This document shows positions 1-64,000 of a stretch of 64,000 nucleotides of DNA, piece by piece. This stretch comes from Pegea sp. RAD2-039 (Eukaryota; Chordata; Thaliacea; Salpida; Salpidae). The stretch covers positions 372,001 through 436,000 of the forward strand of contig JAQGEQ010000090.1 in the NCBI GenBank assembly GCA_034620365.1. Direction: 5' to 3'. The first letter of the stretch is position 1. Every line of letters starts with the position of its first letter. Below the pieces are notes generated by a model. That model did no database searches and had not been told where the DNA came from. It saw only the letters and a list, made by a program, of their open reading frames with translations. A program made the position numbers and the translations under genes.

Positions 1-348
1 AAACCAAATAATTATTTAATAGATTTATTAAGAAGATTTTTGTTATTAAGCAGCAAAATTTATAAAGTTTAAAAATATATTTTTATTATATTATTATTTA
101 AAAAAGAATTCATGTTGACAATTATTTCTTTAAGTTATCTTAATTTCAACCAATTTTGTTTTTCATTTGCTTTTTAGTCAAAAATATTAGATTTGTTTAT
201 TTTGTTAATATGTTTCAAAAATTAATAATTATGAAATGTGTTTCTTGACTTAGTTCATCACTTTGAGTAATATAAATCATAATTATTTTAATTTACATGT
301 AAATATTACTCAAGTTTTAACTTGTTTATTTTTCAGAGACATTTAAGC
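1..348. other. AT-rich upstream region of WAPL
   Basis: No coding signal is seen. A splice acceptor (pyrimidine run ending TTTTTCAG at 336) lies 12 bases before the chosen WAPL start codon. The 5' untranslated exon is therefore spliced, either from an exon outside or early in this window, or by a trans-spliced leader. Confidence 0.5.
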
Positions 349-3300
349 ATGAAATCTTTGCAGCCTTCTAGAAAAAGAAAAGAGCTTTGTAAAGATAAGT
401 ATGAGACTTCATCTTTGTTTGACAGTTGTAGCTCAGACGATGAAATATCTTGCACTAAAAAAGTCAAAACCAACAACAATAACAACCAAAGTAGCTTCAC
501 TCAAAGAAGAGCTGATAAAACTTACATAAACAAACAAAAATGCAGAGATACTGCTGCTGAAAAATTTGATGCTATATTTGGAAGCCATGAAACAAGAATC
601 AGTCGGGTTAATAGTTTATCAAATAGATCTTCAAAGAAAACCTTAGATGATAAGATTTCATCTTCTGTATCAAGTAATTCTGCTTCTTGCTCTACTTCTC
701 AAGAAGATTCTGAATGTTTTTCATCTTCTATCTACCAATTTGATGGGTTAAAACCAACTATGAAAACAGCAAGTTGTGCTTCTACATCAGGTCTTTCTGT
801 TACCAATGTAACTGTTTCGAAAGTTGATGGTAAACTTTTTCTTAACATTGAAAGAAGAAGATCAAGAACAAGTAGTAAGAACCCTATGTTGTCTACAGAC
901 AACGTTCAGAAAGTAACACAACCAGATGTCCCTTCTTTGAAATTAAATGAAATTTCCTCAAATGATAAGAGTGTAAGACCTGCTGATACAGTAAGTGGCA
1001 TATCATTTGAAATGATGCTTCTTGATTTTCATAAATGATATTTGGAAATATTTCATTTTAAAATTTGTCATGAAACTAAGTTGTAGCATGTTTAATTTTT
1101 CTGTAAAGTTTTTTTTTTACATTTTTTTTTTATGAAATGCAAATATTTCTATCATTATCTGTTTATTTATCAAAGTAAAATTGTTTTTGTTAGACATTTT
1201 TTTGTTGAAATTAAAACAAATATTAGATCCAAATTTGATATGTTCACAATTTGAAGAAAATTTGTTGAAACATTTCATAATGTAGTCATTAAGAAATATT
1301 AAGAAAATTTATTAAATAGAAATTATTTTTTAGACAATAATCCCCAAAAATACCTCTCCAAGCCTACCAACTTCTATTATCCATTCAAATGTAAAAACTT
1401 TAAACGGTTCAAAAAACAACACTAACAAAAAGTCGACATTGGTACCTTTAACTAAAGTGAGTGGTTCTAGATGAGAAGATCTGTTTTTTTATCCATATCT
1501 TCATCAGACACATAATGGAAGAGCTTGCTACAATCACAGACCTTGGATGAGCGAGTCTGAAGAGGTAGATCTTTATATTTCATAATCTTTTTCATCAATT
1601 TGATTATCTTCTTACCAAGGGTTCAAAACAACTTTTATGCAATTCAAAACCTACAACTAAAGTTGATATGAAGTCATCAGAAAACTCGAATAGAATAATT
1701 CAAACGGACACATTTTCACAAAGATCACATCAACACTCTTCAAATAAAATAATCATGCAACACACAGAGGTATAAGCTCAAAAAATCATGATAAAACTCA
1801 CTAACCACGTGGATACAGATTGTGACTTATGTACGGAATGTGAAAAACTTTCAAAATTGTTTTCAAGAAGGAGAAACCCAAGAGTTTGCAAATGAAGTTG
1901 ATTATCTAATCGAAGGTTTAACACATAGCAACCACTCTGCATCTGTCAAGTAACTCAATTACATTTCATCTGATCCTCATCTTCACCTACCTTTTTTACA
2001 GGTCTCTTTTAATAGCTAGTTTTGCTGGTAAATGCCTTAATTCCAGCTTTCTTCTTTATCTCAAAGCACATTCAATACTAGCTAAAATATTTCCTCTCTT
2101 ATCAGACTTTTCTACAAACAAAGTGAGTCTCCTTTCATCTTGATAACCTCCTAACCTTCATCTATTTATAGGCGTTGGCACTAGCAACTAGCGCGCTTTT
2201 ATACGTCATCAGTCGCGACTACCAATCAGATTTGGATAAAACAACTCTCAATATCCTCTTTCGACTTCTCGATCCTCTGGATCGGGAGAAGGACTCGAAC
2301 GGTGATTCGATCTTTACTTTGATCTTTATCATCTTATAGATCTTTAACAGAGCCAGTGACGGTTTTATCGAACGTAAACGAATCTGTGAAAAGAAAATAT
2401 GGTTGGAAGAGGTCGAAAAAAGTCCCGGATGCTGTTGCATCCACTTCCAAATCTTCCTTTTGCTCCTTAAATGATGAAGATTTTAATTCAGTTTATCTGA
2501 AAGTCAAAGAATTTATCGTCGAATCGAACAACTCGTTCGTGAAGCGCGACGATTTTTCGGTATCTTCATCTTTCTAAATCTTCCTGAGTCTGAAACACAA
2601 ATCTCTAAATTTCTATTTTTTTGAACTTTAATTGAAATGTTGGTGAAAAAAATTGACTTTTAGACTTTTCTAAAAAGTGAAAAACAACTTTTGTTTATCA
2701 TTTGAACGTAATTTGTTCTCAAATTTTTAGAGATTAAATATTTGCAAGAAATTCTTCAGAAATTCCTGATTCTTAGATAAAATCTCTAAAATAATCCAAA
2801 ATTTCATTAATTGAGGTTAAAAAAAACTGATTTTGATTCTTATTAACTCTTCCAAATAGACAAAGACTCTATGTGGAGACTCTCTACTCAAATATTCGTC
2901 CAGATCTTCAAACCCTGAATGGTTTCGTGAAGAACTTCGACTGCAAGGAGGTCTTGATTACTTCATCTCAATCGGTAAACACTTGATGGCAGTAGAGATC
3001 ACATGATGTGAAATTTGTTGTTTTGAAGTGTATAGCCACGTCGTCAGCACCTCGGCTACATGTCGTTTAAAACATCGTCAAGATGAAGTGACGTTATTGG
3101 ACGAAAAAAAGAAGTTTTCTATTCTAGGTCGATTACTTAAAGTCCTGGACAAATGCATAATAGACTGTCCGGCAAATACAATGTACCTGGTCACTCACAA
3201 AAAGGCACTTTTACTCGACCAACTATCATCGTAAGGACTCGATCTTTTATTGATCTTCATCCTCAAGACTTTCTTACAGATTATTAAAGATCTGTGAAGA

Positions 3301-4611
3301 CCTTCTCATCACATTCACACCAAATGATCAACAAACTAAATCATCTAATAGCGACCAAAACAGCTTCAATTCCATTTTGAACGAAACAATTAAACAAATC
3401 ATCAAATTGTTCATCAACATCAGCAACGATAACGGTGCCCCATAAGCCCCGATCCGCCTCATCTAATCTCATATATCACAGAATGGATCAGTAATCGAAT
3501 AGGGGAGCAGAAAGATTTGATCCAAACCATCATCTTCTGTATCTTTCGAGTTCCTTCTCTAATCGCAGACAACGAGAAATATGAGATGTTGGTTCTGGTG
3601 AGTTGATGGCGTGGTGTTCGAGGTGCACCTTAACACCTTATGACGTCACAGAGTCTCAGTCTAATCGTCAACATGGTCGAATGTAGCGCAGCTAATCGTC
3701 TCGCGTTGTCCAAAATCCAAATCGACGCTTCTGTTCTGACGTCACTCGTCAAATCGTCCAATGAAAAGCTTCCTCCACGAATCGACATCATCCATGCGCT
3801 CGTCATGGTCACGTGATCCTTCAAATCGCGTCGCTGACGTCATAAACAGCTTTTCTCGCGCAGATGTTCAATCATCATGAGCTGGCGGCGAGAGACAACG
3901 AAGTGTTGGGTCAAGATGGAGTGAAGCGCGTTGTGGAAGCGAAGAAACGCGATGGATGTCTTCGGAAGATCCCTAAAGGGTGATCTAGTGATCAGGAGAA
4001 AGTTTCTGATTCTAATCTTGCTGCTCAGTTTACAGCTCTTCGAGAACGGTTGCCATGACGACATCGGGGGACACTGGAAGATGTCTGATGACGGTTTAGA
4101 GTGGATCCCATCGGAGGAGACGGATGAAGATGGGAAGAAGGAGGTTGCAACATCCAAAAAGAATCCCAGAAATCCGGAGAGTCATCTGACGTTGAAGCAA
4201 AAGAAAGAAATGAATGAAAGTGAGTTGGTTACGCTTCACTGAACATCGCGTCACATCGCGCGACTTCTTTTTCAGCTCTTGATAAAGCAAATGAGCATTT
4301 GGAGAACACGATGGTTGCATCTTATGTAGCTCTTGTCATCGGATGTATGATTCGTGGTAATCGTGCAAATGCGGCCCTTGTCTGTCCATTTCTGAAAGTG
4401 GACGGCTTTCAACCGATGGTTGTGGTCCTCCGTAAGATGCTGATGTTCATGAGTTTGATGGTTTGTTGCTAAGAGATCAGTTGATGAAGATTTTGATGAT
4501 GATGTCTCGCAGGAAGGAATGTCTAAAAAAGCTGAAGCCACTCTTAAAGAGATTATAGAACATTTATTAGAAGAAGATGAATGCGCTAAGACAAGAGTAA
4601 AGTCTCGATGA
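349..4611 (+). CDS. WAPL: WAPL-like cohesin release factor, about 17 exons
   Basis: WAPL binds PDS5 and SMC3-RAD21 in the nucleus and opens the cohesin ring, releasing cohesin from chromatin. The first exon (349-990) encodes a Ser/Lys-rich N-terminal region with a FDAIFG motif typical of WAPL. From about 1824 the exons give the conserved helical-repeat C-terminal domain in order: FANEVDYLIEGL, SLLIASFAGKCLN, SALLYVISRD, WFREELRLQGGLDYFI, NEWISNRIGEQKDLI and VEWIP-like EWIPSEETD, then VASYVALVIGC near the end. Introns are 40-60 bases except the first (343 bases) and one at about 2563-2860. I chose ATG 349 because it is the first ATG after the acceptor at 336. The reading frame is continuous across all junctions that I checked. 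The N-terminal half is much shorter than in vertebrates, so FGF-type PDS5-binding motifs may be missing. Family assignment is firm; exact exon borders are not. Confidence 0.9.
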
Positions 4612-4704
4612 GGAGGATCTGATCTAGTTGAATCATGACGAAGCAAGATGAAGGAGAAGATGATCCGGGAATTATGAGAGCTTTTGTTGATAACATTTGC
4701 AATT

Positions 4705-4710
4705 AATAAA
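4705..4710 (+). terminator. Polyadenylation signal of WAPL
   Basis: A perfect AATAAA lies 94 bases after the WAPL stop codon, at the expected spacing for the mRNA 3' end. Confidence 0.6.
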
Positions 4711-4960
4711 GTTGTAAATGATAATTCCGTTTGTTTGTTGTTTTTTGTGAAATGTCTTTTTAACAGCTTTTTCTCTCGCCTTATACAAGACAAGTCTTAA
4801 GAAGTTGATCTTATCAACTCACTTAGCTTTTATTTCTTATTTGTTTTTTCTGTTTATTTTTTTTACATAAAACAAATTTGAATTTTTCGGATTATTATCT
4901 CCATTATATATTCGTTTTTTTTCATAATTCATTAAATCGACTCAAATATACAGAAGTCTG

Positions 4961-5197
4961 TTGACAATTACAGAAAATAGAAGTCAGTTTATCTCCTATA
5001 AACTGACTTTAGACGCTCTTCAAAAGCCACAACTTTGTAAGATTTTCAAATGTATTTTTAGAACTGCTAGCTTAAACAAAGTGAAAAAACATTTTCTGAG
5101 TTGTTTTCAACGATTTCAAAATATCAATTCTCCTTCCAAAAGTAGACAATTAAATAATAGTTTTTGGAAATTGAAGAACAAAGTAGATCTCGCTTAG
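4961..5197 (+). CDS. Unidentified small basic ORF, doubtful
   Basis: An open frame of about 78 codons lies between the 3' ends of two convergent genes. It has no ATG at its start; a possible splice acceptor (CAATTACAG, ending 4973) would make it the last exon of an unseen transcript. The product is rich in Lys, Phe and Cys and matches no family I know. A 12-bp perfect hairpin (4981-5009) falls at its start, so the segment may be a structured RNA or repeat remnant instead. Confidence 0.22.
   Translation: MTITENRSQFISYKLTLDALQKPQLCKIFKCIFRTASLNKVKKHFLSCFQRFQNINSPSKSRQLNNSFWKLKNKVDLA
4981..5009. repeat. Perfect 12-bp hairpin, 5-base loop
   Basis: AAGTCAGTTTAT and its exact reverse complement ATAAACTGACTT flank the loop CTCCT. 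The hairpin lies in the space between the WAPL and GAREM 3' ends. Its function is not known. Confidence 0.7.
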
Positions 5198-5655
5198 AAA
5201 TATTCTATTAGGGTAAATTTTTATCACCAAAAATAGATTTATGGATTATACCTCTGGTAATAAGCTGATATCTGCAAACAAATGTAGTTTGTATAGACGT
5301 AAAAATCTATTTTTACAAACTAATTTTATGAAATGGAACCAATAAAGTACTTTTTAGTCGTTTATTTGATGAAGAAATATATCACGTTTCATGATTTTAT
5401 TTTCTGATATGTGTATTATGATAAAAATAAATGATAAATACTTAACTACTTTTTCCTAAATTTTTTGCATATAACAAATAATTTTGATATTAAAATGAAT
5501 TTAAAAATACGTCAAAATCTCATTAGTCGAAAAAAATGTTCAGTTACTGAGTACATGGCTACTCACAATGACAAAAAATAAAATGATAGAAAGACAAATT
5601 TACAATCGAAAAATGAAGGATTGCACATTTAGTAAATACAAAATTTCAAGTAACA

Positions 5656-8514
5656 TCATCTACTAGCATCTCGTTTTGGTCTCCAGCCATATATAAACTG
5701 AATAAGTTTATGTTGATGAAATATTGACATTTCAAAATGTACTTTCAGTATTTCTGATGTTAAAGTTAAAAGAAGTTTTCCGTCAACACATTCTTTTTGA
5801 AACGCTTCAATCAAATCTTCTTTCATTCCAATAAACCTGAAAAGAAAAAAGATGAAGTCTCACCATATTAAAAAGAGGTAGAATAACTTTAAAGATTCTG
5901 AAACTTCTTCTACAGACATCTGACGTATTTGTTGAAGATGAATATTTTCCTGAAATTAACTAAAATTAGTTGAAGACTAAAAAATAACAGATTTAAAAAA
6001 AAGTTTCATAAAAATAACAATTTATAAAATATTAATAAATAATAATTGTTTATATAAATAAAAAATATTTATAACAGTCATATAATAAATATAAATCAAA
6101 AAAAATTTATTATAATAATAATTATAAAACTGAATAATTATTTATAGCAATTTTTAAACAATCGTAAATTGATAAAATCTTGGAAAAGAAGATTATGAAT
6201 TTACTTGAGCGTTATTTTCCATTTTGACAATATTCAAACTGCTATCAGCTTTCAATGGTAAACCTTAAAAAAAAAATAAATAAAAAAATGTTTTAAAAAT
6301 GTAAAAAATTTAAAAGTAAAATAGAACTTACTATAAAGAATTTTTGAAGAAGAAATTTCCGTTTGATTATCAACATTAGAAGAAACTGAAAAAAAAAACA
6401 ATTAAAATAAATAAGTGAAAAAAAAATGCATGTCTCAAATACTTCCTGCTTCTTCATCTTTAACTAAGTAAATATTTTCATGTTCATCTTCCTGATCTTC
6501 ATCTATTTCATTAGTGATATTAAGAAGAGGTCTAGAGATCAGATCTTCAAGCTGAGGAGTCTCACTATCTTGTCTTCGTGGATTTTCTGCTCGAAACAAC
6601 ATCTCCATTTTCAAACAAACCAATTTGTAAATGAATTGGAAAAAAAGCAAAGAAAGGAAATGACGAAATCGCCACTAGTGGGCGCTCGCACCTTTTTGCC
6701 TGTTTCCTTGATACTCAGCAAAGATTGGCTCCTCATCAATCCGATTTCTGAAGAAGATTTTGTGATGATTGAATCAATTTTGCATCCTCACCTTTCAGTA
6801 TCAGATGTTGGGACAGGAGGAAGCGGTTTATCGACGTTTCGCGGTCTTCTCGTGGATGTTGGGACTGGAGGAGCGGTGATGTTGCGGGGAGGAAGAGGAG
6901 GACCCCCGCCAGAGTCTTCATTAACCACTGATTCAGATGTAAATTGAGATCGAAGTTTCGCGACTCGGATTCCGGTCGTGTTTACTGAGGCAGAACGATG
7001 CTGGTCTTCTCGAAGACGCTGGATAAGACTACTGGCCATTGGACGAGGTTTCGTGGGTCTGATAGAGCGTGGAAGATGAGTACGAACTGATCTGCGCGTA
7101 AAAGAAGCTGATGAAGACACAAGGGAAGATCTGAGGGTCCTACTGAAGATAGGAATCAATGTTGGAGTTGGAAGCGTCTGGAGAAGAACAGATCTCTTGG
7201 AAGAGAGCTTGGAGCTTTCGATCTTCGTTTTCATTCATCTATAAAGGTCAAAGGTGATTGGGGCACTCGATGATGACGTCATACTGACTTTGAGCTTAGT
7301 TACAGCGGTTGGAAGATGAAAGAAACTTAAAGAGGTTGAAAACTCGATAAATTTGTTTGAAGATGTTAATCCAAGAATAAAACGATGTCTTTCAGCCTTT
7401 AAAGAGCAAATTTAGAAGAAGAGGAAGATCTGTTGATGAAGATCTTACTCCAATGATCTTCAGACAGCTTCCTCCTTTAAGATGTACTTCATTGGAGTGA
7501 TAAGATGGAGTAGAAGTCCGATTATGCTTCACTACAACTGTACATGGAAAGTCGATGTTGTTGAGAAGTTCACATGCGTTCATGTCAGCATTCCTCTGAA
7601 GGAAGTTCATCTCTGTGGCGCTTCTAGTGGAAAATTGTGCCCTTGTGCTGTAGGGAAGACTAGAAAGAAGATGATAAGTCTCTTGATTAAAATATTTAGT
7701 AAAAAATTACCTGATGTTTATGTTCAAACGTTTACAGTAGACGTTTAGAACTCTTTTTTTGCTTAATATCCGTAACTGGTTTGTAGGTTTAAAGCGATTA
7801 CTCTGTTTCAGAAAAGTTTAAAGATTATTAAGATGATTTGTAAAAAGACCTTGGCAGCTTCTTCATTGTGACCAAGGATTGTAAATTCATCCCCAGCTTG
7901 TAAAATGATTTGATCTTCATTTGAACCATCTGGGCAAACAACTAAATTCTGTTGGATGAAGATACTAGGAGGTAGAAAAGAAGCAACTTCTTCTACAGAG
8001 CGAAAAGTCTGGGAAAGAGATCTTAGAAAAGAGTTTATGAAGATGAAGAAAGACTCACTTTAACTTGAAAGCCAGGACGTTCAAACTTTTCACTAATCTT
8101 GAAAGTGAAGTTACACCCTGTCGGAATTTCAATTTGCTTTCCGACCACATAATGTCCTGTTTCTATAGTTTGTGCAACAAGTCTGACAATTTCAATAAAT
8201 TGGTGAAAGTTTGTTGATATTTAAAAGGTCTTTACCTCGTTATACATTTTTTTCCATGTAGTAATACATAGACTGCATCAGAAACTTGGTAATCAGTTAT
8301 AGATTTACTAGATATCTTGGCAAGCTGTTAAAAATAGAAACTTTAAATCAATCTTTTAAAGAAATTATAAACAAAAAATGAATAAATCTTAAACAGTTTA
8401 TCAACCTTAATTACTCACAATTGGAAACCCAAACTTTTCTTCAATTTTTTCTATATTAAAACATTCTGTTGACCAGTTTAAAGCATCTAACCTATGAATT
8501 GTCTCTTCATCCAT
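5656..8514 (-). CDS. GAREM: GAREM-like CABIT and SAM domain adaptor
   Basis: GAREM proteins are cytoplasmic adaptors of receptor tyrosine kinase/MAPK signalling that recruit Grb2. Reading leftward, the N-terminal exons (8514 to about 7250) form a CABIT region with blocks shared with vertebrate GAREM1: GHYVVGKQIEIP, the SVEEVA stretch, AGDEFTILG, FSTRSATEM and a DFP-type motif near 7560. Exons at about 7235-6790 encode a Ser/Arg/Pro-rich linker with SH3-ligand motifs (PPLPPR, PPVP, PLPPVP). The last exons encode a SAM domain starting MSVEEVSESLKFIGM and ending QFIYGWRPKR, almost collinear with the GAREM1 C-terminus. ATG 8514 gives a start resembling the family N-terminus. The protein is shorter than vertebrate GAREM1, mostly in the linker, and I saw no clear YxN Grb2 SH2 site in the linker I read. 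Confidence 0.88.
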
Positions 8515-9580
8515 ACTTGCTTTAAAAAATGGTCTAAAGTGAATGGTCAACAAAACGAATATCTTACAAAATTTTACTTTTAATATTAAATTTATTTTCT
8601 AAATATTTATTTAAATTTTTCCTTAAATTTTATAAAAGCAAAATTTTAATTTCTTTTTAATTATAGTTTAAATTTTTTTTAGAATTAAGTTTAAAAAAAA
8701 TAATTTAGTTTTAAAATTAGATAATCATATAGCTTATAAAAAAAACTAAATTTGGAAATAAAAATTAAATAAGTTAAATATTTATAGTATACATCCTAAA
8801 GATAAATAAAAACAGTATTTGTTATTAATGAGAAATAAATTTTAAAAACAAAGCTGTTGAAAAACAAATAGAAAATTTAAACTTTAGTAATGATCATATA
8901 TTTCACTTTATTTTTAAGTAATTTTTTAAATTATGCAAATTTTAATAATAAAATAACAAATTTGAAAAATATTGACATTAGAGTTAAAAAACAAAAATAT
9001 TTTTTAAAAGTGATAACTGATCTTAAAAACAAGTTTTGAAAAATAATTTTATTTTTACTTATTACTTTAAATCTACTTTTAATAGTAATTATCTACTAGA
9101 GTAAAATTATATAAAATAATTTTTCAAAACCCTAAATCAAATATAATTTATTTTTTTTTGGTCTTATAAACAAACTTTTTTTTAATTTTTATTTTTATCT
9201 CGCATAAAAGTGCTAAATTAGCTTTAAAATAGTTGATGCAGTATCTATTTTTCTTTAAATTTGATTTATTAAAACAAATTTATGAATAAACAAGTTTTAA
9301 AAATCTATATAGGAATTGATTTATTAAAAGTTTTAAATACTTAACTAATGCAGAATTATTTAATGATAAGGAAGTAAAACTTTTCCACTGACTTATATTG
9401 TTAAACTAACCATCATTAAAGTTATGAGAAACACCAATAAAAGAGAAATTGTTATTATAATTATAAATTCTGTAAATGATGCACAAATTACTACACCTGT
9501 TCTGTATTTAACTTAACTTTTCGATAATTCAGTATAAAGTAAAAAAGACTTTTATATATATTCAAATGCTAAATACATCA

Positions 9581-9648
9581 GTAATCGATTATGCATGAAA
9601 TGGTATTTGAAAAAGTAATCGATTATGCATGAAATGGTATTTGAAAAA
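9581..9648. repeat. 34-bp tandem duplication
   Basis: Two identical adjacent copies of a 34-base unit beginning GTAATCGATTATGCAT. The unit contains ATCGAT and ATGCAT palindromes. Confidence 0.85.
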
Positions 9649-12326
9649 GCAATTCATTTTGAGAGAAAAAATAAATAAAAATACTTTAAGTTTTACCTGA
9701 ATCAAGAACTATTATATACACGTTTAAAAACTACCTTAAACTTGAATATATAATTCTTTATAAATAATTTTCACTTTATCAAAATCATAAAAATTTCTTA
9801 TATCAACAATATTTAATAATGTTTATAATAATCGGATAAATAGCATTATAGTTTTAGATTATCTTTTATTAGTTGAATAAGATCTAGTTTTAGATGAGCT
9901 CTTACAACAATTCAAAAATGACGATGTTTGGACCAAATTTTAAAACTTATTATTCTTCAATTATAAAAGCAAACTTTATCTCAAACTTTAAAAATCAGAT
10001 GCCGCCTCAATCAAATTATTAGTTGAAATAAGTTCTACATCTTATATCTATTTTAACAAATCCTTAAAATACAGTTAATAAAAAAAGATGATTACATGTT
10101 TGATTCAATTTTTCAGAAGCATATACACTTGCAAAGTCTGATTTACTATTTATCATACTTGCATATACTTTTCAAACCCTTCTTACTTTAAAGATGAAGA
10201 TTATTTGCATTAATAAGATTCTATTTTTACTAATCAAAGGGTTTTACGAGTCAAAGTTCCAAATAAACTCAGCTTTCAGCTTAAAATGTGTTCCTTATGT
10301 AGGATTTCTGGTATTTTCACTGAATTATAAGTACTTAATAGCGTCAACAGACAGATAAATCTAAGAAAATGTAACAATAAAACATCTAACCATTTCTATT
10401 TAGTTTTTAAAGTTATAGCATAATTATCAAGAGCTAATTAAAATATGTCATCTTCATACATTTATAGTAATTATAAAAGATTGTGAACTAGCTTATATAA
10501 ACCAAGCTTTAGATTGTTAAATATGTGATATTTTTAAAATAAATATTATGACTAAAAATATCTATAGCAATAAAGTTTACCAAAATTAACCAGTTTAAAA
10601 TTTATTTTACATTAAAACTTTTGTAAAGCTTACAAGTAAGCTATCATAAAACCAAAATAAATTAGAAAATAAATATCTTAAAATTGACCATTTTTTAAAC
10701 TTATAATTAATTGTAAATTATAATACAAAGATTAAGTTATGAAAAACTTTTATTAAAATTAATTATTTTTCGTTTTTTGTTAAGACTGGGTATAAAACTA
10801 TTTCCTTCATATAAAATATCCTTGTATGTTTTGATGTGGCAAATATATCCATTCTTCAGAAAGCTTCTAATAATCAAATATTGAAGCAACATTAAGAGAT
10901 ACTAATAAAGAAAATTTACTAAAAATTCAACAAATTTTAAGAATTCGAAAATTTTTAAGATTTTTAAATTAATCTTTTATTTAATATATTTTTATTCATT
11001 TTCAAATTTATCAAAATTTCTTTTAGCTACTTTTAGAATAATATTTTATTACATTTTTCTTTTTTAGGTTGAAAGAATTGACCTTACATAAATACCAAAT
11101 GTTCAAGAAATATTCTTAAACTAGAAAAAACTATTTTTAGTTTCGAAGTATTCTATCGTTAAACTACTGACAATCATTTTACAAGAAGTAATTCACCTAT
11201 CGAAAGAATTACAAAAAAGAATTTGTGAAAAGCCAAAAATTTAGAATATTTTTCTTCAAGAATTCGACTCTGAAAACTCAGCTTCATTTTCAAATCTTGT
11301 TTTACTTTAATGATAATTTCTAAACAAATTCGAATAAATATAAAATATATATGATGCTCTCTTGCTATACAATTTGGGAGTAAATTTATGATTACATTTT
11401 CATCAATACATCTTTACTTGATTACATATTTTTCATAAGTAATCCTAGCTATCAATCAGAACTTAGATTAAGCAATAGAAACTTATAAGTAACTTGTAAG
11501 CTAGTAAATGGTAGTTTTCTTTCTATTTTGTGTTAAAGATTACTGTTAAGTTTCACAGAAACTAAATCTTGATAAATGATTATTCTCTGATTAGCAATTT
11601 CTATTTACAATCATTTATTTAGTTTATTTTTTTTTTATTTTTTCAGATGAAAACAGAAGATGTTTGTTTTTTCTCAAGTTGTTTTGTAACTAATTTTTCC
11701 GAAAAGTTAATTGAATTTTTTAATAAAAGACAAATGCGTGAATCTAAATTTCTCTTACTATTCTCAGTACTAAGACAACATTCATTTAAACAATAAATAA
11801 ATCTCTTGTTTGGTTTTCCATTTGTTAAAACAATTTAATAAATTTTGTAATTTCGTAAGTCATCAGAAACTGATAAAAAGAAGTTATAAAAAGAAGAAAT
11901 TAAATTTACGATTTTTTTTTGTAACTTTTTTAGTTCCTTCAAACTTTACAGCTTTTTGGTTTGGATACTATTTCTAGAACATGACCATAATGTCTGTAAT
12001 CGGCCAATGAAAACCAGTATCTTTATGACTAATAGGGATTCTTACTAAGATAGAATTTTAAAGATATTAAATATTGAAAAATATTAAAATCAAATCAAAA
12101 AATTGAATATAGAAAAATAATAAATTTGAAACGGTAGAAAATGGTTACAGTTTAAGAAAACAAAGGACAAAATATCACCTTTGATTTTCTAACAAGTTTT
12201 ATTTGTAATTGAATGTTAGATATCGTCCTTTTAATAATTGTTTTAGATGATGTTGTAACATCAGAACTTCTGTTAAGTCTTGTTTGATCTCACAAGAAAA
12301 AGACAAGTTGAAACTATATTTAAATT

Positions 12327-12510
12327 TTTACTCGTTGTGATTTAGGAAATCTTTTTTACCACTTTTATTTTTAACTTTTTTAAAGTGATAATTACCACAA
12401 TTGTAATAAAAATTTTTTTAATTTACTCGTTGTGATTTAGGAAATCTTTTTTACCACTTTTATTTTTAACTTTTTTAAAGTGATAATTACCACAATTGTA
12501 ATAAAAAATT
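12327..12510. repeat. 95-bp tandem duplication
   Basis: Two copies with a 95-base period, beginning TTTACTCGTTGTGATTTAGG, the second starting at 12422. They are almost identical, which suggests a recent duplication in spacer DNA about 400 bases upstream of the secreted-peptide gene. Confidence 0.85.
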
Positions 12511-12914
12511 TAGGAATACTACATCGATATAAGGGTTTTGTCATTTGCTAAAAAATTAACTTTCGATAAATTTAAACTTTATACAAACTAGTATTTAACT
12601 TGATTTTGATCAACAGCAATTTCACAAACAAAACAAAAAATGAATTTCATAACTGTAAACAATAAAACTTGCATCAATATTTTGAAAACAAACCTTACCT
12701 ATATAAAATGTTATATTGAATTAAGCTGACAGAGAAGGTTATCCTGGTTGCTTTTACTAATTTTTTTAATGTAGTTTCTTTTTATGCTACTTTGGAAAAT
12801 TTAGAACATTTTTAAATGAATAAAAACATACAATTTAATCAAAGTTTTAAACAGTCAGTAAATAACTTTACAAACAGATTTGCTTTTCAACAATTTTATT
12901 GATAGTTATTAAAT

Positions 12915-13804
12915 ATGGTTTCAAAGTCAGTTGTTTTGATAATTATCTTATATTTTTCTTTGCAATCTTTGGGTTATTGGTAAGTGTTCAGTTCAATACT
13001 TTTATAGATTTAAATTAATTTTTTTCATAAAGCTTATAAATAAATAAAAGTATTTTAATTTTATCTTACTTTTGCTTTCTTGATTAGTGAAAAAAATAGT
13101 TATAAGGGTGAACAGAAAAATATTTTAAGCAAGGTTAGTATAAGCAGAAATAATTTCGTGTTTTTTTATGAATATTTAGTAATTTAAGTATCAGTAAAAA
13201 CATCTTTAAGAATATTTATTAAATTTTCTAATTCTATTTGCAAAGATTTCCTTGAAAACAAAACTGACAGCCGCTAAAAAATTATTTCAAATTGTTAAAA
13301 TCGGAGTGAAAAATGCCGCAGTAAGTAAAAAACTAAAAAATATTTCAATGTTTTGATTCATCTAAACAAGCAAAGATAAAACGATAACTTTTGTAGAGAG
13401 TTATTTAAGAAATAAATTAGTTACCAAATCCCAAAAATCTTTATTGACTTTTGCATTGCAAACAGCTTTTGTTCTTAGATCGGTTCTAAGCAATTATCAA
13501 AACTTCTTATCAAAACTAGTTGTGAAAATAATCTATTTGATCTATATGACTCAAAATTTTTTATGATATTTGTACTAGAGCTCATACAATTTATAGAAGT
13601 TTTGTTTCGTATTGCTAGATATATATCTACAGCGATTAAATAAGCTTGTAATTAACTACAAGCCGATTACCGAATGATAGTCGCTTATACCATAGTTACA
13701 TTCAACACATTTACGTCAGCGGTAAAATAGTTTACTGTTTCAAGTATATCACAACATTTTGAAAATAAAAGTTTCAATTTCTGCAGGATTATGAAAAAGT
13801 TTAG
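12915..13804 (+). CDS. Small secreted cationic amphipathic peptide precursor
   Basis: Four exons (12915-12979, 13088-13133, 13246-13320, 13787-13804) join in phase to a 67-residue protein. All junctions have GT..AG signals: GTAAGT, GTTAGT and GTAAGT donors; TTAG, AAAG and TGCAG acceptors. Residues 1-20 are a typical signal peptide (Lys at 4, then a Val/Ile/Leu core, then SLQSLG). The rest has 11 Lys against 4 acidic residues. Exon 3 (25 codons) encodes a helix with hydrophobic residues at exon positions 3, 7, 10, 14, 17, 21 and 24 and Lys on the other face, followed by a five-residue acidic end. This is the layout of linear helical antimicrobial peptide precursors of animals. There is one Cys, at or next to the cleavage site. 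I recognise no homologue; a hormone or structural peptide is possible. A TATA-like box lies about 215 bases upstream. Confidence 0.6.
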
Positions 13805-14140
13805 AAGTGTCGAAATAGAAACTGAATCGCCAGCTGCAAACCGAAATTAAATTTGCTGTTCCTGTCATATTTTATTAACTTAAATTTCAAAGTGATCAAA
13901 TCACCTGTGTTTTTGATGATAAGAAGTAATAAAGAATACATGTAGCTATTGTCTAACATTGTATAAAAATCATAAATTATTTTTAAGATATTAATCACCT
14001 GTAACTATTTTTCAATAGCAAGTATTTCTAATAAATAATTTATAAACAGAAAAATTTTAAGATCAAGTAAACTTATGAAGTAACTTTTTGTAACAACTGT
14101 TAGTAACCTTTGAATTATAACTTGTCATGACTTACATCAG
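13805..14140. other. Spacer, no gene seen
   Basis: AT-rich 3' flank of the peptide gene. The only open frame, on the minus strand, is low-complexity and has no splice or homology support. Confidence 0.5.
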
Positions 14141-15114
14141 GCGAGAATATTGTAAGCCAGGGCAGAAATTATGGAGATTTAGTTGTTGCCCATGCAGCAG
14201 GATTCCACCTTCCACGCTAGCAAGTTATGCAGTAGAACAGAAGGTCTGATGCAGCTGTCGTTATAGGCGCTGCCAATTCAGTACTAAGTACAATGAACTG
14301 CCTGAAAAGTCTCTTTTCAGTCAACTCTTCCTTTTCTTCCACTAGCAACCATTTGATTTTTTCTTTTATACTTCAATTAAATTCGCCTACAATTAGCTTA
14401 TCTTAAATTTTTTTCAACTTGAAATTTAATGATCTATCTTCCTTTAACTTGAAGTGCTTGATGAAGACCTTGCAGACACAATTTCATCTAACTTCTGACC
14501 AATTCTAAGTTCTTTTCACCTCAATAGTATCAAAACCTCTCATTAAACGTTTGTTGAATGAAAAGCTTAAAAGTCTAAACTCAAAACTCTTTTATAAACA
14601 AAAATACAAACTTAAGTGTTTATTTCATATCAAGTTCACTGACACACTCAATCATAGAATTAATCCGAAAATTCATAAACTTATCTTGATAAGCAAAAGT
14701 CCTCTTTGTATTTGTAGGAGATGAAGATTCATCAGAAGTTTCAAAAATGTTTATCTTTTAAGGTTACTTTTGTGTTTCTGACAGACTGTGAGTGGTACTC
14801 AACTGTTCTACCAAAAATGTGCCCACTAAATAAAAGAGTAAAATACAAAAATATGTCCTCTATTCCGTGGTCAGAACGACCTTTACGGGATTTACTTCTT
14901 GGGAAAATGCTGATATCTATTCCGTCTTCTTCGCAGCAAAATCCTTCTTATTGATCCCTGATTAAATCCAGTGAAGACTCTTGTTCAGATCTTGAGGTAG
15001 AATCTCTTCTTCTGCTTTTCTATTTCAACTTTTTTTACTTCATAGAACGTCCGGATGCTTTTAGAGAATATTTGTATCAACAATGACCAAGAAGCAATAG
15101 AATAAACTGTAGTT
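14141..15114 (+). other. Exon-like islands, gene not resolved
   Basis: A GC-richer block begins after an acceptor at 14140. The 103-base segment 14141-14243 is open in one frame (34 codons), ends at a GT, and encodes a Cys-rich stretch (REYCKPGQKLW, then a CCPC cluster) like a palmitoylated tail after a membrane helix. Further candidates are 14719-14764 (after a TTTGTAG acceptor), 14786-14955 (after TGACAG) and a last piece near 15047-15114. The phases do not join without extra unseen introns, so I cannot give a protein. No upstream membrane-helix exons were found. Confidence 0.25.
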
Positions 15115-15621
15115 AAGGTTTTTCCAACTCTATCAGCAAATTTTTTCAAAATTTAGTTTAAAAAGTTATTCACAAATTTGTAGTCTGCTATTTTATTTTT
15201 ATTTATTTTAAAAACAAACTTTAAGCTTCTTCTTGAGAGTATTTATGTTATATGTTACAAGAGCTTAGAGCTTAGATCTTAATATCGATTTTCAGATTAT
15301 TTTTTTAAACTTTCCCATTAAAACAACGTTAAAATTTTAATCAAAATTATTTTTAATAATTATTTTGGGTTGACTTATTTACCAAACAAATAAAATTAAT
15401 ATTTTAATTCATCATTTTTTGTATGTTACTAAATAAATTATTTAATAGTTAGTAATAAAACTATTCATATAATAATTATTACATTTATTTAGTTATAATG
15501 TTATAATATCGCCAACATTGCCATTTCTAAACTGTGAATTTTTCTCTTTTACAATACTATGATTCTGTGCAATTCTTCACTGTCATATGCTTTTTCATTT
15601 ACACGTCAAATAGATCTAATT

Positions 15622-15840
15622 TATGAGAATGTGTGTTAGCGAGAGGTGCTCTCTTTAGGCACCCTCCTTCACATTTATTGTAATAAATAATAAATAATCA
15701 CTTTTAAAAGTTTGATAAAAATTTATTTCTGTTTTTGTTTTCAAGCAATATTTTATAAGTTTTTAAATTATTTATTTATTTCAATAAATGCGAAGGAGGG
15801 TATCTGAAAAGAGCACCTCTCGCTAACACACATTCTCATA
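15622..15840. mobile_element. MITE-like element with about 70-bp inverted repeats
   Basis: The left arm (from 15622, TATGAGAATGTGTGTTAGCG) and the reverse complement of the right arm (ending 15840) agree over about 70 bases with few mismatches, around an AT-rich core of about 80 bases. If the arms start at TGAGAAT, the flanks are TA and TA, the target duplication typical of Tc1/mariner-derived MITEs. Each arm also holds a small internal hairpin (GAGGTGC with GCACCCTC). There is no coding capacity, so mobility would depend on a transposase elsewhere. Two single-arm relatives lie at 16003 and 22623. Confidence 0.75.
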
Positions 15841-16002
15841 AATAAAATTTTAAATTACAAATTACGATTATACAACATTAAAAAGATCAAAACCCACTTT
15901 ATCTTATTAGAATACTAATATCATAAATTGAAACTGATTATATAAGAATTATAATTGAATAAAACTATTTAAAGTTTACAAAACTTTTTAAGTTACATAA
16001 TA

Positions 16003-16032
16003 GAGAATGTATGTTAGCGAGAGGTGCTCTTT
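16003..16032. mobile_element. Truncated arm of the MITE family
   Basis: A 30-base match to the arm of the 15622-15840 element (GAGAATGTATGTTAGCGAGA onward) with one substitution. It stops abruptly at an AAAT microsatellite. Confidence 0.65.
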
Positions 16033-18258
16033 AAATAAATAAATAAATACAATTTAACTTTATGATTAAGTCTTATGTTTAATATACAGCTAATAATACA
16101 AAAATATCTTATTTTCAACTCTTTTGCTTTATATTAAAACAACTTTTACACTTTTTTTAAATCCTAAATCCTAATTCAATATTTATTTCTGATCTTAATT
16201 GAGTTTGAAGTTACTAATTATTAAGTAATTAAACATTTAAGAAAGCTGTTCAGCAAACTTAAATAAACTTCAATTATAAATTTACGTAAATTATTTAAAA
16301 CCTTTTAAACACTTAAAAAGAAATTAAACTGATTTTAAGAACAGGAATAGATCAGAAGTAGTGAATTAGATTAATTTGAGACTTTATTGGAAAGAACATT
16401 TTGAAGTTTACCGTTTCAGCTTTGACAGTTTTTTTTAGTTTATTGTAACTAATATTTGATCAAATAAACTTATTTACAAATTATTAATTTATTCTGACGT
16501 ATATGCTACCCTATAATATTCAACATTTATTTCAAAACTATTACAAATAAATTATAACTTTAAAGACCAGTGTGCCCTGCATGGGTAGAATTCTGTGGTC
16601 TATGTTAGTTTTGAACAGGAGGGAGTGCTGATAAATTAAAGTCTGTACTACGCTAGCAGATGAGTATTTTATATAATTGAATAAAAGCATTTATAAAATT
16701 TCGATTTAAAAATATTTTGTTTCACAAAATAATTTTTTTAAATACTTGTAAAAAAAATAGAAAACTATATTTAAATTAATTTCTTTTTTAAGATATTATT
16801 TATTTCCAATATAATCTTGATTTGTAACTTCAGTTGACATTTTCTACAAAGAAAATGATATATATACTAAAATCAATAAGAGGTTATTTGTTTCTTTTTT
16901 CAAGTTATTACTAAACCATTTTCATATAAGATCTAATTTGATACTGAAAAATTATTCGCTTAAATCAATAATTAATCATCTTTTTACATTTGATAGAAAC
17001 AAATATTTCTAAAAACTGATTAAAAGAAGGTTGAAAGTAATTAGATATTTTTCTATGATGAATTTTAACAAAAACTCCAAACATGATTTTATTTTATTAA
17101 TTAGATTTTCTTATTTTTAAAATTGGGAATTTTTTTTAATACAATTTATCTTTTTAAATCTTCTTGTACTCCTATAAACAAATAAGATCTTATTTGTTCT
17201 TAAACCATCTGTAAATTGTTCAATAAATCTTTAATTTTTGTTATCTATTTCTAAACAAATTTTTTTCAACTCTGCTAATTATGATTTTCAAAAATCAAAT
17301 TCTATTTGTTTTGTACATTTAATGTTTTATTTATTTTAGTGATATTCAAACAACAAAGTAGTACAATATTAGTTAGCATTTGTATATGCAATTCATTAAA
17401 GTCCTAATGAAGTTGAATTTTTAAAAACTTCAAACTTTTGAAAGATATCTTCAAACACATGACACAAAAACACAGCAAAAAAAATAAAAGGTTTTTCAGA
17501 TAATAATTTGTTTCACTTAATTGATTAAGTTAATGAACATATCAAAAAAAATAATGTCAGATATCAATAAAGGATTATCCTCTAAATCCTGTTATAAGAG
17601 ATGGGAAAAAAACAAGATAATTTTTTTGACAGTATGAGAATCAAATAGCAGATTAGAATTCGGAGGTCAAAAAAATTGTTGAGATTTTATTTACATTTAT
17701 AAACTCTAAATAAACAAATTTGTAAATATTTTCAAAAACATCAAAATCTGATCCCAAATTAAATCCCAAATCTTCTTTTAAAAAAAACTCAAAATAAGAA
17801 AATAATTTTATAAATTGATTGAAGAAAATTAATAAATTTATCGAAATATTCAAATTAAATTTGAAAACTATCGATATTCAAACAACAACAAGATGACGTC
17901 ACATGTCATCGAAAACTCTTAATCAAGAATGACGTCATCACTTTATGATTTATTCAAAGATGAACAAATTCGGAACAGAAGCTCAGATGATGACGTCACT
18001 CAGCAAGCAATGTACAAAACTACATTTAAACGATGTTTTTGTGTATGTAACTAGAAAACAGATAAGAAAACTGGTTTGATGAACAAATCAATAAGAAGAC
18101 GAATAAATAAGAGTCAAAGTGTGTTCGTTGAACCGTAACAACCAAACAGACCACAATAGCAATTGTACAAAGTAGAGAAAGTATCGTTACCATGGTTGCA
18201 GACGCTTCGTTGACGATTGGAACAGATAAAAGGACTTCATGCAAACATTGAGATAGTG
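16033..18258. other. AT-rich spacer downstream of MARCHF gene
   Basis: Mostly very AT-rich. A GC-richer island at 16560-16670 has one open minus-strand frame but no matching splice sites. Segment 17880-18000 carries three TGACGTCA palindromes. The minus-strand frame at 18026-18244 is described separately. Confidence 0.5.
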
Positions 18259-18261
18259 TCA
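18026..18261 (-). other. Transmembrane-coding frame overlapping MARCHF 3' end
   Basis: In a frame different from the MARCHF stop frame, the minus strand stays open from just inside the last MARCHF exon to a stop at 18026. It encodes a strongly hydrophobic segment (TMVTILSLLCTIAIVVCLVV) followed by a second hydrophobic stretch. It could be an alternative C-terminus reached by a different acceptor, or only 3' UTR with chance hydrophobic codons. Confidence 0.25.
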
Positions 18262-20502
18262 GGCAGAGGGTAGCATCTCGACCAGGACAACACCTTCTTC
18301 ACGGTCATTAAGATGAGGATTAGAGGAGTTAGCTGTCTTCTGAGACACAATCATTCGTGCATCTGGAGACTCACGACTAGATGGAGCATCTTCTAGATGA
18401 AAGTGTTATCATGGAGACGAGATTATGACAGGATAGTTACCTGATGGTGATGTTGGTTGATGTTGAACGTAGATGATTCGATTAAATGATTTAAGTCTTC
18501 TCCATAATTGTACATAGATCTTTAAGTGATGAGGATCATTAAAAGATTCATTTAGGATCTCTCAACTTACTTTACATTGAACATACATAAACACCATTCC
18601 GCCAACAAAACCAATTGCAACCACCACCAGCTTCGTCCAAAAAGGCCAATGTAACTGATCTTCATGAAAAAATGAATAAAAGATGAAACAAAGAAGAAGA
18701 ACTCACTGCTCTGAAGCTCATCAGCTGTTCGCTCAATCAGAACATAAAGAGACCAAATGACACATGTGATGGCGACAAGATGAAAGATAACTGAACATAA
18801 GATCTTTCGCCTCTCGCTTGTAGACATCGAAAGTTTTTCCCACTGGAAAAAGAGGTGTTGGAGGAGGTTAATTAATGTGAAATTTCAAACAAACTTTTGA
18901 AAGAGGTTTTAACTTTGTGTCCATGGCAAAATGGAAACCACAAAGTTCACAATGCTTGCAATCTAAAAGAAAATATTTAATTGAAAAAAGTGTTCTTTTC
19001 ACTTAAAGGAAATTAAATGTTTTTTAAGGAAATCGCGAAATAAAAATGTTTTTGAATATCTTAAGCTCAAAGCAAAGCTATTCCACCGAAGAAAATATCG
19101 ATTTTTTTTGCTAGTTAATGTACACACAACAACAAATATTAGAAAATGAAAGTTCAGAGGTTTACATAACAGTTTTTAACCATCAAATTCCTACTCCAAT
19201 TAACATCAATATTTAGTTTGATTTCACCTGAGCTTTTTATCCACTGTTGTAAGCAAGACTGATGCACATTCTTCAAAGTTCCACGACATTTACAGGGCGC
19301 GATAAGGCGGCCCAAGTCGCTATCAGCTTCGCAGTGACAGATTCGGCAAAAGTCGACCTGACGAAAATAGTGGTTTATGTAGACACTCAAATCAGGGGAT
19401 GCTGGTCGTAACATTGTTAGATTATTTCAAATATTAAAAAGATTTCAGAAAATCAATTGAAATCTAAAAAAATAGATAAAAAAGCTTTGTGAAAAATCGA
19501 TAAAAAAGAAACAAGTTTTTAAAAGAAAGTCAAGCGCGGGTGACAGTAAAAAGACTTGCTCAATGACAATGTGATAAAAATATATAAAAGTTATGTAAGC
19601 GACTATATTAGTAAATAACTCCCCATATTTCACTGCTAGCTACAAAACAAGCTTCGGTTCAATTCGTAATTGGTTGAAGATTTCCAGCTGTTATTTCAAT
19701 TTAGACTAAATAAGAAACATGAAAGCAGAAATTTTGTGTAAAATCTAGTAGCTGGTCGAGAAAACGGTTAATAAAACTAAAAGCAAAAAGCTTTCTGAAA
19801 TAACTCATGAATAATTGAAGTAACGAACGGTACAGACATAGCTCTACAAAACGAACTAAAGATTAAGTCTGCAGCATATAAACATTCTAACTTGCATCTC
19901 GTTTCGGTATTAACAAACTAGATTTAAAGAAACAACATTTGCTTGTCAACTGACAAAAGTATTGCAACATAGCATCAGTGAACCGATCACGTGATTACAG
20001 ATGATGATAAGTAACTTACAATGGAAGAGCTTGCGATAGAAACTCCACTGGTGCTAATTTTCATTAAATTTTCTTCCTCACAAGCTTTGTTCAAACCTTT
20101 TCCTGCTTCACAACATCTTACAACCTGTCCACAATTTTCACATGTATTCGAACGTTTGCCATGACAACTCTGAGATAGTGATTCGTCGATGACGTCATCT
20201 GGGTTTTTCCCAGATTCAGAAGAATGATCAAAGACGAGTAGCTTGACCCCGTCACCACTGACGACACCATCCAACGTGGTTTCAGCGATAGGAGTGGATT
20301 TCTGAAAAAATAAGTGGCTTGTTAATGAGGTGGAGATATATCCATGTTAACTGGTCACCTTCTCAGAGATAATAGTGAAATTGCAAGCAGTTTTATCGGT
20401 TGAAGAAGCCAGTAAAGGAGTAACAAGTTTAGTAGATGCTAAATCCATATTATAATTCAAGTTTATTTTATTTTCTTGAAATTTTTCATCATTTAATTGC
20501 AT
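18259..20502 (-). CDS. MARCHF8: MARCHF1/8-like membrane RING-CH E3 ubiquitin ligase
   Basis: MARCHF1/8 are two-helix membrane ligases of endosomes and plasma membrane that ubiquitinate other membrane proteins for lysosomal sorting. Reading leftward: N-terminal exons (20502 to about 20030) encode a Ser/Thr-rich region with an extra Cys cluster ([11 protein letters not shown]). The RING-CH follows with all C4HC3 ligands: [25 protein letters not shown], then HCELCGF in a separate exon at about 18960. Next come [13 protein letters not shown], helix 1 ([20 protein letters not shown]), [20 protein letters not shown] for helix 2, and [18 protein letters not shown]. These blocks are nearly identical to vertebrate MARCHF8. 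The tail is short and ends at TGA 18261-18259. Start ATG 20502 is the first in the open 5' exon. MARCHF1 and MARCHF8 cannot be told apart here. Confidence 0.88.
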
Positions 20503-21811
20503 TTTTCAATAATTAAAAAACAAGATTCTAATAAAATATTCAAATTATTCACTAGCTAATAATTTTTTTATTTTTAAAAGATAAGCTAAGCTTCTACAAA
20601 TATTAAAAAGTAATTTTTTAACATCAGTACTTTTCTACAAGAATTTTATAAAATATATTTATGATTTCATCAGTTTAAATGTAATATCCTGAAAAGATCT
20701 AAAACTCAAAAGCAAAAAAAAATGATTAAATTGTTTTATTACTATTAATGTTTTATTATTTTATTAAACATAATTTAAAAGATAAAAATATTCTTAGAAA
20801 ATATCAATAAAATGAATTTTAATTCATTTCAAAAAGTAAAGTTTAAGATCAGAATAATAAAAATCAATAACAGCAAAAACTTACTTCTAAAACCATACTA
20901 TTACTGGTTATTATCAGATTATTTCAAGTAAATATCTATTAACTATGTTATCAACTATTAGAAATCGTTTGAAGTTAATAAATTATTAATTTGTTTAATA
21001 ATTGAAGAGTTAATTCATTCATAAAAGTTTTTGATTGAGCTTAAAGTATGAATAAATCTAATATTTCTAATATCATCTAAGAAACAAGTTTTCTTTAAAA
21101 GTACGATTAAAAAATCGACAATACGAAAAAATGAACAAATATGAAAAAAGTTTTATGAAACAATTACTCAAAACAACAAAATTTTATAAATTGTAAGCAC
21201 AAAATTGATTAATAATCTAGTAATCACATAAAAAGTAAGTAATCTTCAAAAAAGTCTATTTATATTCTTGTCAAATAAATAATCAATTTTATTTAAATTT
21301 CAATTCTAACTATTTTAAGGATTTTGTAAATTGAATGTTCAAAAAAACCTGAAAAGAAATTTATATCATTTATATAATTACTTTATATAAAACTATTTAC
21401 TTTATATACTTTTCAAATAAAACTTGAAATTTAAAAAATATTTAGATTCTATTGTTGGTTAAATAACCATAAATACAATTATAATAAAAAAAAAGTCAAA
21501 ATGTAAAGCTGAAAGTAATATCAGAACAAGAAAAGTTCCATATAACCTAAATAATTGAAAAAGTATATTTAAGACTATTTAATTTTCAAAATTTATTTAA
21601 TAATAAATATACAAAATCATGTTTATGTTACCATAAATAGAGAATAAATAAATAAAAGTTTCTTAACAGTAAATTTAATAAAAAATTCATGAAAAAAGCG
21701 CTTTAATTGACTTAAATACATATACACGAGAAAAATATCAAAAACATTTAAAACAATTTTACATAATAAATTATTTTGTTAAATTATATTAACAAACAGT
21801 GAAATGAAGTA
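20503..21811. other. AT-rich spacer, no gene seen
   Basis: Runs of A and T with frequent stops in every frame; no repeat or RNA gene recognised. Confidence 0.55.
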
Positions 21812-21981
21812 CTAGCTGAGATAATTGTTTACCAAATTCTCAATATCATTAAAACGTTGAGAAAGAAAAAACTTTGCGAAAACCTCAGCTTTTTGATGAC
21901 TCAATTTAACTGAGTCAAACGAATAAGAGAAGCCGGTAATCACGGGTATTTCCCGAGTACCACCAAATACGATTGGAGAAT
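21812..21981 (-). CDS. Orphan terminal exon, unidentified protein
   Basis: A 170-base island of higher GC inside AT-rich spacer is fully open on the minus strand. It begins after a clean acceptor (TTATTTTCTAG) and runs about 56 codons to TAG. The protein segment looks globular: it starts SPIVFGGTREIPVITGF, then a mixed charged helix-like stretch and NNYLS. A donor (TTG then GTAAAC) before the stop would allow it to be an internal exon. No partner exons were found between 22 and 23.6 kb. I do not recognise the family; a gene remnant is possible. Confidence 0.35.
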
Positions 21982-22622
21982 CTAGAAAATAAGTCTTAAA
22001 AAATCATAACAAACAAAACGGTTTATATCGAAATTACGATTTGTAAATTTGTCTATATATAAGCTTTCAGTTAAACAAGTTTTTAATAAAATCAATTTTT
22101 TAGATTAAAGTTTTATTTTTTTATTTAACAGTATCATTCTGTTTATTATGAAATGGTGTTTTTAATGCTATTTTTGTAAATAAACATACTTTGAGAAACT
22201 GCTTTTTAACTAGCTAGAATGAATAAAACGACTTCCTTGAAAAAAAAACAAGTTAAAAACTGGATGCATATTTTGTTCATTTATTACAATATACTAAAAT
22301 GATAAAACTGAATGTACTAAAAAAATATCCTAAGAAAGACATATCTAAAATAGTTCAAACATTTGATAATTTTTTAAATACTTCAACTAATTAAGGACTT
22401 ATTTTAACGTTGTATATTGATGTTAAAATTTAAATTAATTTTTTTGTTCAAAGCTATATTTAAGTGCAATATTACAGAGTAATTGTTACCCACATTTTAA
22501 GAGATATAATATAAAAAAAGAAGATCTTTAAATTTATTTTTTAAATTTATCTTTAAAATATATGTATAAATAAAACGATAACTTTTCATGAAAATAATAA
22601 TAAAATGTTGAAAGTTATTTGC
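21982..22622. other. AT-rich spacer
   Basis: No coding or structural signal seen. Confidence 0.5.
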
Positions 22623-22690
22623 GAGAATGTGTGTTAGCGAGAGGTGCTTTCTTCAGGCACCCTCCTTCGCGTTTATTGTAATAAAAAGAA
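22623..22690. mobile_element. Solo arm of the MITE family
   Basis: About 68 bases match the left arm of the 15622-15840 element (GAGAATGTGTGTTAGCGAGA onward, with the CACCCTCCTTCGCG block and TTTATTGTAATAA). No second arm follows within the next few hundred bases. Confidence 0.7.
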
Positions 22691-23600
22691 ATAAACAAAT
22701 AATGTAGCCTTAAAATTTTTAAAGTAAGGAAAATTATTATTTGATTATCAAATCATTATTTATACAATCAACTTTTTCTGACACGTCAGACTGCTTTACA
22801 GTTAATTTAAATAATAATTTAGAAGAAGCTCATAAAAATAACATGTTTAAAGCTCAGTTCTGTAATAATTCAGTTTAGGAACAAAAAAAAAATGGGTTGA
22901 TGTTTCGTAGCCCGTAGCAACAAAGTTTAGAAATCTATCTTCGACGGCTAAACAAAAGTTTGGTTTTTTCAACAAGTATTTTTGAACTTATACTTAATGT
23001 AAGAGAGTTTTTAAGTCGAGGAGATAGAATAGATTCAACCTGCTTTTTATTAAAACTTTTCACTTAATATAAACTTGAACCAGATCTGCTGATCACATTT
23101 CTAATTACACTGACAGATAAATTAAAACAAACTCTATAGATTTCAGTTTTATAAGTTTATTTAGTTTGATTAACACATAATCTAAATCTTTGAAATGAAA
23201 AATTTCAACTAAAACTTTACTTTTATTATCTTGTATATAAAATTAAATATTATGAACTTAATGATGCTTGATACATTGTAAACTTTGTATTAAGAAATGG
23301 TTTGAATACAGTAAGTAATAGACAAAGTATTAGACACTATGCATTTTATTCAAAACTTTTTAACGTTTAAGCATTCAGTAGTTTAAAGGTGACTTTTTGT
23401 ATGTTTAATAACACATTAAGTAAACATCAAAGACAACTTTATAAAAGAACCAGCTGTTTTGCAATTGAAAAACTTTAATGATATTCCTGGTAATTGCAGA
23501 GAAACCTACTAAATTAATAAGTATGATTTCAACTTAATTAATATTTTCAAAGAAATATAAACAACTTTATACTCCAAATTGATCTCCATCAATATAAGGA
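22691..23600. other. Spacer downstream of ALKBH4
   Basis: AT-rich; a slightly GC-richer patch at 22885-22960 has no open frame longer than a few tens of codons. Confidence 0.5.
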
Positions 23601-24497
23601 TCATAAACTGACAATTCCTTTGTAACTTGCAGCAATTTTTAACAGTTTTTCTCCCATCAGCAAGTTCTTCCCCTTCCGAAATTCTTCAGAAAGTTCTCGA
23701 AATGTTGAACACATTCTTTGACCTTTGATATCTTCTCTACAGATTGAATGCATCCATTTTGTTCGAGCTTCCCCTTTTAAAACTAGCAGCGACTTTGCAG
23801 GAAAATGAATCCGTACAGATGGTTGTAAAGATTCCAATTCCGAATAACTTATAGCATTCGATCTTAAAAAGTCAAGGTCCAAGCTACAAGATTCTTCATC
23901 TTCTATTGGTTGGATTAGATTCATATCAAAAGGATCCGAATCAGGAAGAGTCATTGTGTAGCAGGTATCACTAAGAAGATTTATTGTGACTAATCTTTCA
24001 CCCCAAAGCCATTCATCATCAAAATGTGGATCAATACTTGATCCTTTACTTGCTTCATAATTTAGATTACACATTTCAACAGGCTCAAAGTCAGATAATT
24101 TTTTAATCTCCTGGATTCTACAAATCAAATCTTTGGAGTAAGAAGGTAATCCTACAAATGAATTACAGTTTACTTTCTTCTTTTTAAAGTTTATTTTTGG
24201 TCCAAAATCTTGTTTACTTCGTCCTGATTGAGACACTTTCCATGGTTCTTTATTTATATTTTCAACTAATAATTGTTCTTCTTGATCACTTATAAAGTCT
24301 TTAATGATAATCACACCAGGAAATGGGAATTCCATCAACTGATAACTTTCATTTGATCTCACAAATGCCAGACATTTTTTTAACTTCTCACAATAAAAAA
24401 AATACTTTTTGCTTTTATCTTTAACTTGAAGTTTTTTTAAGTCAGGTTGACATAAATAACAACTTCTAATTCCTTTACATCCACACACATTAGTCAT
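23601..24497 (-). CDS. ALKBH4: ALKBH4, Fe(II)/2-oxoglutarate dioxygenase
   Basis: ALKBH4 is an AlkB-family dioxygenase linked to demethylation of actin and to control of actomyosin. It is a single uninterrupted exon of 298 residues, almost the human length of 302, unlike every neighbour. The N-terminal Cys block CGCKGIRSCYLC is diagnostic for ALKBH4. Then come FPFPGVIIIKDFI, PWKVSQSGRSKQDFGPK, the iron motif HFD (His158 and Asp160 in IDPHFDDEWLWGERLV), the second iron His (His250 in KWMHSICRE) and Arg261 in the RMCSTFRELS motif that binds 2-oxoglutarate. All catalytic residues are present. The start is the first ATG in frame. The lack of introns could reflect an old retrocopy or intron loss. 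Confidence 0.95.
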   Translation of the reverse strand: MTNVCGCKGIRSCYLCQPDLKKLQVKDKSKKYFFYCEKLKKCLAFVRSNESYQLMEFPFPGVIIIKDFISDQEEQLLVENINKEPWKVSQSGRSKQDFGPKINFKKKKVNCNSFVGLPSYSKDLICRIQEIKKLSDFEPVEMCNLNYEASKGSSIDPHFDDEWLWGERLVTINLLSDTCYTMTLPDSDPFDMNLIQPIEDEESCSLDLDFLRSNAISYSELESLQPSVRIHFPAKSLLVLKGEARTKWMHSICREDIKGQRMCSTFRELSEEFRKGKNLLMGEKLLKIAASYKGIVSL

Positions 24498-25771
24498 GTT
24501 GCCAAACAATTAAATATAATAAATTCTAAAAAAATGAGCTATTTGTATTTTTTTCTATTAATTCGAACAAAAAAGGAAATTTTATGAAGAAATATAAACT
24601 AACTAAATGAATTTTTAATTATAAAATTTATAGGCTCTATAATTAGCAAAAATTTAAAATAATTAAATAGAATTTTTGAATCAACATTTAGATGAAATTT
24701 GAAACAATTTATAATGAGATTATACAATTAAAGTTTCTTTGCTTAATTATAATTTAAAACATAAATAATTATTAACAAGTAAAATGTAATGAACCTATGT
24801 AATAAGATAATATTGAATCAGTTAATTAAATTTAATAAGCTAACATTCACCACATAACTTATTAATTAAATTATTATACAAATAAGAATAAATGTTGTCA
24901 TATTATTTATAAGGAATGATTTTTAAGAAGCTACTAATTTTTTTATAGCTATATCAAATAATTTACAGAATTTTTTTATATCAAATAATTTATTTCTATT
25001 TCTTAAACGATCGGAAAGAAAAATATCTTATATATAAAACAGTAAAAATTGAAATTTGTTAAAAAATGCAAGTACCTTGTTTGATTCAACATTATAAGCT
25101 ACATAAAATTATTTTATGGGAAATCCCCGAAGTAATAAATGTCTCTTGTGGCGAAAAAATAGCAATAAAAGAAATTAACATTCAGAAAATTGGTTTTATT
25201 TAGATTTAAAATCTACTTCAGATAACTTTAGGTTATTTTGAAAAATTTTTAAGTACTTTAATGTAATTTTTTACTTGTAAACATTAAGTTAAGTTTATCA
25301 ACAAGTTTTATTAAGAAGATATCAAAACAGTTAAATTGTGAACTTGCCGATTTTACTAACAAAACTAGCTACTGAATAATGTATTTAATTCTAGAATATA
25401 AAGTTTAAACTAAAACTTTTTTAGCTGTATTGAAATCGCCGAAATAAAATCAAATGTTGAGCTGCTCGCTTTGTATGTTTACTAATTCTTGAAAAAATAT
25501 TTTTGATACTATATCTCTGAACTGTAAATGAGATGTATTTAATTTGTAGAATATTTTTACTGATGTCATTTACATGATAGTTTTTTATAAAAAATTTGAA
25601 ACTTTACAAATTTAACAAATTATTTATTTTAAACTTCTTTGAAAATAAACAGTTAAAATTGACAGTTTTAATCTAAATAAAATAAATTCTTTTAATCAAT
25701 AACTAACGCGTGTAAAAAATCACTAGAAAAAACAGAAATTTAATAAAATAATAACTTCAGTAGGAAAACAA
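24498..25771. other. AT-rich spacer with one small ORF
   Basis: Upstream of ALKBH4 and downstream of the FAM227-like gene. Apart from the 45-codon frame at 25066 nothing stands out. Confidence 0.5.
25066..25203 (+). CDS. Possible 45-residue ORF, unidentified
   Basis: ATG-initiated open frame with balanced composition (MQVPCLIQHYKLHK at the start, EVINVSCGEKIAIK later) in otherwise stop-rich DNA. There is no signal peptide, no homologue known to me and no splice support. It may be chance or a gene fragment. Confidence 0.2.
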   Translation: MQVPCLIQHYKLHKIILWEIPEVINVSCGEKIAIKEINIQKIGFI

Positions 25772-28101
25772 TCAAAGGAAAAACCATATAGCTCTGCGAG
25801 CTTCTGAAGCTGATGCTAATGGGTCCTTCTGTAAATAGTTTGTAAAATTAACAAATAAATAGTTTAACAAACAGATACAAACCTTTAATTCCGACAAAAC
25901 TAAATTGCTTAAAAAAGGAATTTGTTCGCGGTTTTTGAAAAGTTTTGATGTTTTGCTGCAAGAAACAAATTAAAAAAGTATTTTTTTTTTAAATTAATTA
26001 CTTTTTTTGCAGTTCTAATAATTCTTCTCGTCTTAATTGTAAGTTTCTTAAAGCAACTTCTCCTTCTTCTTTAATTCTATCAAAACATTCAGGCCATTTT
26101 TTTAAAACGCTATTTTTTTCTGTTTAAGTATTACTTTTTAATATTAGAACGAGTTTTGCCCAATAGTAGCTTGCTATCGTCGATGACATGTTCAAGTGTA
26201 TAAGCGTTCTCGTCGGGTAGTGACGTCATCTATGACGTCATTTATACAAAAAATTTGTGAAATAAATTAAAAATTAGAACCTGAGTAAGAGACACAAGCA
26301 GACTAGGATTGGCAGATTTCTCGGCATCAATTGACATCTGATGGAAGAATTGGCTCATAAGTGGGGATCTCCCTTTGAGATTAAGCTTGCTGTGGTTGAA
26401 GGTCACTAATTGACCATTTAGAGGACTGGACTGTTATTAAAAGTTGATTATTTTGACTTTTGATTTGTTTTTTTTACCACTGGTAAAATTTCCTTCTCTC
26501 TTGGAACTTTCATTTTACTGTAAACAAAAAAAAACTCAAAAAAAAGTAATTTTTAATGAAATTACAAACTTTGAAGCTCGAGAAACTACCGAAGTTTTGC
26601 TTTTCAGTATATCCAACGCTTTTGCTGTATTTTCAAATAATTTTCAAATAAAAATGACTTTCCAGTTATTTGTTAAACTGACCTTGTTTCTTTTCTTGAA
26701 ATGCAGTTCCTTCTCGCATATTACTTGGTTCTAGTAACTTCTTCTTCCACTTGAGATGTTTACGAAGATGCGGGGGAAACCCGCTTAAGCACATACTTAC
26801 GTCACGTGACAACATCTCTTTAAAAGTGACGTCATCAAACTGTTTCCAAGATTGCGGAAAAGAAATACAAAAAGCGGAGTACATAGATTGTGCAATTAAA
26901 TCAGGATAGTTCTAAGAAAACGAAAGTTAGTTTGTAAGATCGTTACCACCGAAGTTCAGCTTACTAGGAAGAAAACGTCTCTAAAACGTTTAGTTTTTGC
27001 GCCAATGAAGAAAAAGCCATAATGTCTGGCTATTCGTTTGAACAAGTCTATCTGTACTTTCGGGTTTGGCTGAAATAAATTGATGATCACTCAAATGAAA
27101 TTAAACTTAAATTTTTCTTACACTAAATCTTTTAAGAAAGAAGAACCAAAAAAAGTCTTGCAGAATATAATAATGTAGCGATGAGTTAAGAGCCTCTTCA
27201 AACATCAATTTATAAGCGGGCTGCATGACATCTGTTGTAAAGTTTGATAATTGTTTAAACTACTAAACTTTTCTAGAAAGATTTTTCTGAGCTTTAATAA
27301 CTCTCTCATTGATTTCAGAGACTTCAACTGAATGAGGGAGGCTAGTTGGTTTCAATTGATCAAAACCTGGGTATTGTTGCAACTCTACTAAACGAGGCAT
27401 TTCATTCTGTAAAAATTAAACGTTGTTAGGATACCAACTACTTTCAGTTCTATAAAAAATAGTTTTTCTGAAAGTAATGCTGTTTACTTGTATCTCTTTC
27501 TTAATTCTATTTTTTATATCTGGTAATTGCTGACAGTCTGCAAAGATTTCTTTCAAATAAAATTAGACAATTTTAAATCAACTATCACTTACTTTCAAGA
27601 TTACTTTTATAAGTTCCGCCAAATTGTATACCATCATTAATACGTTCTGTAGCAAAAAACATAGTTTAATATAAGCCTCCATAATTGAATTATCACCTTT
27701 ATTGTGTGAAGTTGGGACTTCTTTTAACTCATCATAGATTGCTAAAGTATGATAAGAAGATAATTTAGTTTCAAAGTTACAGATTCTTTCGTTTATCTTT
27801 TGAATTGATCCAATCAAAATGCCTAAAGTATTTAATTGAGGAAAACAGAGCACAAAATAAATATTAGAAAATATTCTATAATTGTAAAATGTGACAAAAA
27901 ACAATTGTATATTAGACTAGAAATAACATATGCGGTAAAATAATTTATTATATTATCGTTTCTATTTGAACTCTTAAGGATACAAGATGGTTCTTCAAGT
28001 TGTTGCCTGAGTTTATCCTTTCTCTGTTTCTCTGTTTCTTTATTCACAACACTAAAACTCTCATCATAGGGAATTAATGGCGAGGCGATTCTCCTTATCA
28101 T
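25772..28101 (-). CDS. FAM227-like protein, cilium-associated
   Basis: FAM227A/B are animal proteins with a conserved FWWh domain, expressed with ciliary genes; their function is poorly known. About 12 short exons join in phase. The N-terminal part (28101 to about 27600) is charged. The core encodes EIFADCQQLP-like sequence, PRLVELQQYPGFDQLKP, then FEEALNSSLHYYILQDFFWF followed by FFLKRF, which is the family hallmark (FWW reads FWF here). Next are FKRIARHYGFFFIG, NYPDLIAQSMYSAFCISFPQ and a Lys-rich LRKHLKWKKKLL. A segment near 26390-26280 (FNHSKLNLKGRSPLMSQFFH) is also family-like. The C-terminus is a charged helix of about 60 residues ending ARRAIWFFL at 25772. The assignment is from memory of the family motif; an independent domain search would settle it. 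Confidence 0.68.
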
Positions 28102-30593
28102 CTTATAAGTTTTTTTGAAAACATAAACAACAGTAAACTTTTAAATTTAAAAAAATTACATTTATAAAGCATTATCTGTATGTTTAATTAAATAAAAAAT
28201 TACATTATCATCTGATATAGTAAATATATTTCAAAATTATTGAATGTATTAGAGAATTATTGAAGTACAAAAATCATTATTAAAGTGTTTTATCAAAGAA
28301 TTACCTATAAGAAGAAAAAAATAAATACAAAGTTGATAGTTAAGTATTTTTGTACATTTAAAATATTTGATAATCATAAATTTAAGATGAAAATCTTCAA
28401 ACAAAATTATCGAAAATTGGAACTTACTTTCCAAAAATTAGCTTTTATTCTAAAAGTAAATTAGGAAATTAGTAATATTCATACAAAACAACTTTATATT
28501 TTTGTTTTATAAAATGTCTACACAAGTTTATAGAACTATAACTTATAAATATAATAGACTAAAAACATATTTTTTAAAGACTAAAGACTATTTATTTGAC
28601 CACCATCAACAGTAACTTATTAAACTGCTTATTTTTTATCTAAAATAAATTAATATAAGTTTAAAGACTCACGAAACATTATTAGTGCTGAAAAAAGTTG
28701 TCAACATTAAATAGTATTTATTAAACTTTCAACTCTTTATTAAAAAAATAAAAATTCATTTCACTTAGATAGAATAGATTTTGTTTGATTGATTAAAAGT
28801 TTATTTAGAAATCTGAAGTAGCGTCCTTAGCTTCCGCTGTTGCTACCATTTCAGTGTTCCCAATTAAAAAGAAGCAATTATTCAATGTTACCAATTAAAA
28901 AGAAACAAATATTCAAGTTTAAAATGAAAAATAACAATTTACGATAGATTTCAAAACTATGGGTTGTAGAAAACAAAATTGTTTTTATTTTTCGAAAACT
29001 ATATAACAAGGGCTAAATTTACTGCTTATTATACATAGTTTTAAAAAATGTTATAAAAGATATCTAGTTTAAATTATGTTATTTTTTACTGAATAGTTTT
29101 ACAAGTCAAAGGCAAAATAAATACTTATTTATCGCAGATAAATAACTAAACAAACTAAAATTTATATTTCAAGATGTTTTATCTAAAATGCAAAATCAGG
29201 CTCAGAGCGACAATTAAACAATACTTAGTGAACATGTGTTCAGGATGCACCTTATTTGTTTACTATTTGTGCATATAGTTATAGTAAAAAGTTTCACGGA
29301 TGTTATACTAACTGTGATTATGTTTTTTGATTCAAATAACAGTTTTAATAGGAAAAGTTCAGCTGATATTTAAAATAAATATAAAATATGTAATCCCACA
29401 TCATAGTATTGGCTTAACTACTAACTCTGATTAAGTTTCGTAATTACAAGCATCTTTGGAATCTTAATTTAAGAATCAAAGAACATTTAAGATACAACTT
29501 TTATTGGGAGAAAGAAACAAAAAGATTTCTATATCCATCACATCTTGCATCTGATTCGTTTTAACTCAAAAGCATTTCAACTTTTGATTTAATTTAATTA
29601 TAATTAAAACTGTATGACAGAAGTTAAAAGGTAAAGAATAAAATTATCCAACTTCTATAAACGTTTGGTAATCAAAGAAGTTTACTTTTCAATTTCTTTC
29701 ATAAAATTAGTTTATAATAATCAAAAAATTATTAGAAAATTAATCTCATTAAAATAAGGCAAAGAAAAATGTTTGTAAAATTCTTAAACTAATTAATCAT
29801 AAACCTTTTTAGAACATAATAAATATTTATATTTTCAACTAACAAAAGTTCCATTATTTATGATAAAAACAAAATAATACTTAAAAATTTTCGAGTAGAA
29901 ATTTTCAAAAACTTTTCAAAACTTTTCGAGTAGCCAATGAGAATTTTTGCAATATGAAACTTTGTTTGTTTTCAATTTCATTTTTGAAAATTAGTGACTG
30001 TTTTGTAAATTCTTCTGAATTTAGTTCGATAAACTTGATTGAACCCTGGTTCAACTATTCTGCAAGCCATACAAGTTTCATATAAATTCAGTTAAAATGA
30101 TTTAGCACCTTGACTTGTACCACAATTTTGTTATAATATTTAATTTATATTTTTGTAGAATGAATAGAGCGACGACTAAATTAATAAGTTAATATTTAAA
30201 ATAAGTTTTGTAGTTCACAAAAACTGAAAAAATGTGGAGTTTAGCAAAAGCTTTGTCAATATTTGAGAAGATTGAATCATTATAAATAATTTTAAGCAAA
30301 ACTAGCTATCTCTCATGACAAACGTATATCAAGCTCGAAAAGCAGGAAAAAGTTTTCAAAACTTACATAAAAGTTGTTTAAATTCTTTGAAATTGTTAAT
30401 ATGATTATTCTGAAATAAATAGATACAAAAATCATTAAAAAAGGAAACAGAATAATTTATGATAATAAATATATACAGATAGATAAAAAATATAAGTAAA
30501 CTAAAAATGAAAGTTTTCAAATAGTTATATGTCGTGTATATTGGTAAACTTTATTTCTATAAACTTAAGATTAAAGCTACTTACAGTATAAAG
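28102..30593. other. AT-rich spacer
   Basis: No gene recognised. A minus-strand frame at 28807-28845 (ATG VATAEAKDATSDF stop) has coding-like codons but is only 14 codons long and touches the 31-bp repeat at 28855. Confidence 0.5.
28855..28916. repeat. 31-bp imperfect tandem duplication
   Basis: Two adjacent copies of a unit beginning TGTTCCCAATTAAAAAGAAG, differing at a few positions. Confidence 0.75.
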
Positions 30594-31463
30594 TTATAAT
30601 GTTTTTAGGTTATATTGATTAAGATAAAAGGGAAGAGTTTTTGAGATAAATTGGGTAACTAGTAAATTTAACAGTGGTCGGTATTGAAATATATATTGTC
30701 TTTTACGCTTTAAAAAATGCGACGTCAGATGAAATATTCTTTTTTCGTAAAAGGTAACTTCAATTATTGAGTCTTTGGTAGTACTGTTGACAACTTGATA
30801 GATTACTTTGAGCACTATATCAATCTTAAAAATTCCACGTTGGTGGTCTTGTTTAAAACCTTTTTTCGTAACCTATGGTGACCTTTTAAAATAATAATGT
30901 TGAATCAAAAGTCGATTGAATAATAAAATTTCCTAAAACTTTTGTTGTAAAAGTAAATGTAACATCAGAATAAACTTTAATTTTAGATAAGAAACATAAA
31001 ACATTACCAGCGTTTGGATTCGATAAGAATCTTACAGTATAAAATTACTAAATCTAATTTGAAGGACTGATAGTTCAATAGATAACTCTTATTATTAAAG
31101 CGGAAATCACATTTACTGCTGCAGATTATGCACATGCTGTTGTATGCCCTTTCAGGGTGACTGAAAGTTGACTTATCTGACAAATTTCCGGCTTCTTAGT
31201 TTGTTTTTAAACTCTTTGTACAACAAGCAGTATAATGCTTTTTTGTTTCAACAAAGTCTATTTTATAAATATATGTTTTAGTTAATCTAATTTTGTTATT
31301 AGTAGAGTTCAAAAATAAGTAACAATATTTTGACTGGAATCGCTTGGGTTAGTTTTTTGTTTGTCTTCGCTATGAAATTTCTATTTATTGCAAATATACG
31401 TTGGCTCATTTGTTGATAAACCATTTTGTCTCTTAATTGATGATTTCTACTAAGTTCATCCAT
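30594..31463 (-). pseudogene. Coding-like remnant or unresolved gene
   Basis: Reading leftward: an ATG frame from 31463 (MDELSRNHQLRDKMVYQQ, stop 31299); a frame near 31230-31165 rich in Lys/Leu; a frame at about 31190-31012 with a CIICSSKC motif ending next to a GTAATG donor; and a 90-codon frame after an ACCATAG acceptor (about 30871) to the stop at 30594. The pieces look coding (mixed composition, GC above the surrounding spacer) but do not join in one phase, and an in-frame TAG precedes the last block. I could not identify a family. It may be a decayed gene or a real gene whose splice sites I misread. Confidence 0.28.
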
Positions 31464-31502
31464 ATTAGCAAAAAAAAAATGCAACTTTATGTCTCCCAGC
31501 AA

Positions 31503-32269
31503 ATTTACTTTTAAGTTTTAAATGTTTTTAATCTCTATTAAACTTTTAAAACAATCCAATACTAGTCAAAAAATTATTACAAACATTTTTATCAATTGAA
31601 TAAGGTAAAATTTATGTTAAATTTGTTGAAATTATTCAATAAAAATCGAACAAATTTGTTGCTTTTTATTCCTACTCTATCAAATAGTAAATATCACTTA
31701 TTAATACAGGAAGTAAAAAATAATTTTGAACATCGTCTGGTAATATTATTTTAATTTGCTTCTTTTAGTTAATAAATATAATATTATTTATTCAGGAAGT
31801 ACGGTATTTGTTACTAATTTTTGAATAATTATTATTATTTAATCTACAATTTTTTTGTTACAACTTATAAATCAAGAGTTTTTATTGTAAGAATAACTTT
31901 TTTCTTATTTACCTGTTCAATGTTCACATTAGTATTTATCTGCTTTTTATAAATTGAATTCAAAAAAATGGATCTGATTAAATTTATAATTAGCTTTTAC
32001 TTTTTAAAATTTATTTAATTCTAATTTGTAAACTTTTTCTATTTTTGAAGTAACATAAGCTGGTAACACTAAAATGACTTTATAATTTCTCAATCTTTAA
32101 AACACAACGCAAATTTACTTTCAACAATTTTATATCATCTCAATTATTTGAAGTTTTATTCAAAAATATTCTTTATTTCATCCATCAATTTTATAAAAAA
32201 TTTTAAACTTTTTCTACAGTTGTAAATGTAAATTGTGTTTGTTTATTAACTTGTTTCTTTGTGTAAACA
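31503..32269. other. AT-rich spacer upstream of GOST-like gene
   Basis: No coding signal; presumably holds the promoter of the gene starting at 32270. Confidence 0.5.
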
Positions 32270-33721
32270 ATGCAAAGTTTTGTGTTAGGATCATTTTTTC
32301 TGCTTTATTTCTTGAATATTGCCAGCCTACCTCAACCTGGTATTATTAAGAAAGCTGTTCAAGGTCCAGAGTCAGTTCAATTTAATGTGGTCCTTAGAAA
32401 GGGTGACCAGATGAGGTTAGGACTATTAGACTGTTCACTGGATACTTTAAAAGTTAAACTAAATATCGAAGGAACCAAATGTTTTTCAAAGTTTGTATAA
32501 AGTTATTTATTTTTGAATAGTTAATATTTTAGTATTTAAAATAGTTTTAAAATCACATAAAAATATATAAGAAAATATAATGAGTTATCAAGTAACTGAT
32601 AAAATTATTTAATTAAGTCTCCTTAACATTTATACTTTACTACAATATTTAGGTTTCCGAATGAACACCTTGCTACCCAACAACAACTTAAAAATAGAAA
32701 AGTTATCCTGAAAAACTATAATACTTCCTACCCTGGAGATGAGGTAGTATGTGGTAAAATATTCCAAATTAAAAAATGGTTTCGATTAGAGGATTCAATT
32801 AGTGATGTAAATTATCCCACTAATAAACAATCTTCTAATCTAACCACTATTGCTCCAATGGATGGATTGTATGACGTCACCGTGACGTTATCTAACTTAA
32901 ATGATTCTCAAAATGTAACAGTTTTCTTTAGCGTACAGAATAACAAAGGGTTTGTATTCTATCCTTATCGGTATATTCATATAACCATTATCATATTTTA
33001 TATCTGTCTTTTATTGGCTAACTTCTACTTGTTGTATATAAAAGTTAAAGTTGATTTGGTTATCTTTTTTAGCTTTGTTGAAACTATACAACTAGTTTTA
33101 CATTTATTAATATTTTTTGATTATCAATACGTTAGCAAAACTGGAACAAACTATAAATTATTAGATATTTTGGTCATAATACAGTCGTCAATATGTAGTG
33201 GATTTATTCGTTTTTTTCTTCTAATGTTTAGCAGCGGTTTTGGATTAACTAAAACTAACTGCAAACATATCTTCCGATGTCTTTTTTTGTGTCTTATTTA
33301 TGCATCTTCAATAGCAAGCTTCCAAATTGTCTACAAGTTTTATTCCAACCCTTACTATCTACCCTTACTCAAAATACTTTTCATTTTTTCAGCAACTTGT
33401 AATTTCTTTATTATTTCTCTTTGCTTTAAGATATCTTTAAAAGGTTTAAATGCATCTTCAACTAAAGTTCAGTTGATTCAATACAACCGCTTCCTCAAGC
33501 TACTCAAACTTCTACTGTTTGTACTTTTTATTTGGTCTACTTGCTTGATCATCTCTCAATTTGATCCTTGTAAATTGTGGATGCAAATGAACGCTTCCTG
33601 GATAAGTAATCTTATTTGGAGTCTTCTTGAAGTCTTGCTAATTTTCTGCACAGTTTACATCTTTGCAAATCCACCAAACGCTTTTTTTAAACCTTCTCTA
33701 TTCCCTGTTTTAGACAGATAG
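32270..33721 (+). CDS. GOST-like seven-transmembrane protein
   Basis: GOST proteins (GPR107/108, TMEM87, TMEM145/GPR180 group) have a signal peptide, a luminal GOLD-like beta domain and seven helices, and act in Golgi and endosomal membranes. Two exons: exon 1 (32270 to about 32492) has a signal peptide (LGSFFLLYFLNIASLP) and the start of the luminal domain; exon 2 (from 32653) continues it, with paired Cys and several NxS/T sites, then seven hydrophobic segments from about 32970. The third-to-fourth helix junction reads SSGFGLTK, matching the SxGYGxVxP motif of the family imperfectly, and a NPPNAFF sequence follows the last helix. The protein is divergent and the tail is very short. The seven-helix topology is clear; the family call is moderate. 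TTTAG acceptor and phase join the exons without a stop. Confidence 0.6.
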
Positions 33722-34382
33722 AAATATTTTTCATGTATTAAAGTTGAAGAACGCAAAATAAATAACTTTTTGTGTTGAAGAAGTGAAAGTATTTGAATAT
33801 TTAACGCTTCAATAGTTCGGACCGAGATAATGATGACAATTGCCACATTAGTAAATACACAAATGAGCCACTAAAGCCAGTAAAGCTAATAATCAATCAA
33901 TTCTGACCTCAGTTAGCTCCGGGTCATTTAATTTTTGTTGTAGCTTCAAACACGACTAAAACATCAGTTTCTTCTCAACTTAATTTGTGCTGAATGGAAT
34001 ATCGGCCAAATAAACTTACCGCATGGCTGGTTAAGGCAGTGGCGATTCAACTATTTAATCTTAGTCATTTTATTTTCTTTCAGAAGCACATTAGACAAGT
34101 CCTCTAAATAGCCGAGTCTATCACTTCTGACCACCGTGAACGAAATTTACTTTCGATATACAACTTATAGTTGGTAATTGAGATGCTTAAACTCAAATTA
34201 CTCTGTCTTTTGTGCTCTGTATATAACTTTGTGATTAAAAGTTTGTATCTAGTTGCTAGACAAGCACAAGCAAATCAATTTGAAATATTTATTAAAACAA
34301 TTCTGATTTGATTGACAGTCTGTATTTCTGTAACTGTCAAAACACAAAAACAAATTTATTGTGAAGTTTGACAAATCAATTT
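33722..34382. other. Spacer between convergent genes
   Basis: GC is somewhat higher than in the other spacers (for example 33900-34160), yet I found no open frame joined by splice sites on either strand. Confidence 0.4.
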
Positions 34383-35282
34383 TCAATAACCAGTTTTCAA
34401 AAACTCATAGATGGTCATTTTATTGTCCTTGCTAATACTTGTAGACTGGTCCGTCCACCCCAAGGGCACATGGTGCTCAGAAGCAACTAGTTTTTCACAG
34501 TTGCTGGTCAAATTACTGATTTGTTTGCTAAAAACGATAAAGAAAATACTAAAAAGTAGTAAATTGACACAAAATAAGATGCAACCTAATATTCGTGTTA
34601 TTTGATCAGTATATCTGTAAAAAAAAAGTTAGTTTAGTAGAAGACCTAATATTTAATCAACTAACTTGCTGGCACAGTCAGAAGCTTGTGTCTTATTGAT
34701 GGAGCATAACTTCTGATCTATCTAATATTGAGAAGAAATAAAGAAAATACAAAAACAAAATCAACTGAATACCTTGAAGTTCATTCCCAGCTTGCAAAAC
34801 ATAAACACTTTAATATTCATGATTCTGTCATGTCTGAATTTGTTGTCTTCAGAAGTTTTTGAGTTTATCAAATTAGAGTGTTTAAAGAGAGCTGCATTCT
34901 TTAAATGATCTAAACTGATGAAGATATGATTAAATATTCATTCTACTGCTAACTGTAACTTACTAATTAATTATCATCAGATTTTTAGAAAGTCTTTTTA
35001 AATTCTTTATTCTTCTATTAACTTTTCGAGTTTTCTCAATTGACAACTTGGAAACGATGACGTCATCAAAAAGACCTGTAAACTGAATTGATAATTTTAG
35101 CATCAAAGTGAATGAAACACACCTAAAAAGGGTAATGTGAAGTTCAGAAGAGGACAATCAACCCTAAGCTCTTCAGTTAATAGTTTCTTGATGAGTTTAC
35201 AACTCGGTGGCAAGCTTTGGAGTTTTGATGACACAATTGATGTCGCCATTAAACTGATAGTTAAAATCAATAACCGCTTCAT
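34383..35282 (-). CDS. Orphan single-pass type I membrane protein
   Basis: Five exons join in phase on the minus strand. The protein starts with a signal peptide (MKRLLILTISLMATSIVSS), followed by a helical, Lys-rich ectodomain of about 145 residues with several Cys, one transmembrane helix (ILGCILFCVNLLLFSIFFIV) and a short cytoplasmic tail ending EFLKTGY. Junctions: GTGTGT donor to TTTACAG; GTAAGT to CATCAG; GTATTC to ATATTAG; GTTAGT to TTTACAG. An ATG 24 bases upstream (35306) is also possible. I know no homologue. The overall plan resembles membrane-anchored helical ligands, but this is only an impression from layout. Confidence 0.5.
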
Positions 35283-36637
35283 AAAGAAGCCTCTATAATC
35301 ATACATCTTTGAAAAACTTAAGATTTTGTTTAATCTACTGTGAGAAAGAAATCTAATAATACATAGACCGTTCAGAACAGTTATTTTCAAAAGCGCTGTC
35401 AATACAACTGTTGCTTTTGCGCAGATTGAATACTAGCAGAAAATTTATAGTCATCAAATCCACTTTCGCCCACAAAAAGTATATGTATAAAATTTAAACC
35501 TTGTGGGCTGGCTACGGAATAAATATTACAACAAGATCTATCTGTTGAATTTAAGATTTCTTATTATTACCAACATAAAAAACTTTAGCTTCAAAACTTG
35601 GTCATAAAGAAACAAAATTTAAATTACTTTTATATTTTTAATTAACAAATAACGAATATTTTTGATAATGCGTAAATAAACCATTTTAACAGTAAAAATA
35701 ATTAATCAAAATTCTGTAAATACCATTTATAGCTAAATAAGTGTACAATTTTTTTTCATTTATCCTACAAAGAACTTTGAAAAATAAGTTCGAGTTTGTT
35801 TAAAGCGTGCAAGTTTATTTGTTTTTGATCATTAGAATGTATATTTTGTTTTTACTACAAATTATATTGCAAAATAAGAATATAGCATTAAAATTTGCAA
35901 CAGTTCGAAAATTCGTTTGTAGAAATAAAACTATATTGGCTCACATAATAAGTATCAAGTATTTGCACAATTCCAAAAAAAAATAAAATAAAACGTAGTG
36001 TTAAGTAACTTTCAGTGACTTTTATTGAACAAACTTTTAGTTTATTTTTTTTAGTATATTCTCATTTCATTCTTTGAAATTTAACCCAGTACAACAAAAA
36101 TTTCTTTAACATTCGAGTTAATAAGTAAAGATTTTCAAACTACTTTTGCATGATGGGGGATTTTTTCGTTTCTGTAGTTACTAAGCGATGCTTTACAAAA
36201 TATATTTTAAGTTTTAACAAAATTTTAAAATGTTTATAGAGTAATATACTATTTAAAAATTGTGCAAGTTTATCATTTTAGTACATTCCAAAAATGATAC
36301 ATCAAATAGTAAATTTTTGTTTAATCTTGTTATAGAATATTAAAAATTTTTACCAATTGTGTGAATATTGTTTCGATTTTTCGTTTTTTCTGCTACAAAA
36401 AATTATTAAATTAGTTAATAATAACTAAAACATTTTAATATCAACTTTTAAATAAGTTATTAAATTCTGATTAAAGATTGGAAATATTTTTTGACTCGTA
36501 TAATTGCAGACAAATCATATTTTAGCAATTTAAAAGCAATGTAAGACAATATTAGCAACCTGCAAAGATTTCTGAGATATTTTTAATTTTTATCATTAGC
36601 TACTGATTTTAGAATATTTTTGAACATGTATTAATAG
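35283..36637. other. AT-rich spacer between divergent genes
   Basis: No coding signal. Separates the orphan membrane protein (-) and the WD40 gene (+), so it should hold both promoters. Confidence 0.5.
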
Positions 36638-39600
36638 ATGATGATGGAGCAAAGCGAAATAAAACTAAATACCGAAAATTCAGATTTTCTTTTTAAAAGT
36701 AAACCCCAAAAAAGTACACAAGAGCTTTGGTCATCCTTGAGGTTTTTATTAGATTGAATATTTTTAATATTAAATACCTGAACATGAATTTATTTGCAGA
36801 AAATCAGTGAGATTTACTACAGAGAGCTTAAAAAAAGCAGATTGCTTACCATATCAAATTAGTCATGGTATTCATCACCAAAGAAGTGTAGATTTTTCCT
36901 ATAAAGTGCTACAAATTATTTATAATCTAAATAAAGAGGTGGTTTTTTAAGCTTTAATTTTAAAATTTGGTGGGCTAAACACTTGTCTTTAGTGTTTTAT
37001 TCAGCTTACGGAAGATTATATTTATATATATGGAGATGACGGCAGATTTAACCAAAAAATCACCTTAAAAACAAAAATTTTAAAACTGCTCTATATAGAA
37101 TCAACAGGATATTATGTCGCTTTAACATATAATAACAAATTAAAGGTAACAATGTTTTTCTAATAACATCTATCATTTATCTGATTACTTGTTTCAGGTT
37201 ATTAATTCAGATTTTAAAGTTGTTTCGACAACACTGTCACTTGATGACATTATATGGTAAATTCTTTCCTTGTTTTTTTACTCCAAGTGTTTTGATAGGT
37301 TTTTTTTCTAAGTTGGTCATCATAATCTAACCGAAAGCTTTTTTGTAAACTGTAAAAGCATAGAATGTTTTATATCACTTCAAGTAGCAATCTGAATATT
37401 TTATTTAAAACTAAACAAATGTTTTTATCTTTTATTTTAACTATAGAATATTTAAATTTGTTTTAAAAACTTCTATTAAGTGTGCATTATACTGGAGCCA
37501 ACATAGTAACAACAGGAAGAGGCTATGTCTCTGTAAGTCCTTATCTTCTACAACTGATTCTACAATTAATCATCTTTAATAGATTTGGTGTTTTCAATTT
37601 GCGGGAACTTATCTTGTTCAGCATCAATATATTTCTAAAGGATTCACTTCTAATGATATTTTAACTCACATGGCATCTGATTATGAATCAGAAAAATACT
37701 ACATCGTATCCGGGAACTCAATAGCAGTGAGTCAACATCAATCATCTGATCCTCATCACTTTTTAATTATCTTCAGACTATCGATTTATATGAATATAAA
37801 CTGGAGAAGTTTCACCGTAATCTTCACATCAGAAACATCACTAGGTTTCACACTAACCCACATCTCACATGATGACGTCATACATCTTTTTACAGTGTGC
37901 TTTTCTTTCAACCGCTTAAATACGTCATCACTGGATCACGTGATGGTTCTATTAAGTTGTGGACTCAAAACTTTGATATTGTTTTAGTTTTCGTTGGTCA
38001 CGTGTCATCCATCACGTCGCTATGTCTCTACCCAAAAGTCAGTTCTTCTTAACTCACTAAATTATGACGTCATCATTACGTCATCACAGAGTTCTTATAT
38101 CATGTCGTCATCTTTGGATAAAAGCATCCGTATTTGGAGTCTTGAAACTAAAGATGAAGTCGACCTGTACCTTTTCAACCCTCTTCTACGCCCCATATGA
38201 CCCTAGATCTTTTCAGGATGGAGACATCTCGTCCTCTTCTTGGTTTAGAGACAAGTCCTCTTTCTGGGACTCTTTTCACTTTCTCCTTATTAGCAGTTGA
38301 TGTTTGGAGCATCACTTACCTGCATCACAGCTTTACAACAATAGGGTACGTAGTTATGACGTCACGACCGCTGTAACGTCATCAATTTGTAGGAATCCGG
38401 TCAGCAAGTTGAAGCTGATCACTTATCGAAGAGTGAGTATTTGCTGCTCATTGAAGTCTGACGAAGTCACGTGGTTCCTGTTTGTAGAAAGGATATTTAA
38501 ACGAGTTATACCAACACCAATTGACTGACCGTGTCATCTGTACCAGTCTCGATGGGTCAGTCCGCTTGTTGTCCCCAATCTCTGGTGTGATCCTGACCAC
38601 TTTGCTACCTCATTCTACTGTGGGACAGCTTTTGGACGCGACTTATTGCCTGCCCTACGAAATGCTGGTCGCGTGTTACGATGACGGTAGTGTGCTTCGG
38701 GCAAGTACAACTACTAGTCCCTGTAACATCACTGCCAGTTGGAAGTTGCCCGTGGACCAGCATCTCACTTGTATCGCTTTTTACGAGTATCTAGTTAACG
38801 CAGAGGAGGTTGAGAACACGTGGCAGCAAGTCACAGATGGAAAGCATTTCCAAAATGTCTTTAAACGTAATGAGTAAGTTGCAAATTTGTGTGGGACAGA
38901 TGATTTGAGACCATTTGTCCAGATTTGCTTACAACATCTCATTATTGGGGGGCACTTTAGATGGATGTTTGGTGAAGGTCAATATCAGTAAGGGAACCCT
39001 TGAACAACGAGTTGAGGCCCATTCCTCAAACCGAGTCAATTGTATTGTGGTAAATGCCTCTAAAGATCAAGTTGTCACTTCAGGGGCAGGTAATTGGTCG
39101 ATTAATTGTCAGATCTGTCCTAACTACCACCACAGATGCCATTGTGAAAGTTTGGAAGATATTTCCGAATTCTGTGGAGCCTTTTAGCGTCCTGACCACC
39201 TTTTATTGTCCACACCCGCCTGTCCTGATGTCCCTGTCCAACAACAGTTTGGTAATTGGACTACAACATGATCTGACTGCCACCTACACCACGATTATCT
39301 TCAATTTGTGGGCTAAGAGTAAGTTGGTCCACTTGTCTATCAGTTGTCTCAACTGTGGGTCACTTCAGAACGGTTTGACCATGAAGCAGACCAGGACCAC
39401 ACCAATGAGATAACATCAACCTCTTGCTGTCAACGTCATAGCTTAGTGGCCACTTCAAGTAAAGATGGTCTTATCTGCATTTGGGACACCCAGAACCGTC
39501 TTATAAGGTAACCTGGTTAATAGACCTGATCACCTTTGAAATGGGTCACTTTTAGGAAGTTGAAACTAAATGCTGAACCCTCTTGTGTGGAGTTTTGTAA

Positions 39601-42600
39601 TGATCGCGGAGATATCTTGATTGGTTTGAAAGATCGGATCCACATCATCAAACATAAATCTTATTTACCAAAAGTCTACATCCTTAAGATGATCTGTATG
39701 AGTTTCTTGGATGTTGCGGAGGAGCGAGAGTTTACACAAGATCAAAAACTGCTCCAAGAGATGAATGCTGATCAATTGAAGAAGTTAGCAGACGCCAAAT
39801 CTTGTCACATCAAGTGAGCAACTATATGATCTTTTTATCACGTGGTCTTTTCTTTTTATCACGTGATCTTCTCTTTTAATCACGTGATCTTCTCTTTTTA
39901 TCACGTGATCTTCTCTTTTTATCACGTGATCTTCTCTTTTAATCACGTGGTCTTTTCTTTTTATCACGTGATACTTTTATGATTTCAGCCTCGAATTAAA
40001 AAAAGACTTTAAACCAAAGCGCTTAAACTTACTTAATCAATCACGTGAAAAAGAAATCGATCGATTGGTTGCCCGTGACAACGAGCTCATTCGACTTCGG
40101 GATGGAGGGATGGAATCAACTAAGAAAAAAAGTTTTAAAGTGAAAGATGAAACGTTTAAAAACTACTTCAATCGTCTTTATAATCTACCTCCTAAGGTGA
40201 TGTAGTGACGTCATAACATGACGTCATCATTTGTGTTCATTACAGGTTGTTGAGATCAAAGAGTCTATTGAAGTGGAAGATGAAAAGAGATGTTGTTTGA
40301 GAGGTAGGCAACTTAATGTTTGATTGATGATTTGATCATTAGAATCAACAGAAGCTACCTCAAAATTTGATGACTCTCGAGTCGCTGGATTCTTTCCGTC
40401 AGTAAAAGAAGCAAAGATGATGCCTGAAGCTGTTCAAAAAGATGATCTTCTGATGGTTAGGACTATTTGGATGATTTTGAGTCAGCTAAGATTATAATTT
40501 GCAGAATTATAAAGATTCAGGTCCTGATTTCAATCATCAAGGATATATTCTCAATCCTACATCTTTTATTCCCAATTCAATCCTTGTGCGTCTTCTTTGG
40601 CCCTCTAAAGATAAGCAAGAAGAAACTGAGGAGTCAAAATCAGTATTTGAGAAGATACAGCTACCTCCAATCACAAATAAACAGGTGAAAAAGATCTCAG
40701 AAGAGTTTTTAAAAAAAAAGAGCAGTTTTTTAAATCAGGTGAGATTAGATTGAGATTTAGTTGAAAGATTTTAGTGATCTAATTCAAGTTGAATTTGTTG
40801 TTTCTTTTTTAAAGATGTTCAATCCATCTTCATTAAATCGTCCATCAGCTGGATATGAAACAGAAAAAGTTAACAGATTTTTGACAATTTTTTTGTTCAG
40901 TTTTTTTGTTCAGTTTTTTTTCAAAGATCTTTTTAAAATGATTTTTAACAACAGAAGCTCACGACCAGTTTTAGCTACTAAAGTATTTGCAACAAGACTT
41001 CTTTTTAAACACTTTCCCAAACCTTTCCCATCTGAACACCTTTTTAACGGTCTTTTTAGGCTAACAATTCGTCCAAACATGACCAGTTAGCTTCTTTTAT
41101 CAATTTAGTAAAAGAAATGTTTTTAAGTAGCTTGTAACTCGTGACAGAAAACCGTTAGCTCTCGGCAACATCATCTATTTGCTAGTCCTGATCTTTATCA
41201 AACATCCCGTCTCATTTTATCCAACTTAAGTAAAGAAATTTCTGTTTCAGATGAAATTTATATTTTAAATCAGAGAAATTAATACAAATGTTCTTCTTTA
41301 AAAAAGATTTTTTTGATTAGATTATTGAAGAATCTGTGTCTTCATCTGCTGAGAGTGAAGATCGAGTCTTTTACATGAAATCGGATAGCACTGAGTCTTT
41401 ATTCAATCCTTCAAGTCAGTTCAAATCTTCCTTAAAAATCATTTTTCTAAAAACTGAATCCCTTACAGTTGAAGTTAAAGATTCATCATCAAGTTTTATG
41501 TCTAAGATGCTCCGAGCTTTAAAGACTCCCACTCCTCCTCCTGAAGAAGAAGAAGAAGCCCTACCTCCAACCCCACCGCCTCTACTCCCTAAAATAAGCC
41601 AGCCAACAAAACCACATCGAAACATCACTAAGCTGGTCACACGCCCCAGACCCACACGTGCCCCTAAAACCCCAGAAACACCCGAGTTCTTTACTCAGTT
41701 CGAAAATGAGTCTTGGTTTCGTCTTTTCGGCTCCGACGTCATCAAGGTGATCCTTAAACGTTTACTTCGAGTCTTCATCACTATTTAACAGGACTTGAAA
41801 GCTCCATACTCCGTCGAGGACTTCTGTCAACCTCTTTTACAATTACTCTTTACCGAATCTATCGATTTTGAACACAAAATTGAGATTTGTAACGCTTTGA
41901 GGTTGCTATGGTTACAAGAGCAACAAATCGCGGATCAACTTTGTGAAGCCATCCAGAAGTTACTAAAAGCTTCCAATGCCCCGAAACCTCAAGTGCCTTT
42001 ACTAAATAGCTGCTGACGTGTTTGTTTCAAACACCGATGTTTGTAGATCGCTGAACAGCGCGCTTTCTTGCAAGCTGTCACGAGTTTATTCCGAACAATC
42101 AACAAGAACACAAATGAGGTTGTTGTCGAGCTACTGACTCAGTTGCTACAGGCAACCGAGGAGACTCATGTGTCTTTTGTGAGAGGACAATTAACTCGAC
42201 TGGGACTACAAGTGAATGAGCGCCAACTAGTGTCTGACTTACAAACCGAATCACCTTTTTTTAGGATTCAAATAATAATTTGGAGAAGGAACTGAACCAA
42301 TTAGAAAGCTGGGAAACAGATTTGAAAGAAGAGCTTCGAAATATAATCCTGGATTGGATTAGTAAATGGAAGAACAACTTCCAGGTTTTCTATTTACCAT
42401 GAAAACAAGTTACGTTTTATTTCATCTTTTTCAGAATCATTTGAAACAAACCATCAAAGATTTAAAGAGCGGGAAGCAACTAAAAGGTCACATCCGCCTA
42501 CTAGGAAATACTAGACAAAGAAATGGGTTTAAAGCTGATATTTCAACTAATCAGTTGGATACAAAGCAAGAAATTGAACTGATTGAGGTGAAGTAGAAAT

Positions 42601-43104
42601 TTTACAAGATTTTCATCAAACCTATCTTCTTTCAGGTCTTAAACTACTTTTGTGAAATTAAAAGTGAAGAAGAAATGGAAAAATTGCGATTAAAACAACA
42701 AAAGAGTAAAACTTTTAATAAAACCGTTTTAGCATGCCCTAATAAGGAATACCAACCGGTCAGTAACACCAAAAGTACTTTTTAATAATGTGGCTAAACT
42801 TTTAAACTTATAGGCTTTGATTCGATTGGGCGAAATGCACACTTCAAGAAGAAATCGGTCAAAGAAAGAGTTGTCTGTTGAATATAGAGTCCCTCCCTTG
42901 CGACCTTACCCTGATATTTATGCTCCTTTTACTAATAAGTTGAAATTGGGTTACAGTTTTGTGCACCTTAACTCGACTCTTAGCAATGAATGTGATAGAT
43001 TTGATAGACTTTCATGTTTATATCAACCAATTTTGATAACTTTAAAGAATCCAATTCATCAACGTTATTTTGTACATGAAAAATCTTATGTACATTTCAA
43101 ATAA
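36638..43104 (+). CDS. Large WD40 protein, WDR87/WDR97-like
   Basis: A long multi-exon gene with short introns. Exon 1 (MMMEQSEIKLN onward) is followed by a beta-propeller region with WD repeats: YVITGSRDGSIKLW at about 37915, IMSSSLDKSIRIWSLE at about 38100, TSLDGSVRLLS near 38530, GGTLDGCLVKV near 38945, DAIVKVWKI near 39135 and VATSSKDGLICIWDTQN near 39450. After 39990 comes a basic coiled-coil-like region, then a segment with NPTSFIPNSILVRLLWP (about 40550), a Pro-rich linker (41530-41690, PTPPPEEEEEALPPTPPP) and helical, HEAT-like repeats (41795-42290). It ends with a conserved-looking tail (PLRPYPDIYAPF) at 43104. This order fits the large axonemal WDR87/WDR97 group, but WD40 proteins are hard to assign by eye. 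Start ATG 36638 follows directly after TTAATAG, a possible acceptor. I see no internal breaks. Confidence 0.7.
39838..39972. repeat. Intronic 21-bp minisatellite with TCACGTGA
   Basis: Seven copies of a 21-base unit (TCACGTGATCTTCTCTTTTT plus A) fill most of a 175-base intron (39814-39988) of the WD40 gene. Each unit holds the palindrome TCACGTGA or a one-base variant. No AG occurs between the donor and the acceptor. Because 21 is a multiple of 3, the minus strand shows a false heptapeptide-repeat frame. Confidence 0.9.
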
Positions 43105-44936
43105 ATCAGTAATTGAATATTTTAATTGTAATTATTTTTTGATCAAATCATTGAGAACATAATTAACAAATAGTTTTGTATAAAAATATATTTTTCAGGA
43201 AAATGCAAAGCTTAGAATAATTTTAAAAGCAACAGTAGCAAAATTGAGTTAAAAGTTTTGGTTTAAAACAAAAAAAGCTTTAAAATTAAATTATAGTCTT
43301 CAAAAGAAATTAAATAAAGGATAAGCGAAAGTTATTATGCAAATTTAAATCCAACACTTTAAATAAATCAATTTTTATAACATTTTTACAGCTATTTTAT
43401 ACATTTGCTAAATTGTAATCAATGACAGAGAAATCATAGTTTAAGAAATATACTTTTACATCATTGAAAAATTTGTTATTCAATCTATAGATAAGAATAT
43501 ATACTTCATTAATATATGGCTGTACCCTATTTTCAAAAGATTTTATTTTTTATGAGCTGACTACTAGCAAATGAAGCAATAGTTGAACACAGCAAGGCAC
43601 CTCTTTGTCTTTTACCGAACACGGCTCTAATTCTTTGGAACTTTTCGGTTTGGTGCAATTGATGATAGTATCTCATAATACTGTTATAAGGGATCTGCTT
43701 CAACAAAGAACGCCCATGCTAGATGTGCTTTTAGTAATGATATTAAAAACAAAGAGAACGCAGTGAGATGCAAAAGAACCAATAAAGTAAAGCATAGTGA
43801 AATGCAAAAAAACGTCTTTGGGGTTTTCTTCTTTTTTTAAAACTGTTTTTTCTTGTCGCCCTTCATTTATTTAGGGAGTGCCATTCGGAGCAATCCACTG
43901 CATAATGTAAATATTAAAAAAAAATTATTTATTATAAATAAATTTGTAATATAGGTTTTCCTTTATTTTTTATTTAATTTTTGAGTGTTAATTTCAAGTT
44001 AATGATTTATAATCTAACTATTTGAACTTATAATAAAGCAAAATTTGTAAATTTTAAAGACAAGTGGAAGTACCAAGATTATAAGTAGTGATTTATATTA
44101 CCGTTTATTATAACAGCTTATATTATTGATAAAATTTTGACAAGATTAACGATATGACACACAAAGAAATGCCTAGCCTAAAAACCACTTGATTTTCCTG
44201 GTTTGAATTTACAAGAGTGAAATTACAAGTGTGAAATTACAAGTATAAAATTAAACCTACAAAAAATAGAAGGGTGTGCCGCAAATACCTCGAGATGATA
44301 TCGAAATATCAGCTTTAATCGAAAAGTTCATAATAAACAAACTGTACTCATGAATATTTTAGATGCTATTATGTTTAAATAAACCAAATTTAGAAATAAT
44401 GATATTATTAGGTTTAAATAAAAATCGGTTAACAATTTGCCTTTTTGTTATATTTCTTAAGTTTTTGTCGGCAGTCTTTTGTTGATAAACTTGAGTTCGA
44501 GTTGGTGGCGTAGTTGCATCGTGGTGCTATAAACCAGGACTTGAAACGTCACTGCATCATCACTTTTTGTGCTATTCTCTCTAATGTGTTTGAGAAATGC
44601 AATATTTTATGCAATCAGTTTAACTTTGAAAAATTGTGTTATTATATCTATGCAAAAGATAATATTTTTTTAATAAAGTGATTTAAATTTTGAATCAAAC
44701 AATTTTTGGTTAAAGTAAAAATAAAATTGTTTTTCGAAAAGCTATTTAAAAGTATTTAAATAAATTTTTTTTATATCTAAATATTTTTGTTTTTATATAT
44801 TTTTTATTTACTTACTATAACTAAATATTATTTTGTGTTGGAACCTGTTTCAACTTTGGTGTATATTTTTGATACTATATATTAAATTATTTTGTATTTT
44901 GATTTACAGCAAAAATTACACGTGTTAATATTTTAA
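43105..44936. other. Spacer upstream of KCC
   Basis: AT-rich with a GC-richer block at 43560-43910 (see the ORF at 43587). Segment 44213-44255 has three near-copies of GTGAAATTACAA. A patch at 44480-44570 with higher GC may be promoter-proximal for the first KCC exon. Confidence 0.4.
43587..43766 (+). other. Unidentified 59-codon open frame
   Basis: Open from after a TGA to TGA, with a possible acceptor (GAACACAG, ending 43592). The product is Leu-rich (SLELFGLVQLMIVSHN, then LLQQRTPMLDVLLVMIL). GC content and codon mix look coding, but there is no partner exon and no recognised family. A structured non-coding RNA is an alternative. Confidence 0.22.
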
Positions 44937-47900
44937 ATGGAAAATACTGAAGTAGATGGAGGTCGACAACATCCTGAAAAACTTGGTGTTAGGTTTGTTG
45001 TTACTAGTGCAAGTGACCATGACAAGCTGGACAATTCAGAAAAGTAAGATAATTAATATCCTAATTCTAAACATTTAATAATGAAATAAATCAATCTTAT
45101 TAAATGTTTTATAATAACTTGTTAATTTTGTTTATAAATTGTATTTCAATGTCAATTAGTAAAGCTTTATGTTTTAATATTTTAAGTTTTTCATTTGCTT
45201 GTTAATTTTTAATAACTAGTTAATAAATACTAATCATAAATAAAATTTAAAATTAATAATAATTTTTCTAAATTAAATGTTAAAAATTATGTATTGATTT
45301 AATGGCTAATAAATAAATAAAAGGGTACTTTTAATTTGTTTCAACTCTTATTTTTATGTAAACTTTTGTTTTTAATGATTAATCAATTTTCATACCTTTG
45401 ATTTCACCTACATTCTGATTATCTAAATCAAATATTTTTGATTAAACATAATTTTGCATATAATTAAGTTCTATATGTTTGTTTAAATAATAAAAAATGA
45501 AATCTATTTTCTAATTATAAATTAAACTTTCATTTTTATAAATATTTTTTATAGAGTTGAACTTCTAAGGTATATCAAACAAGACTCTGAAGGTGAGAAT
45601 AATTTCTTTGGTCAAAAATGGTAAAGCTTTTTTGATATTTTTCTTTTCAATCTTGTTTATAACTTTACACCATCCAAAACACTCCAATTAGATAATATTT
45701 TTATAATACTTGTTTATAGATAATTTGTTTTTGGGCGTTATTTTGAACAAAATTATTTATTTGGTGCAATTATGAAATGTTGTATTAAATAATAATAATT
45801 TTTTTGTTTCAGAAATATAACTTTTTAGTTGTTTTTTTTAAGTTGTTTATTTCTTATAATTTAGTAATATTTAGAAAATATTTATAAGTTTTCTTTGTAA
45901 ACAATTTTCACAAACAATTATTTAAGTTTTTTTTATAAACTAATTTTGTATTTAAACACAAAGGTCTTTAGTAACAATTATTTATCACTTTAGATTATAT
46001 CCTTTCTGAAAATATATTATTATAACATTAGAATTTTAGATTTTATGAAGTTTTGTAAAGAATGATTTATTGAGCTTTCTGTAAAACCAGTTTATAGTTT
46101 CTAATATAACCTCCAATTTTTCACATTTTTGTTTTTTTTAAATACATGAATTAATTATAAGTATTTTACTTATTTTGTAACCTAGAATTAAATGAACTTT
46201 TAAAGCTTTTATAAAACATAATCATTTTAAAAAGTTTATTTTGAAAACAAGAAAACCGTCAAGTTTTTCTACAAATGGAAATTTAGGGTTCAGAAAAATT
46301 TAAAGTTTTATCAGAACACTTATAGGTGTTGAAGAATAAAGCTTATAACATATAAGTTGAATTTCAGTGCCAAGTTGCTCATATTTCATCTTATTTCTTA
46401 ATGAATTTTTCTTTCACTGTAGACAGGTTGAAACTTCAGCTAGTTGTATAATTTACTGTTGTCTGTTTGGTCATGTTAAAAATATATTTTCTGTTTTCTT
46501 CTGTTCGTTGTTGATTTGAAGCAGTTCTTATACTTGTGTTTTGGCTTTGTTGTATCTTCCACTAAGCATGGCTTCAGTTGTTTTGAAAAAAGTTGTTGAA
46601 AAAGATGATTATGAAAATTTGGATGGATCATCAGGATCTAGCAAGACACGTGAGTTACTGTAACTAGTTACCTCATATATAAAGTTTAAGTTCAAGTTTT
46701 TGTTAGCTATTAATAAACTTGTTTAACAAACAATTTATGTTAGCTATATAAATAATAATTTGATGAATTTTTTGTTTACATAAGCTGATGAAATGTTTGA
46801 TGTAATGTTTGTTTTTTAGGGTTTAAAGTTTCATTTGTAAAGAAACGTAAAGATGACTCTGAAAAAAGATATCTTGTTGGTAAATAGCAGCTGCTTTAAG
46901 TACTTGAAGAACAAAATTGAGCTTTCAAGCTTTACTTACTTGCTTTGCACTTTCTGCAAATGTAACAACTAACTTTGATTGTTACATCTATGTTACCTCA
47001 TCAAACGTAATTTGTGCTTGGTTTTATCACTACAAACATGTTGAGTAATTGCTTGAGTTCATTTGTAAGTTCACTTTTGATTTCATTCAAAGTAAACATG
47101 GCTTTTTATGGTGTATTTTTTCATTCATATTTTAGTTACATATTTTTCGAGTGGTTTTACTTTTGTAATTTCAAATTTAATTTTTATGATGTCTTCATCT
47201 ATAACTAACCCAAATCTATTGTTCTTTCCAAACATTTTCGATTCTTGTAAAAAACTCATGAAATATCTGATGAAAAGTTCTTTGTAGTATTTGTAGTTCA
47301 GTTAGATGTGGTGACTACATATGTTAGAGCTTTGCTTTTTTAAACGGTGATGTTTATGTAGCAACCATTGGTGGTGGTGGTGCTGTAGACATCTAGAAAC
47401 TGCATCAACAGATGTTTATAGAAGAAACGCTTTTACAAAATCTGGACTAATATTAGCAAGTGTTAGATTAATAGCAGCAAGACTAGTATATTAACAAGCT
47501 GTATGCAAAAGGAATTCTGGTAAAAAGGTTCTAATTAGAATACAAATAGTATTTGCTAAGTTGCGTCTACTCAGCAACATGTTATCTTTCATATTAGATT
47601 AAAAAATTCAAATAAACTAATTGCATGTGGCATACAACCAACCTCCACAAGCACTTTATCACTAAACAACTCACAATTACCGACAGAGCATAAGCACAAC
47701 TTCCCAAATTTTCAAACCAAATATTTTGCAGATAATATCACAAACCAAGTTGACACCAACTTAGCTCTCTTCGAGGTAAAAACTCATCTTTAAAATCAAC
47801 AATTTTCTTCAATTAATCTTTACAGGATGAGATGAAAGAGCGACCTATGATCTCGACATTTATGTCCGCAATCGAGAGATACTCGGCCATATCTGTCTCT

Positions 47901-50900
47901 TGTCCTGACCAAGATGGAGACGACCCAAGACCGCAACTAGTCAGTTATCTTTCAGTTGATGACCGCTTTCATCTTCAGCTGTTGTCATCTTAATCATAAT
48001 TATTTCTACTCATTCGCCATCGATGACGTCATCACACAAGTTAAACATCTCGACTTTTTTCACGTCCAGGCGCAGAAAAAGATGGGGACTGTAATGGGAG
48101 TATATCTGCCCTGTGTCCAGAATATCTTAGGGGTCATTCTGTTTGTCCGTTTGACTTGGATTGTTGGTCTAGCTGGCATCTTGCAATCTTTATTCATCGT
48201 AATCCTTTGTTGTTCAACTGTTAGTTTTCAATCTCTCCCTACTGCCTCTAGTGACTCATATGCTCCCAGACGCTTTTGACCGCGATTTCGATGAGCGCAA
48301 TCGCGACTAATGGCGTTGTACCAGCTGGAGGCTCTTATTTTATGATATCTCGAGCGTTGGGACCTGAATTTGGAGGTGCTGTTGGCGTCCTCTTTTATTT
48401 GGGGACCACATTTGCTTCAGCTATGTACATTTTAGGAGCAGTCGAAATTTTAGTGGTAAGTCTGTCTTCAAATCGCTCTTTTGACGCGATTTCTCAAATC
48501 TTCATCCCCAGACCTACATCGCGCCTCAGATTCGTCTCTTTGGTGACATCACAGGACCATCAAATCGCGCGAACCTTCTAAACAACTTCCGGGTCTACGG
48601 TTCCTGCTTCCTGGTCCTTATGTCTTCACTTGTCTTCTTCGGAGTCAAATACGTCAATCGCTTCGCGTCGCTCTTCCTCGCTTGCGTCATCGTCTCCATC
48701 CTCGCCATCTTTGCCGGTGTCCTCAAATCAGCGGTCTCTCCTCCCGCGCAACAGTGATTATGACGTCACAAATCACGCGACCGCCGACTAAATACTTCAT
48801 TTACAGACTCTGTTACCTGGGCGACCGACTTATCGAGTTTGGAAGCGATGGATTATGCGCGAAAGGCAACTTGGTAACCAAGCAACCGACCCTAGTAACC
48901 AATCGGTTACTGATATTGTTATACAGACTTACCCGAGTAGCATCGACCAGATTTATTGTTACGCGAACGAAACCTTCGATTTAAACTCAACTGAACCTCG
49001 TTGTGATACTTACTTCACGAGCAACCAGTTGCAGACCATCTTAGCTATCCCTGGACTTGGTTCCAACGTCTCATCTGGTACCATATAACCACAAACTGGT
49101 CCACAACTAACCTGTCCACTTTTCAAGTCAATTTTGGGTCAAGTTATATGACCAAGAACGAACTGATCACCGCGAAAGGCGTTGATGACGTAGACGCCCT
49201 ACAGCCCGATGCAGACTTCCGGCCCAGTCCCAACTACCCGTCGTGGCTGTACGCGGACATCACGTCCAGTTTCACCATCCTTCTTGCTATCTTCTTTCCA
49301 TCTGTCACTGGTTAGTATCTGTGACGTCATCAACATCTCTGACGTCATCATCATCTGTGACGTCATTGTTTTAGGCATCATGGCGGGATCTAATCGATCA
49401 GGAGATCTCGCTGACGCTCAAAGATCGATTCCAACTGGGACTATTGGTGCCGTTCTCACCACTGCATTTATTTGTCAGTGACGTCATCACGCGATAGTTC
49501 CGCTTCACTGACTTCTCGACTTTTCGCAGATATCTCTACTGTTGTGTTCTTCGGCGCTTGCGTAGAAGGCTCGTTGCTACGCGACAAGTAAGTACCCCAC
49601 CCTACCTCTTCGTCATCTAACTGGTTGCCTGGCAACAGGTTCGGGGACTCGATCGGCGGCGAGTTGATTGTGTCGTTACTTGCGTGGCCCAGTAAATGGA
49701 TTGTTCTGATTGGTGCTTTCTTGTCCACCATCGGTGCTGGACTTCAGTCACTAGTGGGCGCCCCACGCCTGTTGCAAGCGATTGCCAAAGACGGGATTAT
49801 CCCGTTTCTGAAGGTGCCCCTGAAATATCACGCCCCATTTAGTCTACGATAGTTTTTTAGGTGTTTGGAAAGGGTAAAGAAGCAAATGGTGACCCGACGT
49901 GGGCACTTCTTCTCACTGTATTCATCTCGTTGATCGGAATCCTCATCGCTGACTTGGAGCTTGTTGCTCCAATTATCACCATGTAAGTCACGTGATCCTC
50001 ATCATCTGATCTTCATCATCTGATCCTCATCACTTGATCTTCATCATTTGATCTTCATCATTTGATCTTCATCACTTGATCTTCATCACTTGATCCTCAT
50101 CATCTGATCTTCATCATTTGATCCTCATCATCTGATCTTCATCACTTGATCCTCATCACTTGATCCTCATCACTTGATCTTCATCACTTGATCCTCATCA
50201 CTTGATCCTCATCACTTGATCTTCATCACGTGATCCTCATCATCTGATCTTCATCATTTGATCTTCATCACTTGATCCTCATCACTTGATCCTCATCACT
50301 TGATCCTCATCACTTGATCTTCATCACGTGATCCTCATCATCTGATCCTCATCATCTGATCTTCATCACTTGATCCTCATCACTTGATCTTCATCATCTG
50401 ATCCTCATCACTTGATCCTCATCATCTGATCTTCATCACTTGATCTTCATCACTTGATCTTCATCACTTGATCCTCATCACTTGATCCTCATCATCTGAT
50501 CCTCATCACTTGATCCTCATCACTTGATCTTCATCATTTGATCTTCATCATCTGATCCTCATCACTTGATCCTCATCACTTGATCCTCATCACTTGATCC
50601 TCATCACTTGATCTTCATCATCTGATCTTCATCACTTGATCCTCATCACTTGATCTTCATCACTTGATCCTCATCACTTGATCCTCATCACTTGATCCTC
50701 ATCACTTGATCTTCATCACTTGATCCTCATCATCTGATCTTCATCACTTGATCCTCATCACTTGATCCTCATCATCTGATCCTCATCACTTGATCCTCAT
50801 CACTTGATCCTCATCATCTGATCTTCATCACTTGATCCTCATCATTTGATCTTCATCACTTGATCTTCATCACTTGATCTTCATCACTTGATCTTCATCA

Positions 50901-53900
50901 TCTGATCTTCATCACTTGATCTTCATCATTTGATCTTCATCATCTGATCCTCATCATCTGATCTTCATCACTTGATCCTCATCATCTGATCCTCATCACT
51001 TGATCCTCATCACTTGATCTTCATCACTTGATCTTCATCATCTGATCCTCATCACGTGATCCTCATCATCTGATCTTCATCATTTGATCTTCATCATCTG
51101 ATCCTCATCACTTGATCCTCATCACTTGATCTTCATCACTTGATCTTCATCATTTGATCTTCATCATCTGATCTTCATCATCTGATCCTCATCATCTGAT
51201 CCTCATCACGTGATCCTCATCATCTGATCTTCATCATTTGATCTTCATCATCTGATCCTCATCACTTGATCCTCATCACTTGATCTTCATCACTTGATCT
51301 TCATCATTTGATCTTCATCATCTGATCCTCATCATCTGATCCTCATCACGTGATCCTCATCATCTGATCTTCATCATTTGATCTTCATCATCTGATCCTC
51401 ATCACTTGATCCTCATCACTTGATCTTCATCACTTGATCTTCATCATTTGATCCTCATCATCTGATCTTCATCACTTGATCCTCATCACTTGATCTTCAT
51501 CATCTGATCCTCATCACTTGATCCTCATCATCTGATCTTCATCACTTGATCTTCATCACTTGATCTTCATCACTTGATCCTCATCACTTGATCCTCATCA
51601 TCTGATCCTCATCACTTGATCCTCATCACTTGATCTTCATCATTTGATCTTCATCATCTGATCCTCATCACTTGATCCTCATCACTTGATCCTCATCACT
51701 TGATCCTCATCACTTGATCTTCATCATCTGATCTTCATCACTTGATCCTCATCACTTGATCTTCATCACTTGATCCTCATCACTTGATCCTCATCACTTG
51801 ATCCTCATCACTTGATCTTCATCACTTGATCCTCATCATCTGATCTTCATCACTTGATCCTCATCACTTGATCCTCATCATCTGATCCTCATCACTTGAT
51901 CCTCATCACTTGATCCTCATCATCTGATCTTCATCACTTGATCCTCATCATTTGATCTTCATCACTTGATCTTCATCACTTGATCTTCATCACTTGATCT
52001 TCATCATCTGATCTTCATCACTTGATCTTCATCATTTGATCTTCATCATCTGATCCTCATCATCTGATCTTCATCACTTGATCCTCATCATCTGATCCTC
52101 ATCACTTGATCCTCATCACTTGATCTTCATCACTTGATCTTCATCATCTGATCCTCATCACGTGATCCTCATCATCTGATCTTCATCATTTGATCTTCAT
52201 CATCTGATCCTCATCACTTGATCCTCATCACTTGATCTTCATCACTTGATCTTCATCATTTGATCTTCATCATCTGATCTTCATCATCTGATCCTCATCA
52301 TCTGATCCTCATCACGTGATCCTCATCATCTGATCTTCATCATTTGATCTTCATCATCTGATCCTCATCACTTGATCCTCATCACTTGATCTTCATCACT
52401 TGATCTTCATCATTTGATCTTCATCATCTGATCCTCATCATCTGATCCTCATCACGTGATCCTCATCATCTGATCTTCATCATTTGATCTTCATCATCTG
52501 ATCCTCATCACTTGATCCTCATCACTTGATCTTCATCACTTGATCTTCATCATTTGATCTTCATCATCTGATCCTCATCATCTGATCCTCATCACTTGAT
52601 CCTCATCATCTGATCTTCATAACCTGATCCTCATCACTTCTTCCTCATCATCTGATCTTCATCACTTGATCTTCATCACTTGATCCTCATCACTTGATCC
52701 TCATCATCTGATCTTCATCACTTGATCCTCATCACTTGATCCTCATCACTTGATCTTCATCATCTGATCTTCATCATTTGATCCTCATCATCTGATCCTC
52801 ATCACTTGATCTTCATCACTTGATCCTCATCACTTGATCCTCATCACTTGATCCTCATCACTTGATCCTCATCACTTCTTCCTCATCATCTGATCTTCAT
52901 CATTTTATCTTCATCATCTGATCCTCATCACTTGATCCTCATCACTTGATCCTCATCACTTCTTCCTCATCACTTGATCTTCATCATCTGATCTTCATCA
53001 TTTGATCTTCATCATCTGATCCTCATCACTTGATCCTCATCACTTGATCTTCATCACTTGATCTTCATCACTTGATCCTCATCACTTGATCTTCATCACT
53101 TGATCCTCATCACTTGATCCTCATCACTTGATCCTCATCACTTGATCCTCATCATCTGATCTTCATCACTTGATCCTCATCATTTGATCTTCATCACTTG
53201 ATCCTCATCACTTGATCCTCATCATCTTTATCTTTTTAGGTTCTTTCTCATGTGTTACGCATTTGTAAATGTTGCCTGTGCTCTTCAAACTCTGCTACAA
53301 ACTCCTGGTTGGCGCCCCAGATTCAAATACTACCACTGGTTAGTGTCCTTCTCTATTTAGTGACCTTTAATGACCAGTTGTTCACAAACAGGGTCCTGTC
53401 TTCCATTGGATTAGGTCTTTGTGTGGCTCTGATGTTCATTTCTAGTTGGGTCTACACTTTACTCGCTTTGTTGCTTGCTGCTTCGATTCATAAATACATC
53501 GAATATTCGGGGTGAGTCGCGCTGATGACGTCACTTGCTGATGATGTCACTGCTTGTAGAGCCGAGAAGGAATGGGGTGATGGACTTCGAGGACTTCAAC
53601 TGACCACCGCTCGATACGCCCTTCTTCGATTAGAAGAGCGCGCGCCCCATACTAAAAACTGGAGGTTGGTGGCGATTGTTTTGACTCTCTACTGACATCT
53701 AGTGGTGATTTGTAGACCTCAATTGTTGATCCTCGTCAAACCGGATGAAGATCTGATGCCAAAACATCCAAATATGTTTGATCTTGCTGATCAATTGAAA
53801 GCGGGCAAGGGACTTACTATTGTTAGCTCGGTGTTGCCTGGCAACCCAGTCGATATCTACCCTGAATCAAACCGTTGTCAAGAGGTGAGGATGACTCGAA

Positions 53901-56900
53901 GATATTCTAGTGAAGTGACTCGAGTATCTTAGGAACTACGTCAAGTTCTGGAGGAGCGTAAGATGAAAGGCTTCGCGCGTTCGATTGTTTGTCCTGACGT
54001 CAGTGACGGACTCAACGCGCTTATTCAGTCATCAGGACTCGGCGGGTTACGTCATAATACGATTATGATGGGTTGGCCCTATCGATGGAGATCAAAAGAA
54101 CAAGGCTACGACGTCTTTCTCAGTTAGTCGCGTTGTTCCGCTTCGATGCACACGTCGCGTTGTTCCACATCATTGCACATCTCATTGCTGACTTGTTGCA
54201 GATACTATCAAGACTGCATCAGCTTTTAATCATGCTGTCATTGTACCGAAGAATATTATGAACTTTCCAAGTCGAACTGACCGCTTACATGGTACTATAG
54301 ATGTCTGGTGGATTGTCCATGATGGTGGTCTACTTATGTTACTACCCTTTCTGCTTCGACAACATAAAGTTGGTGACCACTGTCCCTGTCCACTAACTTA
54401 CTCGTCTACTTTTGTAGTCATGGAAACAATGTACAATGAGAATATTTACTGTAGCTCAATTAGAAGATAACAGCATCCAATTAAAGAAAGATCTTGAGAA
54501 TTTTCTGTATCAGTTACGTATTGAAGCTGAGATAGAAGTTATTGAGATGGTTAGTATCTTCCTGATCTTCAATGTCTCTTCATCATCTGTTTGTTGCAGC
54601 AAACCTCTGATATATCTGCTTATACTTATGAAAGAACTTTGTTAATGGAGCAAAGGTCTGAAATTTTGAACCAGTTGAATTTGACCAAACAAAAACTAGA
54701 TGTAAGTGTCCACTTGTCCATTCAGTGTCCACCAACTTGCTTGTTTACAGTTCTCTACCTTTGGATCAAAGCCTCATAAAACAAGATTAGAAATTGGGAA
54801 TACTTCAATTAATAGTTCGGATAATGAAATGACATGGATGCCGGAAACAAGAGCAAAACTTGATGACATTACAGCATCGTTGGCAAATAATCTGACAGAA
54901 ACTGAAAAGTTAAACAAAAATCGATCAGCTGCTACAGTGAATATCGAAAAAGAAGAAATAAATAAAGATATAAACAATCAACTAAGAGACTCTAAAAGTG
55001 ATCCAAGTTTTGGGAATCTCAACAATATTGTTCCGTGAGTTGAAATTTCATCAATTAGTTCATCTGTTTGCTTGTTCATCTGTTTGCTTGTTCATCTGTT
55101 TACTTGTTCATCTGTTTGCTTGTTCATCTGTTTGCTTGTTCATCTGTTTACTTGTTCATCTGTTTGCTTGTTCATCTGTTTACTTGTTCATCTGTTTGCT
55201 TGTCCATCTGTTTGCTTGTTCATCTGTTTACTTGTTCATCTGTTTGCTTGTTCATCTGTTTGCTTGTTCATCTGTTTGCTTGTTCATCTGTTTACTTGTT
55301 CATCTGTTTACTTGTTCATCTGTTTGCTTGTTCATCTGTTTGCTTGTTCATCTGTTTGCTTGTTCATCTGTTTACTTGTTCATCTGTTTACTTGTTCATC
55401 TGTTTGCTTGTTCATCTGTTTGCTTGTTCATCTGTTTGCTTGTCCATATGTTTGATTGTTCATCTGTTTGCTTGTTCATCTGTTTGCTTGTTCATCTGTT
55501 TACTTGTCCATATGTTTGATTGTTCATCTGTTTGCTTGTTCATCTGTTTGCTTGTTCATCTGTTTACTTGTCCATCTGTTTGCTTGTTCATCTGTTTGCT
55601 TGTTCATCTGTTTACTTGTCCATCTGTTTGCTTGATCATCTGTTTACTTGTTCATCTACTTGTCCATCTGTTTGCTTGATCATCTGTTTACTTGTTCATC
55701 TGTTTGCTTGTTCATCTGTGTTCATCTGTTTGCTTGTTCATCTGTTTATCTTGTTCATCTGTTTGCTTGTTCATTTGTTTGTTCATCTGTTTACTTGTCC
55801 ATCTGTTTGCTTGTTCATCTGTTTACTTGTTCATCTGTTTGCTTGTTCATCTGTTTACTTGTTCATCTGTTTACTTGTTCATCTGTTTATCTGTGTTCAT
55901 CTGTTTACTTGTTCATTGTTCTTGTTCATCTGTTTGTCTTGTTCATCTGTTTGTTCATTGTTCATCTGTTTGTTCATCTGTTCATCTGTTTACTTGTTCA
56001 TCTGTTTACTTGTTCATCTGTTTGACTTGTTCATCTGTTTACTTGTTCATCTGTTTACTTGTTCATCTGTTTGTTCTTGTTCATCTGTTTACTTGTTCAT
56101 CTGTTTGCTTGTTCATCTGTTTGCTTGTTCATCTTGTTCATCTGTTTACTTGTTCATCTGTTTGCTTGTTCATCTGTTTACTTGTTCATCTGTTTGCTTG
56201 TTCTTCTGTTTGCTTGTTCATCTGTTTACTTGTTCATCTGTTTACTTGTTCATCTACTTGTCCATCTGTTTGCTTGTTAATCTGTTTGCTTGATAATCTG
56301 TTTGCTTGTTCATCTGTTTGCTTGTTCATCTGTTTACTTGTTCATCTGTTTACTTGTTCATCTGTTTACTTGTTCATCTGTTTACTTGTTCATCTGTTTA
56401 CTTGTTCATCTACTTGTCCATCTGTTTGCTTGTTCATCTGTTTGCTTGTTCATCTGTTTGCTTGTTCATCTGTTTGCTTGTTCATCTGTTTGATTCTGTT
56501 CATCTGTTTGCTTGTTCATCTGTTTACTTGTTCATCTGTTTGCTTGTTCATCTGTTTACTTGTTCATCTGTTTGCTTGTTCATCTGTTTACTTGTTCATC
56601 TGTTCTGTTTGCTTGTTCATCTGTTTGCTTGTTCATCTGTTTGCTTGTTCATCTGTGTTCATCTGTTTACTTGTTCATCTGTTTACTTGTTCATCTGTTT
56701 ACTTGTTCATCTGTTTGCTTGTTCATCTGTTTGCTTGTTCATCTGTTTGCTTGTTCATCTGTTTGCTTGTTCATCTGTTTACTTGTTCATCTGTTTACTT
56801 GTTCATCTGTTTGCTTGTTCATCTGTTTACTTGTTCATCTGTTTGCTTGTTCATCTGTTTGCTTGTTCATCTGTTTATTGTTCATCTGTTTACTTGTTCA

Positions 56901-58241
56901 TCTGTTCTGTTTACTTGTTCATCTGTTTACTTGTTCATCTGTTTACTTGTCCATCTGTTTGCTTGTTCATCTGTTTGCTTGTTTGCTTGTTCATCTGTTT
57001 ACTTGTCCATCTGTTTGCTTGTTCATCTGTTTGCTTGTTCATCTGTTTACTTGTTCTGCTTGTTCATCTGTTTGCTTGTTCATCTGTTTACTTGTTCATC
57101 TGTTTGCTTGTTCATCTGTTTGCTTGTCCATCTGTTTGCTTGTTCATCTGTTTGCTTGTTCATCTGTTTGCTTGTTCATCTGTTTACTTGTTCATCTGTT
57201 TGCTTGTTCATCTGTTTACTTGTTCATCTGTTTGCTTGTTCATCTGTTTGCTTGTTCATCTGTTTGCTTGTTCATCTGTTTGCTTGTTCATCTGTTTACT
57301 TGTTCATCTGTTTGCTTGTCCATCTGTTTACTTGTCCATCTGTTTGCTTGTTCATCTGTTTGCTTGTTCATCTGTTTGCTTGTTCATATGTTTGCTTGTT
57401 CATCTGTTTACTTGTTCATCTGTTTGCTTGTTCATCTGTTTGCTTGTTCATCTGTTTGCTTGTTCATCTGTTTGCTTGTTCATCTGTTTGCTTGTTCATC
57501 TGTTTGCTTGTTCATCTGTTTACTTGTTCATCTGTTTGCTTGTTCATCTGTTTGCTTGTCCATCTGTTTGCTTGTTCATCTGTTTGCTTGTTCGTATGTT
57601 TACTTGTTCATCTGTTTGCTTGTCCATCTGTTTGCTTGTTCATCTGTTTGCTTGTTCATCTGTTTGCTTGTTCATCTGTTTACTTGTTCATCTGTTTGCT
57701 TGTTCATCTGTTTACTTGTTCATCTGTTTGCTTGTTCATCTGTTTGCTTGTTCATCTGTTTGCTTGTTCATCTGTTTGCTTGTTCATCTGTTTACTTGTT
57801 CATCTGTTTGCTTGTCCATCTGTTTACTTGTCCATCTGTTTGCTTGTTCATCTGTTTGCTTGTTCATCTGTTTGCTTGTTCATCTGTTTGCATGTTCATA
57901 TGTTTACTTGTTCATCTGCTAGCTTGTTTATGTGCTTGTTAATTCTTTTTTTCTGTTTCTAGGAAATCTAATAACGTAAGACGGATGCATACAGCTGTTA
58001 AACTGAACGAGACGATTGTGAATCGTTCACATCAAGCTCAACTCGTTATTTTGAATCTACCAGGCCCTCCTAAGAAGAAAGAAGCAAGTCGAGAAGCTAA
58101 TTGTAAATTATTTCTAACTTTGAACAACTCTTCAACAAGTTGTTTGTAGATATGGAGTTTTTGGAAGTCCTTACTGAAGGTTTAGACCGTGTTATGATGG
58201 TCAGGGGCGGTGGTCGTGAAGTTATCACCATGTACTCTTGA
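44937..58241 (+). CDS. SLC12A: Electroneutral K-Cl cotransporter (KCC)
   Basis: KCCs export K+ and Cl- together across the plasma membrane and set cell volume and intracellular chloride. First exons: ATG 44937 (contains VRFVVTS) plus one at about 45556; alternative ATG 46568 plus an exon at about 46820 (contains RFKV). The common part runs [64 protein letters not shown], a Cys-containing glycosylated loop at 48800-49200, [38 protein letters not shown], then the cytoplasmic domain with [34 protein letters not shown]-type and [15 protein letters not shown]. It ends [22 protein letters not shown] and [11 protein letters not shown]. The HTAV Thr matches the WNK-SPAK inhibitory site (Thr1048 in human KCC3). 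Two introns are filled by 3-kb minisatellites; most others are tiny. KCC subtype cannot be assigned. Confidence 0.93.
46568..46864 (+). CDS. Alternative 5' exons of KCC
   Basis: ATG 46568 opens a 26-codon exon ending at a GTGAGT donor. The next exon (TTTTTTAG acceptor near 46819) completes an Arg codon and reads [17 protein letters not shown]. The stretch DDYENLDG resembles the N-terminus of vertebrate KCC1 (GDYDNLEG). This set lies downstream of the 44937 set, so it most likely marks a second promoter. Confidence 0.6.
49989..53231. repeat. 14-bp minisatellite filling a KCC intron
   Basis: About 230 copies of a 14-base unit GATCYTCATCAYYT, in register throughout, occupy nearly all of the 3,257-base intron 49983-53239. 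Its ends are a GTAAGT donor completing the codon for Met and a TTTTTAG acceptor before FFLMCYAF. No AG occurs in the array on the sense strand. Higher-order copies exist (1,106 bp = 79 units; also 154 and 140 bp). A few units carry CACGTGATC. Confidence 0.97.
55059..57920. repeat. 16-bp minisatellite filling a KCC intron
   Basis: Roughly 175 copies of a 16-base unit TTCATCTGTTTRCTTG, with small deletions at 55700-57050, fill the 2,928-base intron 55035-57962, which runs from a GTGAGT donor after an Asn-rich exon to a TTTCTAG acceptor before [10 protein letters not shown]. The unit has no stop in any forward frame, so very long meaningless frames (up to 756 codons, repeating [16 protein letters not shown]) arise. 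No AG occurs until CTAGC at 57919, close to the acceptor. Confidence 0.97.
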
Positions 58242-59621
58242 GTTGGGGCCCAGTGGTCGGTCGTTTCCTTGTTAGGTAATGGAGAGAAATAATTGATGTA
58301 ATCTTAAAACGCTTTTCATTTCTTCATGTCAAGTTACTTTTGTTTTTATTGTTGACATTTTATATCTGATTTCAACCAAGCAAGCAAACAAACGAGAGAT
58401 CTCAACATCATCTTCAACAGATCTTTCCGGCTCTTTGACATCGTTAACTTGCCCTCTCTACCATATGAAGCATACTTCTTTTTTATCAATTAGCTTGCTG
58501 TAAATATTTTGCAAATTTTTTAGGTGCACCGAAGTGAACTTGCTACAGTTACTGGCTTTTAATATCACCTCTCGTTTTAATAAACCATTTACTAAAATTT
58601 CATTCAACAAAACAATTTTATGAGAATATTTAAAAAAAATTTTCAAGTTTAGACTGTAAGTAAGTAAGACAACATTATTGGCAAGTATAGTTGCTGCAAG
58701 TACTTTTATTTTATCGATTTTTAACCATATTACATCCAACTTACCAACTGAAGTAAACTTTTAAACAATTTTTTAAAGTTTTTGTAAAATAATTGAGAAA
58801 ATAAATCGAAAAACTTTTTTAAATCTCAAGAAATTTGAAACTTGAAAAATTTAATTCATTTAGAATTTGAAAAAATTGAATTCCGTTGTATAAGCTGCTT
58901 AAAAAGTTGTCAGTTTTTCTACCTTCTTGTCTTTGAATATCTTTTTATATTTCTAATCTGATTATATCCAAGTTGTTCCTTTACATAAAGAATATTCTTC
59001 TTATTTCTATAAATTCTTTTCAAGTAACTAAAAAACTTTTATAATTGTCATTTGATTGAAAATAAAGAATAATTTGGATTGAAAACCAATAACTTCTATC
59101 CAATTAAAATTTAATTTTTATATTTCTAAAATTTTTAAACAATTATTTGTTAATTTCGTTTTAAATAGAAAATAATTTTTGATAAAAAACTAAAAAAAAT
59201 GAATTTTATGTAAAATAAGACGAATGACAAATACATCAGTTTTTTTAAATATTAAAAAATAAAAATACTCTGCTTTTTAAGAAAATAAATTTACAAAAAT
59301 TGGAAGCAACTGATAGAAACTAAAATAGAAACTTTAAATTCGTAATAATATTCTTTGAATCTTTAGAAATCATTTATAGAAAATTACAAAATTAAATTAA
59401 ACTTTATTTAAATCAGTTTGTATAATTCGTCAATTATGAAACTTGTTCAAACATCAATTAAAAATAATTTGTCCAAAAAGCACATACACAAAGTAAATGA
59501 AAGATATCAGCAAACTATTTCAACCACAGGTCAGTTAGTCGACAAGTAGTTTGCTAGTTTCATCTTTCTACTGCTAGTTAGTTTAAAGATAAGTTTTTAT
59601 TTGAAGACAGATACTGAGAAG
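58242..59621. other. Spacer between KCC and FRRS1-like genes
   Basis: 3' region of KCC followed by AT-rich DNA. A 93-codon minus-strand frame (58458-58739) lacks an ATG and homology, and I treat it as chance. Confidence 0.5.
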
Positions 59622-62130
59622 ATGTTATTTTATTCTTGGATTATTTTATTCTTTTTATCTTTAACTCATTCCCAACTAATCAGTGAGATTGAATGTGGGT
59701 TCTCTAAATCATGTCTTCGCTATCCAACAAATTGTTCTTCATCTCAATCAAACTGTATCTTCTTCACTTATCAATACGTAAGTTTCGCGACTAATCATGA
59801 GGTCACTAGCTCCTAATTCAACAGGATTCAGATGAGGATCAGTTCTGGATGGAACTAAGCGGCGGAAACGGAAGCGGAAGTGAATACTCATCAATTGGTT
59901 TCACGCCCTTACCCTTCATGCAGCAGTCGGACACTTACTTCTGTACTGGTCACCAAATGCTGACCGCTGTCATCCAAGAGTTCCATGGTCATCCTATAAT
60001 GGACACAAAGCCGATTGTAAGAATGAAACCGCGATCGACTTCGATAACGCGATATGCTTCTATCAGGGGATTTTTGACGTTTCCGCTTCAACAGTAGATG
60101 GTGTAGCAGTTTGTAGGTTTAAACGGAAGTCGTCGTCACCACGTGACATCGGGAATACGCGATTAGAGCTATTTGACCTACAACATACATCTTATTACGT
60201 CATCTTCGCCCGAGGAGTGATGGAGAGCGGTTAGTATACCTCTTCTATCTAAGAGTAAACATCATTCTACTGTTGATAGAAACGTTGCCTGGTTACCATC
60301 ACCATGGCAACAACCGAGGAGTAACAGATAAGAAAATCGCCTTCACTAATAAAGCGTTAGTTACTGACGTCACTATTGATGACGTCACTGATGATGACGT
60401 TGCAGATTTCGTAATGAATGTGGAATCACACGTGGTTGCTACTCGTCACCAAATGGGTGCATTCCTGGTGTCGAAAACTGCAAATTATTTTCATGGCAAT
60501 ATGTAAAGTAAAGTAATGACGTCATCAGCGACTTTAGCTTTGATAATAAATAGATCGGCGCGCGTCATGAATTCGAATTGACCATATTTGGGCATTCAAA
60601 CTCTACTGATCTTTATCAATCATTCGGTTTCGCTGAAACTCAAATCATGGAAAAAGTTGATTTGTACTATTGCACAAAAAGTCGCGTCGGTTCCGCGATC
60701 ATCGACACGCCTCGAAGTCACCCGTATGACGTCACTAATGATACAGTAAGTGATTTGTTGGTTTAACTACCCAAAGGTCATTTACTTTGTTCAAATATTG
60801 TTTGTCCGAATTTATATCAACAAATGAAAGAATTTTTGTTGAAATTTCAGTTTAATTTAAGAAATTTGAAATTTGGTGTCCATGAAAGTACCCTTGTTTG
60901 TCAGTTTACAAGACCTGCTAGTACCACAAAAACTATGTCAGGTGTAAATGTGATCTTTGACATCTCTAAGACTTTATATTTCATTCAACATTCAACAGGA
61001 GATTTGAGATCATGTAAGTGAAATTTGATAAAATTAGAAATTATTTCAATTTAGTTATTTGAAGCTAATAAACTCGGCAAACATCATGGGAAAGACAATT
61101 TTGGTTCCTCAGTTTCAAAAATCAACTTCACAATCAACTCATATCCAACAGATGAACCAAAAGACACTAGATCTGTCTTCATTAAGACACATATGTAGCT
61201 AGAGTTAGATGATGAAGTCACTTCTAACATTTGTGAATTGCAGAGTACTTATGCTGGTCTCTTGGGTCAGTCTAGTGAACGTGGGCTCACTTTTTGCTCG
61301 TTATTACAAGCCCCTTTTTCCTACGAAGAAACTTCTGGGCGCCAAAGTTTGGTTTCAGGTCCGTTCTAAGTTGCCCTGACATTATTTTAAAGCTGTCACA
61401 AAAAGGTCCATAGAGTCACAATGTGTCTGGCACTTCTACTCACTACAATTGCCCTGGTCCTGATCTTCACTGCGTTCAAAGGCTACGACCTGGTGAGTTA
61501 GGAAATCTGGGCTGAGCTGATTTATTGATTTGTAGTTATCTGGGGCACATGGGGTAATCGGTTTGATCGTGTCATCACTCGCGTTCATCAACGTCATCAT
61601 GTCCTACTTCCGGAACGAAAAACGGAAATTATTTAATTGGTTGCATTTCGGCGTCGCCGCTATTTGTAGACTTCTCGCTGTCGTCACTATCTTCCTCGGT
61701 TGGTGTTTGTAAAAGAGGTTGACCTTTGACCTTTCGTTGATTTGAAGGTTTCGGATTACCGGTTATGAATCATCGTTCGCTGACTTTTGGAGTCTGTGGA
61801 GGCTTTTTGATCAATCAAATCTTTATTGAAGTCATCTTAGAGATGATCACGAAACATTATGATTGGATGTCGCGTTAGTTGAAACCAATTTGATAAAAAG
61901 CCATTTTCGTTTCTCTGATTTGATTTGTTTTTAGGAAATTGTTCCTTCTTCTTGCTTACTTACAAAGATCGTCAAAAAGTAAGTATTCTGAAAACTGACA
62001 ACAAAACTGACCTTTGTTTTCACAGGGATTTAATGAAAGATATCTTATCTTGGTGTATTTTATTGTTTCCAACTCAGCCTTTTTAATTATACTTATTTGT
62101 GTTGTTATTACTTCGGATATTTTGTATTAA
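59622..62130 (+). CDS. FRRS1-like DOMON and cytochrome b561 reductase
   Basis: FRRS1/SDR2 proteins are membrane reductases that pass electrons through two b hemes, thought to reduce ferric iron. A signal peptide (LFYSWIILFFLSLTHSQ) is followed by a DOMON domain starting CGFSKSCLRYPTNCSS and a second DOMON starting near 60560 (HEFELTIFGHSN). Helical b561 exons start at about 61085. The four heme-ligand histidines are all visible: KTHIVLML, FQVHRVTM, SGAHGVIG and NWLHFGV. More membrane helices follow, ending in a hydrophobic segment (LILVYFIVSNSAFLIILICV). There is no reeler domain, unlike vertebrate FRRS1. ATG 59622 is the first after an acceptor (GAAGACAG, ending 59610). Phases across the exons agree where checked. 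Confidence 0.85.
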
Positions 62131-62972
62131 TTATTGATTTTATTTTGAAATAATTATAAATAAAAATGAATTGCATTTTTAAAGACAAATTTGTTGTGAG
62201 TTTTTACCAATTCGACCGAATTAAATAAATTATGAATAAAATGGCTTTTTGTTGTTTGTGGTTTTTAAAAATATTTTCTGTCTGGTATGTTCTTTAGTAT
62301 TTTTATTGTTTAAATATGCAAATTCTTTTAGCAAATCATCGACAAATTTGAAATAACTTTATATGATGAAGTTATTGGTTGGTTATAAAAAGTACTAACT
62401 TTAATATATTATATAAATAAACAAAACCCACAAATATGTATTTGAATTATAAATATTTTAGTTGTTATATTTTTTTAAATCACGAAAATAAATTCGATTA
62501 ATAAAACTTATAATTTAATAATCTAATAAAAAATTTATCTATTTAATAAAAATTACTAAACTATAAACTATTATCAACAATAGAAACTTTTAAAACTTAA
62601 TCTTGCTAATGATAGTATTGAGTTTGAGTTGAATTTGTTTAATAAATATAGAGAAGCACACTAGATTACAAAGTAACATCACATAATTACACCAATATAA
62701 ATTTAGTAAAGAAGTAATTAGAGTTTTTGATAACTACTGGGCTCCAACTCCGGCTTTAAATTTGGAGTTTTGCATCTCCTAGAAGTGTTGGAACTCTACC
62801 AAACTCACAAGGTCTTTCTACCCAGGTTAGTGAACTTTTTCTTATCACTAAAATGTGTTCATCTGAAATCAAACCCGGAACCACTCGCTTGGTAAGCAGG
62901 TATGAGAACCTCTTCGTCTTTTGGATGATTCAGATATTTTACAACTTGCAAAAAAAAAGTAAAAACATTTAT
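62131..62972. other. AT-rich spacer with a structured patch
   Basis: From 62740 to 62925 a GC-richer patch shows hairpins (CTCCAACTCC with GGAG repeats near 62755) and a B-box-like GGTTTGATTTC on the minus strand at about 62868. It may be a tRNA-derived repeat; no complete cloverleaf can be drawn. Confidence 0.3.
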
Positions 62973-62980
62973 AAAAAAAA
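62973..62980 (-). terminator. Pol III terminator of tRNA-Pro
   Basis: Eight A on the plus strand give a T8 run immediately after the tRNA 3' end on the minus strand. Confidence 0.85.
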
Positions 62981-63052
62981 GGGGCCGTCCGGGATTTGAA
63001 CCCGGGACCTCCCGCACCCTAAGCGGAAATCATACCCCTAGACCAACGGCCC
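62981..63052 (-). tRNA. tRNA-Pro (AGG)
   Basis: A 72-nt cloverleaf without intron. The acceptor stem GGGCCGT pairs with ACGGCCC, discriminator C. The D arm holds the A box TGGTCTAGGGG. The anticodon loop is TTAGGGT with anticodon AGG. The T arm is CCGGGTTCAAATCCCGG (B box intact). The sequence is close to animal tRNA-Pro. CCA is not encoded, as expected in eukaryotes. Confidence 0.97.
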
Positions 63053-64000
63053 GATGGAAACCTAGTTGAATTTATTATTTAAAATTTCAACACTTTGAGG
63101 TCCATAACTTCAAACTTTTAGTTGCTTGAACATGACCATAATTAAGTAGAATAAGCTCTAAAGAAGTAAGTTTTGCTCAAAATACGAGATTAAAAAAAAA
63201 ATAGAATCAAATATTCATTAATAACTTATTTTATAATTCATTTAATAACTTTATAGATTGATGACAAAATATTCAGATTTTCGAAATTTTATTTAAATTA
63301 CTTTTTGATCTAAAATAAAATCGAATAAAGATTACAATTCAGAAAATATAATTTATATTAAACAAATTCCTAATATCTTAACTCTGAGCTCTTTTAAGCT
63401 AATTTTCCCAAATATTGTAGCTACAAAGACAGTTTGAAATATAAAATTTCAAATGATATGATCATAATCTAAGCAAGTCTTTACCAAACGTTAAATTTCT
63501 ACCTAATTGGTTTCTATGAAATTGTCTATAGACTAATAGATCTTATTACACTTTCAGATAAGCACACAGAGAAATAGATCTGATATTTTCAATAATGATG
63601 CTACATCTATACTCTCTGTTACTATCATGAGTTTATTAGTTCATTTGATTAGAATACCAGTTATCTGAATAGAGTTCATCTTGCTGTGCATCAATTAAAA
63701 TCTTAAACGAGATCAAATTCTGAGATAAGTTTTCTAACTCTTAAACTTATAATGGAATAATTTGAATGTTTTAGTTTTTGTTTTATTAAGCTGTGTTGTC
63801 TAGAGAATGGTTGTCAAAATATAAAACCATTTAACGAAAGATAAGAAAAACAATTTTCTAGTTTCAATAGCCTGCAGAAGTATAATCTAATTTAGAAGCC
63901 TTGAGTAATTATCTCTTGCTTTTGTGATTTTTGAATACATCATTTTTTATTAAATTATTCAAAATTATCTGTTAATTTATAATAAGATAAATTGATAATT
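63053..64000. other. AT-rich spacer to window end
   Basis: No gene, repeat or RNA seen. Confidence 0.5.

Follow-up and report, generated by a model that had tools for sequence, protein, structure and literature searches.

Tunicates are a recognised source of linear cationic helical antimicrobial peptides (LCAMPs), which are made in haemocytes. The closest described systems are those of Ciona, in which Ci-MAM-A, Ci-PAP-A and the candidates of Ohtsuka and Inagaki (2020; PMC7387483) have precursors 50-100 residues long that combine a signal peptide with a cationic helix. As described in that paper, 252 of the 1,949 Ciona proteins of 50-100 residues were predicted to be secretory, and an 18-residue segment was screened with limits of 0-0.6 for hydrophobicity, 0.1-1.0 for hydrophobic moment and +3 to +10 for charge. 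SignalP was used along with predictors of transmembrane segments, helix (PROTEUS), aggregation and localisation, and sequences displaying a Cys past the signal peptide were excluded. An anionic helical C-terminal region was present in 17 of the 22 Ciona candidates and is thus usual, not required; cleavage before D and DD is reported in the same paper for styelins and clavanins. Styelins and botryllin (PMC9966394), as well as clavanins, are also cationic helical peptides derived from signal-peptide precursors, and dicynthaurin and halocidin, from Halocynthia, are described as helical peptides linked by one disulfide (PMC10608444).

The window considered here is a stretch of 64,000 nucleotides from Pegea sp. 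RAD2-039 (contig JAQGEQ010000090.1, positions 372,001-436,000, forward strand), where the original prediction had placed a hidden four-exon gene for an antimicrobial-type peptide. Like the Ciona LCAMPs of PMC7387483, the candidate belongs to a tunicate, has a precursor of 50-100 residues (67 here) and a signal-peptide-like start; its cationic segment lies within the limits of that screen for hydrophobicity, moment and charge, and an acidic residue closes the helix. It differs from them by a Cys at residue 22, kept if the signal peptide is cut after Gly20, by the lack of an anionic helical proregion, and in that no genome relative sharing its signal peptide was found. A cut after Gly20 would leave a single mature Cys as in dicynthaurin and halocidin (PMC10608444); this likeness is one of description, as is that to styelins and clavanins. 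The precursor of botryllin is 158 residues long (PMC9966394) against 67 in the candidate.

Gene model

Four exons of 65, 46, 75 and 18 bases, all on the plus strand, join in phase across GT..AG borders into 204 bases encoding the 67-residue precursor MVSKSVVLIIILYFSLQSLGYCEKNSYKGEQKNILSKISLKTKLTAAKKLFQIVKIGVKNAADYEKV plus a stop codon, and the join originally described could be reproduced exactly. Putative exon 1 (12915-12979) holds the start codon and a predicted signal peptide (residues 1-21 and two bases of codon 22) and ends at the donor ATTG/gtaagt (8.8 bits). Putative exon 2 (13088-13133), which completes the split codon 22 and encodes the hydrophilic spacer CEKNSYKGEQKNILSK, lies between the acceptor cttgattag (4.8 bits) and the donor CAAG/gttagt (9.8 bits). 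The 25-residue Lys-rich segment ISLKTKLTAAKKLFQIVKIGVKNAA, a predicted helix, is encoded by putative exon 3 (13246-13320; acceptor 5.1 bits, donor 6.9 bits), and DYEKV with the stop codon by the less certain putative exon 4 (13787-13804; acceptor tttctgcag/G, 5.5 bits). The three introns, all with GT..AG borders, are 108, 112 and 466 bases long; they start with gtaagt, gttagt and gtaagt and end with gattag, gcaaag and ctgcag, respectively.

Exons 1-3 are well determined and exon 4 is not. An alternative last exon at 13633-13677, which overlaps a dispersed repeat, scores equally (a total of 40.9 against 40.8 bits), and read-through of exon 3 yields a 73-residue version of the precursor. When a consensus-word rule is applied, fourteen candidate fourth exons fit, 13787-13804 among them, in addition to the read-through. 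Such latitude favors a chance reading, to which we assign a probability somewhat below even, in which short open pieces of AT-rich intergenic DNA have been joined and no product is made. DNA of this nature abounds in codons for Lys, Ile, Leu, Phe and Asn, in hydrophobic starts and in GT/AG sites, and anyone at liberty to choose among the pieces will arrive at a Lys-rich, secreted peptide of helical appearance. A C-terminus left unfixed by the sequence, whether through read-through or another last exon, also agrees with a real gene of different product or role, such as a hormone-like or structural secreted peptide, a differently ended protein or a noncoding transcript; good splice sites need no coding role. 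This last explanation is judged highly improbable.

The flanking signals are of little help. An AATAAA 3' of the stop (13928-13933, plus strand) is weak evidence because 10 such words occur within the 1.9 kb of AT-rich DNA examined, and TATATAAA 5' of the start codon (12700-12707, plus strand), a possible TATA box, likewise adds little to the case for a gene. An acceptor-like site of 4.5 bits is located 9 bases 5' of the ATG and could, speculatively, serve a 5' intron or leader trans-splicing. A promoter scan with a bacterial pattern scored below the shuffled mean and was given no weight.

Precursor and predicted peptide

The precursor contains 12 Lys, 11 of them past the signal peptide, and four acidic residues (three Glu and one Asp), in agreement with the counts first given for the Lys-rich body. 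A signal peptide is predicted by a simple rule, with Lys4, a hydrophobic core of mean 3.44 and small residues at -3/-1 for cleavage after Gly20 or Cys22; Cys22 would be kept in the mature peptide in the former case and lost in the latter.

In the 25-residue segment of exon 3, seven hydrophobic residues follow a 3-4-3-4 spacing matched by 2.8% of 20,000 shuffles, and the helical hydrophobic moment amounts to 0.205, a value reached by 42.8% of 5,000 shuffles. The strict spacing attributed earlier to this helix is present as a seven-step ladder and is only mildly unusual, and the moment is ordinary for the composition. The contiguous reading of exon 3 (13246-13353, 36 residues including the read-through end) was submitted to AlphaFold2 with no alignment and was modelled as a helix from residue 3 to 34, with a mean pLDDT of 83 in the best model and 72-77 in the other four. 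Past Gly20, 23 of the 30 18-residue windows fall within the numeric helix limits of the Ciona screen; the script used reproduces the values given in PMC7387483 for three of the peptides of that paper. Only DYEKV follows the helix, and the precursor has no anionic helical C-terminal region. Upon inspection it lacks both a Gly-Lys/Arg amidation site and repeated peptide units, which argues against a hormone-like or other product; the one Lys-Lys pair within the helix could be a processing site and speaks in favor of it.

Splice sites

The splice matrices were derived from 19 introns of this genome: 12 from myosin genes, 5 from homeobox genes and 2 from the KCC-type cation-chloride cotransporter gene of the window. 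One GT..AG junction keeping the profile position was found in 14 of the 23 adjacent myosin exon pairs, two in one pair and none in eight, and the 14 introns were reduced to 12 once near-identical paralogue pairs had been dropped. Five of the nine homeobox introns seen were used and four, for which the full donor sequence was not at hand, were omitted.

With matrices from only these 19 introns, the six splice sites of the candidate total 40.8 bits. Triples resampled from real sites, each scored by leave-one-out, show a median of 30.8; the value of 40.8 is reached by 10% of them. Reversed real DNA, amounting to 319,737 bases (the window and the sampled loci, minus five loci overlapping the candidate), contains 10 signal-peptide models that exceed 30.8 and none that exceeds 40.8. 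That all six sites are jointly real-like and that the reversed bases give no model at this score both count against the chance reading. In 263,678 unreversed bases of sampled loci, three models above 40.8 were found, each of them in a myosin locus that had been used to build the matrices. The window itself holds two further loci above 40.8 on the minus strand, 5807-6921 and 34598-35282, and a minus-strand model at 38.2 (18351-18827) adjoins a RING-variant exon (19154-19426). In view of such high scorers in real DNA, high scores often denote real splice sites and not always real small genes. The multi-exon model at 34598-35282 has a splice total of 44.8, higher than that of the candidate, and a clear signal peptide beginning with MKRLLILTISLMATSIVSSKLQSLPPSCK; it may represent a small secreted protein.

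Chance rate of comparable models

Markov DNA with the composition of the window, arrays removed, was searched for three-intron models that encode 50-100 residues, begin with a signal peptide and have introns 40-600 bases long; every donor had to score 4 bits or more, every acceptor 1 bit or more and the six sites together 40.8 or more. Rates are expressed per 58 kb. The signal-peptide models amounted to 0.13 in an initial run of 60 simulations, to 0.086 in 1,500 order-3 and 0.103 in 600 order-4 simulations, and to 0.078 (248 models) in a further 3,200 order-3 simulations. When a net charge of +5 or more was required together with a cationic helical segment, the rate fell to 0.011 (order 3) and 0.013 (order 4), with 35 models in the further 3,200 simulations. 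Four models were left in these 3,200 when a signal core hydrophobicity matching that of the candidate was also required, and none when its GC contrast was required on top, which again argues against chance.

With consensus-word rules in place of the matrices, 0.25% of 400 windows contained models uniting signal peptide, charge and helix. Three looser settings, applied to 150 windows, raised or lowered this share to 1.3%, 0% and 6.7%; with the looser donor rule of the 6.7% setting, signal-peptide models were present in 21% of the 150 simulated windows. These frequencies, together with the 0.078-0.103 signal-peptide models of equal splice total per 58 kb, favor the chance reading, as does the post hoc fitting of the criteria: they were set after the candidate had been seen and therefore overstate significance and flatter the candidate. 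Overall, the candidate exceeds chance moderately. A prior of about 0.13 small secreted genes per 58 kb was derived from the Ciona counts reported in PMC7387483 and a genome size for Ciona; weighed against this prior, the evidence comes out close to even. Secreted small genes with exactly three introns and such good sites should be rare, and low chance rates therefore still compete with a real gene.

Coding character

The codon usage of the 67 codons scores -0.058 nats per codon. Noncoding composites have a mean of -0.134 (sd 0.099) and 22.5% of 3,000 lie at or above the candidate; real coding pieces have a mean of 0.150 (sd 0.110) and 3 of 60 lie at or below it, all three from a hydrophobic GOST-domain gene of the same window. 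The statistic favors noncoding DNA by an estimated ratio of about 5:1 and thereby supports the chance reading. Synonymous codon choice alone gives no separation from noncoding DNA, 54.8% of the composites scoring as high.

The contrast between exons and introns leans the other way and resembles that of real introns, which is a point against chance. The G+C content of exons 1-3 exceeds that of introns 1-2 by 9.8 points, a difference matched by about 6% of chance models. The joint GC and A/T contrast over the three introns favors the pattern of 13 real introns over chance by about 2:1, and both contrast values are reached by 1.4% of 209 chance models with a site sum of at least 38. The codon and contrast measures overlap. 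An outright artefact, as the codon statistic would suggest, was considered and set aside because the GOST-domain pieces score as low and the splice and contrast tests point in the other direction. The hidden gene originally announced is thus backed by its splice sites and exon/intron contrast and opposed by its codon statistics, and its reality is near even.

Search for relatives

The genome, 105.7 Mb in 387 contigs, was searched with the whole precursor, carrying one extra Trp past the signal peptide (three candidates offered), and with the exact mature part (two); both queries matched only the candidate locus, and no paralogue was found. A DNA search, in which 40 of 145 candidates were scored, listed nothing beyond the candidate locus and copies of a dispersed repeat located in intron 3, and no allele-like second copy was seen. 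The precursor matched no Pfam family, no relative was found in prokaryote genomes, and the PDB sequences contained none, the best E-values being 0.07 and 1.8. From their names, we take these two matches to be designed repeat proteins. None of four peptide pieces was found in the literature text searched, and no fitting small secreted or orphan tunicate peptide was identified by title. Similarity to the seven Ciona peptides given in Table 3 of PMC7387483 was in no case above shuffles, and for one Ci-MAM and one Ci-PAP peptide 837 and 445 of 1,000 shuffles, respectively, scored as high. The earlier statement that no homologue was recognised accordingly holds for the genome itself, Pfam, PDB sequences and prokaryote genomes, and this lack of relatives is one more point on the side of chance.

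A longer conserved protein using another frame was looked for as well. Ten open frames over or beside the exons, drawn from the 26 of at least 30 codons around the locus, were scanned and none matched at the Pfam cut-off, which weighs against a different product. The best was a sub-threshold match to COG5_C (E 0.013) in a 66-codon open frame inside intron 3 (13366-13566).

Genomic surroundings

The dispersed repeat of intron 3 (13655-13753, plus strand) matched 39 other places among the 40 of 145 candidates that were scored. The copies listed show 76-92% identity to the matched part. Of the seven that were aligned, most have one end in common near ATATATCACA, and the element is SINE- or MITE-like. 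One locus with a copy (L007, C6:3043096-3046207) also holds a model for a Cys-rich short secreted peptide, MNTKVIIVLVAVCFVALSQGCHQG..., with a splice total of 39.2.

Other repeats are present in the window. A 95-bp unit is repeated 1.9 times with 98% matches at 12327-12511, some 400 bases 5' of the start of the candidate, and a MITE-like inverted repeat at 15614-15848 has 82-nt arms, 88% complementary and 71 nt apart, with one end copied at 15986-16032. Two minisatellite arrays are located at 49988-53224 (14 bp, 231 copies) and 55058-57928 (16 bp, 181 copies); as judged by eye, the former sits between exons of the KCC-type cotransporter gene, of which the exon at 48255-48581 was the one searched, and the latter after the gene. 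TGACGTCA words recur in short tandem arrays and near genes (17890-18000, 49317-49366, 53521-53551 and 60365-60400).

Elsewhere in the genome, contigs C75, C21, C160 and C265 carry many clustered protein kinase frames, mostly of about 300-460 residues, with no stop within the match and apparently intronless. Also present in the genome is a cellulose synthase with a glycosyl hydrolase family 6 (GH6) domain behind it, an arrangement that among animals is not known outside the tunicates; one GH6 match, obtained in a search of the genome, reaches 27.5 bits for a cut-off of 27. In the locus around this match (L074), Glyco_trans_2_3 (62.6 bits), Cellulose_synt (31.3) and Glyco_hydro_6 (35.0) are each matched by an open frame of their own, the C-terminal part of the latter scoring 21.9 bits, below the cut-off. 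One posterior Hox homeodomain is similar to Hox-B13 at 80.1 bits, and a chain whose name refers to two engrailed domains scores 83.4 with it; a second such homeodomain on the same contig matches the same chain at 80.2 bits and has Hox-A9 as its best natural match (63.6 bits). The homeobox genes and, above all, the cellulose synthase with its GH6 domain make a tunicate host very likely; COX1 gave no match. Other homeobox genes of the genome are presumably Hox1, Xlox and Cdx, the names given to them here.

Proposed function and significance

A short four-exon tunicate gene for a secreted, Lys-rich helical peptide is a reading that we place just short of an even chance. In such a gene, exon 1 would provide the signal peptide and exon 2 the hydrophilic spacer; the cationic helix would lie wholly in exon 3, and exon 4 would add five residues starting with Asp. 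On the secretory path the precursor would lose its signal peptide, cut after either Gly20 or Cys22. A cut before Asp63, as reported for styelins and clavanins before D or DD, could then free the helix, which would bind and disturb microbial membranes. As a speculation, two chains could be paired through Cys22, if it is kept, in the manner of dicynthaurin. The open spliced frame, the quality of its splice sites and its composition are seen in the sequence, the signal peptide and the helix are predicted, and we infer that the gene is transcribed and spliced and that its product is processed and acts on membranes in host defence.

The innate-immune antimicrobial role first proposed agrees with the production of such peptides by tunicate haemocytes. 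It was drawn from composition only, and an amphipathicity no better than that of shuffles, the absence of an anionic proregion, the presence of a Cys and the failure to find a relative in the sequences searched all weigh against it. A membrane-active role in host defence would be fairly probable provided that the gene is real and is therefore rather unlikely overall. A more far-reaching version, a lineage-specific, unannotated orphan antimicrobial peptide unrelated to the known ascidian families, with one exon per precursor part and possibly a disulfide dimer joined through the single Cys, appears very doubtful.

From a methodological point of view, splice-joined micro-exons in AT-rich DNA readily persuade the eye, and a calibrated chance rate, here around 1 in 10 windows when a signal peptide is asked for and 1 in 100 when all the features are, shows how much trust they are due when no RNA is at hand. 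Gene finders may miss a gene of this kind because its exons are only 18-75 bases long. If real, the candidate would be one more peptide of an already known tunicate kind, the linear cationic helical one, and would enlarge the defence repertoire of the invertebrates most closely related to vertebrates.
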